In this document: piece after piece, positions 1-45,496 of the stretch
Numbering within the stretch: the first letter of the stretch is position 1
How the letters are laid out: each line of letters opens with the position of its first letter
IMG/VR virus record: IMGVR_UViG_3300025896_000041
Location: 1-45,496 of that record
Origin: a virus
Direction: 5' to 3' (one strand)
Length of the DNA stretch: 45,496 bases
Translations under genes and position numbers: made by a program
Notes under the pieces: model-generated
The model's input: only the letters and a program-made list of their open reading frames with translations
The model's database searches: none
Told to the model about the DNA's origin: nothing

Positions 1-772
1 TGGCCAAGTTAGCTTTCAGATCCAGCGCAGTCTGTTGAGCAGTACTTACAGGCTTGCTGGCATCCGAAGTGTTGGTGACATTGCCCAGACCCACCATCGT
101 GGCTGTGATGCCCGCTACCGTGCCTGTAAAGGTTGGTGATGCCAGCGGTGCTTTGAGTGCCAGATCGGTGTTGTCAGCAATCGTGCCGCTGCGATCAGGG
201 AACGTGTAAGTCCGTGCAGCAGTATTGATGTTGGCCAGTTGACTGGTAAACGTATTTGCTGCGTTCTTGAAGTTGATGTTGAAACCAGTCAGACCAGCAT
301 AACCACCAGTCGCATCCTTGAAGCTGATGCTTTGCTTAAGATCGAGAGCAGTCTGTTGTGCAGTGCTAACTGGCTTTGCAGTGTCAGCGGTGTTGTCCAC
401 ACTACCCAAGCCAACTTGAGCCTTGGTCGTAGCATGTGGGTTGCTAGTACTGGCAACGTGAGTCTCGACCGAATTTGCAGTGCCTGCAGTCATACGCAGC
501 TGAACGAAGTCGTCCGTTGCGTAGACGCGAGCAGTCGTGCCTTCTTGTGCACGAACGATGGTCAGCACATCAGTGCTGCGACCAGTACATTTGACGATCT
601 CGACAGCAGACTCAATACCACTTGTCACTTTCGACAGAGTGATCAGAAAGTAATCACCACCGGTCGGACTAGGAAACTTGGCTCCATCTCCCGCAGTAAC
701 CTGCAACGACAGTGCAGTGGCACTGATGCCTGCAACTAGTTTGCTGTTTGCATTGTTTGCGAATAGTTGCAT
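1..772 (-). CDS. Tail fibre protein, N-terminal part (cut by window edge)
   Basis: The frame is open from an ATG at 772 to the window edge, giving 257 codons with no stop, so only the N-terminal part is visible. The first 90 residues are a Thr/Ala/Gly-rich attachment-like segment. Then follow two copies of a module typical of phage side-tail fibres: VGLG(S/N)V-x-NT-x-D-x-(A/S)KPVSTAQQTALDLK, about 100 residues apart, with RTYTFPDRSGTIA between them. Proteins of this kind form long trimeric fibres that contact the host surface. The receptor-binding C-terminus would lie outside the window. The start overlaps the stop of the upstream gene by one base (TAATG), indicating translational coupling. 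Confidence 0.85.
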   Translation of the reverse strand, partial: MQLFANNANSKLVAGISATALSLQVTAGDGAKFPSPTGGDYFLITLSKVTSGIESAVEIVKCTGRSTDVLTIVRAQEGTTARVYATDDFVQLRMTAGTANSVETHVASTSNPHATTKAQVGLGSVDNTADTAKPVSTAQQTALDLKQSISFKDATGGYAGLTGFNINFKNAANTFTSQLANINTAARTYTFPDRSGTIADNTDLALKAPLASPTFTGTVAGITATMVGLGNVTNTSDASKPVSTAQQTALDLKANLA

Positions 773-1296
773 TATTGTTCCTCAATTTCTACGATGAATT
801 CGTTTTGCAGCGTGCGTCCTTCAGTGGTATCGATCGTCACTTCTACTCGGTAGTTCTGATATGCAGTGCCACCAAATACACGGGTACGCACACGCTGATC
901 ACCGACTCCATCTACAAGCACAGCATTCGTTCTGGCTTCTTGAATCCAGTTACCGTTGACTCGAGCGATGACAGTTGCACCGCGAGCAGGTACGGAAAAG
1001 GAATCAACAAAGATTGCTTCGTCTTGTCGTTGATTAGCAACGTAGATTCGATAACCATCCAGTGCATCTACTGGAAGAATTACATTGCTGATAGTCACAA
1101 GTTGACGTTCTGCATCCGTAAGCAATGCGGTGTATTCAACTTCTTGAACCACTTGATCCCAAGGAGCAGCAGTCTCCCTGGCGATCATTTGCCAAGCCGA
1201 CGTAATCTGATCGGTAGGCGCCATGTCAGTAGCAAACTGAATTCCGTAAACTTCCACCTCTACGGGTTGCTTGGTGTAGATCCCAAGAATGCTCAT
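772..1296 (-). CDS. Tail-module protein, function unknown (174 aa)
   Basis: I do not recognise the family. The 174-residue protein has no signal peptide or membrane segment. Its composition (many alternating Val/Thr/Ile/Arg strands, for example VTIDTTEGRTLQNEFIVEIE at the C-terminus) suggests an all-beta fold. It sits between a 270-aa protein (ATGA overlap) and the tail fibre (TAATG overlap), so it is almost certainly made together with them. A role as a fibre adaptor or baseplate-like subunit is inference from position only. Confidence 0.7.
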   Translation of the reverse strand: MSILGIYTKQPVEVEVYGIQFATDMAPTDQITSAWQMIARETAAPWDQVVQEVEYTALLTDAERQLVTISNVILPVDALDGYRIYVANQRQDEAIFVDSFSVPARGATVIARVNGNWIQEARTNAVLVDGVGDQRVRTRVFGGTAYQNYRVEVTIDTTEGRTLQNEFIVEIEEQ

Positions 1297-2105
1297 CGTG
1301 TCATCTCCCGTTTGGTTTCTTTACGGATCATCAGGAATGCTTCGATATCTTTGATCCCTGCGTTGTTGGCTAGATCAGCCAAGGTTGTCATGTAAAGCCT
1401 ATTGTCAGCATGCAGGAATGCAGTTCGTCTGAGAGCAGCTGTCGATACGACTAGCTTCTCGGTACGCCCTTGCATGCGGATGTTGCCTCGCATGGTTCCT
1501 GTATTTACTACAGCAAAGCTCCACGCTGCAGGCGGAAGCTGAATACGTTTTCCCAAAGCCAAGTTGCCAGACAAAACATGTCCAACAATCGATAGACCTT
1601 TAAGACCACCAGTTAGCTTCAGTACACCTGTAGCTACTACGTTGATGCTGATATTGGTTGCCGTCAACAGAATTTTTGAATGCAATCGTGCAGACGTAAT
1701 ACGTTGAATTGCTACTGCACCTTTCAACAGATTTCTTGGATCAAGTCTGCCAGTGACAGCCAAATCCATTTGAACAGAACTAGCAATCAAGTGCTTACGA
1801 ATCGCCAACGCACCAGTACCGCTTAGATCAAATGATGTCGATGCAGCGTCTAAGTAAATTCGTAAATTGCGAGTCAGTGATCCGCTAGGCGACAGATCAA
1901 GAGTAAAAGGAGTTTCCCCAATAATGTAGAGTCGGGAAATATCTCCACTGCCATACCAATTGCTGACGGTGCTACCAGACAGCTTGATGGCAATACGCTC
2001 GCTTAACTCCCGTTCAACCGTGACCGTAGCGGCAGGCAGATAGACAATGGAGGCAAGACTGCCTCCACTGTTTAGTGCCCCACCATTTATGGAAAAACGG
2101 TTCAT
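1293..2105 (-). CDS. Tail-module protein, beta-rich, function unknown (270 aa)
   Basis: This is an unrecognised 270-residue protein dominated by short alternating hydrophobic/polar strands with repeated -SG-G-L- and -TGxL- turns (e.g. DLSGTGALAIRK, VVATGVLKLTGGLKG). The pattern suggests a beta-helix or beta-sandwich, common in phage fibres and spikes. The C-terminus (about residue 225 onward) becomes helical and basic. Its stop overlaps the next start as ATGA. It is probably a virion tail component by context; no enzymatic motif is visible. Confidence 0.7.
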   Translation of the reverse strand: MNRFSINGGALNSGGSLASIVYLPAATVTVERELSERIAIKLSGSTVSNWYGSGDISRLYIIGETPFTLDLSPSGSLTRNLRIYLDAASTSFDLSGTGALAIRKHLIASSVQMDLAVTGRLDPRNLLKGAVAIQRITSARLHSKILLTATNISINVVATGVLKLTGGLKGLSIVGHVLSGNLALGKRIQLPPAAWSFAVVNTGTMRGNIRMQGRTEKLVVSTAALRRTAFLHADNRLYMTTLADLANNAGIKDIEAFLMIRKETKREMTR

Positions 2106-2112
2106 CTACGGC

Positions 2113-2502
2113 TTAGGTCATCGTGGAAGCCAGTTGACCTGGGAGCCAGCTCGGAACGTCGGTAATCGAGAAAGTCTTACTGGCAGACAGCGGACCAAAC
2201 TCAAGCATGTTGCCAAGAGTCAGTGCATCCCAGATTGCAAAGTGAGTCACGGTGACTGCAGAAGTCTCGACACCAGGATAGGTAATCGTGCCGCTGTTGG
2301 ACGTTTGGCCTGCAGTGACTTGAGCGGCAAACGTAGCAGGCTGGCGTGCATACCAAGCAGCATTGATCTCCGTAGAAGCCGTACCATTGACCGTAGGGTC
2401 AGCAGTATGCAGAGATACGTAAACAGCAGCGGGAGATGTGTAGGCTACATTGCGCAGTACGTGGTCAGTAATCTTTCCACGAAGATAATTAGATGCTGGC
2501 AT
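2113..2502 (-). CDS. Small phage tail-fibre-associated protein (VSLHTADPT family)
   Basis: This 129-residue protein has the layout of a common phage family: an N-terminal MPASNYLRGKITDHVLRN helix, then YVSLHTADPT, AWYARQPATF, a VTHFAIWDA strand and a GPLSASKTF strand. I recognise the pattern from small proteins beside tail fibres in many tailed phages, usually annotated as tail fibre or hypothetical. The exact role is not known to me. A good ribosome site (AAAGGA) precedes the ATG. The gene is first after a 140-bp gap, so it may start a sub-operon with the three genes after it. Confidence 0.75.
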   Translation of the reverse strand: MPASNYLRGKITDHVLRNVAYTSPAAVYVSLHTADPTVNGTASTEINAAWYARQPATFAAQVTAGQTSNSGTITYPGVETSAVTVTHFAIWDALTLGNMLEFGPLSASKTFSITDVPSWLPGQLASTMT

Positions 2503-2642
2503 GGTGGCATTCCTTTATAAAATACTGATGAAATCGAATTTTAACAGAGTACTCCCTTAATAATACTTGGATTTTGTCTGGCTTAATCGCTTAATTACTC
2601 AATACTGCCTGCTACTCTATGTTTCCTATCTGAAACTCTAGA
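2503..2642 (-). other. 140-bp intergenic gap in the tail module
   Basis: No open frame of note on either strand. The minus-strand sequence is AT-rich, with a weak 5-bp GTTTC/GAAAC hairpin shortly after the upstream stop, no U-tract, and an AAAGGA ribosome site before the next ATG. A promoter is possible (TTGAGT and TATAAA-like hexamers occur) but no pair with proper spacing was found. Confidence 0.4.
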
Positions 2643-3839
2643 TTAGAAATCCGGCAATACAATCGGTTCTTCAAACTCCCATGGTCGAAGAAACGTGTAC
2701 AACAACAACCGCTCAGGGATACCTTTTTTGAACTGAATACTGGCGACTACTACCGAGATATAGTTGCCATCCCCAAGTCCCAATAGATCGTAACTTCGAG
2801 CCCTGTACAGAGTAGGATTGGTTTCGAGAATGTCTTGCTGTTCCGTTCCGTAAGGAACTGGTAAGTTGTAAAACAAAGCCACGGCATCCAGCATCGGGAC
2901 ACCTCCCGTGACTGCAAAGAAAAACTCTTCTTCATCTTGATTTTCATACCATGACCGACCAAGCCAGTACTCCACAACTGGACATACGGAACGCTGACTG
3001 AAATCAAAGCCAGATCGCTTGTTGATTATGGCACTTTGGACTTGCAGACTAGATTCGAATTTCTTGATACGAACCGTCCTACCAAGGTAATCAAGCTCTT
3101 CTCGGTGCCAGAACATTGCAGGATCGCCGTTATCGACGTATCGATATACTGCCTCTACACCATCTTTGTTTTCCGTCCTGACCATCTCGGCTTTACGAAA
3201 GCTCATCGAGTCACGCATGTGCACACCAGGCAGATCAATGCCTCCGGTGTACTTCTGGTAGATCGCACCTTTCTCGTAGCATTTGCCATGGTCGTAGAAC
3301 GACGCGCCGTACATCCACACATCCCACGTACCAAATGGCTTGGGATAGGTATAGAGACGCAGTGCCACAGGTATTGAGTTCTCGAACCTGATGCATGCAG
3401 GAACGACTGGTAGACCTCCTGCGTTCCAATACGAAATCACTTGAGGTGATGAATCGAGCTGCTGGCCTACGTCGAAACCAATGGGATAGTTCAGCCCATA
3501 GTAGTCAGCTACTTCATGCAGCTGCGCAGTGGACTCAGCAGCAAAGCAGATATCAAAATCCTTTCGTTGCTCAATGTGATTGGCACCCAAGCCAATCCAA
3601 AGATTCACTGCAGGGCACAGGTTTATTCCAGTCAAAGTAACTGGCTGTCCTCCGGTGTCTCCAAAAAACTCTTTGAACTCCGGAGTAAAGAAGTAACGTT
3701 TGCCGTTGGTTTTGCGAAACGGGAATAAGCGATCCGCGTCGCTGTCTCGAATGTAGCTTGCCCGTCGCTCTGCAAGGGTCGGTTGCTTTGCAATCGTTCC
3801 GCTGTCTACATAAACAATTTCTGTCGAGTTGGTTGTCAT
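2643..3839 (-). CDS. Tail-module protein, function unknown (398 aa)
   Basis: I do not recognise this 398-residue protein. It is rich in aromatic residues and internally repetitive. Two segments share the pattern (C)P-(A/V)V-x-x-W-(I/L)-G-x-(G/S), followed by an FDICFAAES or EEFFFAVTG strand and then Y(G/N)L-x-(Y/V)P-(I/Y)G. They lie at about residues 74-125 and 283-335, so the protein looks like a tandem duplication of a roughly 200-residue unit. There is no signal peptide or membrane segment. It starts two bases after the stop of the preceding gene and belongs to the fibre operon. A receptor-binding or structural role is inferred from position. Confidence 0.7.
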   Translation of the reverse strand: MTTNSTEIVYVDSGTIAKQPTLAERRASYIRDSDADRLFPFRKTNGKRYFFTPEFKEFFGDTGGQPVTLTGINLCPAVNLWIGLGANHIEQRKDFDICFAAESTAQLHEVADYYGLNYPIGFDVGQQLDSSPQVISYWNAGGLPVVPACIRFENSIPVALRLYTYPKPFGTWDVWMYGASFYDHGKCYEKGAIYQKYTGGIDLPGVHMRDSMSFRKAEMVRTENKDGVEAVYRYVDNGDPAMFWHREELDYLGRTVRIKKFESSLQVQSAIINKRSGFDFSQRSVCPVVEYWLGRSWYENQDEEEFFFAVTGGVPMLDAVALFYNLPVPYGTEQQDILETNPTLYRARSYDLLGLGDGNYISVVVASIQFKKGIPERLLLYTFLRPWEFEEPIVLPDF

Positions 3840-3840
3840 G

Positions 3841-4788
3841 TCATCTATAAGGAAACGAGTCGGCTACGATTAACGTGTTGCTGGAGTAATTGATTGTCTT
3901 GTCATTGAATGGGCGTTTTCCTAAATGTATTGAGCCCCCTCCACCACTGAACTCATACCAGCCCGTACTTTCCCAAGTAGACGAAAACCAAAAGTCAGCT
4001 GCATAAACAGACCATCCGGCATGCAATTCACCTGCAAGAATTCGATAAGCAGAGTGGTACATCGCCCACCACACTGCGGTAGACCAGTGATCCTGACTAC
4101 TGAACAAACCCTCTGATCGCTTGAATCCATTCTTTTGGCGCGAATAAACAGCCTGAGCCACCGAGGGACCAGTAAACATCAGTTGTCCATAATAGATATC
4201 GCTCGACAGGGGATAACTATGAAACGTGGTTTCAGATCTAAAATCAAAATCCAGATGAGTGTTGTTCCATGGATGTCCACCTGTCTTACCAGGCTGACCG
4301 CCGTCACATGGAATGACTGGAGGTATCACCGTTTGAGCGTTGTAGATTGCAAGCGGCAATAGCCGACTATCAAAAGACTTTGTGCCATCAGGTAAATAAG
4401 CCGCAATACCTACACCGCCATCAGGCTTAGAAAGATTTGATGGTGTCGTAAAAGCGTAAACAATTGGGGGTGCTGAATACACACCACTTTGAATGATGTC
4501 TACATACCATGCACCATTCTGATAAAACTGCTGCAGAATTCCATGAAAGAATTCATAGACTGTTGGCTTGATAAAGAACACTGGCGCATCAATGCTTGTA
4601 AAAGAATACCGATGCACATGCCTACCAGATAAAGTAATTCTGGCATCATCGTTTCCAAAACTTGGAAAGTTAGTCAAGCCACTTAAAATTGTGCTTCGAT
4701 ATAACGCTTCACCACCACAATGCAAAGAGGTAATCTCACTCGAGATTAGTATCTGTCCGCTTGTGTTTTTGACTAAGATTCCGTGCAT
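3841..4788 (-). CDS. Tail-module protein, function unknown (315 aa)
   Basis: The start is set at 4788, where ATG overlaps the upstream stop (TAATG). A longer frame to 4836 would cut into the previous gene. The protein has 315 residues, is aromatic- and glycine-rich, and contains the segment FDSRLLPLAIYNAQ. I know similar DSR-x-LPLAIY segments from small phage proteins encoded beside host-specificity-J-like genes. Further on, a GGQPGKTGGHPWNN loop looks solvent exposed. Neighbours suggest a tail-tip or fibre-tip protein; no catalytic motif is visible. Confidence 0.7.
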   Translation of the reverse strand: MHGILVKNTSGQILISSEITSLHCGGEALYRSTILSGLTNFPSFGNDDARITLSGRHVHRYSFTSIDAPVFFIKPTVYEFFHGILQQFYQNGAWYVDIIQSGVYSAPPIVYAFTTPSNLSKPDGGVGIAAYLPDGTKSFDSRLLPLAIYNAQTVIPPVIPCDGGQPGKTGGHPWNNTHLDFDFRSETTFHSYPLSSDIYYGQLMFTGPSVAQAVYSRQKNGFKRSEGLFSSQDHWSTAVWWAMYHSAYRILAGELHAGWSVYAADFWFSSTWESTGWYEFSGGGGSIHLGKRPFNDKTINYSSNTLIVADSFPYR

Positions 4789-5072
4789 TATCGTCCTAAC
4801 ACCGTAACAAGCGTTCTGATGTTTCCTGAAGTACAAACTACCAAATTTCCAGATCTATACACAGTGTGAATCAAGCCCTCTTGATTTGCGGGTGCATTGT
4901 CTACCGCAGATCTTTGAAACAGCACCTCAGTTAACCTATCAAAAATAGGGAAAGGAACATTGATCGTTTCATTGGCTGGCGCAATAAATGAACCAATAAA
5001 ATTCCAAGTCTGAGTCTCCGTGTTGAAATACATTTCTCCACGAGAGTTAAATAGCTGAATACCATAGGCCAT
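4788..5072 (-). CDS. Small protein accompanying the J-like tail protein (94 aa)
   Basis: This 94-residue protein begins MAYGIQLFNSRGEMYFN. Small proteins with a MAYG(I/L)Q-x-(F/Y)N start are commonly encoded just after host-specificity-J-like proteins in phages, often in DUF6453-like families. I am not certain of the exact family. It is predicted to be all beta and soluble. TGATG and TAATG overlaps couple it to both neighbours. Confidence 0.7.
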   Translation of the reverse strand: MAYGIQLFNSRGEMYFNTETQTWNFIGSFIAPANETINVPFPIFDRLTEVLFQRSAVDNAPANQEGLIHTVYRSGNLVVCTSGNIRTLVTVLGR

Positions 5073-6274
5073 CAGCCAAGATCTCCAATCTTGACTCGCA
5101 ACACATTGCTGGCGTCAAAAACTTGAATCGTCTTGTTGTTCATCTCCATGCGTTGACCGGTCAAAGCTGACTTGATCTGAAAACTAGATGAGCCAACCAA
5201 GTTGAGATTCTCGACGTTCAGAAACCTGCCTTTGATCATTCCGTCTTCAACGATCAACGAACCGTCGTCTGCACGCAGTTTGTTGAAGGTCAGCTGGTTG
5301 ATCACCGCCTGATCAATAAAGACTTCGTTGTTTTCGATGATGAATGGCTTGCGCTTGTTGGCATCGGTTCTACCAATCCAGAAGCGATCCACATCGAATC
5401 CAGCCTCAACGATCTTTCCATCGTTGTAGACACCGAAGCCACCGACCAAACCATCTACAGTTACCTTGGCGGTATAGAGCGCACCGATCTCTTTGACGAC
5501 ACCATCGACAACGTTGATGTTGGTTTGCAGCTTGGTCTGTACTGCAGCCACGTTTGAACCAATCGTTGCCTGTGCAGTAGTCAGCTCAGACGCCATAGCA
5601 GCATCGCTTGCAACTCTAGCCACACGCTCATTGAGAATTGCAGCAGCGTTGGTTTGGTTCACTGCAGCCAGTGTATTGAGCTCGGTGACGATTGCAGCCT
5701 GACCTTCCTGGCGGGTTGCAATCTCTCGATCAATGAATGCCAACGACTCGGTGACACCACTCTGTACCTGAGCCAACGCATTGCTCAATGCGGTATTGGC
5801 TGCAATACGTTTGGCGATCTCGGCAGTGAACTCGCTGTAGTTCAGAGAGATCTTATCGATCTCACCTTTCAGAGATTGAGACAACACACCGTCATCAATC
5901 AATCCAGTCAACTGCTCGATAGTCCGTTCGATGTTTGGTCTTGCTGTCGCAGCGGCTGGACCAATGACATCGGCCTCCGTGCCGTTTATCGAAATAATGC
6001 GGATCCAGTAGTAGTACGTTTGATTCGTGTCCTGCTTGTCGTAATAGAACCCGCCAGCTACCGGACCGACTTCAATTGCAGTACTGAATACCGGAACGAA
6101 TCCTCGATATAAAATGATGTAGGCAACTGCAAACGGATTGGTAGTTGGGTAGTTCCATGTAACGTCGATTCCACCGAAGGCTGGAGTCGCTCTCAGAATC
6201 ACATCGTTATTCGGGTCACCTGCTTTAGGCCCACCCCAACCACCAACCCCACAAGTATTGTCTTCACATGACAT
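5072..6274 (-). CDS. Host-specificity protein J-like tail protein (FnIII + DUF1983-like)
   Basis: The 400-residue protein has a Cys/Gly-rich N-terminus and a fibronectin-III-like domain at about 25-115 (ATPAFGGIDVTWNY ... YYYWIRIISINGTEAD). A long helical Ala/Gln/Thr-rich stretch covers about 120-265, and a DUF1983-like C-terminal region covers about 265-400 (TVDGLVGGFGVYNDGKIVEAGF, FIIENNEVFIDQAVINQLTF, MIKGRFLNVENL). This is the C-terminal half of lambda-J-type central tail proteins, which bind the receptor; the hub half is missing. It is the first gene of the leftward tail operon. A GGGGA ribosome site and a 5-bp GGGCT/AGCCC inverted repeat lie just before the ATG. Confidence 0.85.
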   Translation of the reverse strand: MSCEDNTCGVGGWGGPKAGDPNNDVILRATPAFGGIDVTWNYPTTNPFAVAYIILYRGFVPVFSTAIEVGPVAGGFYYDKQDTNQTYYYWIRIISINGTEADVIGPAAATARPNIERTIEQLTGLIDDGVLSQSLKGEIDKISLNYSEFTAEIAKRIAANTALSNALAQVQSGVTESLAFIDREIATRQEGQAAIVTELNTLAAVNQTNAAAILNERVARVASDAAMASELTTAQATIGSNVAAVQTKLQTNINVVDGVVKEIGALYTAKVTVDGLVGGFGVYNDGKIVEAGFDVDRFWIGRTDANKRKPFIIENNEVFIDQAVINQLTFNKLRADDGSLIVEDGMIKGRFLNVENLNLVGSSSFQIKSALTGQRMEMNNKTIQVFDASNVLRVKIGDLG

Positions 6275-6341
6275 GGGCTATCCCCGTTCAATGGATTGCA
6301 GCCCCCATAAACAATTCCCTTAACAAAATAGAAAGAATCGC
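6275..6341. promoter_or_regulatory. Divergent intergenic region between tail and replication operons
   Basis: These 67 bp separate the leftward tail operon from the rightward thyX operon, so both need a promoter here or upstream within the neighbouring genes. No good sigma70 pair was found on either strand. The plus strand is AT-rich before thyX (CTTAACAAAATAGAAAG). Promoters read by a phage polymerase would not be recognisable by eye. Confidence 0.4.
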
Positions 6342-7079
6342 ATGAAAGCCATTTATGAAAATCATTATCTCACTGATCGTGACGTAGCAAACTATGCTAG
6401 GCAATCTTTCGCCAAGCTGGCTGATAACTTCACGGACGTTCAAAACGCCAATCTGATTCGCTTTTTGGCTCGAGGAATGGCAGGAGGAGATTGGGAAAAT
6501 CTTCTGGTGCAATTCACCAACTGCTTGTCTATGGAGAAAGCCAAAGAACTGGCAGTCTATTGCCGCAGCATTCCTGAGCATTGGGTTCCATTTGGTCACC
6601 CACAGGTCACGCTCAGGATGTCAGCCCCAATCCCAATCCGGGTTCAGTGCTTCAAGCACAAGATCGGATTCGTGGAGTCGGAAGAGTCCAGGCGCTACAT
6701 CAGCAGCCGGCCAGAGCTCTACATCCCTGATCACTTCCGCGCAGCTGCTGCGTCAGTCAAGCAAGGCTCTGCTGGTCCGCATGAACATGCCGACTACTGG
6801 AAAAGTCAGTACGTCGATCATTGCAATACGGCAATCAGCATCTACGAAGGAATGATCGAGGAAGGCGTATGCCCGGAACAAGCCAGATTCATCCTGCCCC
6901 AAGGTTGTGAAGTGAACTGGGTGTGGACAGGCTCTCTGTACGCATTCGCCAACTTCTACAACCAGCGATCCGACTCTCATGCTCAGAAAGAAATTCAGGA
7001 TCTTGCTGATCAAGTAGACCAAATCATTGCACCGCTGTATCCCGTGTCTTGGTCAGCATTGACTCAGGGAAAGTATTAA
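6342..7079 (+). CDS. thyX: Flavin-dependent thymidylate synthase ThyX
   Basis: ThyX makes dTMP from dUMP using methylene-tetrahydrofolate, FAD and NADPH in the cytoplasm. The 245-residue protein carries the ThyX signature in its phage form, KHKIGFVESEESRRY (105-119), matching the RHRxxSxNExSxRY consensus with Lys for the first two Arg. It also has a C-terminal QRSDSHAQKEI segment (about 207-217), the conserved dUMP/FAD-binding Arg-His region. Length fits the family. It is the first gene of the rightward operon and pairs logically with the ribonucleotide reductase downstream and the dUTPase at 40387. The ribosome site is weak (GAAAGAA). Confidence 0.95.
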   Translation: MKAIYENHYLTDRDVANYARQSFAKLADNFTDVQNANLIRFLARGMAGGDWENLLVQFTNCLSMEKAKELAVYCRSIPEHWVPFGHPQVTLRMSAPIPIRVQCFKHKIGFVESEESRRYISSRPELYIPDHFRAAAASVKQGSAGPHEHADYWKSQYVDHCNTAISIYEGMIEEGVCPEQARFILPQGCEVNWVWTGSLYAFANFYNQRSDSHAQKEIQDLADQVDQIIAPLYPVSWSALTQGKY

Positions 7080-7122
7080 ATAAAGCTGTGCAGAATTAAA
7101 TAGAAAGCAGTAAAGTAATAAC

Positions 7123-7145
7123 CCCACGGCTTAACTCCCCGTGGG
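7123..7145 (+). other. Hairpin in the nrdJ leader
   Basis: Perfect 7-bp inverted repeat CCCACGG / CCGTGGG with a 9-base loop, 44 bases after the thyX stop. No U-tract follows, so it is not a typical terminator on its own. It may be part of a folded leader upstream of the reductase gene. Confidence 0.55.
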
Positions 7146-7197
7146 TGTTAGTCTCCTCCATCTTTTAGTCAGAGTTGAGTCTGATTCAAAGATCTTT

Positions 7198-7242
7198 AGA
7201 GTCAAAGCTTCCAGCAGTCTTGGAGGTTTTGACTCTTTTTTT
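7198..7242 (+). terminator. Intrinsic terminator just upstream of nrdJ
   Basis: AGAGTCAAA (7198-7206) pairs perfectly with TTTGACTCT (7228-7236). The inner part (CTTCCA/TTGGAG) can partly pair too, and seven T follow (7236-7242). This is a clear rho-independent terminator only 30 bases before the nrdJ start codon. Upstream GAGTC and TCAGA/TCTGA segments offer alternative pairings. Confidence 0.85.
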
Positions 7243-7272
7243 ATCCCGCAAACAAAGAGAGTCCAGCCAAAT

Positions 7273-9165
7273 ATGCAGCCAGAAAAACAACTACCTACCC
7301 CACTCCAAGAATACGTACACAAGAGCCGCTACGCCCGTTGGATCGAAACCAAACAGCGTCGTGAAACATGGGAAGAAACCGTCCAGCGTTACGTCGATTA
7401 CTTCTCCAACAAGTTCGAAAGCTATCCAAAGCAAGAAGTCTACGATTACATCGTTGCACTCAAGGACATGCCGTCCATGCGTGCACTGATGACTGCAGGC
7501 CCAGCACTGGAACGTGATCCGATGGCCGGCTACAACTGTGCATTCGTGGCCATTGATGACGTACGCGCCTTCGATGAAATCCTGTACATCCTCATGTGCG
7601 GTACCGGCATGGGCTTCAGTGTCGAACGTCAGTTCATCGCCAACCTGCCAGTGGTTGCAGAGACGTTCATCAACACCGACATCACGATCCAGGTCAAAGA
7701 CAGTAAGAGCGGATGGGCAAACGCATTCCGTGAACTCATCGCCCTGCTCTACTCAGGCAGCATTCCAAAGTGGGATGTCAGCAAAGTCCGTCCAGCTGGC
7801 GCCAAGCTTAAGGTATTCGGTGGTCGAGCTAGTGGCCCACAGCCTCTGATCGATCTCTTCAAGTTCGCTATCGATACCTTCCGCACTGCAGCGGGTCGCA
7901 AGCTCAACAGCGTCGAGTGCCATGACCTGGTGTGCAAAGTGGCTGACATTGTGGTCGTAGGGGGCGTACGCCGCTCCGCACTGATCTCTCTGTCCAACCT
8001 CAGCGATGACCGCATGCGTGGCGCCAAGAGCGGCCAGTGGTGGTCTACCGAACCACAGCGTGCTCTGGCCAACAACTCCGCAGCCTACACAGAACGTCCG
8101 CAGATGGAACTGTTCATGAAGGAATGGCTCAGCCTCATCGAATCCAAATCCGGTGAGCGAGGCATCTTCAATCGTGCAGCTGCAGTAAAGAAAGCAATCG
8201 AGTCAGGTCGTCGGGATCACACCAAAATTGTCGGTGTAAATCCATGTGCAGAAATCACGCTGCGTTCTGCAGGTGTTTGCAACCTTTCAGAAGTGATCAT
8301 TCGCAAAGACGACACTCTGCCGGATCTGCTGGAGAAAGTTCGTGTCGCAACCATCATCGGCACTTACCAATCCATGCTGACCGACTTCCGATACGTCCGG
8401 AAGATCTGGCAAAAGAACCAGGAAGAAGAACGCCTTCTCGGCGTATCACTGACTGGCATCATGGATCATCCAGTTCTAAGCCAGACAGGCGAAGAAGCAG
8501 CCAATTGGCTCCGGGAGATGAAAGCTTACGCCATTGATACCAACAAGCTTTGGGCATCCAGGCTTGGCATCAATCAGTCGGTGGCCATCACTACCGTCAA
8601 GCCAAGCGGCACAGTCAGTCAGCTAGTTGATTCTGCATCGGGTATCCATCCGCGTTACTCGGAGCATTACGTCCGTACGGTCCGTGCAGACAAAAAGGAT
8701 CCGCTTGCTCAGCTAATGCGTCAACAGGGCTTTCCTGTTGAAGATTGTGCAATGAAGCCTGACACCACTGACATCTTCAGCTTTCCGGTGGAAGGCCCGA
8801 ACCACGCAGTATTTCGCAATGACCGCTCTGCACTGGAGCAGCTGGATCACTACCTGATGTTTCAGAAAGAATGGTCGGAGCACAACGTATCCATCACGGT
8901 CTATGTCAAAGACCATGAGTGGATGGGTGTGGGCGATTGGGTGTATCAAAACTTCGATGCCTTGGCAGGCGTGAGTTTCCTACCCCATAGCGACCACACT
9001 TATCAACAAGCGCCGTACACCGAGTGCTCAAAAGAAGAGTACGAGGAACTGCTTGGTCGCATGCCGGAATTCAACTGGGAACAGTTGGCTTTGTTTGAAC
9101 AAGATGACGCCACGGTCAACACAAAAGAATTGGCTTGTTCAGCAGGTGTTTGCGAAATTCTCTAA
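7273..9165 (+). CDS. nrdJ: Adenosylcobalamin-dependent (class II) ribonucleoside-triphosphate reductase
   Basis: This enzyme reduces ribonucleotides to deoxyribonucleotides using coenzyme B12. The start is set at 7273 (630 aa); the frame is open upstream to 7141, but that stretch contains the terminator hairpin. Residues match the monomeric Lactobacillus leichmannii type: C89 in YNCAFVA, the thiyl-radical Cys C325 in NPCAEI, its partner C336 exactly 11 residues later (VCNLSE), and the C-terminal redox pair C622-x4-C627 (LACSAGVCEIL). KPSGTVSQL is the substrate phosphate loop. At 630 residues it is shorter than the roughly 740-residue bacterial enzyme, as phage versions often are. It needs no NrdB partner and works with or without oxygen, but depends on host or imported B12. 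Confidence 0.95.
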   Translation: MQPEKQLPTPLQEYVHKSRYARWIETKQRRETWEETVQRYVDYFSNKFESYPKQEVYDYIVALKDMPSMRALMTAGPALERDPMAGYNCAFVAIDDVRAFDEILYILMCGTGMGFSVERQFIANLPVVAETFINTDITIQVKDSKSGWANAFRELIALLYSGSIPKWDVSKVRPAGAKLKVFGGRASGPQPLIDLFKFAIDTFRTAAGRKLNSVECHDLVCKVADIVVVGGVRRSALISLSNLSDDRMRGAKSGQWWSTEPQRALANNSAAYTERPQMELFMKEWLSLIESKSGERGIFNRAAAVKKAIESGRRDHTKIVGVNPCAEITLRSAGVCNLSEVIIRKDDTLPDLLEKVRVATIIGTYQSMLTDFRYVRKIWQKNQEEERLLGVSLTGIMDHPVLSQTGEEAANWLREMKAYAIDTNKLWASRLGINQSVAITTVKPSGTVSQLVDSASGIHPRYSEHYVRTVRADKKDPLAQLMRQQGFPVEDCAMKPDTTDIFSFPVEGPNHAVFRNDRSALEQLDHYLMFQKEWSEHNVSITVYVKDHEWMGVGDWVYQNFDALAGVSFLPHSDHTYQQAPYTECSKEEYEELLGRMPEFNWEQLALFEQDDATVNTKELACSAGVCEIL

Positions 9166-9186
9166 TCAACTCAAGGAACTCAAATC

Positions 9187-9249
9187 ATGATGAAGAAAAA
9201 ACCTAGCAAGACTCCTCCGAAGCCGCCGAAAAAAATGATCGGCTACTAA
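9187..9249 (+). CDS. Tiny Lys/Pro-rich peptide (20 aa), putative
   Basis: A 20-codon frame starts 21 bases after the nrdJ stop behind an AAGGA site and ends just before an intrinsic terminator. The peptide is almost entirely Lys and Pro (KKKPSKTPPKPPKK) with a Met-Ile-Gly-Tyr end. Its placement between a ribosome site and a terminator argues that it is translated. No function can be assigned; a nucleic-acid-binding or translational-leader role is speculation. Confidence 0.5.
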   Translation: MMKKKPSKTPPKPPKKMIGY

Positions 9250-9262
9250 GAAGCAAATGACA

Positions 9263-9285
9263 GCCCGGAAAGACGGGCATTTTTT
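9263..9285 (+). terminator. Intrinsic terminator after nrdJ and the 20-aa ORF
   Basis: GCCCG (9263-9267), loop GAAAGA, CGGGC (9274-9278), then A and six T. The next gene starts 25 bases later, leaving little space for a new promoter. Confidence 0.8.
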
Positions 9286-9310
9286 ATCCCTGATTACGAA
9301 AGGTGGAGCC

Positions 9311-9643
9311 ATGCCCCACTGCAAATCCATTGGATGTCACGCCTTCATCAGTCCAGGACATGACCTCTGTTTCCATTGCTTCAACCTAGCCAAGATAAAT
9401 ATCATGCACGAAACCAAAGATACAACCGAACTCCAACCTACTGCACTGGATGTGCAGGTAGGAGGTGAGCATTACAAAGCATTGGCTATCCAGCCAGTCG
9501 AGTACATGCACGCCAACAAGATCCCCTTCATCGAAGGCAACGTCATCAAGTATGTCACCCGCTGGCGTGACAAGGGTGGCATCAAGGATCTGGAGAAGGC
9601 CAAGCACTTCATCGATCTTCTGATCCAGCTCGAAACCAAATAA
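9311..9643 (+). CDS. DUF3310 protein with N-terminal zinc-ribbon-like segment
   Basis: The start is chosen at 9311 because of the AAAGGTGGA ribosome site; this gives 110 aa. The N-terminus has four Cys in CKSIGC ... LCFHC (about 4-24), a probable zinc-binding knuckle. The C-terminal half (about 48-108) is a clear DUF3310 domain: VGGEHYKALAIQPVEYMHAN, GNVIKYVTRWRDKGG and DLEKAKHFIDLLI. DUF3310 is widespread in phages, often labelled nucleotide-kinase-like, with no firm biochemical role. Location among dNTP and replication genes fits a nucleotide-related function. Confidence 0.85.
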   Translation: MPHCKSIGCHAFISPGHDLCFHCFNLAKINIMHETKDTTELQPTALDVQVGGEHYKALAIQPVEYMHANKIPFIEGNVIKYVTRWRDKGGIKDLEKAKHFIDLLIQLETK

Positions 9644-9652
9644 ACCAGAACC

Positions 9653-9691
9653 ATGCGGCTCCGTCCGCTTCTGCGAACAACTAACCAAAGG
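9653..9691 (+). promoter_or_regulatory. Hairpin leader element, copy 1
   Basis: A GCGG/CCGC hairpin (9655-9668) around a CTCCGT loop is followed by TTCTGCGAA, then CTAACCAAAGG that serves as the ribosome site of the nuclease gene. Nearly the same layout recurs at 12867. The short TTCT after the stem would make a weak terminator at best. Confidence 0.5.
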
Positions 9692-9697
9692 TGCCCC

Positions 9698-10696
9698 ATG
9701 GCTCAGTACGGCAATGTCTCAGCAGTTCCCCTTTCCCTTGCAGTCTTTCTTGCAACCGACAACTACGATCATGACGACGACCCACATACGATCTCTGCGA
9801 CTGCGCTGATCAAGCCAGTCAGGCAAATCGTACTGAGCGCCCGCGTGCCTCAGGAAGATGCAGTCGTTGATCTGATCAACATGGTTGCATCACGTATGGG
9901 TTCCGCCATCCATGACGCTATCGAGCGTTCGTGGACTGGCAACCATAACGCTGCATTAGAAGCACTTGGCTATCCAAAAAAAGTCATCGACAAGATTCGA
10001 ATCAATCCAACGCGTGAACAGCTGCAAGACCTTGCTGCTGACGGTGTTGAATCGATTCCGATCTATCTTGAGCAACGTGCTTACAAGACCGTAGGCAAGT
10101 TCAAGATTTCCGGCAAGTTTGACTTTGTAGGCGATGGTCGAGTCGAAGACTTCAAAACGACTTCCACATATACCGCAATCAACAACACGAACGATGTAAA
10201 GCACATCTTGCAAGGCAGTCTGTATCGTTGGCTTAATCCAGAAATCATTACCAAGGATGAGATGGCTATTCAGTTCATCTTCACCGACTGGTCTAAAGCC
10301 AAAGCCATGCAGGATCCGAAGTATCCGCAGAACCGAATCCAGCAGCGTGTGCACGGACTTAAGTCCATTGCAGAAACGCAGGCATTCGTAGAACGCAAGC
10401 TTGCTCAAATCACGCAGTACTGGGATGCAGACGAGGAAGAGATTCCTTACTGCACCGATGAAGATCTGTGGCGTTCAGAGCCAGTCTTTAAGTACTACAA
10501 GAATCCTGCCAGCACCAAACGCAGCACCAAGAACTTCGAGAACAGGCATGACGCAACGCTTCGGTACATCGAAGACGGCAGCGTCGGCATCGTCAAGGAA
10601 GTTCCTGGTCAAGCCACTGCTTGTAAATACTGCCCCGCATTCTCTGTCTGCACTCAGAAAGACCAACTGATCGCATCTGGCGACCTCATCCTTTAA
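9698..10696 (+). CDS. PD-(D/E)XK nuclease, RecB/Cas4-like, with Cys cluster
   Basis: The start at 9698 follows an AAAGGTG site; 332 aa. Nuclease motifs: D142 in SGKFDF, D151-F-K153 (the D/E-x-K motif) and Q172-xxx-Y176 (the RecB-family QxxxY motif). At the C-terminus CKYC-x5-C plus an upstream Cys in IPYC form a pattern like the iron-sulfur cluster of Cas4/AddB-type nucleases. Such phage proteins act as DNA exonucleases in recombination and replication; N4 has a comparable nuclease gene near its primase and SSB. Cluster type and polarity are inferred, not seen. Confidence 0.85.
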   Translation: MAQYGNVSAVPLSLAVFLATDNYDHDDDPHTISATALIKPVRQIVLSARVPQEDAVVDLINMVASRMGSAIHDAIERSWTGNHNAALEALGYPKKVIDKIRINPTREQLQDLAADGVESIPIYLEQRAYKTVGKFKISGKFDFVGDGRVEDFKTTSTYTAINNTNDVKHILQGSLYRWLNPEIITKDEMAIQFIFTDWSKAKAMQDPKYPQNRIQQRVHGLKSIAETQAFVERKLAQITQYWDADEEEIPYCTDEDLWRSEPVFKYYKNPASTKRSTKNFENRHDATLRYIEDGSVGIVKEVPGQATACKYCPAFSVCTQKDQLIASGDLIL

Positions 10697-10711
10697 CCAT
10701 GAAAGAAATAA

Positions 10712-12853
10712 ATGAAAACATTTGATGAGATGGAGTATCACCCAACCTCAGAAAAGCTAGTCAACATCCTGTGCAGCAAAACCCAGAACAGTAATCCACT
10801 GTTCTTCAGGGTACTGGTTGGCTACTACTTCAGCCTGGTGGCTTCCATGATGCGAACCACCATCGCTACACATGACCGCGGTGACATCCCTGTAAACATG
10901 TACGCACTGAATCTCAGTACGTCTGGCTCAGGCAAAGGCTTCTCGACAAACATCATCGAGAACCAAGTCATCAACCAGTTTCGCAGCAGGTTTCTGGAAG
11001 AAACGTTCCCGATCCTGGCAGACAACAACCTGCCAAAGCTTGCCATCAAGCGAGCCAATCGCAAGAGCACTGATCCGGATGAAGAACTCATCCGTGTTCA
11101 GAAGGAGTTCGAAGGTCTGGGCACTCTGGTGTTCAGCTTCGACTCAGGCACGCCTGCAGCGGTCAAGCAAATGCGCCACAAGCTGCTCATGGCTGATGCC
11201 GGTTCGATGAACCTGCAGATCGATGAGATCGGTTCCAACTTGGTTGGCAACATGGATGTGCTCGACACATTCATCGAGCTGTACGACATGGGCCTGATCA
11301 AGTCGAAGCTGATCAAGAACACTTCGGACAACGTTCGCAACGAAGAAATCATCGGTCGCACTCCGACCAACATGATGCTCTTCGGTACTCCTTCAAAGCT
11401 GCTCAATGGCAGCAAGACAGAAGAAGAGCTGTACTCGATGCTTGAGACTGGCTATGCCCGTCGATGCTTCTTTGGTTACAGCCGATCTTCCAACAACATC
11501 GAAGATCAAACGCCAGAAGAAATCTACGATCAGCTGACCAACAAAGACGCCAACACGTATTTGGAAGAGCTTTCAGATCGACTGGAGAACTTGGCTGACA
11601 TCATCAACGTCAACAAGCGTCTGGTGATCAGCAAGGAAACCAGTCTGCTGTTGATCGAGTACAAGCTCAAGTGCGAACGGGAAGCCAAGATTTATCCTGA
11701 GCATGAAGAGATGAAGAAGGCAGAGATCTCGCATCGCTACTTCAAAGCTCTGAAGCTCGCAGGCGCTTACGCTTTCATTGATGACTCTACTGAGTTGACT
11801 CAAGACCATCTTTATCAAGCCATCAAGCTTGCTGAAGAATCCGGTGAATCATTCAACCGATTGCTTACTCGAGATCGCGCTTACGTAAAGCTGGCCAAGT
11901 ACATCGCCACCTGCAAGCGTGATGTCACGCAAGCGGATCTGGTGGAAGACTTGCCGTTTTATCGTGGAGCCACAGGTCAGAAGTCAGAGATGCTGAGCTT
12001 GGCCATTGCCTATGGCTACAAGAACAACATCATCATCAAGAAGTCTTTCTCGGATGGCATCGAGTTCCTGCGCGGAGAAACGCTCAAGGAAACCGATCTA
12101 GCCAAGATGGTGATGAGCTACAGCACCGACATGACGACTGACTACCGTAATGAGACAGCGCCATTCGATCAGCTGCACAAGTTGGTTCAAGCACCTGGCA
12201 TGCATTGGGTGTCCCATCATCTCAATGGTGGCTACCGCAACGAAGAGAACTGCATTCCAGGCTTCAATCTGGTGGTGATCGACGTTGACGGTGGAGTGAA
12301 TCTCAGCACCGCAAAGCTTCTGCTCAAGAACTACAAGGCGCTGTACTACACGACCAAGCGACATACCGATACCGAGAATCGTTTCAGGATCATTCTGCCC
12401 ATCAACTACGAGTTGTCCATGGACGCCAAGGACTACAAGGAGTTCATGAGCAACATCTACGAATGGCTTCCATTCGAAGTGGATACCGCAACCAATCAGC
12501 GTGCACGTAAGTGGCTGACCCATCCAGGTCACTACGAGTACAACGAAGGTGAGGTAATGGATGCCCTGCCCTTCATTCCAAAAACATCCAAGAATGAAGA
12601 ACGCAAGGAATTGATGAACTCTCAGCAATCCATGGACAACCTGGAGCGTTGGGTCATCAACAACATCGGTGACGGCAATCGCAACAACATGCTGCTGCGC
12701 TTTGGAATGATCCTGCTGGATGCTGGTTTCGACTTTGAAACTATTCGCAGTCGAGTCATCAATCTGAACAACAAGATTGCAGACAAGCTGGATGAAGCAG
12801 AGATCATGAGCACCATCATGATCACAGTCGCAAAGGCCATCGCCAAGCGTTAA
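10712..12853 (+). CDS. Primase-helicase: N-terminal P-loop ATPase, C-terminal AEP-type primase
   Basis: This 713-residue protein has two parts. Residues about 1-330 form a P-loop ATPase like the DUF3987-type phage helicases: Walker A SGSGKG at 71-76, and an LQIDEIGS acidic segment that fits Walker B. Residues about 480-620 look like an archaeo-eukaryotic primase fold: catalytic D524-x-D526 in VVIDVDGG, and H551 in the KRHTDTENRFRIILP strand that supplies the conserved sxH. The region in between (320-480) is helical. It would unwind DNA and lay primers at the phage fork. No DNA polymerase gene is in this window, so the partner lies outside. Confidence 0.8.
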   Translation: MKTFDEMEYHPTSEKLVNILCSKTQNSNPLFFRVLVGYYFSLVASMMRTTIATHDRGDIPVNMYALNLSTSGSGKGFSTNIIENQVINQFRSRFLEETFPILADNNLPKLAIKRANRKSTDPDEELIRVQKEFEGLGTLVFSFDSGTPAAVKQMRHKLLMADAGSMNLQIDEIGSNLVGNMDVLDTFIELYDMGLIKSKLIKNTSDNVRNEEIIGRTPTNMMLFGTPSKLLNGSKTEEELYSMLETGYARRCFFGYSRSSNNIEDQTPEEIYDQLTNKDANTYLEELSDRLENLADIINVNKRLVISKETSLLLIEYKLKCEREAKIYPEHEEMKKAEISHRYFKALKLAGAYAFIDDSTELTQDHLYQAIKLAEESGESFNRLLTRDRAYVKLAKYIATCKRDVTQADLVEDLPFYRGATGQKSEMLSLAIAYGYKNNIIIKKSFSDGIEFLRGETLKETDLAKMVMSYSTDMTTDYRNETAPFDQLHKLVQAPGMHWVSHHLNGGYRNEENCIPGFNLVVIDVDGGVNLSTAKLLLKNYKALYYTTKRHTDTENRFRIILPINYELSMDAKDYKEFMSNIYEWLPFEVDTATNQRARKWLTHPGHYEYNEGEVMDALPFIPKTSKNEERKELMNSQQSMDNLERWVINNIGDGNRNNMLLRFGMILLDAGFDFETIRSRVINLNNKIADKLDEAEIMSTIMITVAKAIAKR

Positions 12854-12866
12854 ACGTTAACTCGGT

Positions 12867-12904
12867 ATGCGCCTCCGGGCGCTCTTGCGAAAACCTAACA
12901 AAGG
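12867..12904 (+). promoter_or_regulatory. Hairpin leader element, copy 2
   Basis: GCGCC-TCCG-GGCGC (12869-12882), then TCTTGCGAAAACCTAAC and an AAAGG ribosome site before the ATPase gene. It matches the element at 9653 base for base outside the stem, while the stem differs by paired changes. It could be a weak terminator or an RNA-stability element. Confidence 0.5.
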
Positions 12905-12910
12905 AAATCA

Positions 12911-13639
12911 ATGACCACGCAATACAACGACCACCTGGTACTGCTATGTGGAAAATCAGCCACTGGCAAATCCGCATCCCTCATGGGACTGGATAAGCCA
13001 GAAGGCGTGATGTACCTGAACTGCGAAGCAGGCAAGAAGCTACCGTTTCGAGCCAAGTTCAAGCAGTTCACCATTACCGATCCGCTTCAAGTCAACGAAG
13101 CTTTCGATGCAGCTGAAGGCATGGCAGACGTTCACACAATTGTAGTGGACAGCCTGACCTACCTGCTCGACATGTACGAGAGTGTCTACGTCCTGAACTC
13201 CAGCAATGGAATGCAGGCGTGGGGTCAGTTCGCCCAGTACTTCAAAAACCTGATGCAACAGTACGTTGCGAAGTCCACCAAGAATGTGATCTTCATTGCT
13301 CACACCGCGGACTCTCTCAACGAGAGCGAGATGCTGATGGAAACCAAGGTGCCAGTCAAAGGCTCCTTGAAGAACAACGGCATCGAGAGCTACTTCACTA
13401 TCGTCATCGCGTCGAAGAAGGTAGCACTCAAGGCACTGAAGGACTATGGCTCGGATCTTCTGACCATTACTCCTGAAGAGGAAGCACTTGGATTCAAGTA
13501 TGTCTTCCAAACCAAGATCACCAAGGAGACTGTTAATGAACGTCTTCGTGGTCCTCTAGGGTTGTTCGATACGAAGGAAACCTTCATCGACAACAACATG
13601 CAGCAAGTACTAAACCAACTCAAAGAGTATTACGCCTGA
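12911..13639 (+). CDS. RecA-fold ATPase, Sak4-like recombination mediator
   Basis: The 242-residue protein has Walker A GKSATGKS (14-21), Walker B at D80 (HTIVVDSLTYLLD) and a sensor-like VIFIAHTAD strand. This is the compact RecA/RAD51-like core found in phage Sak4-type annealing and recombination proteins, typically encoded next to SSB, as here. Expected role: ATP-dependent loading on single-stranded DNA with the neighbouring SSB for strand annealing or replication restart. A replication ATPase other than Sak4 remains possible. Confidence 0.8.
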   Translation: MTTQYNDHLVLLCGKSATGKSASLMGLDKPEGVMYLNCEAGKKLPFRAKFKQFTITDPLQVNEAFDAAEGMADVHTIVVDSLTYLLDMYESVYVLNSSNGMQAWGQFAQYFKNLMQQYVAKSTKNVIFIAHTADSLNESEMLMETKVPVKGSLKNNGIESYFTIVIASKKVALKALKDYGSDLLTITPEEEALGFKYVFQTKITKETVNERLRGPLGLFDTKETFIDNNMQQVLNQLKEYYA

Positions 13640-13699
13640 AGACTCTTCTGACGTAAACTATTTAACCCCATTAATTAATCGATTCAAAGGAAATACAAA

Positions 13700-14431
13700 A
13701 TGTCTCTGCTCGCAAATCTGGCAACTGATTCGTCCATCTCGGAAGAGAAGGATTCCGTAGGCTCCGGTGGAGTTCAAGACTCCGGCGTCTACAGCGCAAC
13801 CATCGCAATGGCTTACCTGCAAAAATCTGCAGGTGGTGCACTGGGTCTGGTTCTGAGCCTCAAGACCGAAGCTGGTCGTGATATCAAGCAAACCCTGTGG
13901 ATGACCTCAGGTGATGCCAAGGGCAACAAGAACTACTACGAGAAAGACGGCCAGAAGAACTATCTGCCTGGCTTCAACCACGCCAACTCGCTGGCGCTGC
14001 TGACTGTAGGCAAAGAGATCGGTGCTCTGGAAACCGAGATCAAGGTCGTCAACGTGTACTCGTCCGAAGCCAAAGCTGAGATCCCGACCAAGGTCGAAGT
14101 CCCGATGGATCTGCTGGGCAAGGAGATCGTCGTTGGCCTGATCAAGCAGATCGTGGACAAGACTGCAAAGAACGACGCAGGCATGTACGAGCCGACTGGC
14201 GAAACCCGCGAAGAGAACGAGATCGACAAGTTCTTCCGCGCCAAAGATCGCATGACCACTTCGGAGATCCGTGCTCAGGCAACCGAAGCCACGTTTGTCG
14301 AAACTTGGGGTTCCAAGTGGACTGGCAAGCTGCGTGACAAATCGAAAGGTACTTCGGGTACCGCAGGTGCACCGAAAGCAGCTGGTGCCGCTGCAGTGTC
14401 GAAGAAACCTACGACCAGCCTGTTTGCTTAA
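13700..14431 (+). CDS. Single-stranded-DNA-binding protein, N4 gp45 type
   Basis: This 243-residue protein follows the N4 SSB pattern: MSLLANLATD start, GGVQDSGVYSATIAMAY, KNYLPGFN, and the strongly conserved block IKQIVDKTAKNDAG with PTGETREENEIDKFF. In N4 this protein coats replicating DNA and is also needed for transcription: it promotes the template hairpin recognised by the virion polymerase and activates host polymerase at late promoters. The C-terminus is an Ala/Gly/Lys linker ending KKPTTSLFA, probably a partner-binding tip. A strong ribosome site (AAAGGAAA) precedes it and a strong terminator follows. Confidence 0.92.
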   Translation: MSLLANLATDSSISEEKDSVGSGGVQDSGVYSATIAMAYLQKSAGGALGLVLSLKTEAGRDIKQTLWMTSGDAKGNKNYYEKDGQKNYLPGFNHANSLALLTVGKEIGALETEIKVVNVYSSEAKAEIPTKVEVPMDLLGKEIVVGLIKQIVDKTAKNDAGMYEPTGETREENEIDKFFRAKDRMTTSEIRAQATEATFVETWGSKWTGKLRDKSKGTSGTAGAPKAAGAAAVSKKPTTSLFA

Positions 14432-14448
14432 GCAGGATGGGTAGTACC

Positions 14449-14480
14449 GGGATGGCCAAAGAGCCATCCCTTTTTTTTTT
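14449..14480 (+). terminator. Strong intrinsic terminator after SSB
   Basis: GGGATGGC (14449-14456), loop CAAAGA, GCCATCCC (14463-14470), then ten T. A textbook rho-independent terminator. The next gene starts 21 bases later, so downstream genes must be reached by read-through or by a polymerase that ignores it. Confidence 0.95.
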
Positions 14481-14501
14481 ATTCACAAACTAGGAGCACA
14501 T

Positions 14502-14684
14502 ATGGATATTGACGGCAATACCCCAATCACCATCACGATGAGCGTTGATAAAATCAACTTCATTTTGGCTGCGCTGAGTACTCAACCGTACGAACGCGTT
14601 GCGGGTCTGATCACCGAGATCCAACGGCAAGCTGCTCCGCAAGTCAATGCTGCATTGAATGAACTAAATGAAAGCGTCGAATGA
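14502..14684 (+). CDS. Small conserved phage protein (60 aa)
   Basis: The 60-residue acidic protein has the pattern VDKINFILAALSTQPYERVAGLI followed by IQRQAAPQ. I have seen this motif (xxLNYILxALxxQPFEQVxxLIxKI) in short phage proteins of unknown function, often next to gp49-family genes. Predicted all-helical, probably oligomeric. An AGGAG site precedes the ATG; the stop overlaps the next start (ATGA). Function unknown. Confidence 0.75.
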   Translation: MDIDGNTPITITMSVDKINFILAALSTQPYERVAGLITEIQRQAAPQVNAALNELNESVE

Positions 14685-14986
14685 CTTCTCCTACTCGCGT
14701 AACACTGGAAGACATTGAAGCCAACATCAAAAGCGAACACTACTTCCGTACTAGCATTGCATGGGAAGCAATGGGCGGTCAGCCAGTAGCTGAACTAGAG
14801 CCACTGACAATTTGCGTGCTTGTTTTGCAGAATGGCTTTACTGTAATTGGTCAGGCTGCCTGTGTCGATCCTACAAACTTTGATGCAGAAATCGGGCGTA
14901 CGGTTGCACGCCAAAACGCTGTCAATCACATTTGGCCATTGATGGGCTACGAACTGAAGTCCGAACTGGCCAAGGTGAACGCATGA
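14681..14986 (+). CDS. Phage protein of the N4 gp49 / Sf6 gp66 family
   Basis: The 101-residue protein matches the N4 Gp49/Sf6 Gp66 family (Pfam Phage_gp49_66): E(A)NIKSEHYF at the start, LTICVLVLQNGFTVIGQAACVDPTNFDAEIG in the centre and RQNAVNHIWPLMGYELK at the end. The family is common in phages and has no established function. It overlaps both neighbours by 4 bases. In N4 the same gene lies just before the vRNAP gene, as here within a few small genes. Confidence 0.88.
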   Translation: MTSPTRVTLEDIEANIKSEHYFRTSIAWEAMGGQPVAELEPLTICVLVLQNGFTVIGQAACVDPTNFDAEIGRTVARQNAVNHIWPLMGYELKSELAKVNA

Positions 14987-15456
14987 GTACGATGAAAAAC
15001 TACATCGGTACCAAGCGAGTCGCTGCTCAACCAATGAACCGTGCGGACTACAACACGTATCGCAACTGGGTACTCCCAGTTGACGAGAATGGTGCAGACG
15101 AAGGTTACCTAGTTGAGTACCTGAATGGAGGTAACTCTAATCACCCCAAGCATGAAGGCTACATCAGCTGGAGTCCTAAGGAACAGTTCGAAGATGCGTA
15201 TTATCAAACCGACGGTATGACATTCGGATTGGCACTAACTGCCTTGAAAGCTGGCGCCAAAGCTAGTCGTGCTGGTTGGAACGGTAAAGGTATGTGGATT
15301 GGCTTGCACAAAGAAACGGGCACATACACCCGTGATGAGTGCGGAACCGACTTTACATACCGAGACTACATCGTCATGAAAACTGTCGATGACCAACTTG
15401 TACCTTGGGTAGCAAGTCAGTCCGACATGCTGGCTGAAGATTGGAACATCGTATGA
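14983..15456 (+). CDS. DUF2829 protein, putative Tad2-type anti-Thoeris protein
   Basis: The start is placed at 14983 (ATGA overlap), giving 157 aa. Residues 79-157 form a DUF2829 domain: MTFGLALTALKAGAKASRAGWNG, then MWIGL, YIVMKTVDDQLVPW and ASQSDMLAEDWNIV. Proteins of this domain include Tad2, which sequesters the cyclic ADP-ribose-type signal of the Thoeris defence system. Residues 1-75 are a separate segment (YIGTKRVAAQPMNR, DEGYLVEYLNGG, HEGYISWSPKEQFE) often seen fused to DUF2829 in phages. The domain call is firm; the anti-Thoeris role is inferred from the family, and many DUF2829 proteins are untested. Confidence 0.85.
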   Translation: MSTMKNYIGTKRVAAQPMNRADYNTYRNWVLPVDENGADEGYLVEYLNGGNSNHPKHEGYISWSPKEQFEDAYYQTDGMTFGLALTALKAGAKASRAGWNGKGMWIGLHKETGTYTRDECGTDFTYRDYIVMKTVDDQLVPWVASQSDMLAEDWNIV

Positions 15457-15746
15457 GCCTGTCCAATCTTCCAGAGACTCTGCACGTAGAGAACATCGAT
15501 CACTTCATTCAGATTCTGTGTGCTTGGCATGAAACCAAGGTCAAGCAACTCAGCCAGATGCTTGAAGTGCCTGAAGGTATCGAAGTCAAAATCAATGACG
15601 ACCCACCGTTCATCCTGGAAGGCGACCGACATAAAGGTTTTCTTATGGGACTGTCGATGGCTCTCATGGAGCTTGGCCAACTTCCCTTCGTAGCCGAGGT
15701 CGATGAGCCAGAAAGCATCCCCACCGATGAGCCAGTCCAACACTAG
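15453..15746 (+). CDS. Small acidic phage protein, function unknown (97 aa)
   Basis: The start at 15453 overlaps the previous stop (ATGA). The 97 residues include a Leu/Met-rich helix (KVKQLSQMLEV), a DPPFILEGDRHKGFLMGLSMALMELG segment and an acidic Glu/Pro tail (DEPESIPTDEP). No enzyme motif, membrane segment or known domain recognised. Its 3' end overlaps the resolvase start by about 20 bases. Confidence 0.7.
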   Translation: MSLSNLPETLHVENIDHFIQILCAWHETKVKQLSQMLEVPEGIEVKINDDPPFILEGDRHKGFLMGLSMALMELGQLPFVAEVDEPESIPTDEPVQH

Positions 15747-16329
15747 GACGATTCGGGTAGTGGGTCAGGATCCCAGTCTTCGGAACTGGGGTCTGGCGGT
15801 AGGCACCTACGACCTGGATTCCAAAAAACTCGTTATTGAACGCGTAGGGCTGACGAACCCTGAACTCTCCAAAGGGAAGCAAGTTCGTCAGAACAGCCTC
15901 GATCTCGAGTCTGGATTCCAGCTGTACAAGGGTGCTGTGGCCGCAGCACAGGACGCTCACGCTGTCTTCGTAGAAGTTCCGGTTGGTAGCCAGTCGGCTA
16001 GAGCCATGGCTTCCTATGGAGTCTGCGTGGGCGTCCTTGGGGCACTGAGAGCAAACGGTATCCCCTTTTTCGAAGTGACCCCTACGGAAGTCAAGCTTGC
16101 AGGAGCGGGTTGTAAAACCGCAACAAAGCAAGAAATGATCAAGTGGGCCATGGCTTCACATCCTGAAGCCAACTGGCCTACCTATCGAGAAAAGGGAGCT
16201 ATGCTGGTGAGCGAAGCAAAAGCAGAACACATGGCGGACGCTGTAGCAGCCATCTATGCTGGACTGTCATGCAACGCATTCCAGCAAATGCTTCCCTTTC
16301 TTACACCACAAACCAAAGGGAAACCATGA
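15727..16329 (+). CDS. RuvC-like Holliday-junction resolvase (RNase H fold)
   Basis: This is a 200-residue protein from ATG 15727; an in-frame ATG at 15703 would add 8 residues, and neither has a strong ribosome site. RNase-H-fold acidic residues are in the expected order: D15 in GQDPSLRNWGLA, E83 in VFVEVP, and D171 in the final helix (EHMADAVAAI). This is the RuvC/poxvirus-A22-like layout. It would cut branched DNA before packaging or during recombination with the nuclease, Sak4-like ATPase and SSB. Overlaps with both neighbours show it is part of the small-gene operon. Confidence 0.85.
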   Translation: MSQSNTRTIRVVGQDPSLRNWGLAVGTYDLDSKKLVIERVGLTNPELSKGKQVRQNSLDLESGFQLYKGAVAAAQDAHAVFVEVPVGSQSARAMASYGVCVGVLGALRANGIPFFEVTPTEVKLAGAGCKTATKQEMIKWAMASHPEANWPTYREKGAMLVSEAKAEHMADAVAAIYAGLSCNAFQQMLPFLTPQTKGKP

Positions 16330-16652
16330 ACATCCAGCTTAAGCAAGCCGAGATCGTAGACGCATTGAAACAGTACATTGCCAAGCAAGGTATCAACTTG
16401 ACTGGTCGTGAAGTGAACATCACGTTCACTGCAGGCAGAAAAGACAGTGGCTTGACCGCCGACCTGGTGATCGAGGATGTTAGCATCCCCGGCTTCACCG
16501 ATTCAGAAGAAGCGGAAGAAGTACAAGCACTTGCCTTGACTGTTGTGTCATCCAACCCCGAGCTCAAAGCTGATGCACCAGCTGAAGCGGAGCCGGCCAT
16601 TGATGAACCTGACGCAGCGCCTGTTGCAAAGACCACTAGCCTTTTCAGCTAA
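16326..16652 (+). CDS. Small phage protein with SSB-like C-terminal tip (108 aa)
   Basis: The start at 16326 follows AAAGGGAAACC and overlaps the resolvase stop (ATGA). The N-terminal 60 residues (LKQAEIVDALKQYIAKQGIN, VNITFTAGRKDSGLTADLVIED) form a helix followed by strands. A Glu/Ala/Pro linker (about 72-100) follows, and the chain ends VAKTTSLFS. This terminal tip is nearly the same as that of SSB (PTTSLFA). I recognise the N-terminal pattern from phage hypothetical proteins but not a function. The shared tip suggests it competes with, or joins, SSB at a common partner. Confidence 0.75.
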   Translation: MNIQLKQAEIVDALKQYIAKQGINLTGREVNITFTAGRKDSGLTADLVIEDVSIPGFTDSEEAEEVQALALTVVSSNPELKADAPAEAEPAIDEPDAAPVAKTTSLFS

Positions 16653-16662
16653 CGGGTCGGGA

Positions 16663-16860
16663 ATGGGCATACTAAAGAATATCGGCTATACCCTAGTCGC
16701 CATCTTGGTATTCTTTGTGATCGTGTTTGGCGGTGCGATCATCGCCGCCATCATTGCTGCACTGGGAGCTTTTGTCCTTGTTGCAGGCGTGGTCGGGCTC
16801 ATTGCATTCTGTATCAGGGATTACTGTGAATTCGTATCAGATCGAAAGAATGAAAGCTAA
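16663..16860 (+). CDS. Small membrane protein, two predicted helices (65 aa)
   Basis: A 65-residue protein made of a short N-terminal segment, a hydrophobic stretch from about residue 9 to 50 (LVAILVFFVIVFGG, then AIIAAIIAALGAFVLVAGVV) and a charged C-terminus (IRDYCEFVSDRKNES). It would sit in the inner membrane as a helical hairpin. Similar small membrane proteins occur in the same place in other N4-like phages as far as I recall. Holin function is possible but there is no lysis gene beside it. Confidence 0.7.
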   Translation: MGILKNIGYTLVAILVFFVIVFGGAIIAAIIAALGAFVLVAGVVGLIAFCIRDYCEFVSDRKNES

Positions 16861-16927
16861 AGAAGACGCACCCAAGAAAGCTTTGGAAAAGCTCTTCGAT
16901 AGTCCACCTAAACCAAGAGGAGTACCC

Positions 16928-17233
16928 ATGGCTTCAAAAATCGATGAGCTTCAGCAACAGATCGAAGCTCTGCAAAAACAGAAGGACGATCTACTTTATA
17001 AAGAAAAGTCTGCTGCCATCGAAGAGATCAACAAGAAGATCAGCACCTTTGGCATCCGTGCCCGAGATCTGGACTTCGGTGACTTTGCCCGTCCTAACAC
17101 GACAGGTAAAGCCAAGGTCGCAATGAAGTACAAGTCAGGCAGCAACGCCTGGTCTGGCCGTGGACGCAAGCCTAAGTGGGTTGAAGACCACCTTGCCAAA
17201 GGCGGCAAGATTGACGAATTGCTCGTCAAGTAG
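16928..17233 (+). CDS. H-NS-like nucleoid protein
   Basis: The start at 16928 is backed by AGAGGAG; an in-frame ATG at 16850 would add 26 residues. The 101-aa protein has an N-terminal coiled coil (1-40, KIDELQQQIEALQKQKDDLL) for oligomerisation, a linker, and a C-terminal H-NS DNA-binding domain (about 66-100) with the AT-hook-like loop WSGRGRKPKW (R78-G79-R80). This short form is typical of beta- and some gammaproteobacterial H-NS family proteins. In the infected cell it could silence host or phage genes, or interfere with host H-NS by mixed oligomers. It is the last gene of the rightward operon. Confidence 0.85.
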   Translation: MASKIDELQQQIEALQKQKDDLLYKEKSAAIEEINKKISTFGIRARDLDFGDFARPNTTGKAKVAMKYKSGSNAWSGRGRKPKWVEDHLAKGGKIDELLVK

Positions 17234-17251
17234 CACTAAGCAATACCTACA

Positions 17252-17347
17252 GGCTCTCCGGGTTTAGCGAGAGCCAACAAGAGAGGCAGTTGATTCTAGA
17301 TCTGTGGCGAGTGGGCTAGTCCCCGCACAGCAGCTGCCTCTCTTGTT
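17252..17347. terminator. Tandem hairpins between convergent operons
   Basis: GGCTCTC (17252-17258) pairs with GAGAGCC (17269-17275). Immediately after, arms of 17 bases (17276-17292 and 17331-17347) are inverted repeats with 16 of 17 positions matching. The 38-base loop can form a further GTG/CAC- and GGG/CCC-paired hairpin. The element fills the gap between the stop codons of the H-NS-like gene and of the vRNAP gene. There is no clear U-tract, so a bidirectional terminator is the simplest but not the only reading. Confidence 0.6.
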
Positions 17348-17349
17348 CA

Positions 17350-20300
17350 TTACTTGATCAGCGCCATTGCTGACTTTACCGTAGCCAGTTCCTTCAAGGA
17401 ACCCAGATAGTCAAACGGACCGCTTCTGATCGGGTTGTTGCCAAGGTGATGGATAAACGAACTATCCAGAACGATGGGGCCCAAACTCATAAAGTTTCCA
17501 AGCAAGACTGTACCCAATACCCTTGCAGGATTCTCCTTGGCCAGATCGAGCAACGGCTTCTGGATACGCAGGAAGTACTTGGTAAACGCCGTGATGCCCA
17601 TGTCGTCCGTGTACTGCAGGGCTCTGTGCATCGGGATGTCGTAGTTCACGAAGTAGTCTGACGCTTTCTGAATTGCATCTGCTTTGCTAAGCGGGTTTTT
17701 TGCTTTCGTCGTCAAGTGCTGATACAGCGCATAGCGAGCCACGAAGTCAGACATCTGCGTAATCTTACTCAGCGTGTTGTACATCTGACCATCACGGGTC
17801 ATGTAGATCGCCTTGCCGATATTGACGATGTTTGGATTGAGCTTGCTCGTTGCTTTCTCAACCTTTTTGGTAAGTGCCGACTTGTAGCTGTACACATCGT
17901 CTTGACCGCTCAGGTCTTCGACAATCGTCGGCATCAAGCCAGCATCGATCAGTTCCTTCACCGGGTTACGGGCAAGCGCATCTTTCAAGCGAATGATCTC
18001 ACGCTTGATCTCTGCTTCCTTGCCTTGCGTGTAACCCGTGTCAAGCATACTCTGCAGACGGTTAAGTTCCTTGTCGTGCTTTTGATATGCAGTCGCTGCT
18101 TTCAAAGCCACCAGGCTGTGTTCTGCAATAGCCCAAGGAGACATGCCAGCAAGAAGCAGCAATGACTTGTTGCTGAAGATGTTGCCCAACATCACAGTAC
18201 CGGTTTTGACAACGATGATGTCTTTGGTTTCACGGACGATCTCTTGCCATGCACGCTCAGTGCGAGCCACGTACACAGCTGCTCGTTTGGCATAGCGTTC
18301 TGCTGCTCGATCATCCATGCCCAGCTTGTTGCTGGCGTAGGCAGTCAGCAGCCATTCCACTACACCCACGAAGATCTGCTCATAGGAGTTCAAGGACTTG
18401 AGTTCCTTGTTCTTTACAAACTCCATACCTAGATCTGCATACTGCTTGCGCTCTGCTTCTGCCCGCTTGAACATGTCAGCCATCGAAAACTTTCGATAAC
18501 CAAAGATCATATCGAGCGAGTCTGCACGAACCAACATGCCGTCTTTGCCCCAAATTTCTCTGGCATCGATCTGTGCTTGGCGCGGCATCAAATCCCAAAT
18601 TTCACGCAGTTCAGGATCTCCTGTGTTGGGTCCGATCAAAACGTAAGCTGCGCGGTTCATTGCGTAGTTGGTTTTGAACTCTTCATGCAAGGCTTCGATC
18701 ACAACCTTGTTCTGATCTTTGGTCGTTTCCTTGTCAAAGATCGAACCAGCAAGCACACCGAGTAGCTTGTCGAAATCGTTGTTACGCTCCAGCAGATTGT
18801 CCTTGGTCTTTTCCTTCATCAAATAACGCCAGTTCACGATCTCACCCTGCTCGTTGTACACAGGAGCCAGGTTGTTGCCGGTATCGCCCGACATATCACG
18901 ACCAGGATTATTAGTTTGCTTTAGCAAACCAAGCTTGTTGTTCGTGATCGTGGCTTGAATGATCGAGTTCTCAAGGCCAGTTGAAGTCGTAGCATCTAGA
19001 AAGCCATTGTGCTGCTCCGTGCCCTTGGCTCTCAGAGTCTGCGTGTGCATGGCGCCTGATACGCGAGGCGTGACACCTACACCTCTCAACGCAAACAGAA
19101 TCATCTGTTCGCCGTAAGGGTTGGCTCGATCAAGCATTAAATCATCAACGCGCTCATAGCCTTGATCAATCAGATCTTGTGCGCCTTGCTCCGTTGCCAA
19201 CTCCAGCTGAACGTATGGGTTGTACACCTCAGGCGTGTAGGCATGCTGCATCAGAATCGGATTGCCCTTGAACAGCTTTTCAAGGGATTCCTTTTCAAAA
19301 GCCTTTTGCAATGCCATGACGTACTCAATGCCGTTGCCATCATTGCGATTGTTTTCAGTACGCATGACTTCTTTGGCACGCATCTGTTGTTCAACCCGTG
19401 TAGCTCGTAGTGCATACAGCGAAACCAGCATCTTGATTGAAGGCTCAGCAGCGACTGCTGCTTCTTCAGTGATGCGACTCGAGTACGTTTTGTCGCCAAG
19501 CATGCGAGCAATGATGTGCGAGTTGTTCATCAGGAAGCCAACCACTTCACCATTGGCCAGGTGCGATCCCAACACGTTGGCTTGAAGGATGTAGTTGTTC
19601 TTCATCGGACCAGTCAGCTGGCCTTCGTACTTCGTGATTGCAGCTTTGAGCGCAGTCGGGTTGTTCAGCAAGTCCTCAATTTCTGCCAGCGAGTAGTCCA
19701 CGGTGAGGTTATGCAAGCCAGTACGAAGGAATACCTTGGTAATGCTTTCCTTGTCTGTCCGGCTCAGGTCTTTACCATCGTTGGTAAACGACTTGCGTGA
19801 GAACTCCGAAGTCTGATCGATGACCGACTTGCGGGTAGATTCAAGCTTCTTGGTTGCACGCAGCACCAGCTGAAACAGTTTGTTGTGGCCGGTGACTTCC
19901 TTGAGCATGCTCATTGCAATGCTTTGGCGGTTCTTAACGTGCGCAGCATGGAAAGCCTGAATGCCTTCCAGTGCAGCCTCGACACGTTCACCTGCAATCG
20001 TGCGAGCCAAAGAACCTGCAGTACGAACGATGCTGAGGCTGCTGTCTCGCACCAAGTCAGAACTGGCAATCTTGACGATGCCGTCTTTGATGTTGGTCAC
20101 AACCTTGGTGACACCCTCTTCTACCGGGCCAAGGTAATCCGTGGCCTGCAGTCTTGCAGCAATCTGTGTGCGACGCTTGGCTTCGATGTCCACCAGCTGT
20201 CCGACCAGGATCTCCAGCTTTGCGTCTGCGTCTTGTCCTTGAAATGTATGCGTGATCTTCTCGTTGAAGAAGTTCAAGATCTTTTCAAAGATATTCTGCA

Positions 20301-23300
20301 GACGTTCTGTGAATGACTCACCTTCTCCATACTTGCTGGTATCTCGATCTGTTGCAATCTTCAGCAGGCTGTTGAACTTTTGGCTACCCAGACCCATGGC
20401 CGCAAAGCGTGCAATGTAATCAGAGCGACCATCGCTGCCAGCTTCCAGCTTGAACACAAAGTCGTAGTCTTCCTGCGAATCGAAGTCCGAAGGTTTTAGC
20501 GTCTTCTGAGCAAAGGTGTAGAGCTTGTACAGTTCCCGGTAGGCTGTACGTGCTTGAGGCTCGTTTGCTTCCAGTGCCGCACGTACTGTGGCTTCGATCT
20601 GCTGCATCGCAAAGTCTTCCTGCGCGCTGCCGGCAAACCCCGAACCAACGATGCTCGATGCAAACGGTGCCGCCCCTGTCTCCATGGCTTTCAGCCATGT
20701 CGCCAGTGGGTTGCCGGCTTCCGTCTTACGCATGGCCTGAGCAAAGGCGCCATACGGTCCGTGGAGCTTTTCTACGATGCTACCTAACAGGTTGCTAAGG
20801 TGCTTGCTGAATGCAGGGCTCACAGCGCCTGTATCCAAGCCTTGGAAGATGTCTTGCGTCGTGTACTGCTCGATAGCCTGCTGGGTTTCCTGAGCCAGGT
20901 TCAAACCCGTGTTTTCTTTGGGTTTGTTTTGTGCAGCTTCAGCAAACAAGCCAGACACATTGGCAAACAGCACCGCCACTCCGTTGTTGACGTTCTCGTC
21001 AGGATTCTTGAACAGCAACTGACTGACTGCTTTGATAAACGCTTCCAAGCCGGTCATCAGCTTGTTCTTCTTGGTCTTCGATTCCATGCTGATCTTGCTC
21101 AGCACAGCACGTTGAAACTCCAGATTGGTCATACCCCAAGTCACGAACTCTTGAACATTCTCAAGAGCTGCAGAGAATTGCGTCAGTCCATTTTGCTTTG
21201 CAAATTCTTGGGCTTTGATTCGCAGTGCGTCGAGCTCAGCAACCAGTTCAGCAGCTGCTGCACTTGGGTTGTCGATAGTCTGGGCAATTGCTGCGTGAAT
21301 CAGTTCATGCAGCAAAGTCTCAGCAGTCAAACCAGAGTTGACAAACTCAGGGCTGAGAACGTAGATCTCTTCTTTACCATTCTTGAGAACGTACCAACCA
21401 CGCGCACTTGTAGTCGGTTTCTCAAGCGGCATGTCAGCAGACGTTTCAGGCGTCACGTACTTGATTGACAGATTCGGGCTGACTACCCGACTAATCAAAC
21501 CAAGGATCTTGCGATTGATGCCATTCAGGCGCCCTGGCGCAGCCAGCAGCTTGATGACATCTGCTGCACTGGCATTTGGATTGGCATCAAAGAACTCCAC
21601 CAGATCAGTGTCGCTCTTGATAGTCGGTGTTCCTAATTTGCCAAACGCACTTTCGACAGTGGCAATGACAGGCGATTCTTGAGGAGTCGGTACGTACTCC
21701 GTGCTGAAGGATTCAGCAATCTGCTGTAGAGCATCCGTTTCTTGCTCCGTTAGATCGCTGGTAAGGTCAGCACGCATTGCTTGAGCAGCTGCTCGATCTT
21801 GCTCAGTAACTTCGTAGTTACCGTCTTGCATTGCATATTGGTCGATGGCTTGCATCTGACCTAGCACTTCCAGACGAACACTGTCTGCACGAAAAGCCAT
21901 GCTTCTGGCGCTAGACAGCATGTCGCCCAACAAGGTAGCCGCACTGGTTCCCTCTTTGATAGAAATGTCGGCAATGACATCCATGACTGCATTGCGTACT
22001 TCGATTGGCGTGTTTTCTTTAGAAAGCAGCTGAGCCAATCCTCTGATAGTGCGCGACAACGCATCAGCCATTTCTGTGGCCGGCGAGTAGTTCAACATCG
22101 CGTTCCAGGTAGACTGGTTTAAGCTACGTGCCACATCCCCAAGGATGCCAACACCAGCACCGCGTGCATCGTGAACGTTCAAGCTGTCGCCCGGATTCTC
22201 AACACCATGAGAGATGGCGCTGTCTGTCGAGTGAGCACTCATCGGCAGCATGGCTACACCAGGCTCGGACGCTACGACCTCAACGCCGTTGACATTGGAC
22301 GATGCAGCGTTGTTGTCTGTGAAGTGTGATCCAAACTTGATCTCGCTCTGGTAGGTACTTCGAGTACTAAGCTTGCGCTCGGACTTCGACATGTTGATAC
22401 CAGACTTCAAAGACTTGCTTTCCTTCGACATCAGCGTGTGCAGAATCGGAGTCAATGCACTCAGACGCTTACGCAACTCTGCTTCCTGTTTTGCAGTCAG
22501 GTCATGCAGCGGTGCTTTTGTTGTCGGGTTGACTTCAATATCTCCTGAAGCCACAAGCTCTGCCAGATACGCATCTTTTAAACTGGTGTATGCCGCGTTG
22601 TAGATTTCAAACGCTGTCTTGGCAGATTTGTTGAATGACTCTCTACGCTCAATGAACGTCTTGAACTCTGTTTCCATCGTGCTCTGAACTGTCTTGCCGA
22701 TGGTGTCCTTGAAGCTCTTCTTTAGAGCTTTGATCTGGCCAGGATTAAATTCAAACTCCATCAATCTTTCGACAGACATTGCAGGAATGGTTGCCCCTTT
22801 ACCCATGATCAGCAACGTGTTGATGTGTCCAATCACGGTTCGTACATCGACCTTGCCAGCAGCTACGTCTTCAATGCCCGCATAGATCGATTCGACAAAA
22901 CCATTTGCCATGCTATCGACTGCAGTAATGACCGATGAACCAAACACCATTGCAGTCAACGGTGTCTTGATGATGTTTCTGCCTGCTTTCGTAACCGAAC
23001 CATCTTTGTCAGCAAGCGTTCCGGTGAATGCATAAATAGCATTCAACGTAGCACCCAGTGCAGGAGTCTTGTTCAACAAAGACTGAACAGCTTGAGTCAT
23101 CGACAACGCAGTCTGTTCGTACAGATCTCGATGACCAATTGCTTCGCGCCACAGGTTGTACTGGCTGTGTTTATTGCCCTGCTCGTAGAAACCGCCACGA
23201 TTCAGCAGCTTGAACAAATCTTCTGCAGTCTCTGCCGCACCCAGCATTAAATGACTGAGCATTGGTCCGTTGGTGACGCCATCAACCTCGCCCATCATTT

Positions 23301-26300
23301 GGACAGTAAATTCATTCTTTCCATCCAACCTGGCTTGTGCTTCATGAGCCAATGCCATCAACGCATCGAGCGAATGGAAGTTTTGGCCACCGGCTTTGAC
23401 ACCTGCGACCAAGATCTTTTCTTCTGCTGGCGTGATGCCACCTTCGAACACCGACTTGCGCAGCACTTCGACTGCAGCTTTGATTTCTGGTGCGCCGACG
23501 TAGTTGTCATAACCAGCCAACGATGTAGCGTTGCTTTGCTTGTCAGTCTTGACTCCAAGACCTTCGAGCACGCGCAGACGGAAGTTGTCCATCTGAGCAT
23601 CGTTATTCATGTCGAGCTTGGTTTCCCAAGCTTGGCGGTAAAGCATGAAGCGGTGAATCTTGCTGGTCTGTGGATTGATTAAATTAGTGGCGATACCAAC
23701 TCGTTGTTGCTTCCACACCGAGTGTTCAAAATACAGCGGCGCTTCCATGTCAGCCATGCCGGTGACAAACATCATGAACCGTTCAAGCTCACGCTTGAGC
23801 CCGTCATTCTTGGCTTGTCGTCCCAGTCTGTTGGATACGTGAACACCTTGCTCGCTAACTTCTTCGACACCAGCAATTGCTAGTGCAGTGTCCTCACCTA
23901 GTTGAGAGATCAGTTGCACCATGTCTTGACGTACAAAACTTGGTACCGAGTTCTCTTGTTCAATCACCTTGGCAAGAGTCGCAGGCACTCCTTGGCTAGT
24001 ATTGCGCGTGGTTTGCTGAGTGAATGGCACAGGCTCATAGCTTGGTTCTTTTAGTGCAGACTCAACTGAGAACAATTTGTCCAGCACACCTTGACTACCA
24101 GTGATTGCTTTGACGATCTCTTTGACTTGTTGAGTAGTTTCAAACTCAGCATCTCGAGCCAAACGCAAGAACTGGAACTTGGCGTTGGCTTGGGTTTTTT
24201 CGCTCTTGGTCAGCCCAGCCATGACTTCACCAGTCACGGTAGTACGCTCAAGGATTCCCTGATCCATCAGCAGCTTCATGATGTGGGCGCCAATTGCGCT
24301 CTCAAGCTTTGGCATCAGATCGCGTGGGGCGTCTTGCTTGGCTTTCAAACCAAGAGCTTGAATGGCGCGTTTACCTAAAGCGTTGATGACAATGTTTTGT
24401 CTTGCGCCAACCATGCCAAGAGTATTGCGTTCTTCCTGAGTAACAAGCTCGGTTTCCGGACGATCCAGAATGATGTTGATTTCTTCGTCCGTATTGAATG
24501 CTGCACGGGATGCAACTTCTGCAATCCAGCTGAATGCAGCGTAGCTCATTGCAGTCTTCAGGTTCTCTTCGATGTCTTTCTTGCCGTTCGTTTCTACGAC
24601 AAAGAAATTCATCATGTCTTCAAACCAGAACTCTTGCTTTTTGTTGCCAAGGTTCTTGGTAATGTTGCTTTGCCACGCTTTAGCTTTTGCTTTGAAAACA
24701 CTGATCGCTTCGGATTGTTGGGAGCTGAGCGAATCAATGCTCAGAAAATCCATGACCGATTTTGCAGACTGACTTAGAAAATCCTTGACTGCCACCAGTG
24801 GACGCCCAGATGCATCAGTTGCTTTGTCTTCGGACTGAACAAAGAAATCGGCAATCAAATTGCGAAGCTGATACCTAGTCCCCTCCGGGGAGGTTTGTTG
24901 GAGGGCTGATAGCGTTCCAGGCTCCACAACAAAAGCCATGTCTTCTGTAGGATCTGCTGTCTCAGTACTTTCCACTACAGGCTGCTCAGCTTCTGTAGTT
25001 GCAGCAGTTTGTGGAACAGTCTCAGCAGCCGGGGCTGTAGCCTCTTCAGTTGACTGGTTTTGAACTTCAACTGCAGTAGCTGCTTGAGTCTGTTCAGTAT
25101 TCGCAGAAGAGGCGGGAGCCTCTTCAGCAACTGCAGTAGTCGAAGGCTCTTGGACTACTCCGGATCCGGTTCCTTCAGCGGTAGTGGCTGTTTCAGTTGC
25201 TCCACTGCTTTGAGGTTCTGCAGGAGCTGCTGCCTGTCGTGCCGGTTGCTCCGACTGGCTCGATGATCCTTCGCTCGGTACTTCTTGTTGCTGTGATACG
25301 TCCTGGACATTGGCTGCTCCCTGCTGCGTGGCAGACTGCGTGTTGAACTTCACCTCGTAGGCGGATTGCAGTTCCGTTGCTGCAGCGGTAATAGCGGTTG
25401 CTTCGTTCTCGATGCGTGGAGCCAACTTGAACGTAAAGTTGTTGACCAGCACGCCACCCTCGGCACGGAGGGCATCTCGACCTTCTTTTGTCATGCCATC
25501 AGCCGTTTCCGTGAACCATCCACGGTTACCGTCGCTGCGTACCTGACGCCAGACAGCATCCTTGCGATAGAGCTCGAATGCGTCAGCAACGGCTTTGGCT
25601 TTGGCCAGATGGTCTTGCTTAAACTTGTTCAGCAGCTCCAGCTTTTTGTCAGCCAGCGCCTGATTGCCTGCTGCCAGTGCCGCCGTGATCTGTGCGCGGT
25701 ACTGCTCAATGCCCACGTTCTTGATTGCGCTGCCGGCAGGCGAGCCGTACAGAATCTCGTCGGACACGTTGTTCTTGGACTTGATTGCGTTCGCTGCAAT
25801 CCGTGCCGCCGAGAACGACCTCAGGTACGCACGCTGAGGCTCCGTCAGGGCGTTGCCAGCGTTGTTGGCAAGCTCGGTAGCTGTCTTGGCATCCAGAAGC
25901 TCTGGCGAGGCCATAGACAGGTTGATAATGCGGTTCGCAGCTACCTGTGAGGCCGCGGTGGTTTCAGGCGTGCTGGAATCAGCTGGGACGTTGAGCGCCG
26001 CCAGGTCTGCAGCAAGATCAGTCTTGCCCGCTACCGTCTGGTTGAACTCCGTGATGGTTTTGTTTGCGTCGGCCAGCTGCTTGTCGATGCTGGCCAACTG
26101 ATCCTTGTAACCTTTGATCTCGGCACTCGAATCTCGAAGTGCCATCGTTTGAAGTTCTTCTTCAAAGAACGCAATGCCATCGGTGTATTCAGCAGCAGTC
26201 TTGACATCCGCAGGATCAAGATTTGCCAGACGCTCTTTCAGCGTAGCCAGCTGTGCTTGCAGCCCACTTGGAGTGGTGCGATCCAGGCTGCTTTGAATGT

Positions 26301-27759
26301 CGATTCGTTGAGTTTCGAGGTCGGAGATGATCTTCGAGGCTTGCTCGAGGTTGGCTTGTCTGGCCTCAGGCGTTGTGGTGTCCAGCTTGCTGTTTTCATG
26401 CAAGGCATGGACTGCAGTGTCCGGAGAATACGCTTTGCTTTTTGGATCCAGCAAAGCAGTAACATCACCGGTCTGGATTGCAGTTTTCAGTACGTCTGTC
26501 TTGTTTGTCTGGTCTTTGCGAGCCAGCAGCTTCTCAGGAGTTACGCCAGATAGCTCAGCAAGCGTTCTACCGCCACCACTGAGCGTTGCTCCTGATACGC
26601 CACCAATGACCGAACCAGTAAAGATATCCGTGGCAGTGACATCCTTGCCAGTGATATTGCCTTCCATGTAAGTCTGGTAACCCTCGGTAGGCGCCTCAGA
26701 CGCAAAGCCAGCACCTGCTGCTTTACCGATGTTCTTCAGGCTTTCCTTGAATCCGGTGCGTGTTGCGTCAACAGCACCTTCTGCAGTCTTGCGACCCAGC
26801 TTGGTGACACCCAAACCAACAACGTCACTGCCCTGCTCCGCAGCTGCAAGGCTTGCGGACTTCATGGCCATCTCAACCATCAGTTCTTTGGGAGGAAGTT
26901 GCCCGTTGTTTTCCTTGGCGTAGTTCTCGATGAACTGCTGGTAGTTGTCTGCAGCGTAGCCAATGTTGCTGGCCAACATGGCTGCTTTGCCCGGAGCACC
27001 CGCAAGACCGACAAACAGTTGCGGAGCGTTCTCAAGAACAAACTCCCTCACGGCAGCAGGATTAGACAGGACTGCTGAACCAGCGTTGTAGAAGATCTTT
27101 GCCAGACCTTCTACGGCATTGACCGAACCACCAAGTACATCGCCATTCGATGCTGCATCAACGCCAGCAGATAGCTGAGCCCAAGGCTCTTGAAATCCTT
27201 TCGACAGATCCTTGGTGAGATTGTTGCGATTGGTTGGATCGACAATCTTGTCGAGATTGAAGAAATCCGTGACTTGGCGAGAAGTCTTTCGATTGGCTTC
27301 CGCATCCATAAAGCCCTGACGAATAGTCTTGTCAGAACCAGGATTACGTCGATCCAGAATCAAATTGTCGATAGGCGTTCCTTGCCCAGACTTGATCCTG
27401 TTCCACGCATTGGTGTCTTCCGCAGACTGACCCATGTCAGCTGTGGTTGCCATCAGGCCAGGAACTACTGACCCAACTTGACCAGCAAGTCTGGACGTAC
27501 CAGCAACTAAGGATGCAGCGTCATTGACCAGATTGCTTGGTACTTCCCCAGACGGCAATCCAAGACGCCCAGCCCAGGACTCGCTTACGATCTTGTCATT
27601 GGCAGCTTTGGTTGCCATGAACTGCTCAGCAGCATCACGATGCTCTTGCAGATCGACCATCTTTGCTTTGGATGCGGCTTCCAGATCAGCAAGTTTGCTG
27701 TCTACATTACTAGTTGCCGCTTTAGAAGCAAAATAAGCATCGAGGTCGAAAGATGGCAT
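17350..27759 (-). CDS. N4-type virion RNA polymerase (vRNAP), giant ejected protein
   Basis: The 3469-residue size is close to N4 vRNAP (about 3500). T7/N4 single-subunit RNAP motifs occur in order. R1353 lies in QQRVGI...NPQTSK (T7 WRGRVY...NPQ). Motif A is EVDGVTNG with D1493. Motif B is R1594-xxx-K1598-x7-F1606-G1607. Motif C is VHDARG with D1864. The polymerase core spans about 1200-1950. Before it, residues about 805-940 are a low-complexity Gln/Ala/Glu/Thr linker. After it, HELIH (2151-2155) is a zincin-like motif, followed by NVQEF. The last 1200 residues are helical and carry a hydrophobic stretch. The protein would be packaged, ejected, and transcribe early genes with SSB. Motif B has Phe where T7 has Tyr639. 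A 19-bp dyad abuts the start codon. Confidence 0.9.
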   Translation of the reverse strand: MPSFDLDAYFASKAATSNVDSKLADLEAASKAKMVDLQEHRDAAEQFMATKAANDKIVSESWAGRLGLPSGEVPSNLVNDAASLVAGTSRLAGQVGSVVPGLMATTADMGQSAEDTNAWNRIKSGQGTPIDNLILDRRNPGSDKTIRQGFMDAEANRKTSRQVTDFFNLDKIVDPTNRNNLTKDLSKGFQEPWAQLSAGVDAASNGDVLGGSVNAVEGLAKIFYNAGSAVLSNPAAVREFVLENAPQLFVGLAGAPGKAAMLASNIGYAADNYQQFIENYAKENNGQLPPKELMVEMAMKSASLAAAEQGSDVVGLGVTKLGRKTAEGAVDATRTGFKESLKNIGKAAGAGFASEAPTEGYQTYMEGNITGKDVTATDIFTGSVIGGVSGATLSGGGRTLAELSGVTPEKLLARKDQTNKTDVLKTAIQTGDVTALLDPKSKAYSPDTAVHALHENSKLDTTTPEARQANLEQASKIISDLETQRIDIQSSLDRTTPSGLQAQLATLKERLANLDPADVKTAAEYTDGIAFFEEELQTMALRDSSAEIKGYKDQLASIDKQLADANKTITEFNQTVAGKTDLAADLAALNVPADSSTPETTAASQVAANRIINLSMASPELLDAKTATELANNAGNALTEPQRAYLRSFSAARIAANAIKSKNNVSDEILYGSPAGSAIKNVGIEQYRAQITAALAAGNQALADKKLELLNKFKQDHLAKAKAVADAFELYRKDAVWRQVRSDGNRGWFTETADGMTKEGRDALRAEGGVLVNNFTFKLAPRIENEATAITAAATELQSAYEVKFNTQSATQQGAANVQDVSQQQEVPSEGSSSQSEQPARQAAAPAEPQSSGATETATTAEGTGSGVVQEPSTTAVAEEAPASSANTEQTQAATAVEVQNQSTEEATAPAAETVPQTAATTEAEQPVVESTETADPTEDMAFVVEPGTLSALQQTSPEGTRYQLRNLIADFFVQSEDKATDASGRPLVAVKDFLSQSAKSVMDFLSIDSLSSQQSEAISVFKAKAKAWQSNITKNLGNKKQEFWFEDMMNFFVVETNGKKDIEENLKTAMSYAAFSWIAEVASRAAFNTDEEINIILDRPETELVTQEERNTLGMVGARQNIVINALGKRAIQALGLKAKQDAPRDLMPKLESAIGAHIMKLLMDQGILERTTVTGEVMAGLTKSEKTQANAKFQFLRLARDAEFETTQQVKEIVKAITGSQGVLDKLFSVESALKEPSYEPVPFTQQTTRNTSQGVPATLAKVIEQENSVPSFVRQDMVQLISQLGEDTALAIAGVEEVSEQGVHVSNRLGRQAKNDGLKRELERFMMFVTGMADMEAPLYFEHSVWKQQRVGIATNLINPQTSKIHRFMLYRQAWETKLDMNNDAQMDNFRLRVLEGLGVKTDKQSNATSLAGYDNYVGAPEIKAAVEVLRKSVFEGGITPAEEKILVAGVKAGGQNFHSLDALMALAHEAQARLDGKNEFTVQMMGEVDGVTNGPMLSHLMLGAAETAEDLFKLLNRGGFYEQGNKHSQYNLWREAIGHRDLYEQTALSMTQAVQSLLNKTPALGATLNAIYAFTGTLADKDGSVTKAGRNIIKTPLTAMVFGSSVITAVDSMANGFVESIYAGIEDVAAGKVDVRTVIGHINTLLIMGKGATIPAMSVERLMEFEFNPGQIKALKKSFKDTIGKTVQSTMETEFKTFIERRESFNKSAKTAFEIYNAAYTSLKDAYLAELVASGDIEVNPTTKAPLHDLTAKQEAELRKRLSALTPILHTLMSKESKSLKSGINMSKSERKLSTRSTYQSEIKFGSHFTDNNAASSNVNGVEVVASEPGVAMLPMSAHSTDSAISHGVENPGDSLNVHDARGAGVGILGDVARSLNQSTWNAMLNYSPATEMADALSRTIRGLAQLLSKENTPIEVRNAVMDVIADISIKEGTSAATLLGDMLSSARSMAFRADSVRLEVLGQMQAIDQYAMQDGNYEVTEQDRAAAQAMRADLTSDLTEQETDALQQIAESFSTEYVPTPQESPVIATVESAFGKLGTPTIKSDTDLVEFFDANPNASAADVIKLLAAPGRLNGINRKILGLISRVVSPNLSIKYVTPETSADMPLEKPTTSARGWYVLKNGKEEIYVLSPEFVNSGLTAETLLHELIHAAIAQTIDNPSAAAAELVAELDALRIKAQEFAKQNGLTQFSAALENVQEFVTWGMTNLEFQRAVLSKISMESKTKKNKLMTGLEAFIKAVSQLLFKNPDENVNNGVAVLFANVSGLFAEAAQNKPKENTGLNLAQETQQAIEQYTTQDIFQGLDTGAVSPAFSKHLSNLLGSIVEKLHGPYGAFAQAMRKTEAGNPLATWLKAMETGAAPFASSIVGSGFAGSAQEDFAMQQIEATVRAALEANEPQARTAYRELYKLYTFAQKTLKPSDFDSQEDYDFVFKLEAGSDGRSDYIARFAAMGLGSQKFNSLLKIATDRDTSKYGEGESFTERLQNIFEKILNFFNEKITHTFQGQDADAKLEILVGQLVDIEAKRRTQIAARLQATDYLGPVEEGVTKVVTNIKDGIVKIASSDLVRDSSLSIVRTAGSLARTIAGERVEAALEGIQAFHAAHVKNRQSIAMSMLKEVTGHNKLFQLVLRATKKLESTRKSVIDQTSEFSRKSFTNDGKDLSRTDKESITKVFLRTGLHNLTVDYSLAEIEDLLNNPTALKAAITKYEGQLTGPMKNNYILQANVLGSHLANGEVVGFLMNNSHIIARMLGDKTYSSRITEEAAVAAEPSIKMLVSLYALRATRVEQQMRAKEVMRTENNRNDGNGIEYVMALQKAFEKESLEKLFKGNPILMQHAYTPEVYNPYVQLELATEQGAQDLIDQGYERVDDLMLDRANPYGEQMILFALRGVGVTPRVSGAMHTQTLRAKGTEQHNGFLDATTSTGLENSIIQATITNNKLGLLKQTNNPGRDMSGDTGNNLAPVYNEQGEIVNWRYLMKEKTKDNLLERNNDFDKLLGVLAGSIFDKETTKDQNKVVIEALHEEFKTNYAMNRAAYVLIGPNTGDPELREIWDLMPRQAQIDAREIWGKDGMLVRADSLDMIFGYRKFSMADMFKRAEAERKQYADLGMEFVKNKELKSLNSYEQIFVGVVEWLLTAYASNKLGMDDRAAERYAKRAAVYVARTERAWQEIVRETKDIIVVKTGTVMLGNIFSNKSLLLLAGMSPWAIAEHSLVALKAATAYQKHDKELNRLQSMLDTGYTQGKEAEIKREIIRLKDALARNPVKELIDAGLMPTIVEDLSGQDDVYSYKSALTKKVEKATSKLNPNIVNIGKAIYMTRDGQMYNTLSKITQMSDFVARYALYQHLTTKAKNPLSKADAIQKASDYFVNYDIPMHRALQYTDDMGITAFTKYFLRIQKPLLDLAKENPARVLGTVLLGNFMSLGPIVLDSSFIHHLGNNPIRSGPFDYLGSLKELATVKSAMALIK

Positions 27760-27760
27760 A

Positions 27761-27815
27761 CATAGTCCATTCGTAATTGAGTTTTCTGATTATAGCCAAT
27801 TACTAATGGACTATG
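27761..27815 (-). promoter_or_regulatory. 19-bp inverted repeat with internal TATAAT, upstream of vRNAP
   Basis: Arms 27761-27779 and 27797-27815 are complementary at 18 of 19 positions, with a 17-base loop. The arm nearest the gene ends one base before the start codon and holds the only Shine-Dalgarno-like GGA. On the minus strand the loop contains a perfect TATAAT (27794-27789), though no good -35 hexamer lies at 16-18 bases. It could be an operator around a promoter, an RNA hairpin hiding the ribosome site, or both. Confidence 0.7.
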
Positions 27816-27839
27816 CATTTATCCCAGCTTCAAAAGCCA

Positions 27840-30773
27840 TTACCTCCACGGCATGTGGCTATATGTTTCTGGGTCAATAGGATTGACTCCGCCCCATAAT
27901 CCCACTCTGTTTTTCTTGGCAGTAGCCTGCAATGCAGCAAGAGTTGGATCTTTGGAGTATCGCCCATAAAGCCAAGCCATACCCTGTCGAATCATTTCCG
28001 TACTGACATCCTTGCCTTCAATCTCGATCTGACATGATGCACGACCATACTTTGCATTGCCTGCACTTGCTTCTTTGGATACTCGCAGTGTGACTTCCTT
28101 ATTCAGAATCATCTCTTCTAAAGTCTTCTTGGCTTCATTCCCATAAGGTTGTGCCGGCTTGTTGCTGTACTTTGGATGTGCGACTTCAGGAGCATTGATA
28201 TTATCAATACGACAGTTGATCGTTGATCCATCAGCACGCTTTACATATGCACCGTCACCATCTGAAACTCCTGTGACTTTCCCAGGCTCAGCAGCAAACG
28301 TAACTACTGTTTTAGTCTTTGGTCCGGCGCTTTGAACTGAAGGATCAGCTTTAACAACAGTGACTGGCTGACTCCATTGAACGTCCGGAACTTTAGTAGG
28401 CGTTTTAGAAGGTTCAGCTGCACCTGTTGCTAGATTCAATGCGACATGCGTAGTTTCAGGTTTGACGACTTTGGTTGTGGTCTGTCCTTTAGCATCGATT
28501 GTGGGTACTGAGACTGGCGCAGGTGCTTCGAATGCACCCAAAGACTTGGTAGGCGTAGGTGAGTTACCAAGCCCATCCATAGGAAGCGAACTGGGTGACT
28601 GTCCCGGAACAGGAGCAGTCACCGCAGGCGCAGCATCACTTACCGGAGACTTTTTTTTTAAGTCCTCACGCAAGGCTTTTTGTTCCAACTCAAACGCAGC
28701 ACGACGGGCTTTAAGATCTGGTGTGTTCACACTAGCTTGACGACGCTGTTGAATACCATCCGAGTAAGGAGTCAGACTACTTAGAAGACCGTTGTCTGGA
28801 ATGTACGGAATGTTTGCACCAAACGCATTAGGAACGCGAAGCAGAGTGTTAGCAGCACCCATTACTCCACGTACAGGCAAAGTAAAAATATCGTTGAAAG
28901 CTGCACTTACATCTTCAGCACCACGACCTGCAGTTTTAACTGCACCAACAATTGCTTTTCTATCTTCTTTATCTCGCGCAGCTATTTCCTTATCCAGATA
29001 CTTTTGGACTTCAGGAGATACGGCTTTACGAACGCCAGCATTAACCTCGTCCTGCTCAAGTGCAGCTTGCTTGCCCAGCAATGCACGCTCTAGTCGTGCC
29101 GCAGCAGCTGCAGGAGTCTCTGGTTTTGGTGCATCCTTTACAGGAATAACAGCAGGCTTGTTTGGTGCAGGAACAGCAGCGCCAGGAGCAACAACAGCAG
29201 CTGGACTTGATGCAGGCGCTGCACCCATGCGACCGATTACTTGATCAACGTATTGACCAACGGTTGGATCGTTAGGACGTTCCTTGTTTTTCCAATCTCG
29301 GTTGATGCTGCCATCTTTGTTGACCGCACCTTCACCACCATAGTAAGCCGCAGCTACTTTTGCAGGATCACCATCGTATTTGTTATTCAGGTAATCAACC
29401 CATTTGAAACCAGCATCTTTGTTATGTTCAGGATTCGTGTGCTCATAGCTTTTAGGAATGAGTCCAAGTCTTTTCATATCAGCAAACGTGGTGTCCTTGA
29501 CTTGCATCGGACCTGTTACGCCCTGACTGTTTGTCTTGGATGTATCAGCAGTACCTCTGCCAGATTCCTGACCAAAGATTGCATTGGCAATTCCTCTGGA
29601 ACCACCAGTAGCAGCTGCACTGGCTGCACGATCAATTGCTGAAACATTGCCCGCAGGAGCAGCGCCAGCAGGATTACGATTTGCGGATTGCAACGTAGCT
29701 CGCAAGCCACCCAAGTTTTCGCGTGCAGCAGTCTCTGCAGCAACGCGAGTAGCTTCACGTTGAACGTAAGCAGGACTCTTTTTGAGAGAAGCCAACAGTT
29801 CTTCGGACGTAGGGGGCTTGTCACCAAACCACTTGTTCCACAAACCATCCGGCTTTACCGAACCAACAGCAATGCTTACCTTCTCTTCATCAGTCAAATA
29901 CTGATTGGAAGGATCCGCAGTAATGCGTGCAAGTTGTTGAGCAACTTTAAAACGAGTTGCCTCATCAGGAACCATTGCTTTAAGAATGTCCCCAACTTCA
30001 GACTTTCCACCGCCACTACCACCACTCACGCCTGCACCACCACTATTTGGAGCAGCAGTTGCACCCAATGCTTTAGTAGCAAGGGTGACTTGTTCCATCA
30101 GCTTTGCAATACCTTCATTATGAAGTTTGGTTTGAGCATCCTGTCGAGCTAAAGGAATATCTGTGGCTTGTGCGTTGTTCAGGTTCGAATTAGCAACTCC
30201 ATTTGCAATGGTTTGATTGCCTGTTCGCTGAGCAAGATCAAACGTTTTATTTCCTTGATCAACAGTACGGGCCTGCTGAGCAAGCATCCAGCCTTGAGGA
30301 AGATTTGGGTTGTCTTTCAAGAAAGCTGCTTTTTCTTCTGGCGTACCTGTCTCCATAATCATGCGACCTTGGGCCATCACAGGCTCGAGTGCTGTGTCTC
30401 TAACCTTTGTCGTGTAGTCGTTACCCGCCAAGACTTGATTCTGCAATGCTGTACGGCGTGCATCTTGCAAGCCAAGCACTTCACCACGAACGTTAGGCGC
30501 CAAAGCCTGAAGCCGCTGAGCCAGCATCTCTTGCACGCCTGGTGCATTGAGTTGTTCAGGCGTGGTGTAGCCCTGCATCAGCGTCTGGTAGTCCAGCTTT
30601 GCATTCTGCTGTTCAGTAACTGTGTTTGCTGCGTCAGTTGCCTCACGCTGCTTAAGGAGATTGCCAAGGGTGTCGAACGAAGAGTTAATGCTTCGTTGAG
30701 CCGACTCCATTGGACGAAGCGAATCAGCAAGATTCGGTGCGTTTACGTTCTGCCAGGTGATTGGGTTAGCCAT
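27840..30773 (-). CDS. Internal virion protein: lytic transglycosylase + SNase-like domain
   Basis: The 977-residue protein has three parts. Residues 1-380 are helical, Gln/Ala-rich. A lytic transglycosylase domain at about 392-490 carries catalytic E403 in FGQESGRG, then GVTGPMQVK and AAYYGGEGAV. After Ala/Pro-rich linkers, a staphylococcal-nuclease-like domain covers about 828-970: SDGDG (D838, D840), R855, APE with E863, YGR with R911, and a final GLWGG. The Ca-binding Asp40 position is Asn860, so nuclease activity is uncertain. Transglycosylase domains in internal virion proteins cut peptidoglycan as DNA enters the cell. The start overlaps the previous stop (TAATG). It lies directly before the vRNAP gene, so both probably travel together from the particle. 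Confidence 0.88.
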   Translation of the reverse strand: MANPITWQNVNAPNLADSLRPMESAQRSINSSFDTLGNLLKQREATDAANTVTEQQNAKLDYQTLMQGYTTPEQLNAPGVQEMLAQRLQALAPNVRGEVLGLQDARRTALQNQVLAGNDYTTKVRDTALEPVMAQGRMIMETGTPEEKAAFLKDNPNLPQGWMLAQQARTVDQGNKTFDLAQRTGNQTIANGVANSNLNNAQATDIPLARQDAQTKLHNEGIAKLMEQVTLATKALGATAAPNSGGAGVSGGSGGGKSEVGDILKAMVPDEATRFKVAQQLARITADPSNQYLTDEEKVSIAVGSVKPDGLWNKWFGDKPPTSEELLASLKKSPAYVQREATRVAAETAARENLGGLRATLQSANRNPAGAAPAGNVSAIDRAASAAATGGSRGIANAIFGQESGRGTADTSKTNSQGVTGPMQVKDTTFADMKRLGLIPKSYEHTNPEHNKDAGFKWVDYLNNKYDGDPAKVAAAYYGGEGAVNKDGSINRDWKNKERPNDPTVGQYVDQVIGRMGAAPASSPAAVVAPGAAVPAPNKPAVIPVKDAPKPETPAAAAARLERALLGKQAALEQDEVNAGVRKAVSPEVQKYLDKEIAARDKEDRKAIVGAVKTAGRGAEDVSAAFNDIFTLPVRGVMGAANTLLRVPNAFGANIPYIPDNGLLSSLTPYSDGIQQRRQASVNTPDLKARRAAFELEQKALREDLKKKSPVSDAAPAVTAPVPGQSPSSLPMDGLGNSPTPTKSLGAFEAPAPVSVPTIDAKGQTTTKVVKPETTHVALNLATGAAEPSKTPTKVPDVQWSQPVTVVKADPSVQSAGPKTKTVVTFAAEPGKVTGVSDGDGAYVKRADGSTINCRIDNINAPEVAHPKYSNKPAQPYGNEAKKTLEEMILNKEVTLRVSKEASAGNAKYGRASCQIEIEGKDVSTEMIRQGMAWLYGRYSKDPTLAALQATAKKNRVGLWGGVNPIDPETYSHMPWR

Positions 30774-31339
30774 TATCGAACTCCATATTGAGCCATGTAG
30801 TCCGCTGCTGCCATGGAATCAGGTCGCTCAATGTTGCGACGAACTTGACGATCATTAAGTGCTGCGTTGGTCGTTCGTTTCTGGTTCTCGTAGTTCTTGA
30901 GAGCCATGTCTTTCTGGAAGTTGAACGAGTCTTTGGCAAGGCCATACTGCTGCATGCCTAGATAACCATTGAACAGTGCAGAGCCGGCACCTAGAGCCAA
31001 GCCACCCCAGCCATCTGTCTTGATTCCTTTTGCGTCAGTGGAACCTACAAGACCAGTACCTTTGGCCCAGTTACCTAACTGGGACCAAATACTTGGGTCT
31101 ACCGTACCGGTACCACCAAGAGAAGTATTTGGAAGCGAGCCCATGATTCCAGCGCCACCACCCATTCCGCCTAGATCACCCATCTGAGGCGCACCCCAGT
31201 TGGAGCCCATTGAATAGTTGCCACCGCTGAAGCCTTCAGCAGTAGTCATCTGAGAGTTGATGTCTGGATAAAGGTTTGGTGGAGCCACCAAGCCGTTGCC
31301 ACTTACGTTCCCATATGTTGGTAGTTTCATTCCATTCAT
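30773..31339 (-). CDS. Small Gly-rich virion protein, probably internal or ejected (188 aa)
   Basis: The 188-residue protein has a Gly/Asn/Met-rich N-terminal half (about 1-90) and a C-terminal helical half (GLALGAGSALFNGYLGMQQYGLAKDSFNFQKDMALKN..) with a mildly hydrophobic start and a long amphipathic helix. The layout resembles the small internal core protein of T7-like phages (gp14), but I see no sequence proof. ATGA and TAATG overlaps place it in one translation unit with the transmembrane protein and the transglycosylase. Confidence 0.7.
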   Translation of the reverse strand: MNGMKLPTYGNVSGNGLVAPPNLYPDINSQMTTAEGFSGGNYSMGSNWGAPQMGDLGGMGGGAGIMGSLPNTSLGGTGTVDPSIWSQLGNWAKGTGLVGSTDAKGIKTDGWGGLALGAGSALFNGYLGMQQYGLAKDSFNFQKDMALKNYENQKRTTNAALNDRQVRRNIERPDSMAAADYMAQYGVR

Positions 31340-33591
31340 ACTGCACCCCCTAATGAATCATTTATCGTTGGCAATGTAAGCGCAATATCCACATAAGAGG
31401 AAACAGCTTCCAAGCCTAAGATGCCAATATTACCGGAATGAACAGTACGGTTGTAATAATCGTTTGGCTTTTCCCCAAATATAATAAAGGGGTTCAATGC
31501 CACCGTGTCATCCAGCAAATCCTTTGCCTTATCCAGCAACGCTGTCTGCTTTTCAAGAAACAAACTAAAGTCACTGGCTTCATTTTTAAGGTCAACATAC
31601 ATTGACCTAAGAATTTCACTTTGCAAACCATTTACAAGCATGATCAGGTCACCGGCATATGGAACTTTTGCCAGCGACCCCATGTTGAATCCTTGATAAC
31701 CAACGTAAATAATGGCAATGATTGCAGCAATAGTTGCAATGTCTTTGCCAAACACTTTGACAAACAGCTTCAATGTCAATTGAACCAACAATCCAATTGC
31801 CATATCAATAAGTATCAATAAAAGCACAAGCGTTACTTGCGATACACCAAGCGCCAGTGCAAGCGCCTGACCGCCATCAGAGAAGCCAGTAGAAATCTCC
31901 CAGACAACTGCAATAACAATAAGAAAGATGCTGAACCATTCTTGCTGATACCACTTCACTTCCGTGACCACTCGGCTGTTGAAAACAAAGTGCAATGAGC
32001 GAGTGTACAAAGGCTCCTGATCAAGAATCGAATATTTATCCGTAATCGACCGATCAAGTGGAACCAGAAGAATGTTATCTGCTTCATCACCAGTAGCGGT
32101 GTACTGCCCATAGATGTGATAAACCATCGTCAGCTTATTGACTCGTAGCTCTTCGTACAAACCCTCAGTCAACTGATGTCTGTAGATATGTGCTTTCTCT
32201 TTTTGAATCTTTATAGAGCTTGGGCCATTGAACTGCTGCACAGGTACTTCAAGCTCATATGTCTCCATTGCGCTGGAATAGGAATCAACAGCCCCAATGC
32301 TTCCAGCAACGTACTTTTTGTAGATGCCGTCGTTGGTCAAAGCCATCTTGAACTTCTTGTCTTGGATGACAATCGATGACTTGGGCGCTACGTTTGCCTG
32401 CTTAAAAAGCGACAGCTGAGAAAGCCTGATTCCAGCAGAGATTGGTGAGGAAGCCTTGCTTTCCTCATCTTCATAAAGATTATTGAAGAAATCAAATAGG
32501 TATCGCTGTTCTATTTCGTTCTCTGTATTAGCTGGAACTGCCATGATCAGCATGGCTTGCTCTACTTGCTTGATATCCGGATTGCTATCAATGGCTTCAG
32601 CCACTGCGTCATAGTCCAGTCCAATGATCTTGGTCAATCTCTTGGACGTTTTGTATTGCTCAGACGTTTTGTCTTTGATCAGCGAGCTTTTTGCATATCT
32701 AAAATACGCAAAAGGAAAATACGTTCCTGACTCTGTTGTTTGTGTTTCGAAGTTGGCATCCAGGTCTGCGTAGTCACCTGAGCCCACGCGATACATCCAA
32801 TACTTTGTATCGCCATTGACGACATACTTGGCGTGGTAGTACTCGCCGGTATCAAAGTAATCAACCAGCGACACAATCATCGAGGCATCGAATGAAGTCG
32901 TCGTAACGACAGCTGCTCCATTGACTGTCGTGGTCTTGATTGTTTGCCAGGTGTAGTCGATACGCACATGCTCGACTTCAAGTGCTGGATCAACATTGAT
33001 TGGGGATGCGTTGGTCATTCCACCTAATGCGCCGCCATTGAATGTGCGATTTGGTGTGTAGCCTGCGTTTGCTGGTGTCCCCCAAGGAGTCAACGCAGCG
33101 AGAGTTCGCAATTTAAGACTCTCTTCAGGAATGACCACCACCATATCTTTGAGATAAACCGGACTACCTTTCTCTTGGCTCAGCGCCGCAATTTCGTTAG
33201 TGTCTTCGTTGTATCCATAGACATCGACAAGCTTGACCCAACCAATATGCAATGAATTAGGAACACCAAAATGACAGTATTCGACTGAAGCTTTTGAGCC
33301 ATGCAATGCAGACAAGATTGCCGTGACCTGATCTACACCACGGGTTGAGGACAGGCGTTGACCTGATGGAAGGCCATGAACGTACTTGTCTCGACCATAC
33401 CGGTAGTACCTGTCAGCACGGATACCAATGCTGGCAACCACTTCTTCCATGATGTATGACGGAGTATCACCATCCTGAAACAAGGCTTTCAATACGCCGG
33501 TTTTGACGCTGTCTGGGATTCTTTTATCTTCAACAAGTCGAGATACGGACGTACCAACTGTCGTCACATAATCGCTACTGAATAATCCCAT
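31336..33591 (-). CDS. Large virion protein with C-terminal membrane helices (751 aa)
   Basis: ATG 33591 is chosen for its GGGGGGA ribosome site; a TTG four codons upstream extends the frame. Residues 1-540 look globular and beta-rich. Residues about 550-635 are strongly hydrophobic with two to three predicted helices (WFSIFLIVIAVVWEIS, VTLVLLLILIDMAIGLLVQL, IATIAAIIAIIYVGY). The C-terminus is helical. I recall the MGLFSSxxVTTVGTSV start from proteins of other large podophages, annotated only as structural. With the neighbouring internal proteins it may form a trans-envelope channel for DNA entry; this is inference. Confidence 0.75.
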   Translation of the reverse strand: MGLFSSDYVTTVGTSVSRLVEDKRIPDSVKTGVLKALFQDGDTPSYIMEEVVASIGIRADRYYRYGRDKYVHGLPSGQRLSSTRGVDQVTAILSALHGSKASVEYCHFGVPNSLHIGWVKLVDVYGYNEDTNEIAALSQEKGSPVYLKDMVVVIPEESLKLRTLAALTPWGTPANAGYTPNRTFNGGALGGMTNASPINVDPALEVEHVRIDYTWQTIKTTTVNGAAVVTTTSFDASMIVSLVDYFDTGEYYHAKYVVNGDTKYWMYRVGSGDYADLDANFETQTTESGTYFPFAYFRYAKSSLIKDKTSEQYKTSKRLTKIIGLDYDAVAEAIDSNPDIKQVEQAMLIMAVPANTENEIEQRYLFDFFNNLYEDEESKASSPISAGIRLSQLSLFKQANVAPKSSIVIQDKKFKMALTNDGIYKKYVAGSIGAVDSYSSAMETYELEVPVQQFNGPSSIKIQKEKAHIYRHQLTEGLYEELRVNKLTMVYHIYGQYTATGDEADNILLVPLDRSITDKYSILDQEPLYTRSLHFVFNSRVVTEVKWYQQEWFSIFLIVIAVVWEISTGFSDGGQALALALGVSQVTLVLLLILIDMAIGLLVQLTLKLFVKVFGKDIATIAAIIAIIYVGYQGFNMGSLAKVPYAGDLIMLVNGLQSEILRSMYVDLKNEASDFSLFLEKQTALLDKAKDLLDDTVALNPFIIFGEKPNDYYNRTVHSGNIGILGLEAVSSYVDIALTLPTINDSLGGAV

Positions 33592-33613
33592 ACGTCCCCC
33601 CAACCGGCTTTAT

Positions 33614-33639
33614 AAAAAAGGGGAGCATCAGCCCCCCTT
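33614..33639 (-). terminator. Intrinsic terminator between two virion genes
   Basis: On the minus strand: AAGGGGGGC, loop TGAT, GCTCCCCTT, then a run of six T in all (plus-strand A at 33614-33619). It forms a 9-bp stem with one G-T pair. It lies 22 bases upstream of the next start codon. Confidence 0.88.
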
Positions 33640-33660
33640 GTACTACGTGCTCAAGGTGCT

Positions 33661-34539
33661 TTATGCATTTACACCTGTGAGCAGCTTGTTGACCGCTCGA
33701 CCCACTGCTGCGTCGTTCAGACCGTTGGTGCTGTCTGCCGGCGCACTGTCTGGGTCAGTGGTTCTACGAACGTTCCAGGAGTCCACCATGACCTTCGCAG
33801 CCTTCTGCTCGGCATCTCGGGTGAACCCATCCGTCTGAGCCTGGTACAGGCGTTTCTGCTTGCCTAGCACGCTGTCGTCGTCCACACCCATCGCGGTGAC
33901 CTGAGCCTTTTCGGTAGCCACCTTTTGAGCCAGCAGAGTAACTTCCTGCGCCGACTTGATCGTGTTGCTGACCAGGAGGTCGTACTCAGCACGCAGCTTG
34001 CATTCGGTAGCAACCAACACAGTGGCTTCGATGACTGCGTTCAGTTCCTGCTGCTTGATCAACGAGCTCTGGTTCTCGATCTGAACCTTCTGCGAAATCA
34101 GATTGGCAGTGGCCTGCTTGACTTGCAGTGTCTGAGACTCGATCTGTGCAATCTCTGCAGGAACCTTCAGTGCATTGGCTTGGATGATCACAAGCTCTGC
34201 TGCGGCATTCTTGATCTGCTGCTCGACCAACAGGGTCTGAGCTTCCAGCTGCTTGACTGCAGCACTAGCCTTGATGACTTCGATTTGAGCCAGCAGGATC
34301 TGCTGCTGCAGAAGCTGTGACTCGAGATTGATCTTCTCTTTGCTGAGGACAAACTGAAGCGCAGTGCTCATCACCTGCGTCAGCGAGCCCAGATAAACCG
34401 TCGAGTACTCGGCGCCTTTGATTCGGTTCTTGTTGAACTCCGAATCCAGATGCTCCTTGTTGGCACGCATCAGAACATCAAAGACACCCTGACCATCCAG
34501 GGTTGCGGAAGTTAGGTCACCGATTACGAGTTCTGTCAT
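33661..34539 (-). CDS. Coiled-coil virion protein (292 aa)
   Basis: Residues about 60-230 are an almost unbroken helix rich in Gln, Ala, Leu, Ile and Val ([41 protein letters not shown]), with repeating VEQQ/IENQ/VKQ units. This is a long coiled coil. The N-terminus ([20 protein letters not shown]) and C-terminus are globular. Position between capsid and ejected proteins suggests a structural, perhaps tape-like or internal core, protein. No enzyme motif. Confidence 0.75.
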
Positions 34540-34564
34540 AGGTCTATCCAGGCTTTGCTACAGG

Positions 34565-35140
34565 TTAATCAATACTCTTTGCCATGGCTTGGCGTTGAGC
34601 CAGATCATGCAGTTCGTCCACGGTCAGCTGAGGCAGCACTTCAATTGCAAACTCTTTGATCAGCTTGCCGGTGCGGGTGCTATTGCCACGCGCATCACGG
34701 GTCGTGACAAAAATCTGGCATTTGCGCTCGATCATCTGGTTGTAGATGATCCGCGGAATGTGCCAACCATCTTCAGAGTTGAACGGAACAAACTTGGTAA
34801 ACGAGCCAACAAGCGAATTGCCGGCAGTGAAGATCTCGCCTTCCCATTCGGATTTGGCAGGGTTCATGCAAGTCACACGTACGCGAACCAGTTCATTGGC
34901 TTCACGCTTCTTGCGGTAACGGCGCTCAGCTTCGCTTTCCACTGCTGGATTCAGATTCTCAGGAACAGTGGCTGCAACGGGAGCTTCAGTCGTGGACGTT
35001 GCTGCTGCATTGACTTTCTCACGCAGCTTTTCAACGCCAATTGTCGGGTGATACGACAGGCCAAGCAGATCTGCTCGCGCCTTGAGTGCTGCTAGTTCGT
35101 CTTGCACTGGAAGGATTTCATCGTTATCGATACTGGACAT
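34565..35140 (-). CDS. Capsid-associated protein with HeH/SAP-like N-terminus (191 aa)
   Basis: The protein has 191 residues. About 14-48 (LKARADLLGLSYHPTIGVEKLREKVNA) fits a HeH/SAP-like helix-extended loop-helix. A Thr/Ala/Pro linker follows, then a beta-rich C-terminal domain (VRVRVTCMNPAKSEWEGEIFTAGN, GWHIPRIIYNQMIERKCQIF). The gene directly follows the major capsid gene and its terminator. Similar proteins are seen next to capsid genes in other large podophages; a decoration or head-completion role is plausible but not shown. Strong AAGGA ribosome site. Confidence 0.75.
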   Translation of the reverse strand: MSSIDNDEILPVQDELAALKARADLLGLSYHPTIGVEKLREKVNAAATSTTEAPVAATVPENLNPAVESEAERRYRKKREANELVRVRVTCMNPAKSEWEGEIFTAGNSLVGSFTKFVPFNSEDGWHIPRIIYNQMIERKCQIFVTTRDARGNSTRTGKLIKEFAIEVLPQLTVDELHDLAQRQAMAKSID

Positions 35141-35163
35141 TGCGGTTCCTTAGGTTGATAAAA

Positions 35164-35195
35164 CAAAAATAGGGAATGGGCCGAAGCCCACTCCC
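35164..35195 (-). terminator. Intrinsic terminator after major capsid gene
   Basis: On the minus strand GGGAGTGGGC, TTCG tetraloop, GCCCATTCCC (plus 35172-35195), then TATTTTTG. A 10-bp stem with one G-T pair and a stable UUCG loop. It would set high capsid transcript levels relative to downstream genes. Confidence 0.92.
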
Positions 35196-35205
35196 CAAGC
35201 CTTGC

Positions 35206-36600
35206 TTACAGGCGTGCTACGGTTTTGATCAGAGCAATACGTTCAGGGCGCAGAGCCATGAAGCCGTAGTACCACTTGATCGACATGAAGCCCATTTCAC
35301 CGTAAGGATCGTTGCGGTCAGCAGTTGCTTCGCCAGGAGCTTTGTGGGTGATCTTGAACTTGACGGACTTGCCATCGGTCTGGAAGCCAATGGTGGTGAA
35401 GGACTCGTCGCCCACGATCAGGATCGGGAAAACGTCGTACTTCAGACCGTTGTCGTAGTTGATGGTGTCGGTGACAACTGCACCAGCGCCAGCAAACTTC
35501 ATCATCTCAGGCACGACGACGATACGCAGTGCATCAACAGCACCGACTTCACCGGTCACAGTAGTACCGCCAGCAGCGTACTTCTCGACAGCGATGAAAG
35601 CAGGATTGTCATGCAGGTCTTTCATTGCCTTGAAGGTCGGGAGCAGTTCCGAACCAATGTAGGCAACGCGGCCAGCAGGAATGACGCGGGTATCAACCAG
35701 ACGGGTACCGGTGATGACTTTGGTCATCTTCGGAGTGCGGTTGTTATCCAGGTCAATCGACACACGCATCAGGTCACCGTAAGTAACCAGATCGTTCGAA
35801 CCCATCTCGGCGTTCGTGGTGGCATCACCAGCGTACTTGATCACACCAGCTGCGTTGATCAGATCGATCTGCAGTGCGTCTTCGGTGATCTCGTTGGCGC
35901 CCATCACCATTTCGCGGTTGATGTGCATCATCAGCTCAGCGTCGGTGTCAAAGTCCAGCGACTCTTGGGTGTACTCATCGAAGAAGCCAAACTTCTCGAT
36001 GGTGCCTTCGATTTCTTTACGCTTGAAGCCAACACGGTTGACGCGACCACCCGACTCGGACAGCACAGGCAGCTTGCCGCTGATGGTGCCGATGTCTTTG
36101 GACGAACCGTACAGATTGCCCGAACCCTGCTTGACCGAAGCACCAGGTACAGCAGCGATGACAGCAGCCGACAGAACCGAAGTCGTGACGTTCAGAACCA
36201 GCTTGCTGGAAGTCACAGTCCAAGGATTGGCAGAGCCAGACTTGACTGCAACACCGGCTTGGATCGCATTGATTGCAGCAGCGGCAGCAGTTGCGTTGGC
36301 TTCAACGGTAAACGTCTGAGCCAGAGCACCCAGAGTCACGGTGTAGCCAGTTGCAGAGATTGCAACGCCGGCAGCATCGATACCTTGGTCGTTCAAGTTC
36401 TGATCATCAAGCATCGGGATGTAGTGATAACGCTTGATCTTCTTGCCCATGTTCTTAGGCATGGAAGTCACATCAGCCAGTTGGCTGAAGTACTGTTCTT
36501 TTTGAGCTTCGATCAGAGCTTTCTTCTGATAGAACTCATTGATGATTTGCGAGCCAACGCTCGAAGGCGTCGAAGGAGGGGCATTAAATTTTTGAGTCAT
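35206..36600 (-). CDS. Major capsid protein, N4 gp56 family
   Basis: The 464-residue protein fits the N4-gp56-family major capsid protein. The N-terminal region carries an FYQKKALIEAQKEQYFSQLAD helix and MPKNMGKKIKRYHYIPML, the centre has GGRVNRVGFKRKEIEGTIEKFGFFDEYT and AELMMHINREMVMGANEITED, and the end is MSIKWYYGFMALRPERIALIKTVARL. Residues about 85-170 form an Ala/Thr/Val-rich insertion that looks like an added Ig-like or surface domain. It has an AAAGG ribosome site and is flanked by the scaffold-like gene upstream and a strong terminator downstream. HK97-type fold is expected. Confidence 0.92.
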   Translation of the reverse strand: MTQKFNAPPSTPSSVGSQIINEFYQKKALIEAQKEQYFSQLADVTSMPKNMGKKIKRYHYIPMLDDQNLNDQGIDAAGVAISATGYTVTLGALAQTFTVEANATAAAAAINAIQAGVAVKSGSANPWTVTSSKLVLNVTTSVLSAAVIAAVPGASVKQGSGNLYGSSKDIGTISGKLPVLSESGGRVNRVGFKRKEIEGTIEKFGFFDEYTQESLDFDTDAELMMHINREMVMGANEITEDALQIDLINAAGVIKYAGDATTNAEMGSNDLVTYGDLMRVSIDLDNNRTPKMTKVITGTRLVDTRVIPAGRVAYIGSELLPTFKAMKDLHDNPAFIAVEKYAAGGTTVTGEVGAVDALRIVVVPEMMKFAGAGAVVTDTINYDNGLKYDVFPILIVGDESFTTIGFQTDGKSVKFKITHKAPGEATADRNDPYGEMGFMSIKWYYGFMALRPERIALIKTVARL

Positions 36601-36619
36601 AGCTGGACCTTTGTATTAG

Positions 36620-37750
36620 TTACAGGAGATTTTTGTTAACCAGCTTGCTGAACTCCTCGTCCGAGAGAGCCAATGGATTGAAGTCCTTGGATCCCGCACT
36701 CGGTGCAGCAGGCTTAGTGGAGCTTGCAGCTCGCCTTTTGTCTTTCAGTTTGTCGTCATCGGCTTTACTTGGTTTCGGAGTAACGACCTGACCTTTGGCG
36801 TTTGGTTGCCCATTGGCTGGGGAGCTACCCTGACCAATATGGTTAAACCCGCCTTGAGCCTGAATCGCATCACCGACTTGCCGGTAAGCTTCAATATCAG
36901 ACAACCCATTCAAGCGACCAAACACGCGCTCGCTTTCAATCGCTTTACTGATGATGTCGTAGATGCCACTTTCAACGTGGTCATTGATGACTTTCAACAG
37001 CTGCGGTTGTCCAGCGATTACCTGTTTGCTTGCACCGTCCCACTTAGTGCTAACAATCTCGAGTGTCCGGTTGTACGAAGGCGTGCCTTGGAGGTCATCC
37101 AGCACCGTATCCAGCTCAATCTCACGGTCATCAACAGTGTAAGTAGACTGCTTGTATGCACCTGCTTTTTCAGCGTCAAGATCCATTGGATCAATGCCGC
37201 TTTCCTTCACCAGCTTGTTGATCGCATCTGGGTTTTTATTACTCAGGTCGATCAAATAGCTCAGTTTCTCTTCATTCAGAAGCTGGTTGTTCTCCAGCAT
37301 CTTCATCAACTTGAGATTGGGCTTGAGTGCAGCCATCTTCTTGTTGTAGTTCGCACCCATCTGCATCAGGGCAATTGCATCGTCAACGCTGTTGACTGCA
37401 ATTTCACGCCCATTGGCTTTGAAGGGTGTCAGAAGCCGTTTGTACTCGGATTCAAAGTCAACTTTTGACTCATCCTTGGTAGGTTCTTCAGTTTCCTGCT
37501 TATCTTCTTTGTCTTCTGCTGGCTCGTCCGCTTCCTTCTCGCCCGCCTTGTCGGCGGCCTCGTCGTCAGCGTCCGGAGCCTCAGCTTCTGGCTCCTCCTT
37601 TGCAGTTTCATCAGCCGGCTCTACAGGATCTTCAGAAATCTCCTCGTCAGGAACCACGATTTCCTCAGGAGCAGCCGCATTCATGATCTCTGCGTCAGAC
37701 ATGTTCAGGTAAGACGGTTGTTCTACAGCTTCAACGTTTTCGGTACTCAT
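36620..37750 (-). CDS. Putative scaffolding protein (376 aa, acidic)
   Basis: The 376 residues begin with an extremely acidic, disordered region (about 1-100, mostly Glu/Asp/Ala/Pro) and continue with helices (YNKKMAALKPNLKLMKMLENN, LLNEEKLSYLIDLSNKNPDAI). A second disordered Pro/Lys/Ser region precedes a short C-terminal LALSDEEFSKLVNKNLL helix. Acidic disordered proteins with a C-terminal helix just upstream of the capsid gene are typical scaffolds. No protease is visible nearby. ATGA overlap with the gene before. Confidence 0.8.
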   Translation of the reverse strand: MSTENVEAVEQPSYLNMSDAEIMNAAAPEEIVVPDEEISEDPVEPADETAKEEPEAEAPDADDEAADKAGEKEADEPAEDKEDKQETEEPTKDESKVDFESEYKRLLTPFKANGREIAVNSVDDAIALMQMGANYNKKMAALKPNLKLMKMLENNQLLNEEKLSYLIDLSNKNPDAINKLVKESGIDPMDLDAEKAGAYKQSTYTVDDREIELDTVLDDLQGTPSYNRTLEIVSTKWDGASKQVIAGQPQLLKVINDHVESGIYDIISKAIESERVFGRLNGLSDIEAYRQVGDAIQAQGGFNHIGQGSSPANGQPNAKGQVVTPKPSKADDDKLKDKRRAASSTKPAAPSAGSKDFNPLALSDEEFSKLVNKNLL

Positions 37751-38091
37751 GATGCAATCTCCTCAGCCAGAATTTCATCGCGGGTTTCTTCATCTGACTC
37801 AATTGCCTTCCTGGCAAGAGCGGATTTGTGAAACACAGTCTGAAAATACTGATTCAATGCACCAATTGCATCGATCTGACTGACGATTGATTGCTGACGC
37901 TCTGGCGTTTGGAAGTTCTGGTCCGATTTCAGGTGCACCAAGCGAATGGCTTCCTGCTCAAAGTAACCTTCTTGAATGACTTTCTTGAAATCCCGGTTAT
38001 TCCGGAGTCGTTCAAGGGAGTCACCAACGTCTACGATCTTCCGTGCATGTGAGATGTTCAGTTCAATCTCTTGAATTGTGTCATTGCTCAT
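37747..38091 (-). CDS. Small helical protein between portal and scaffold (114 aa)
   Basis: This all-helical 114-residue protein has heptad-like segments (LERLRNNRDFKKVIQEGYFEQEAIRLVHLK, QSIVSQIDAIGALNQYFQTVFHKSALARKAIE). I recognise the layout 'NRDFKKVI-x-GYF-x2-E-x-RLV' from small proteins in head gene clusters of other phages, function unknown. Its stop overlaps the scaffold start. Assembly chaperone or head protein by context. Confidence 0.75.
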   Translation of the reverse strand: MSNDTIQEIELNISHARKIVDVGDSLERLRNNRDFKKVIQEGYFEQEAIRLVHLKSDQNFQTPERQQSIVSQIDAIGALNQYFQTVFHKSALARKAIESDEETRDEILAEEIAS

Positions 38092-38143
38092 TGGTCTACC
38101 AGTGCTTTCATAAGGTTAATAGATAAAGTTGTTTAAATTACAG

Positions 38144-38167
38144 GCGTAATCATAGAACATATTACGC
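38144..38167 (-). other. Inverted repeat at the portal stop codon
   Basis: Perfect 7-bp arms GCGTAAT (38144-38150) and ATTACGC (38161-38167) with a 10-base spacer, straddling the portal stop codon. No U-tract follows on the minus strand. It may stabilise the portal transcript or terminate weakly. Confidence 0.5.
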
Positions 38168-40330
38168 ATTTGTTCTATTTTTTAAATATTCCTTAAGCAG
38201 ATCGTGTTTCTGGTTGTCTCTCTGCATCTCATGATCCATGGCTTTCAATTGGCCTTGGCTTCTAGCTTGCTCACCAACCTTTTGGAGATCACGTTCCTGC
38301 TTAACTCCAGACTCTTGTTCAACAAAGTCTAGATTGGCTAGGTCAGTATTCGATTTAAGGTGACCTTGCTTGGCGCTTTCTGTACCAACCTTGGCACCAT
38401 CAAGTTGTGCACTGGCTTGATACTGCATTGCCTGAGCATTCTCTTTGGCAATCTGCGCTTTGAGCAGTTCAATCTCCAGCTGGGCTTTCTCTTGAGCCAG
38501 CGGATTAGGCTGTGGCTGAAACGATTCAATCTTGTGAGCCAGGTCAGGCATCTTCCGCAGCTTGGAGATGTCAGCCAGAATCATCTTGGTCATCTCTGGA
38601 TCGCCATTCGGACCCACCGTCTGCAGCAGGAAAGCCAGCTGCTCGGCTTTGTTGTTGTCTTCCTCTGCAGTAGAGATCGACAGGCGCAGATCGAAGTTGC
38701 CCGGTAGGTCGTCCTTGCGCACCGTGACAAACTCATCGTTGGTGATCCGGATCACTTCCTTGTCCGAAAGGAACTCGGAGTTCATGGAGATGACTTTGCG
38801 ACCAATCTTGACCATGCCGGCGCTCAGGCGACGCAGAATGCCAAGCTCTCGCTTGGAGGCCGCATCCAGGGCACCGCGGACACCTGCAGCCACATCACCA
38901 AGGGTCGAACCAGACACGCCTTGGGAGTAGGCTTTGACACCGGTCAGCGACTCGGCTTCCATGTTCTGCATCTGCAGCATGAACTGGGCGCTGTTTGGAA
39001 TCTCTGGGTAGGTGTGCATGAACACGCCTTGCCTTGGATCCACGTTGGGGTTGAACTCGTAGTCCTGACCCTTGTCAAACTTCCTGCGGTTGGTCACATC
39101 GAGCATGTCTTTGCGAATGCCGGTCTGGCCATTTGCGGACTTGCCCATGATGTCGATCATTCCACGGGTAACAGCTCCGATTACTTTCTGGTTGTCTTCG
39201 AGCAGTGCGCCATCTGGCTCACCGTAGATCGACTTACGAACCGGCAGATACGAAACGAAGATGAACGGAATCTTTTTGTCCGGATACGGACTTTCTTCCA
39301 TGCGGATTAGGGTATTGCCAACCCACGAAGCCACGAATGGCTTGACCAGTCCGGTGCCATCGATGTCCCAGTAACCCCAGTACTCGTACACCACAAATTT
39401 CTTGCGTGGCTCGTCATTGAAGTTGAAGTTCTTTGAACCATCACTGGTAGCGTGATCCGGAGTGCCAAGGATCGAGCTATTGCTGACCACCAGGTTGTCG
39501 AGGTTCTTGTACTTGCCATCTTTTTCGAGCTCGGACTTGGACGACTCGAAGCTGTAGATCAGGAAGCTGGCTTTCTCGATGTCGCCCATGCAGGTTGGGT
39601 CGATCATCACGTTGCGGTAGTCGCAGACTTCCAACGTCGGCTTGTTGCACACCGTACGCATACGGGTTTCGTCTTTGTAAGCAGTGATCACTGCCTCAAT
39701 CGGAACACCCTGCTCCATCGTCATCTCATGCGCCTGCTTCATTTCTTCAGGCACATCGGTTTCGTACTGGCTAGGCGATTCACCCATCATCTGGTGAATC
39801 TGTTCATGCACCGGACCCATGTCCGGATTGACCCGGAACTCCACGACTGGAAACTTGTCTGTGTACTCTTCCTCGTAGAACTCCCAGCCCACCCGAACAA
39901 TCACCGTGCCTTCATCGACTGCGGTGCGGACGTACTCATCGACAAACTTGGTCTTGTCGATAGCCACGTTGAATTGGTTGTTCAGTACCAGCTGATTCTG
40001 TTTTGCTGCATCGCGGTCTTCCCAGGTTACTGGCTTGACGCTGAACAGATCATCGGTACTCAGGAATGGTTCGCTCAATGCGGCGTATCGCCATTCAGCT
40101 TGTTTACGGATTAGCTTGGGAACGATAGCCGATGAACCCTTTGGGGTTTTGACTGCTGCTTCCCCAGTGACATTCAGGTTATCGAGCCACTGATTAATTT
40201 TAGTTTCTTGGGTATCATGGGCAGGCTTCGCATCCATCAAGTCCTGTTTAAGGTCTTTAAGATCCGGAGGATTCTTCCATTTGGTAAGCGGCTTTTCCGC
40301 TACTTGCGAAGCTTGCGTAGTTTCAGTCAT
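38162..40330 (-). CDS. Portal protein
   Basis: At 722 residues this is the size of P22/N4-type portals (about 725-765). Core features: a clip/wing region with a conserved YRNVMIDPTCMGDIEKASFLIYSF segment, the VYEYWGYWDIDGTGLVKPFVASWVGN strands, IPFIFVSYLPVRKSIYGEPDG, and a stem-helix region near MIDIMGKSANGQ. The last 180 residues are a long Gln/Lys/Glu helical barrel (AQEKAQLEIELLKAQIAKENAQAMQYQ). The portal sits at one vertex and passes DNA in and out with TerL. Gene order portal - small helical protein - scaffold - capsid is as in N4. Confidence 0.88.
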   Translation of the reverse strand: MTETTQASQVAEKPLTKWKNPPDLKDLKQDLMDAKPAHDTQETKINQWLDNLNVTGEAAVKTPKGSSAIVPKLIRKQAEWRYAALSEPFLSTDDLFSVKPVTWEDRDAAKQNQLVLNNQFNVAIDKTKFVDEYVRTAVDEGTVIVRVGWEFYEEEYTDKFPVVEFRVNPDMGPVHEQIHQMMGESPSQYETDVPEEMKQAHEMTMEQGVPIEAVITAYKDETRMRTVCNKPTLEVCDYRNVMIDPTCMGDIEKASFLIYSFESSKSELEKDGKYKNLDNLVVSNSSILGTPDHATSDGSKNFNFNDEPRKKFVVYEYWGYWDIDGTGLVKPFVASWVGNTLIRMEESPYPDKKIPFIFVSYLPVRKSIYGEPDGALLEDNQKVIGAVTRGMIDIMGKSANGQTGIRKDMLDVTNRRKFDKGQDYEFNPNVDPRQGVFMHTYPEIPNSAQFMLQMQNMEAESLTGVKAYSQGVSGSTLGDVAAGVRGALDAASKRELGILRRLSAGMVKIGRKVISMNSEFLSDKEVIRITNDEFVTVRKDDLPGNFDLRLSISTAEEDNNKAEQLAFLLQTVGPNGDPEMTKMILADISKLRKMPDLAHKIESFQPQPNPLAQEKAQLEIELLKAQIAKENAQAMQYQASAQLDGAKVGTESAKQGHLKSNTDLANLDFVEQESGVKQERDLQKVGEQARSQGQLKAMDHEMQRDNQKHDLLKEYLKNRTNA

Positions 40331-40386
40331 ATGTACCCTTGTAACCCGATTGTTTTTTATTATCTCATTATTTGAAAGATCTCAGA
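40331..40386. promoter_or_regulatory. Divergent region between portal and dUTPase
   Basis: These 56 bp separate a minus-strand portal gene from a plus-strand dUTPase gene. The dUTPase terminator cuts off the upstream minus operon only partly, so the portal operon may need its own start here. On the minus strand a TTCTGA-17-GATAAT pair is a weak sigma70 candidate. AAGGG precedes the portal ATG. Confidence 0.35.
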
Positions 40387-40806
40387 ATGCGTATTCAATC
40401 ATTGCACGCCGGTTTCATAATGCCAACCAAAGGCACTGCTCAAGCCGGAGCATTTGACATTTACATGCCTGAAGCCGGTATTGCCACTGGTAATTCCCAG
40501 CTGATCAACCTTGGTTTTGCAGCTGAAGTACCAGAAAAGCATGTTGCTTTGCTGCTGCCTCGTTCAGGTGCCGGCGCTAAACACGGACTGGAACTCAACA
40601 ACACTTGCGGGGTAATCGACTCGGATTACCGAGGCGAATGGAAAGCTGCAATCAAAACCAAATCCGGTATCCCATTCAAGTGGGAAGCCGGCGAGCGTGT
40701 TCTTCAATTCATGATCGTGCCACTGGCCACAGTTCGACTTGAACTAGTTGACTCTTTGAATACGACCACGCGAGGTACCGGAGGATTTGGATCTTCCGGT
40801 CAGTAA
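40387..40806 (+). CDS. dut: dUTPase (trimeric Dut)
   Basis: It hydrolyses dUTP to dUMP, which keeps uracil out of DNA and feeds ThyX. The 139-aa protein has all five trimeric dUTPase motifs: AGAFDIYMPE (20-29), PRSGAGAKH (58-66), CGVIDSDYRGEW (74-85, catalytic D78), GERVLQFM (102-109) and RGTGGFGSS (129-137). Start set at ATG 40387; a TTG five codons upstream extends the frame. It is the only plus-strand gene in the 28-kb virion block, carries its own terminator and looks like an inserted single-gene unit. Confidence 0.95.
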   Translation: MRIQSLHAGFIMPTKGTAQAGAFDIYMPEAGIATGNSQLINLGFAAEVPEKHVALLLPRSGAGAKHGLELNNTCGVIDSDYRGEWKAAIKTKSGIPFKWEAGERVLQFMIVPLATVRLELVDSLNTTTRGTGGFGSSGQ

Positions 40807-40810
40807 AACA

Positions 40811-40835
40811 AAAGGCCCATCACGGGCCTTTTTTT
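40811..40835 (+). terminator. Intrinsic terminator after dut (works both ways)
   Basis: AAAGGCCC, loop ATCAC, GGGCCTTT then more T (seven T in all, 40829-40835). The A-run on the other side gives a T-run for minus-strand transcripts, so it may also end the adaptor/terminase operon. The last bases overlap the stop codon of the minus-strand adaptor gene. Confidence 0.95.
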
Positions 40836-41580
40836 ATACCCAACCGTTTCTGGTAATACCGGTGCTTTGAATGCCGGTATCTACTTCCAGATTCAGCAGT
40901 TCCAGTCGCTGACACTCTTGCTCATACTTGGCAGCGTAGTTGTTGCCGGCATTGAACTCGTTTTGCATACCGATCGGATTGTGGATTCGACTGGCCACAA
41001 ACAGCAGCAGTGCTTCCAGGTGACTGTCAGGTAGCTCAACCTCAACACGCTTGGGATCGAAGAAGCCCTGACCAACCGTGATGTTTATATGCCCCGCCCG
41101 GTACACCAAGTCCAAGCCAAGAGTCTTGAGCTCGTCCGGAATCTCCATCGACTGAGCCACCAGTTCAGGGTTGAACCTAAGCGAAGTCAGCGTCGGAGTC
41201 ACCACCGTAAACGGATCAGACGCATCGTTCAGAGACAGCTCGTAACCGTCGTCGGTCTGCACGACTTCTATCTTCTGGATGTTATCTACAAACGGATTGG
41301 CTTCCGTGTCCTGCAGATACTTGACTGTCTCCCGCGAGCGGCGATTGCTGGCTGCAAACTGGGAGTTGATCTTGTACTCGGTCTTGCCGGGAATCAGCTG
41401 CAGACGCACTCGGCCTTGCTTGAGCTTGAACCGCTTGTACAGCGCATTCATTCCCAGATTGATATGAGCCAGGATCCGTGGGTAGTTGGCTTCGTCAATG
41501 GCGCCGGCTTCACTGCCACCAATGGCCAGCTGAGATAGTTCACCGTAAGTTAGCTGCTCGAAGATTTCATTGAGTTTCAT
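40834..41580 (-). CDS. Head-to-tail adaptor, N4 gp67-like by position
   Basis: The 248-residue protein starts with MKLNEIFEQLTYGELSQLAIGG and continues YPRILAHINLGMNALYKRFKL. It ends with a helix (LPDSHLEALLLFVASRIHNPIGMQNEFNAGNNYAAKYEQECQRL). This helix - beta-sandwich - helix order is what phage head-tail connector/tail-hub proteins show, and I have seen the same start in other N4-like proteins beside terL. It would join portal and tail. Ribosome site AAAGGAT. Confidence 0.75.
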   Translation of the reverse strand: MKLNEIFEQLTYGELSQLAIGGSEAGAIDEANYPRILAHINLGMNALYKRFKLKQGRVRLQLIPGKTEYKINSQFAASNRRSRETVKYLQDTEANPFVDNIQKIEVVQTDDGYELSLNDASDPFTVVTPTLTSLRFNPELVAQSMEIPDELKTLGLDLVYRAGHINITVGQGFFDPKRVEVELPDSHLEALLLFVASRIHNPIGMQNEFNAGNNYAAKYEQECQRLELLNLEVDTGIQSTGITRNGWV

Positions 41581-41589
41581 TCTTATCCT

Positions 41590-43200
41590 TTAAACAATAT
41601 ACGAAGCCATTCGGTCGGTAGTAGCGTCATCAATATCGATGTCCCACATGCCTCCCCCGCTACCTGATTCTTTCATCGGCGCTTCTTCCGATGGCTTCCA
41701 AGGCTGCAATGAAGCCAGCATCGAGATCGTATCCAGAAAGTCGTCGTGCTTGCTTCTGAATCCCGATACTGAAACCAGACTCAATTCATTCATGGCTTCG
41801 GCAACAGGTGCTTCCGTTTTCCGTTCAATTGGAAAGTAAATCTTTCTGGCTTTGAACAAAGGAACTACCGTATTGAATCGAACCATTTTGTTGGTATTGG
41901 GTCTAATGCCGGGCCTATTATCGTTGCCTTCACTGGCTAATGGAAAGTAAATATTACGTTCCAGCATTTGACCCTGGATCCATTGAATGAATCCGCCTTG
42001 CTGGCCGGTGACTTCAACACCCACTGATTGGGGTCGATAAGTCTGTGCTAAGCGGAACAAGTCATTGACGTTGGCATCCATCAGCTGGCGCTTGCAGATA
42101 CCGTCAACCCAAAGCCAATCACCAACATTGTTGTACGCCCAGACACTGATCACGGAGAAGTCAGACTTGTCCTTCAGTGAAGTTGCAAAGTCCGTCGTGA
42201 TGTAGAAGTTGAATCGACTTTTGTTCTTGATGACTGCATCGATCTTGTACCAAGCAATGTCTCCATCCTGAATCATTCGATCTTCTTCAGACATGATTCG
42301 AAGCATCAACTCTTGGTTAAACGTATCTACCCTGCCTTGCTTTACAGCAGAGTCGTATTGCTCTTTCACGTACTCATACGTGAAACGATCCGGCCAGCTG
42401 CCTTTAAACTCATCTCGAGTACAGGGAAACTGTTCGCACACTGGGAACACGTTGACACTCCATGCTCCAGACTCGACTGCCTTGTACAGCGGATCCTTTG
42501 CATTGAAAGGTGTGCCTGACCAGATGATCATGTTCTTGGTCGGATGCAGTGCGTAGTTCACTGCCTTGTAAACCGTGTCTTCTACCGCACTGATGACAGT
42601 GACTGAGCGAGCATCTTCATCGCTGATCAAGTCATCGAGCACCGCCAGCTGCGGGCGCTTACCCATTTCCTTGGCTCCACGAACACCAGTCTTGGCGCCA
42701 TAGCCTTTGACGATGAACACCTTGCCATCCGCATTCTTGAATTCCCAGCGAATGTCAGTGAATCGAATCTCAGGAACGTACTGCTTCAGGAACTCGGAGT
42801 TGTCCCATCGGAACTCCAAGTTCTTGCGCATGTTCTTCACGCCGTTCTCAATCGAGTCCGATACGTAGAGCGCCAGGTCTACTCGACCAAAGCCGGGGAT
42901 CTCACCGTAGGTTGCGATGTAAAGGAACAGGTATTCACCCATCACAGTGGTCTTGGCGATACCGCGATGACACAGGTTGATGATCCTGCGGCCACCATCG
43001 GTGATGGTGTCCAGCATCCGGTAGTGAACCAGCGGGGTCATGTGCTCTTCACCCTGGTTCCCATTGACCAGCTTGATGAAGGTCACGAACTCCAGTGCGA
43101 AGTCGCTTGGCACGTACTTGGGATCAATCGAATAGTTCGTAGCGTTGAGGTACTCCTCAACCTTCCAAGGTGCCAAAGCTTCTTCTACTGGATCAACCAT
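41590..43200 (-). CDS. terL: Terminase large subunit
   Basis: This is the motor ATPase and nuclease that packages DNA. The start is placed at 43200 (GGGAAGAA site); 43215 is an alternative. At 536 aa the size is normal. The ATPase half has a Walker A variant CHRGIAKTT (K83) and Walker B LAVLDD (D189-D190), followed by IIWSGTPFNAKDP (coupling motif). The nuclease half has D337 in TTDFATSL and an acidic KHDDFLDTIS near the C-terminus. Order TerS - four small genes - TerL - adaptor resembles the right end of N4. The final 40 residues are acidic and disordered. Confidence 0.93.
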   Translation of the reverse strand: MVDPVEEALAPWKVEEYLNATNYSIDPKYVPSDFALEFVTFIKLVNGNQGEEHMTPLVHYRMLDTITDGGRRIINLCHRGIAKTTVMGEYLFLYIATYGEIPGFGRVDLALYVSDSIENGVKNMRKNLEFRWDNSEFLKQYVPEIRFTDIRWEFKNADGKVFIVKGYGAKTGVRGAKEMGKRPQLAVLDDLISDEDARSVTVISAVEDTVYKAVNYALHPTKNMIIWSGTPFNAKDPLYKAVESGAWSVNVFPVCEQFPCTRDEFKGSWPDRFTYEYVKEQYDSAVKQGRVDTFNQELMLRIMSEEDRMIQDGDIAWYKIDAVIKNKSRFNFYITTDFATSLKDKSDFSVISVWAYNNVGDWLWVDGICKRQLMDANVNDLFRLAQTYRPQSVGVEVTGQQGGFIQWIQGQMLERNIYFPLASEGNDNRPGIRPNTNKMVRFNTVVPLFKARKIYFPIERKTEAPVAEAMNELSLVSVSGFRSKHDDFLDTISMLASLQPWKPSEEAPMKESGSGGGMWDIDIDDATTDRMASYIV

Positions 43201-43360
43201 TTCTTCCCGTCCCATACAAAACCAAAAACCAGAAAACAAACTGAACAACTCCGAAGGCCACTCCCGCAAATTCGGAGAACACTGCAACCATCAGCCCATA
43301 ACCGGTAGCCGGCAGTGCAGCCATGAATGCACAGGCCAACGCATAGGCCGGCTTACTCAT
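43193..43360 (-). CDS. Small membrane protein, holin-like candidate (55 aa)
   Basis: The start at 43360 overlaps the preceding stop. The 55 residues contain one or two hydrophobic helices (AYALACAFMAALPATGYGLM; FAGVAFGVVQFVFWFLVLYG) and a short basic tail. It overlaps the TerL start by 8 bases. Size and topology would suit a holin or pinholin, but no endolysin or spanin gene is adjacent, so the role is open. Confidence 0.6.
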   Translation of the reverse strand: MSKPAYALACAFMAALPATGYGLMVAVFSEFAGVAFGVVQFVFWFLVLYGTGRNG

Positions 43361-43523
43361 CACCCATCCGGCGCCTACGTAGTCCACCCATGAAAGCCGA
43401 ATAAAGCAAAGCTTCCTTGTGCGTCGCAAAGCTTTTGGGATTAAGTAGCTGTGCCCAGAATCCCCTTACTACAAGGATTCGCGTACCGGGATCATCAGGA
43501 TGCCAAAGCCAAAGTGTTTTCAT
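43353..43523 (-). CDS. Small basic protein, function unknown (56 aa)
   Basis: The start at 43523 forms a TGATG overlap with the upstream gene; the stop overlaps the membrane-protein start. The 56-aa sequence contains LWLWHPDDPGTRILVVRGFW, a Trp-rich segment, and ends in an Arg cluster (GGLRRRR). No known domain. Tight coupling to its neighbours argues that it is real. Confidence 0.6.
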   Translation of the reverse strand: MKTLWLWHPDDPGTRILVVRGFWAQLLNPKSFATHKEALLYSAFMGGLRRRRMGDE

Positions 43524-44002
43524 CAAAACTGTCTTCGATAATTTAGATTCCACATATTACCGCGAACAGTTGGATCATTCGGCGCATAGCGATAACCAAG
43601 ACTGAAATTGTTATTGCCACTCTGATACCCGATATCTCCACCATCTACTTTGAACTGAGCATCCTTGAAGATACCTTGGGGAGTATTGACCGCCACCCTG
43701 TGGCCACCGCCCTGCAGTCCTACCGTCAAGTTGTCCTGTCCTACGGGGAACTCATAACCAACTCGACCACCACCGGCAATGACATTGGCCGGCCCGTTCT
43801 GCATCTGCTGAACTACGCCGGACAGCTGCAGTCGTTGCAGAAACTCATTGACCCGTTGCTCCTCTTCAGGAGTGTTGGCCTGCATCTGCGGAGCGGCCTC
43901 CTTTCCCCAATCCTGCATCGACTGCATTGCAAGGTACTGAGGATCTGGCTGCGTCCTGGCGTACCCAGGAAGAATGCCCATATCGAACTTGTTATTTTCC
44001 AT
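43523..44002 (-). CDS. Small protein with beta-barrel-like C-terminal half (159 aa)
   Basis: A strong GGAGGTG ribosome site precedes the ATG. Residues 1-70 are helical and Gln-rich (EEEQRVNEFLQRLQLSG). Residues about 75-159 form at least six alternating amphipathic strands separated by Gly/Asn turns (GRVGYEFPVGQDNLTVGLQGG, GDIGYQSGNNNFSLGYRYAP, MWNLNYRRQF), and the chain ends in Phe. This looks like part of an outer-membrane beta-barrel or a beta-solenoid. There is no signal peptide. Function unknown; structural or outer-membrane acting by inference. Confidence 0.7.
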   Translation of the reverse strand: MENNKFDMGILPGYARTQPDPQYLAMQSMQDWGKEAAPQMQANTPEEEQRVNEFLQRLQLSGVVQQMQNGPANVIAGGGRVGYEFPVGQDNLTVGLQGGGHRVAVNTPQGIFKDAQFKVDGGDIGYQSGNNNFSLGYRYAPNDPTVRGNMWNLNYRRQF

Positions 44003-44031
44003 CCGCGCACCTCCGTAAACCGTTCACCAAC

Positions 44032-44469
44032 TTAATCCGGCAAGTAATAGTTCTTCTTCTCCCAGCCTTGGCAAACACGCAGGTTGTGGCAGATGAAATC
44101 AAATCGATTGCAGAACCCGCGACCACCACCATCCAGGTCGTACTTGTTCATTGGAATTGCTTCCATTGCCTTCTGCATCTCAGGCGTATTGTCGAAGTAC
44201 TCGCAGTTACCACATGTCAAACGCCGCGCTTCTGCTTCACTGATGTTCTTCATTGCCACACCAAACCCAGTCCAGAACACCTTGTTTGCTGCAGGATCTT
44301 CCGTGGCTTTCGTTGGTCCAAGCTTCCAGTCCTTAACAAGCCTTTCCATCACAGCCATATTTTGATCAGCTGTAACCATCTTGATGGCACCCGATTCTTT
44401 TCCATATTCACCCATCGAACTAACCAGTCCTTTATCGGACTTGGTTCCATAGTCAGTGCTCTTTGCCAT
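44032..44469 (-). CDS. Cys-rich putative metal- or Fe-S-binding protein (145 aa)
   Basis: A helical N-terminal region (about 30-82) is followed by five Cys in the last 60 residues: C86-xx-C89 (CGNCEYFD), C120, C127 and C133 in GFCNRFDFICHNLRVCQGW. Their spacing and the surrounding aromatic residues suggest a zinc or iron-sulfur site, somewhat like small high-potential iron-sulfur proteins. I recall similar CxxC...C-x6-C-x5-C ends in phage hypothetical proteins near terminase genes. Role unknown. Confidence 0.7.
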   Translation of the reverse strand: MAKSTDYGTKSDKGLVSSMGEYGKESGAIKMVTADQNMAVMERLVKDWKLGPTKATEDPAANKVFWTGFGVAMKNISEAEARRLTCGNCEYFDNTPEMQKAMEAIPMNKYDLDGGGRGFCNRFDFICHNLRVCQGWEKKNYYLPD

Positions 44470-44483
44470 AGTGAGTTCCCATA

Positions 44484-45176
44484 TCAGTTAACTTCTACAA
44501 ACTCCGAATCAATCACCAGCTTGGTATGCGCTACTTCCTGCGCATTCATCTGGCCACTCTCCATACTTAATCTTTGCTGTCGTGCCAACTCCATGGTCGC
44601 AGCCCTCAGCGCACCAATCGAGGAATCCTCTTTCACGTTGATGTCCAACTCGACCTTCTGAGTCTCTGGCATCTTCAAGTGAGTCAGCAGGCTATTGGCT
44701 GCGTCAGTCCTCACCTTCTCGCTGTGCGCGGTCATCATCAACTCGGCCTGCACATTCAAAGCCTTCTGATACAGATCCTGATTCAGCACATAGCTTGGAA
44801 TCATCGTCTGCTCGAAGATCAGATTCACCAGCTTGCTCTTGTTGTACGCAGTTACGTAGGACGCAATGTCCTTTGCAGTCACACCCTGCTGTACGAACCG
44901 ATCATATTTATCGGGGAACGTCTTGGTGTAAGCCTCGATGTTCGTACAGCCCATCAGCTTGTGGCTCACATACTTCACGGCGCTTACATAGCTGTCCACC
45001 TTGAACCGGCCATCAGCCATCACCCGCGTATAGCTCAGCAGGTTGTCCCTATAGGACTCATACATCTCTGGTTCACTCAGAGTCGTATTGATTTGATCAA
45101 TCAACTCTTGGTTCACAGACTTCTTCACCTTATCGGGAAGAGCGGACTTGAACTGTTCTACAGACAGAGCAGACAT
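44484..45176 (-). CDS. Putative terminase small subunit (N4 gp69 position)
   Basis: The 230-residue, mostly helical protein starts MSALSVEQFKSALPDKVKKSVNQELID. It has a helix-turn-helix-like part at about 90-115 (GVTAKDIASYVTAYNKSKLV) and a C-terminal ELDINVKEDSSIGALRAATM segment. It is the first gene of the leftward packaging operon at the right end, the same place as N4 TerS. The small-terminase call rests on position and helical content, not on a decisive motif. A 9-bp hairpin lies one base before its start codon and holds the AGGG ribosome site. Confidence 0.65.
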   Translation of the reverse strand: MSALSVEQFKSALPDKVKKSVNQELIDQINTTLSEPEMYESYRDNLLSYTRVMADGRFKVDSYVSAVKYVSHKLMGCTNIEAYTKTFPDKYDRFVQQGVTAKDIASYVTAYNKSKLVNLIFEQTMIPSYVLNQDLYQKALNVQAELMMTAHSEKVRTDAANSLLTHLKMPETQKVELDINVKEDSSIGALRAATMELARQQRLSMESGQMNAQEVAHTKLVIDSEFVEVN

Positions 45177-45177
45177 A

Positions 45178-45208
45178 GATACCCTACTTAATTAACTTAT
45201 AGGGTATC
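45178..45208 (-). promoter_or_regulatory. Hairpin covering the TerS ribosome site
   Basis: GATACCCTA (45178-45186) and TAGGGTATC (45200-45208) are perfect 9-bp arms with a 13-base loop. On the minus strand the 3' arm contains AGGG, the likely ribosome site, and ends one base before the start codon. Confidence 0.65.
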
Positions 45209-45318
45209 CATAGTAGATTAAATACAAACCAAGGGAAAGAAGTAAGAGAGTAGTTATATAAATACTAACAACGAGCATTTATATAATAGGGGGGAACGGA
45301 AACGGCAGGGGGAAGAGC

Positions 45319-45347
45319 ATTGTACAAACACTGTCAAGCCAAGCCAA
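45319..45347 (-). promoter_or_regulatory. Candidate sigma70 promoter for the packaging/virion operon
   Basis: On the minus strand TTGGCT (45347-45342), 17 bases, TACAAT (45324-45319). Four of six and five of six consensus matches. A TTGACA lies inside the spacer without its own -10. It would start transcription about 135 bases before TerS. Confidence 0.35.
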
Positions 45348-45496
45348 AGATATAAAAGTAATAGAAAGGCTCGGGCTTATTCAATTGCTAGAAAGCAAGT
45401 TAGGGTTGGGGGAATTTCGATAGCGGGGTATGGGTTCAGGGACTGACACCACTAGACCGTGAATCCCAATTACCCCCCCCCCCACACATCATTCCA

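Follow-up and report, generated by a model that had tools for sequence, protein, structure and literature searches.

The window analyzed here is a 45.5 kb IMG/VR fragment (IMGVR_UViG_3300025896_000041; 45,496 nucleotides) from which the early region appears to be missing. Its minus strand encodes the large terminase, portal, tape measure and major head proteins, ejection-cluster proteins and a giant virion RNA polymerase (vRNAP), and its plus strand carries genes for a ribonucleotide reductase, an exonuclease, a DNA primase, a Sak4-like protein and a single-strand binding protein. The vRNAP gene is a 3469-codon open reading frame (17350–27759, minus strand) that runs without interruption. It lies within the ejection/structural cluster, adjoining 27840–30773 and 30773–31339, after which come the major head, tape measure and portal genes. 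The 977-residue ejection-cluster protein beside it (27840–30773, minus strand) contains a lytic transglycosylase domain (SLT, residues 393–495) and a C-terminal staphylococcal-nuclease domain (residues 855–960); the ejection proteins of N4 appear to be without peptidoglycan hydrolase activity (PMC12633501).

The product of this gene is an N4-type (Schitoviridae) virion RNA polymerase. Residues 142–3464 match phrog_2206, the virion RNA polymerase family, with an E value of 0, and the polymerase core adopts the N4 mini-vRNAP fold, which bears out the identification made in the first-pass annotation. Like other enzymes of this type, it is a giant single polypeptide in the ~3400–3500 residue range, homologous along its length, and it contains the catalytic residues of the T/DxxGR motif and of motifs A, B and C, as well as an aromatic residue preceding the motif B glycine. 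The protein has no cysteine at all, as likewise reported for the LUZ7 and LIT1 vRNAPs (PMC3715699).

The catalytic residues can be placed individually (all coordinates in this paragraph are on the minus strand). Arg1353 (23701–23703), in a T/DxxGR-type motif that reads KQQRVG, corresponds to N4 Arg424 and T7 Arg425, while the catalytic Asp of motif A, Asp1493 (EVDGVTNG; 23281–23283), corresponds to N4 Asp559 and T7 Asp537. Gly1498 (23266–23268) is the equivalent of T7 Gly542, a small residue that has room for a 2'-OH; the bulky gate that DNA polymerases carry here is absent. Motif B (22939–22980) is formed by Arg1594 (22978–22980), Lys1598 (22966–22968), Phe1606 (codon TTT; 22942–22944) and Gly1607 (22939–22941) in the arrangement R-x3-K-x7-F-G; the first-pass reading of Lys at +4, Phe at +12 and Gly at +13 from the arginine was exact and is confirmed in frame. 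Further downstream, His1843 (22231–22233) corresponds to T7 His784 and N4 Ile925, and Asp1864 (VHDA; 22168–22170), the catalytic Asp of motif C, to T7 Asp812. Directly past the polymerase core is a zincin-type HExxH sequence, HELIH (residues 2151–2155; 21295–21309). This motif is present in all of the ~55 full-length vRNAPs that we examined (residues 2228–2232 in N4) and is known from the N4 C1 domain (PMC12633501) and from N4-like RNA polymerases (PMC5512222).

The assignment of Phe1606 to the site of N4 Tyr678 and T7 Tyr639 is given by both alignment and structure. A phmmer comparison paired IIKTPLTAMVFGSS of the window vRNAP with N4 IAKNPLTITIYGSG (E 6e-15), a profile built from 63 relatives found the N4 mini-vRNAP at E 3e-55, and in the multiple alignment Phe1606 and N4 Tyr678 occupy one column. 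A lone T7 sequence matched the vRNAP profile only weakly; a T7-family profile of 71 T7-like polymerases gave a full-length register, with an E value of 0.0037 that applies to this single comparison. In the profile-profile alignment the T/DxxGR motif, motif A, Arg627/Lys631/Tyr639/Gly640, His784 and motif C of T7 RNAP are all collinear with the window enzyme, providing the T7 equivalences listed above for Arg1353, Asp1493, Gly1498, His1843 and Asp1864 and pairing Phe1606 with Tyr639. The core was predicted by AlphaFold2 with a mean pLDDT of 91.4, and in the model the motif B helix (core residues 402–416) ends at Phe417, which is Phe1606. The superposition on the N4 mini-vRNAP (3c2p) that had been proposed at first pass was carried out and gave the best fit (Z 27.7, rmsd 3.6, 678 residues), followed by T7 RNAP (Z ~20) and mitochondrial RNA polymerases. 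A different Tyr at the selector site, which had been named as the finding that would speak against a natural Phe, was looked for and not found, the profile and the model both giving Phe1606. The Phe is also not a sequencing or frame artefact, which is ruled out by the open frame and the agreeing relatives.

In single-subunit RNA polymerases, ribose selection is by textbook account the task of Tyr639, and the Phe mutant at this position is a workhorse in the synthesis of 2'-modified RNA. In T7 RNAP this Tyr senses the 2'-OH via a metal ion, and the Y639F substitution reduces rATP/dATP selection from ~120–140-fold to ~5–7-fold with His784 still present (PMC9836923), in line with the earlier statement that the Tyr-to-Phe change weakens ribose selection. 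Mutants of T7 RNAP link a second residue, His784, to ribose choice; it has been described as contacting the ribose 2'-OH (PMC11617373), whereas other work places it in the hybrid's minor groove, where it would act as a probe (PMC4551944).

A natural Phe is not peculiar to the window phage, as many relatives share it. It is found in 72 of 170 distinct relative cores, among them the nearest metagenomic relatives, dozens of IMG/VR cores, LIT1, the KPP21-like phages TUMS_P10 and AM.P2, Littlefix, phCDa and TEMp-D2. Tyr is present in N4, Zuri, phiAxp-3, Rhizobium N38 and Gutmeister and in the Vibrio, roseophage, Pectobacterium and Acinetobacter members examined. GenBank contains 83 records whose identity to the LIT1 core is 60% or higher, a count by sequence identity rather than by the residue. 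The Phe codons are split between TTT (44) and TTC (28), indicating that Phe has been kept through synonymous change. Among the 71 T7-like polymerases, Phe at the Tyr639 site is absent (0/71), all 71 having Tyr together with His. The substitution itself was already noted as 'Y678F' for LUZ7, LIT1 and PEV2 in the legend to Suppl. Fig. S2 of Ceyssens 2010 (PMC3715699), where the guessed effect differs from relaxed sugar choice. A large sub-group of N4-like vRNAPs has thus inherited this Phe and kept it, and Phe-bearing members have been on record since 2010. The first-pass annotation had raised the case of Phe being common among N4-like polymerases of normal sugar selectivity, and the common part of it holds (70 of the 168 cores in which both the Tyr639 and His784 sites are readable); on the selectivity part, we found no report on natural Phe-type N4-like polymerases in the accessible literature.

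Comparison with named systems places the window enzyme more closely. The vRNAPs of LIT1, TUMS_P10 and AM.P2 match the window enzyme in having Phe at the position of Tyr678 and His at that of His784; for PEV2 and LUZ7, grouped with LIT1 in the Migulavirinae, Phe is known from the published remark, and the LIT1/PEV2/LUZ7 group is ~38–41% identical to the window vRNAP in the core. N4 gp50 and its mini-vRNAP resemble the window protein in giant size, fold, the T/DxxGR motif, motifs A, B and C and the HExxH-containing C1 domain, with ~16% identity over the structural alignment, but N4 has Tyr678 and Ile925 where the window has Phe1606 and His1843. T7 RNAP shares the motif order and His784; the wild-type enzyme has Tyr where the window has Phe, the residue also carried by the Y639F mutant. 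The middle RNA polymerases, LIT1 RNAP2 (L525, 3727–4968) and N4 gp16 (L526, 1461–2675), are T7-like and have Tyr with His. LIT1 therefore combines a Phe+His virion polymerase with a Tyr+His middle polymerase (RNAPII), and the change to Phe in this phage is specific to the virion enzyme; the N4 RNAPII likewise keeps Tyr+His.

The new element in the present analysis is an association between the Phe and the residue at the T7 His784 site. Among the 168 cores with both sites readable, all 70 Phe enzymes have His and none has another residue, while the Tyr enzymes have Ile (40), Gln (28), His (28), Thr (1) or Ser (1). The changes underlying this pattern are few, 7–9 between Phe and Tyr and 9–12 between His and other residues (7 and 9 on the first tree, which was built without the columns around both sites). 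A model of correlated evolution was preferred over independence with a likelihood ratio of 26.6 (4 df, p 2e-5), and His1843 ranks first of 145 columns by this measure, the next column reaching 19.2 and the median 6.7. Because unrelated columns also show inflated ratios, the rank is a safer guide than the p value. The ratio was 22.9 without the N4 group, 26.6 after thinning and 29.6 on a second tree of 168 tips, and the dependence also holds with a Tyr+His root. Of 115 simulations under independence with at least 40 Phe and at least 40 non-His tips, none was free of Phe without His. An independent-pairs sign test, which has low power with 6 usable pairs, gave 2–3 pairs in the same direction and 0 against (median p 0.25). 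The His column was picked after the alignment had been seen, although T7 work singles out His784 beforehand. Five Phe cores added once the rule had been noticed all had His (5/5), a weak test because His is common among the relatives of those cores.

The fitted model allows Tyr-to-Phe change on a His background only, with His lost several times faster in Tyr than in Phe enzymes; the separate transition rates change when the N4 group is removed, and only the Phe–His dependence stands. Within the Phe clade, L147 and the clade of L069, L128, L139 and L152 have Gln rather than His and, with it, Tyr rather than Phe. Tyr+His enzymes also occur inside or beside the Phe clade (L162, L199, L043–L045 and L050) and are possibly returns to Tyr with His kept. 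Two further cores, L215 (NPVMITNFGSA) and L509 (KPILLLTMFGKS), have His at the partner position together with a Phe whose motif B context is unlike that of the main clade. On the first tree L215, whose sister is Tyr+His, counts as an independent case of Phe. Co-variation with Phe extends to further columns close to the pocket, namely Ala1603 and the residues flanking Arg1353 (23698–23706), Val1354 (likelihood ratio 18.8) and Gln1352 (12.2), and that of the two flanking residues raises the possibility that the sugar pocket was reshaped as a whole.

We consider it on balance probable that the window protein is a standard N4-type vRNAP with an inherited Phe, in which the ribose check falls mainly on His1843, the product is RNA and selectivity is perhaps below that of N4. 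By analogy with N4, from which encapsidation and hairpin early promoters are also taken over, the enzyme would be ejected with the phage DNA and used for early transcription. Gly1498 would leave space for the 2'-OH and so let the pocket admit ribose; in an enzyme that lacks the Tyr hydroxyl, positive sensing of the 2'-OH would depend chiefly on His1843, perhaps assisted by Gln1352 and Val1354. The product in the cell would then be RNA and selectivity would be largely kept, with discrimination against dNTPs possibly somewhat weaker than in N4. The breadth of the Phe group, the occurrence of Phe only with His and the Gln lineages with Tyr point this way, and set against them are the 5–7-fold selection left in T7 Y639F, the minor-groove placement of His784 and the small number of changes. 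His is fixed in Phe lineages, whereas drift would be expected if sugar choice were irrelevant, which favors sensing that is shared with or shifted to His1843. Conversely, T7 Y639F loses most discrimination despite His784, so His alone may not restore it. That these phages form a natural clade lacking the Tyr hydroxyl, with the ribose check re-wired onto the His784 site and an altered sugar tolerance, is a plausible proposal somewhat short of probable.

A sloppy ribo/deoxy choice by the Phe enzyme is possible judging from the residue itself, which occupies the same site and an adjacent motif as in T7 Y639F. On this account the Phe enzymes would discriminate poorly against dNTPs, and the phage would tolerate this through rNTP pools far larger than dNTP pools and the few polymerase copies making early mRNA. 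The loss of selection in T7 Y639F, which His784 alone does not rescue, supports it, but drift of the His is seen among Tyr lineages and never among Phe lineages, and where His is missing within the Phe clade the motif B residue is Tyr; we regard this account as doubtful. The first-pass suggestion that another residue does the job of the Tyr fits the evidence better than relaxed choice, given that Phe is always accompanied by His at the His784 site. Rather unlikely, in our judgment, is a neutral or structural swap of Phe for the similar Tyr, in which His would be linked through packing, translocation or a minor-groove check of the base pair and would have no role in sugar choice. It draws on the further roles of Tyr639 in translocation and gating, on the minor-groove description of His784 and on the additional co-varying columns (Val1354, Gln1352 and Ala1603), yet Phe persists over deep divergence with no flickering, and the top co-varying column is the sole other residue from the T7 ribose-choice mutants. 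Mixed RNA/DNA products, also proposed at first pass, are unlikely and found no support, and their use as transcripts or primers in the biology of the phage appears very improbable: only the identity of the residue speaks for it, whereas an N4-type DNA primase (10712–12853, plus strand) is among the phage's own genes, and both the second ribose-contact site and the Gly542 equivalent are kept.

The natural Phe clade and its evolutionary partner residue offer a direct test of how ribose is distinguished from deoxyribose, and, through the Phe–His association, the idea of altered sugar choice comes down to a few kinetic tests. The Phe-type vRNAPs are also a natural set of enzymes to screen with 2'-modified substrates. 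One such Phe+His vRNAP is encoded on a 75.9 kb contig of a bacterial assembly (Vreelandella venusta NBRC 102221, NZ_BJUL01000016.1; L522), whose length suggests that it is a whole N4-like phage genome inside the assembly.

Follow-up and report, generated by a model that had tools for sequence, protein, structure and literature searches.

A predicted ejection-tunnel protein of an N4-like phage carrying a lytic transglycosylase domain and, beyond a conserved slippery junction, a staphylococcal nuclease-like domain

How would a phage protein bearing both a wall-cutting and a nuclease-like domain be delivered into the cell envelope, and would every copy of it carry both activities? These questions are raised by a 977-amino-acid (aa) open reading frame (ORF) on the minus strand, at positions 27840 to 30773, of a 45,496-nucleotide IMG/VR virus record, the whole of which is referred to below as the window. 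The first-pass annotation had delimited this chain exactly and described it as an internal virion protein joining a lytic transglycosylase to a staphylococcal nuclease (SNase)-like domain, but it overlooked a tunnel-protein domain in the first third, a slippery run of A's and the relatives of the gene. Taking these into account, we consider that the gene probably encodes a tunnel subunit that is ejected and bears a wall-cutting domain; frameshifting or transcriptional slippage would give rise to two forms of it, one with a nuclease tail and one lacking it.

The window is a fragment of an N4-like phage. Its minus strand carries, in order, the terminase, portal and major head protein genes, gp55-, gp54-, gp53- and gp52-like genes, the 977-aa gene and the virion RNA polymerase gene. 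This is the order found in N4 and LIT1, where gp51 or gp72 holds the position of the 977-aa gene. The gp53-like gene (positions 31336 to 33603, minus strand; tail plug in N4) was assigned by its match to phrog_2220 (E 1e-130), and the 3469-aa virion RNA polymerase (17350 to 27759, minus strand; gp50 in N4) by its match to phrog_2206 (E 0). For its part, the gp52-like gene (30773 to 31339, minus strand) is, from its position and PHROG matches, a candidate for the outer-membrane pore ejection protein. On the plus strand, at 7141 to 9165, this N4-like phage also carries a gene for a class II (B12-dependent) ribonucleotide reductase.

To compare the protein with its counterparts, 58 gp51-region proteins from IMG/VR and annotated phages were used, comprising 56 gp51-position or neighbouring ORFs and two split SNase ORFs. 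A leave-one-out HMM built from 24 other gp51 proteins matched residues 1 to 349 of the window protein with an E value of 4e-38; 200 shuffles gave a best value of 170. Similarly, a profile of 25 gp51 N-termini, from which litunaviruses were excluded, found DEV gp72 (8vxq; E 4e-50) and the N4 66 kDa protein (11mn; E 4e-5) in the PDB. Thus, residues 1 to 375 (29649 to 30773, minus strand), which are mostly helical in the AlphaFold2 (AF2) model and open with the family motif MANPITWQNVNAP, can be assigned as the tunnel-protein domain; a motif of the form MA-x-PITWRNV opens nearly all gp51 proteins. A Foldseek search with the AF2 monomer of the tunnel part gave no PDB match and was uninformative, the subunit being expected to be extended.

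DEV gp72 and N4 gp51 share with the window protein a homologous first third, the same N-terminal motif and the same place in the operon, with the gp52-like gene on one side and the virion RNA polymerase gene on the other, and differ from it in length (521 and 644 aa, respectively, versus 977 aa) and in lacking the added transglycosylase and SNase domains. The assignment of the 977-aa protein, by sequence, as a Schitoviridae gp51/gp72 periplasmic-tunnel ejection protein is therefore well supported. DEV gp72 lies inside the virion as a dodecamer around the portal, and the recombinant protein forms a nonameric tube with gp73 (PMC10925440); N4 gp51 has been placed beside the portal, is absent from empty particles and makes channels in bilayers (PMC12633501). 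The earlier proposal of an internal, ejected protein is supported by the homology of its N-terminal third to DEV gp72, and the tunnel domain explains how such a protein would be ejected. In the course of these comparisons (LIT1, L004, and L086 against L055, 9671 to 11236), LIT1 gp72 was found to be annotated as 476 aa, without the MAQEITWRN N-terminus; its close relatives are of 521 aa and have this N-terminus, and the true LIT1 start probably lies 45 codons upstream of the annotated one.

A Pfam scan of the 977-aa protein found SLT and SNase as the only domains, both above the curated cut-offs. The SLT lytic transglycosylase domain occupies residues 376 to 530 (29184 to 29648, minus strand), with the match to PF01464 at residues 393 to 495 (E 1.8e-11; 44 bits versus a cut-off of 21.3). 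In agreement with the transglycosylase site proposed at first, the catalytic Glu is E403, in GQESG, and is followed by GPMQV and the AYN-like motif AAYYGG, as judged from the Pfam range and from the alignment with the SLT domain of contig L002. The AF2 confidence around E403 was low (pLDDT below 50), and the nearest solved relative was T7 gp16 (full-sequence E 0.003). The domain is 55% identical to that of L002, a podovirus unrelated to the window phage, where it is part of an 869-aa protein (9380 to 11989) adjoining a 1982-aa ORF.

Hydrolases recur at the gp51 position: SLT in Acinetobacter phage Presley and in L078, phage lysozyme in L095 and glucosaminidase in L101. This recurrence and the likeness to L002 are consistent with wall-cutting modules being swapped among ejection cassettes, and the SLT module of the window may possibly have been transferred in this way between its cassette and that of L002. 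The wall-cutting proteins at this position include a lysozyme protein at L095:9310-11682 and SLT proteins at L078:7675-9753 and L008:7903-9702. Presley gp80, whose deposited name is 'lytic tail fiber protein' (PMC3853045), is like the window protein a gp51-position protein with an SLT domain, but it is of 599 aa and has neither SNase nor slip junction. T7 gp16 and the gp15-like proteins of K1E and K1-5 also carry a wall-cutting domain on an ejection protein (PMC8954989); unlike the window protein, they are unrelated to the N4-type tunnel, and no nuclease domain is mentioned for them in PMC8954989. No Pfam enzymatic domain was found in N4 gp51 or LIT1 gp72, and a lysozyme-like remnant suspected by eye in N4 gp51 was unsupported by Pfam, PHROGs and PDB searches. 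The N4 ejection proteins appear, according to a preprint, to be without peptidoglycan hydrolysis, a hydrolase being assumed to act in trans (PMC12633501).

The SNase domain comprises residues 829 to 965 (27879 to 28289, minus strand), with the match to PF00565 at residues 855 to 960 (E 2.6e-20; 73.3 bits versus a cut-off of 21). With phmmer, residues 828 to 964 aligned with residues 9 to 145 of staphylococcal nuclease (E 3e-10), which placed D838/D840, R855, E863 and R911 at D19/D21, R35, E43 and R87, as had been predicted, and N860 at D40. In the AF2 model of the whole chain, the C-terminal domain is an OB-type SNase with a core pLDDT of about 90, consisting of five beta strands (829 to 836, 841 to 846, 851 to 856, 893 to 900 and 912 to 918) and three helices (877 to 889, 923 to 929 and 943 to 955). 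Foldseek matched this model to solved SNases (E 4e-9; TM 0.76, normalised to the target), so the fold suggested by the first-pass annotation was borne out by modelling. The domain thus has in common with the staphylococcal nuclease family its fold and most active-site residues, and differs in the change of Asp40 to Asn, in DGDG for DGDT and in being carried on a virion tunnel protein. From sequence and model, it is a member of the SNase fold and, as regards catalysis, a putative nuclease.

The Asn that had been pointed out at the calcium-ligand position proved to be a true outlier: Asp is found there in 35 of 36 loci having an SNase of the same motif pattern, and the sole Asn is that of this phage. 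The calcium site is thus incomplete, with the equivalents of Asp21, R35, E43 and R87 kept. Since N860 replaces the calcium ligand Asp40, the SNase activity is probably reduced in this phage, and together with DGDG the substitution may mean that the SNase is inactive here. The annotated phage collection held no close relatives of the module, only isolated SNases in unrelated phages. Its best PHROG match was to phrog_8809, a family of uncharacterised function, at about positions 1072 to 1245 of the 2317 of the profile; since the match lies in mid-profile, the module may also form part of a giant protein of phages elsewhere.

These substitutions raise the possibility, which we find doubtful but worth weighing, that the SNase part binds nucleic acid instead of cutting it, as an OB-fold anchor that would hold the incoming DNA or RNA polymerase complex where the tunnel ends at the inner membrane. 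N860 and DGDG would be in accordance with such a role, and a nuclease beside the phage's own DNA would be risky. However, the calcium and phosphate residues D838, D840, R855, E863 and R911 are kept, and the tunnel model places the phage DNA within the tube. Moreover, the Asp at position 40 is retained by the SNases of the four related lineages described below (L030, L022/L102, L101 and L159), although that of L101 has no clear counterpart to the Y of the YGR/YDR motif.

Between the two enzymatic domains lie a predicted helical spacer (residues 554 to 709; 28647 to 29114, minus strand) and a Pro-rich linker (residues 709 to 828; 28290 to 28649, minus strand). Neither the annotated phage collection nor the loci retrieved contained a relative of the spacer. 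The linker is homologous to a -1-frame segment of L030 that starts at a slippery heptamer; by tblastn, window residues 707 to 829 are 46% identical to L030 from nucleotide 10969.

Module searches revealed the same SNase module after the tunnel part in four further lineages. In L101 (807 aa; tunnel, glucosaminidase and SNase) and L159 (654 aa; tunnel and SNase), it is fused in frame. In L030 and L022/L102, the tunnel genes encode 392 and 418 aa, respectively, without a hydrolase, and the SNase ORF comes next in the -1 frame, crossing the stop of the tunnel gene. The L101 glucosaminidase is non-homologous to the window SLT, and among the loci found, SLT and SNase share one chain only in this phage. 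Thus, of the fusion described at first, the attachment of an SNase to a tunnel protein is real and recurrent, given the in-frame fusions in L101 and L159, and the particular pair with SLT does not recur; in L030 and L022/L102 the SNase lies in a separate frame, which counts in part against the fusion as first described. In a gp53 tree that took in four SNase-bearing phages (L159, found later, was left out), the window, L022, L030 and L101 fell within one clade of 16 with a support of 99. The scattering of SNase-bearing phages among clade members without the module points to its frequent gain and loss. As a separate observation, the gp51 genes of L022/L103 and L102 are unrelated at the nucleotide level over most of their length, but share about 96% identity from a point roughly 500 nt upstream of the slip site onward, which places a recombination point inside the tunnel gene.

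The module junction of the window gene is marked by a run of nine A's (28651 to 28659, minus strand) in the context TTA AAA AAA AAG, codons 705 to 708, which contains in-phase A_AAA_AAA and A_AAA_AAG heptamers. Past the run, the -1 frame stops after four codons and the +1 frame after two. Immediately 3' of it (28580 to 28649, minus strand), 70 nt are predicted to form an RNA structure of -30.1 kcal/mol (z -3.87), and none of 200 shuffles folded as well. An in-phase A_AAA_AAR heptamer was present at the module junction in all five SNase-bearing lineages, located between the SLT and SNase parts in the window and before the glucosaminidase and SNase in L101, so that both the same module on a tunnel protein and the same junction are shared with the four other lineages. 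Anywhere in the gene, such a heptamer occurred in 4 of 55 other gp51-region genes, and its background was 1e-4 per codon (421 ORFs). One further case is the 727-codon ORF of L024, with an in-phase A_AAA_AAR heptamer two codons before its stop, which is possibly another frameshift site.

The arrangement around the heptamer differed between the two types of gene. In the in-frame versions (window, L101 and L159), A-runs of 9, 9 and 11, respectively, are followed within four codons by stops in both other frames, a situation met at 4.8% of random codon positions, which gives about 1e-4 for three of three fusions if these are independent; since the lineages are related and belong to one clade, a single slip site may be ancestral to all of them, and the probabilities cannot be treated as fully independent. 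In the -1-frame versions (L030 and L022/L102), the heptamers are A_AAA_AAA and A_AAA_AAG, the 0-frame stop comes two codons on, and the -1 frame stays open for 253 and 241 codons, with hairpins 3 to 6 nt downstream of the heptamer (z -3.3 and -2.4). RNA structure was weak in L101 and L159 (z -0.7 to -1.3). The junctions thus combine an in-phase X_XXY_YYZ heptamer with a nearby stop ending the product, and their conservation is well supported.

The pattern proposed here, of one gene and two products, is known from bacterial dnaX, whose long and short products arise by frameshifting on A_AAA_AAG or by slippage on nine A's with stops in both other frames, in either orientation: a 0-frame long form with a -1 shift to the short form, or the reverse (PMC5009743). 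The dnaX proteins (tau/gamma) are unrelated to the window protein and serve another purpose, and the window case is deduced from sequence only. No description of an SNase or of frameshifting in Schitoviridae ejection genes was found in the open-licence papers searched.

It is unlikely, in our judgement, that the A-run is a chance homopolymer within a single 977-aa fusion, with all subunits carrying SLT and SNase, and that the L030 and L022 SNases are made separately from an overlapping GTG. The long frame is indeed uninterrupted in the window, L101 and L159, and in L030 and L022 a GTG start overlapping the gp51 stop (GTGA) could permit separate translation of the SNase; start/stop overlaps of this type are common in translationally coupled genes. 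A chance run is nevertheless difficult to reconcile with a slip site at the junction in five of five lineages, against a background of 1e-4 per codon, and with immediate stops in both alternative frames in three of three fusions. As for separate translation, no Shine-Dalgarno sequence is visible ahead of the L030 and L022 GTGs, and the homology of the window linker runs through the -1 frame from the L030 heptamer, although this lies only about four residues upstream of the GTG. Of the readings that account for every lineage, two subunit lengths are the simplest.

That the fusion reflects a mistake in sequencing or assembly, the true genome having 8 or 10 A's and an out-of-frame SNase as in L030, is very improbable: the junction is a nine-A homopolymer in which a change of a single base would lead to the arrangement seen in L030, but the same nine A's occur in a second contig, L101 and L159 are likewise fused in frame, and even in an 8- or 10-A genome the slip mechanism would still give the fused protein. 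The second contig, IMG/VR 3300006805_000381 (L001/L100), is 99.87% identical to the window over 13.8 kb and thus represents a different strain or assembly; its 18 substitutions all lie outside the 977-aa gene, the copy of which shows zero differences. An assembly chimera is ruled out by this contig together with the in-frame fusions in L101 and L159. Two other classifications were considered for the protein. PADLOC, consulted for a defence-system reading, gave no match for P0001 and a weak, SNase-only match for P0006, and the class of polyvalent proteins (multidomain proteins that enter with the DNA and typically bear MPTase, ART or similar effector domains; PMC5512222) does not apply, Pfam giving SLT and SNase only.

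From these comparisons we infer ejection, two products and a role for the nuclease, as follows. The gp51/gp72-type tunnel protein, enlarged by two enzymatic modules, would be packed in the virion and exit before the virion RNA polymerase does. A tube reaching from the outer membrane to the inner one would then be built of several copies, as shown for DEV gp72 and expected here by homology, and the SLT domain after the tunnel part would cut the peptidoglycan so that the tube could cross the wall. Because of the slippery A-run between the SLT and SNase parts, only some copies probably carry the SNase: the run and the downstream RNA structure would yield mixed subunits, some of 977 aa with the SNase and others of about 712 aa ending just past the run, the latter consisting of tunnel, SLT and spacer. 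In the related -1-frame phages, the same two products would be made in reverse, the short form in frame and the long form by -1 frameshifting. In DEV, the N-terminus is located at the outer membrane; given this topology, the SNase at the C-terminus of some subunits would be carried towards the inner membrane and lie outside the tube, where it might cut or bind nucleic acid, either periplasmic or at the inner face.

Much more tentatively, we suggest that this N4-like subfamily may use frameshifting or transcriptional slippage to adjust the dose of a nuclease delivered to the envelope. The tunnel would then mix plain or wall-cutting subunits with fewer nuclease-tipped ones, and the nuclease might attack periplasmic nucleic acid of the host or of competitors, the phage DNA being protected inside the tube. 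Such a machine would be an enzymatic ejectosome under decoding control. No dose-controlled enzymatic activity in an ejection machine was found in the open-licence papers searched. A caution for annotation follows from the -1-frame phages, as pipelines will assign the SNase of L030 and L022 to a gene of its own and would overlook the proposed fused virion protein.

For the biology of N4-like phages, the findings bear on how the cell wall is crossed. In the window phage, as in several relatives, a hydrolase is part of the tunnel protein itself, its type varying among several unrelated ones, and the question of wall crossing thereby becomes directly testable. The SNase module and its conserved slip junction suggest, in addition, that the ejection machine may deliver a second, dose-controlled enzymatic activity.
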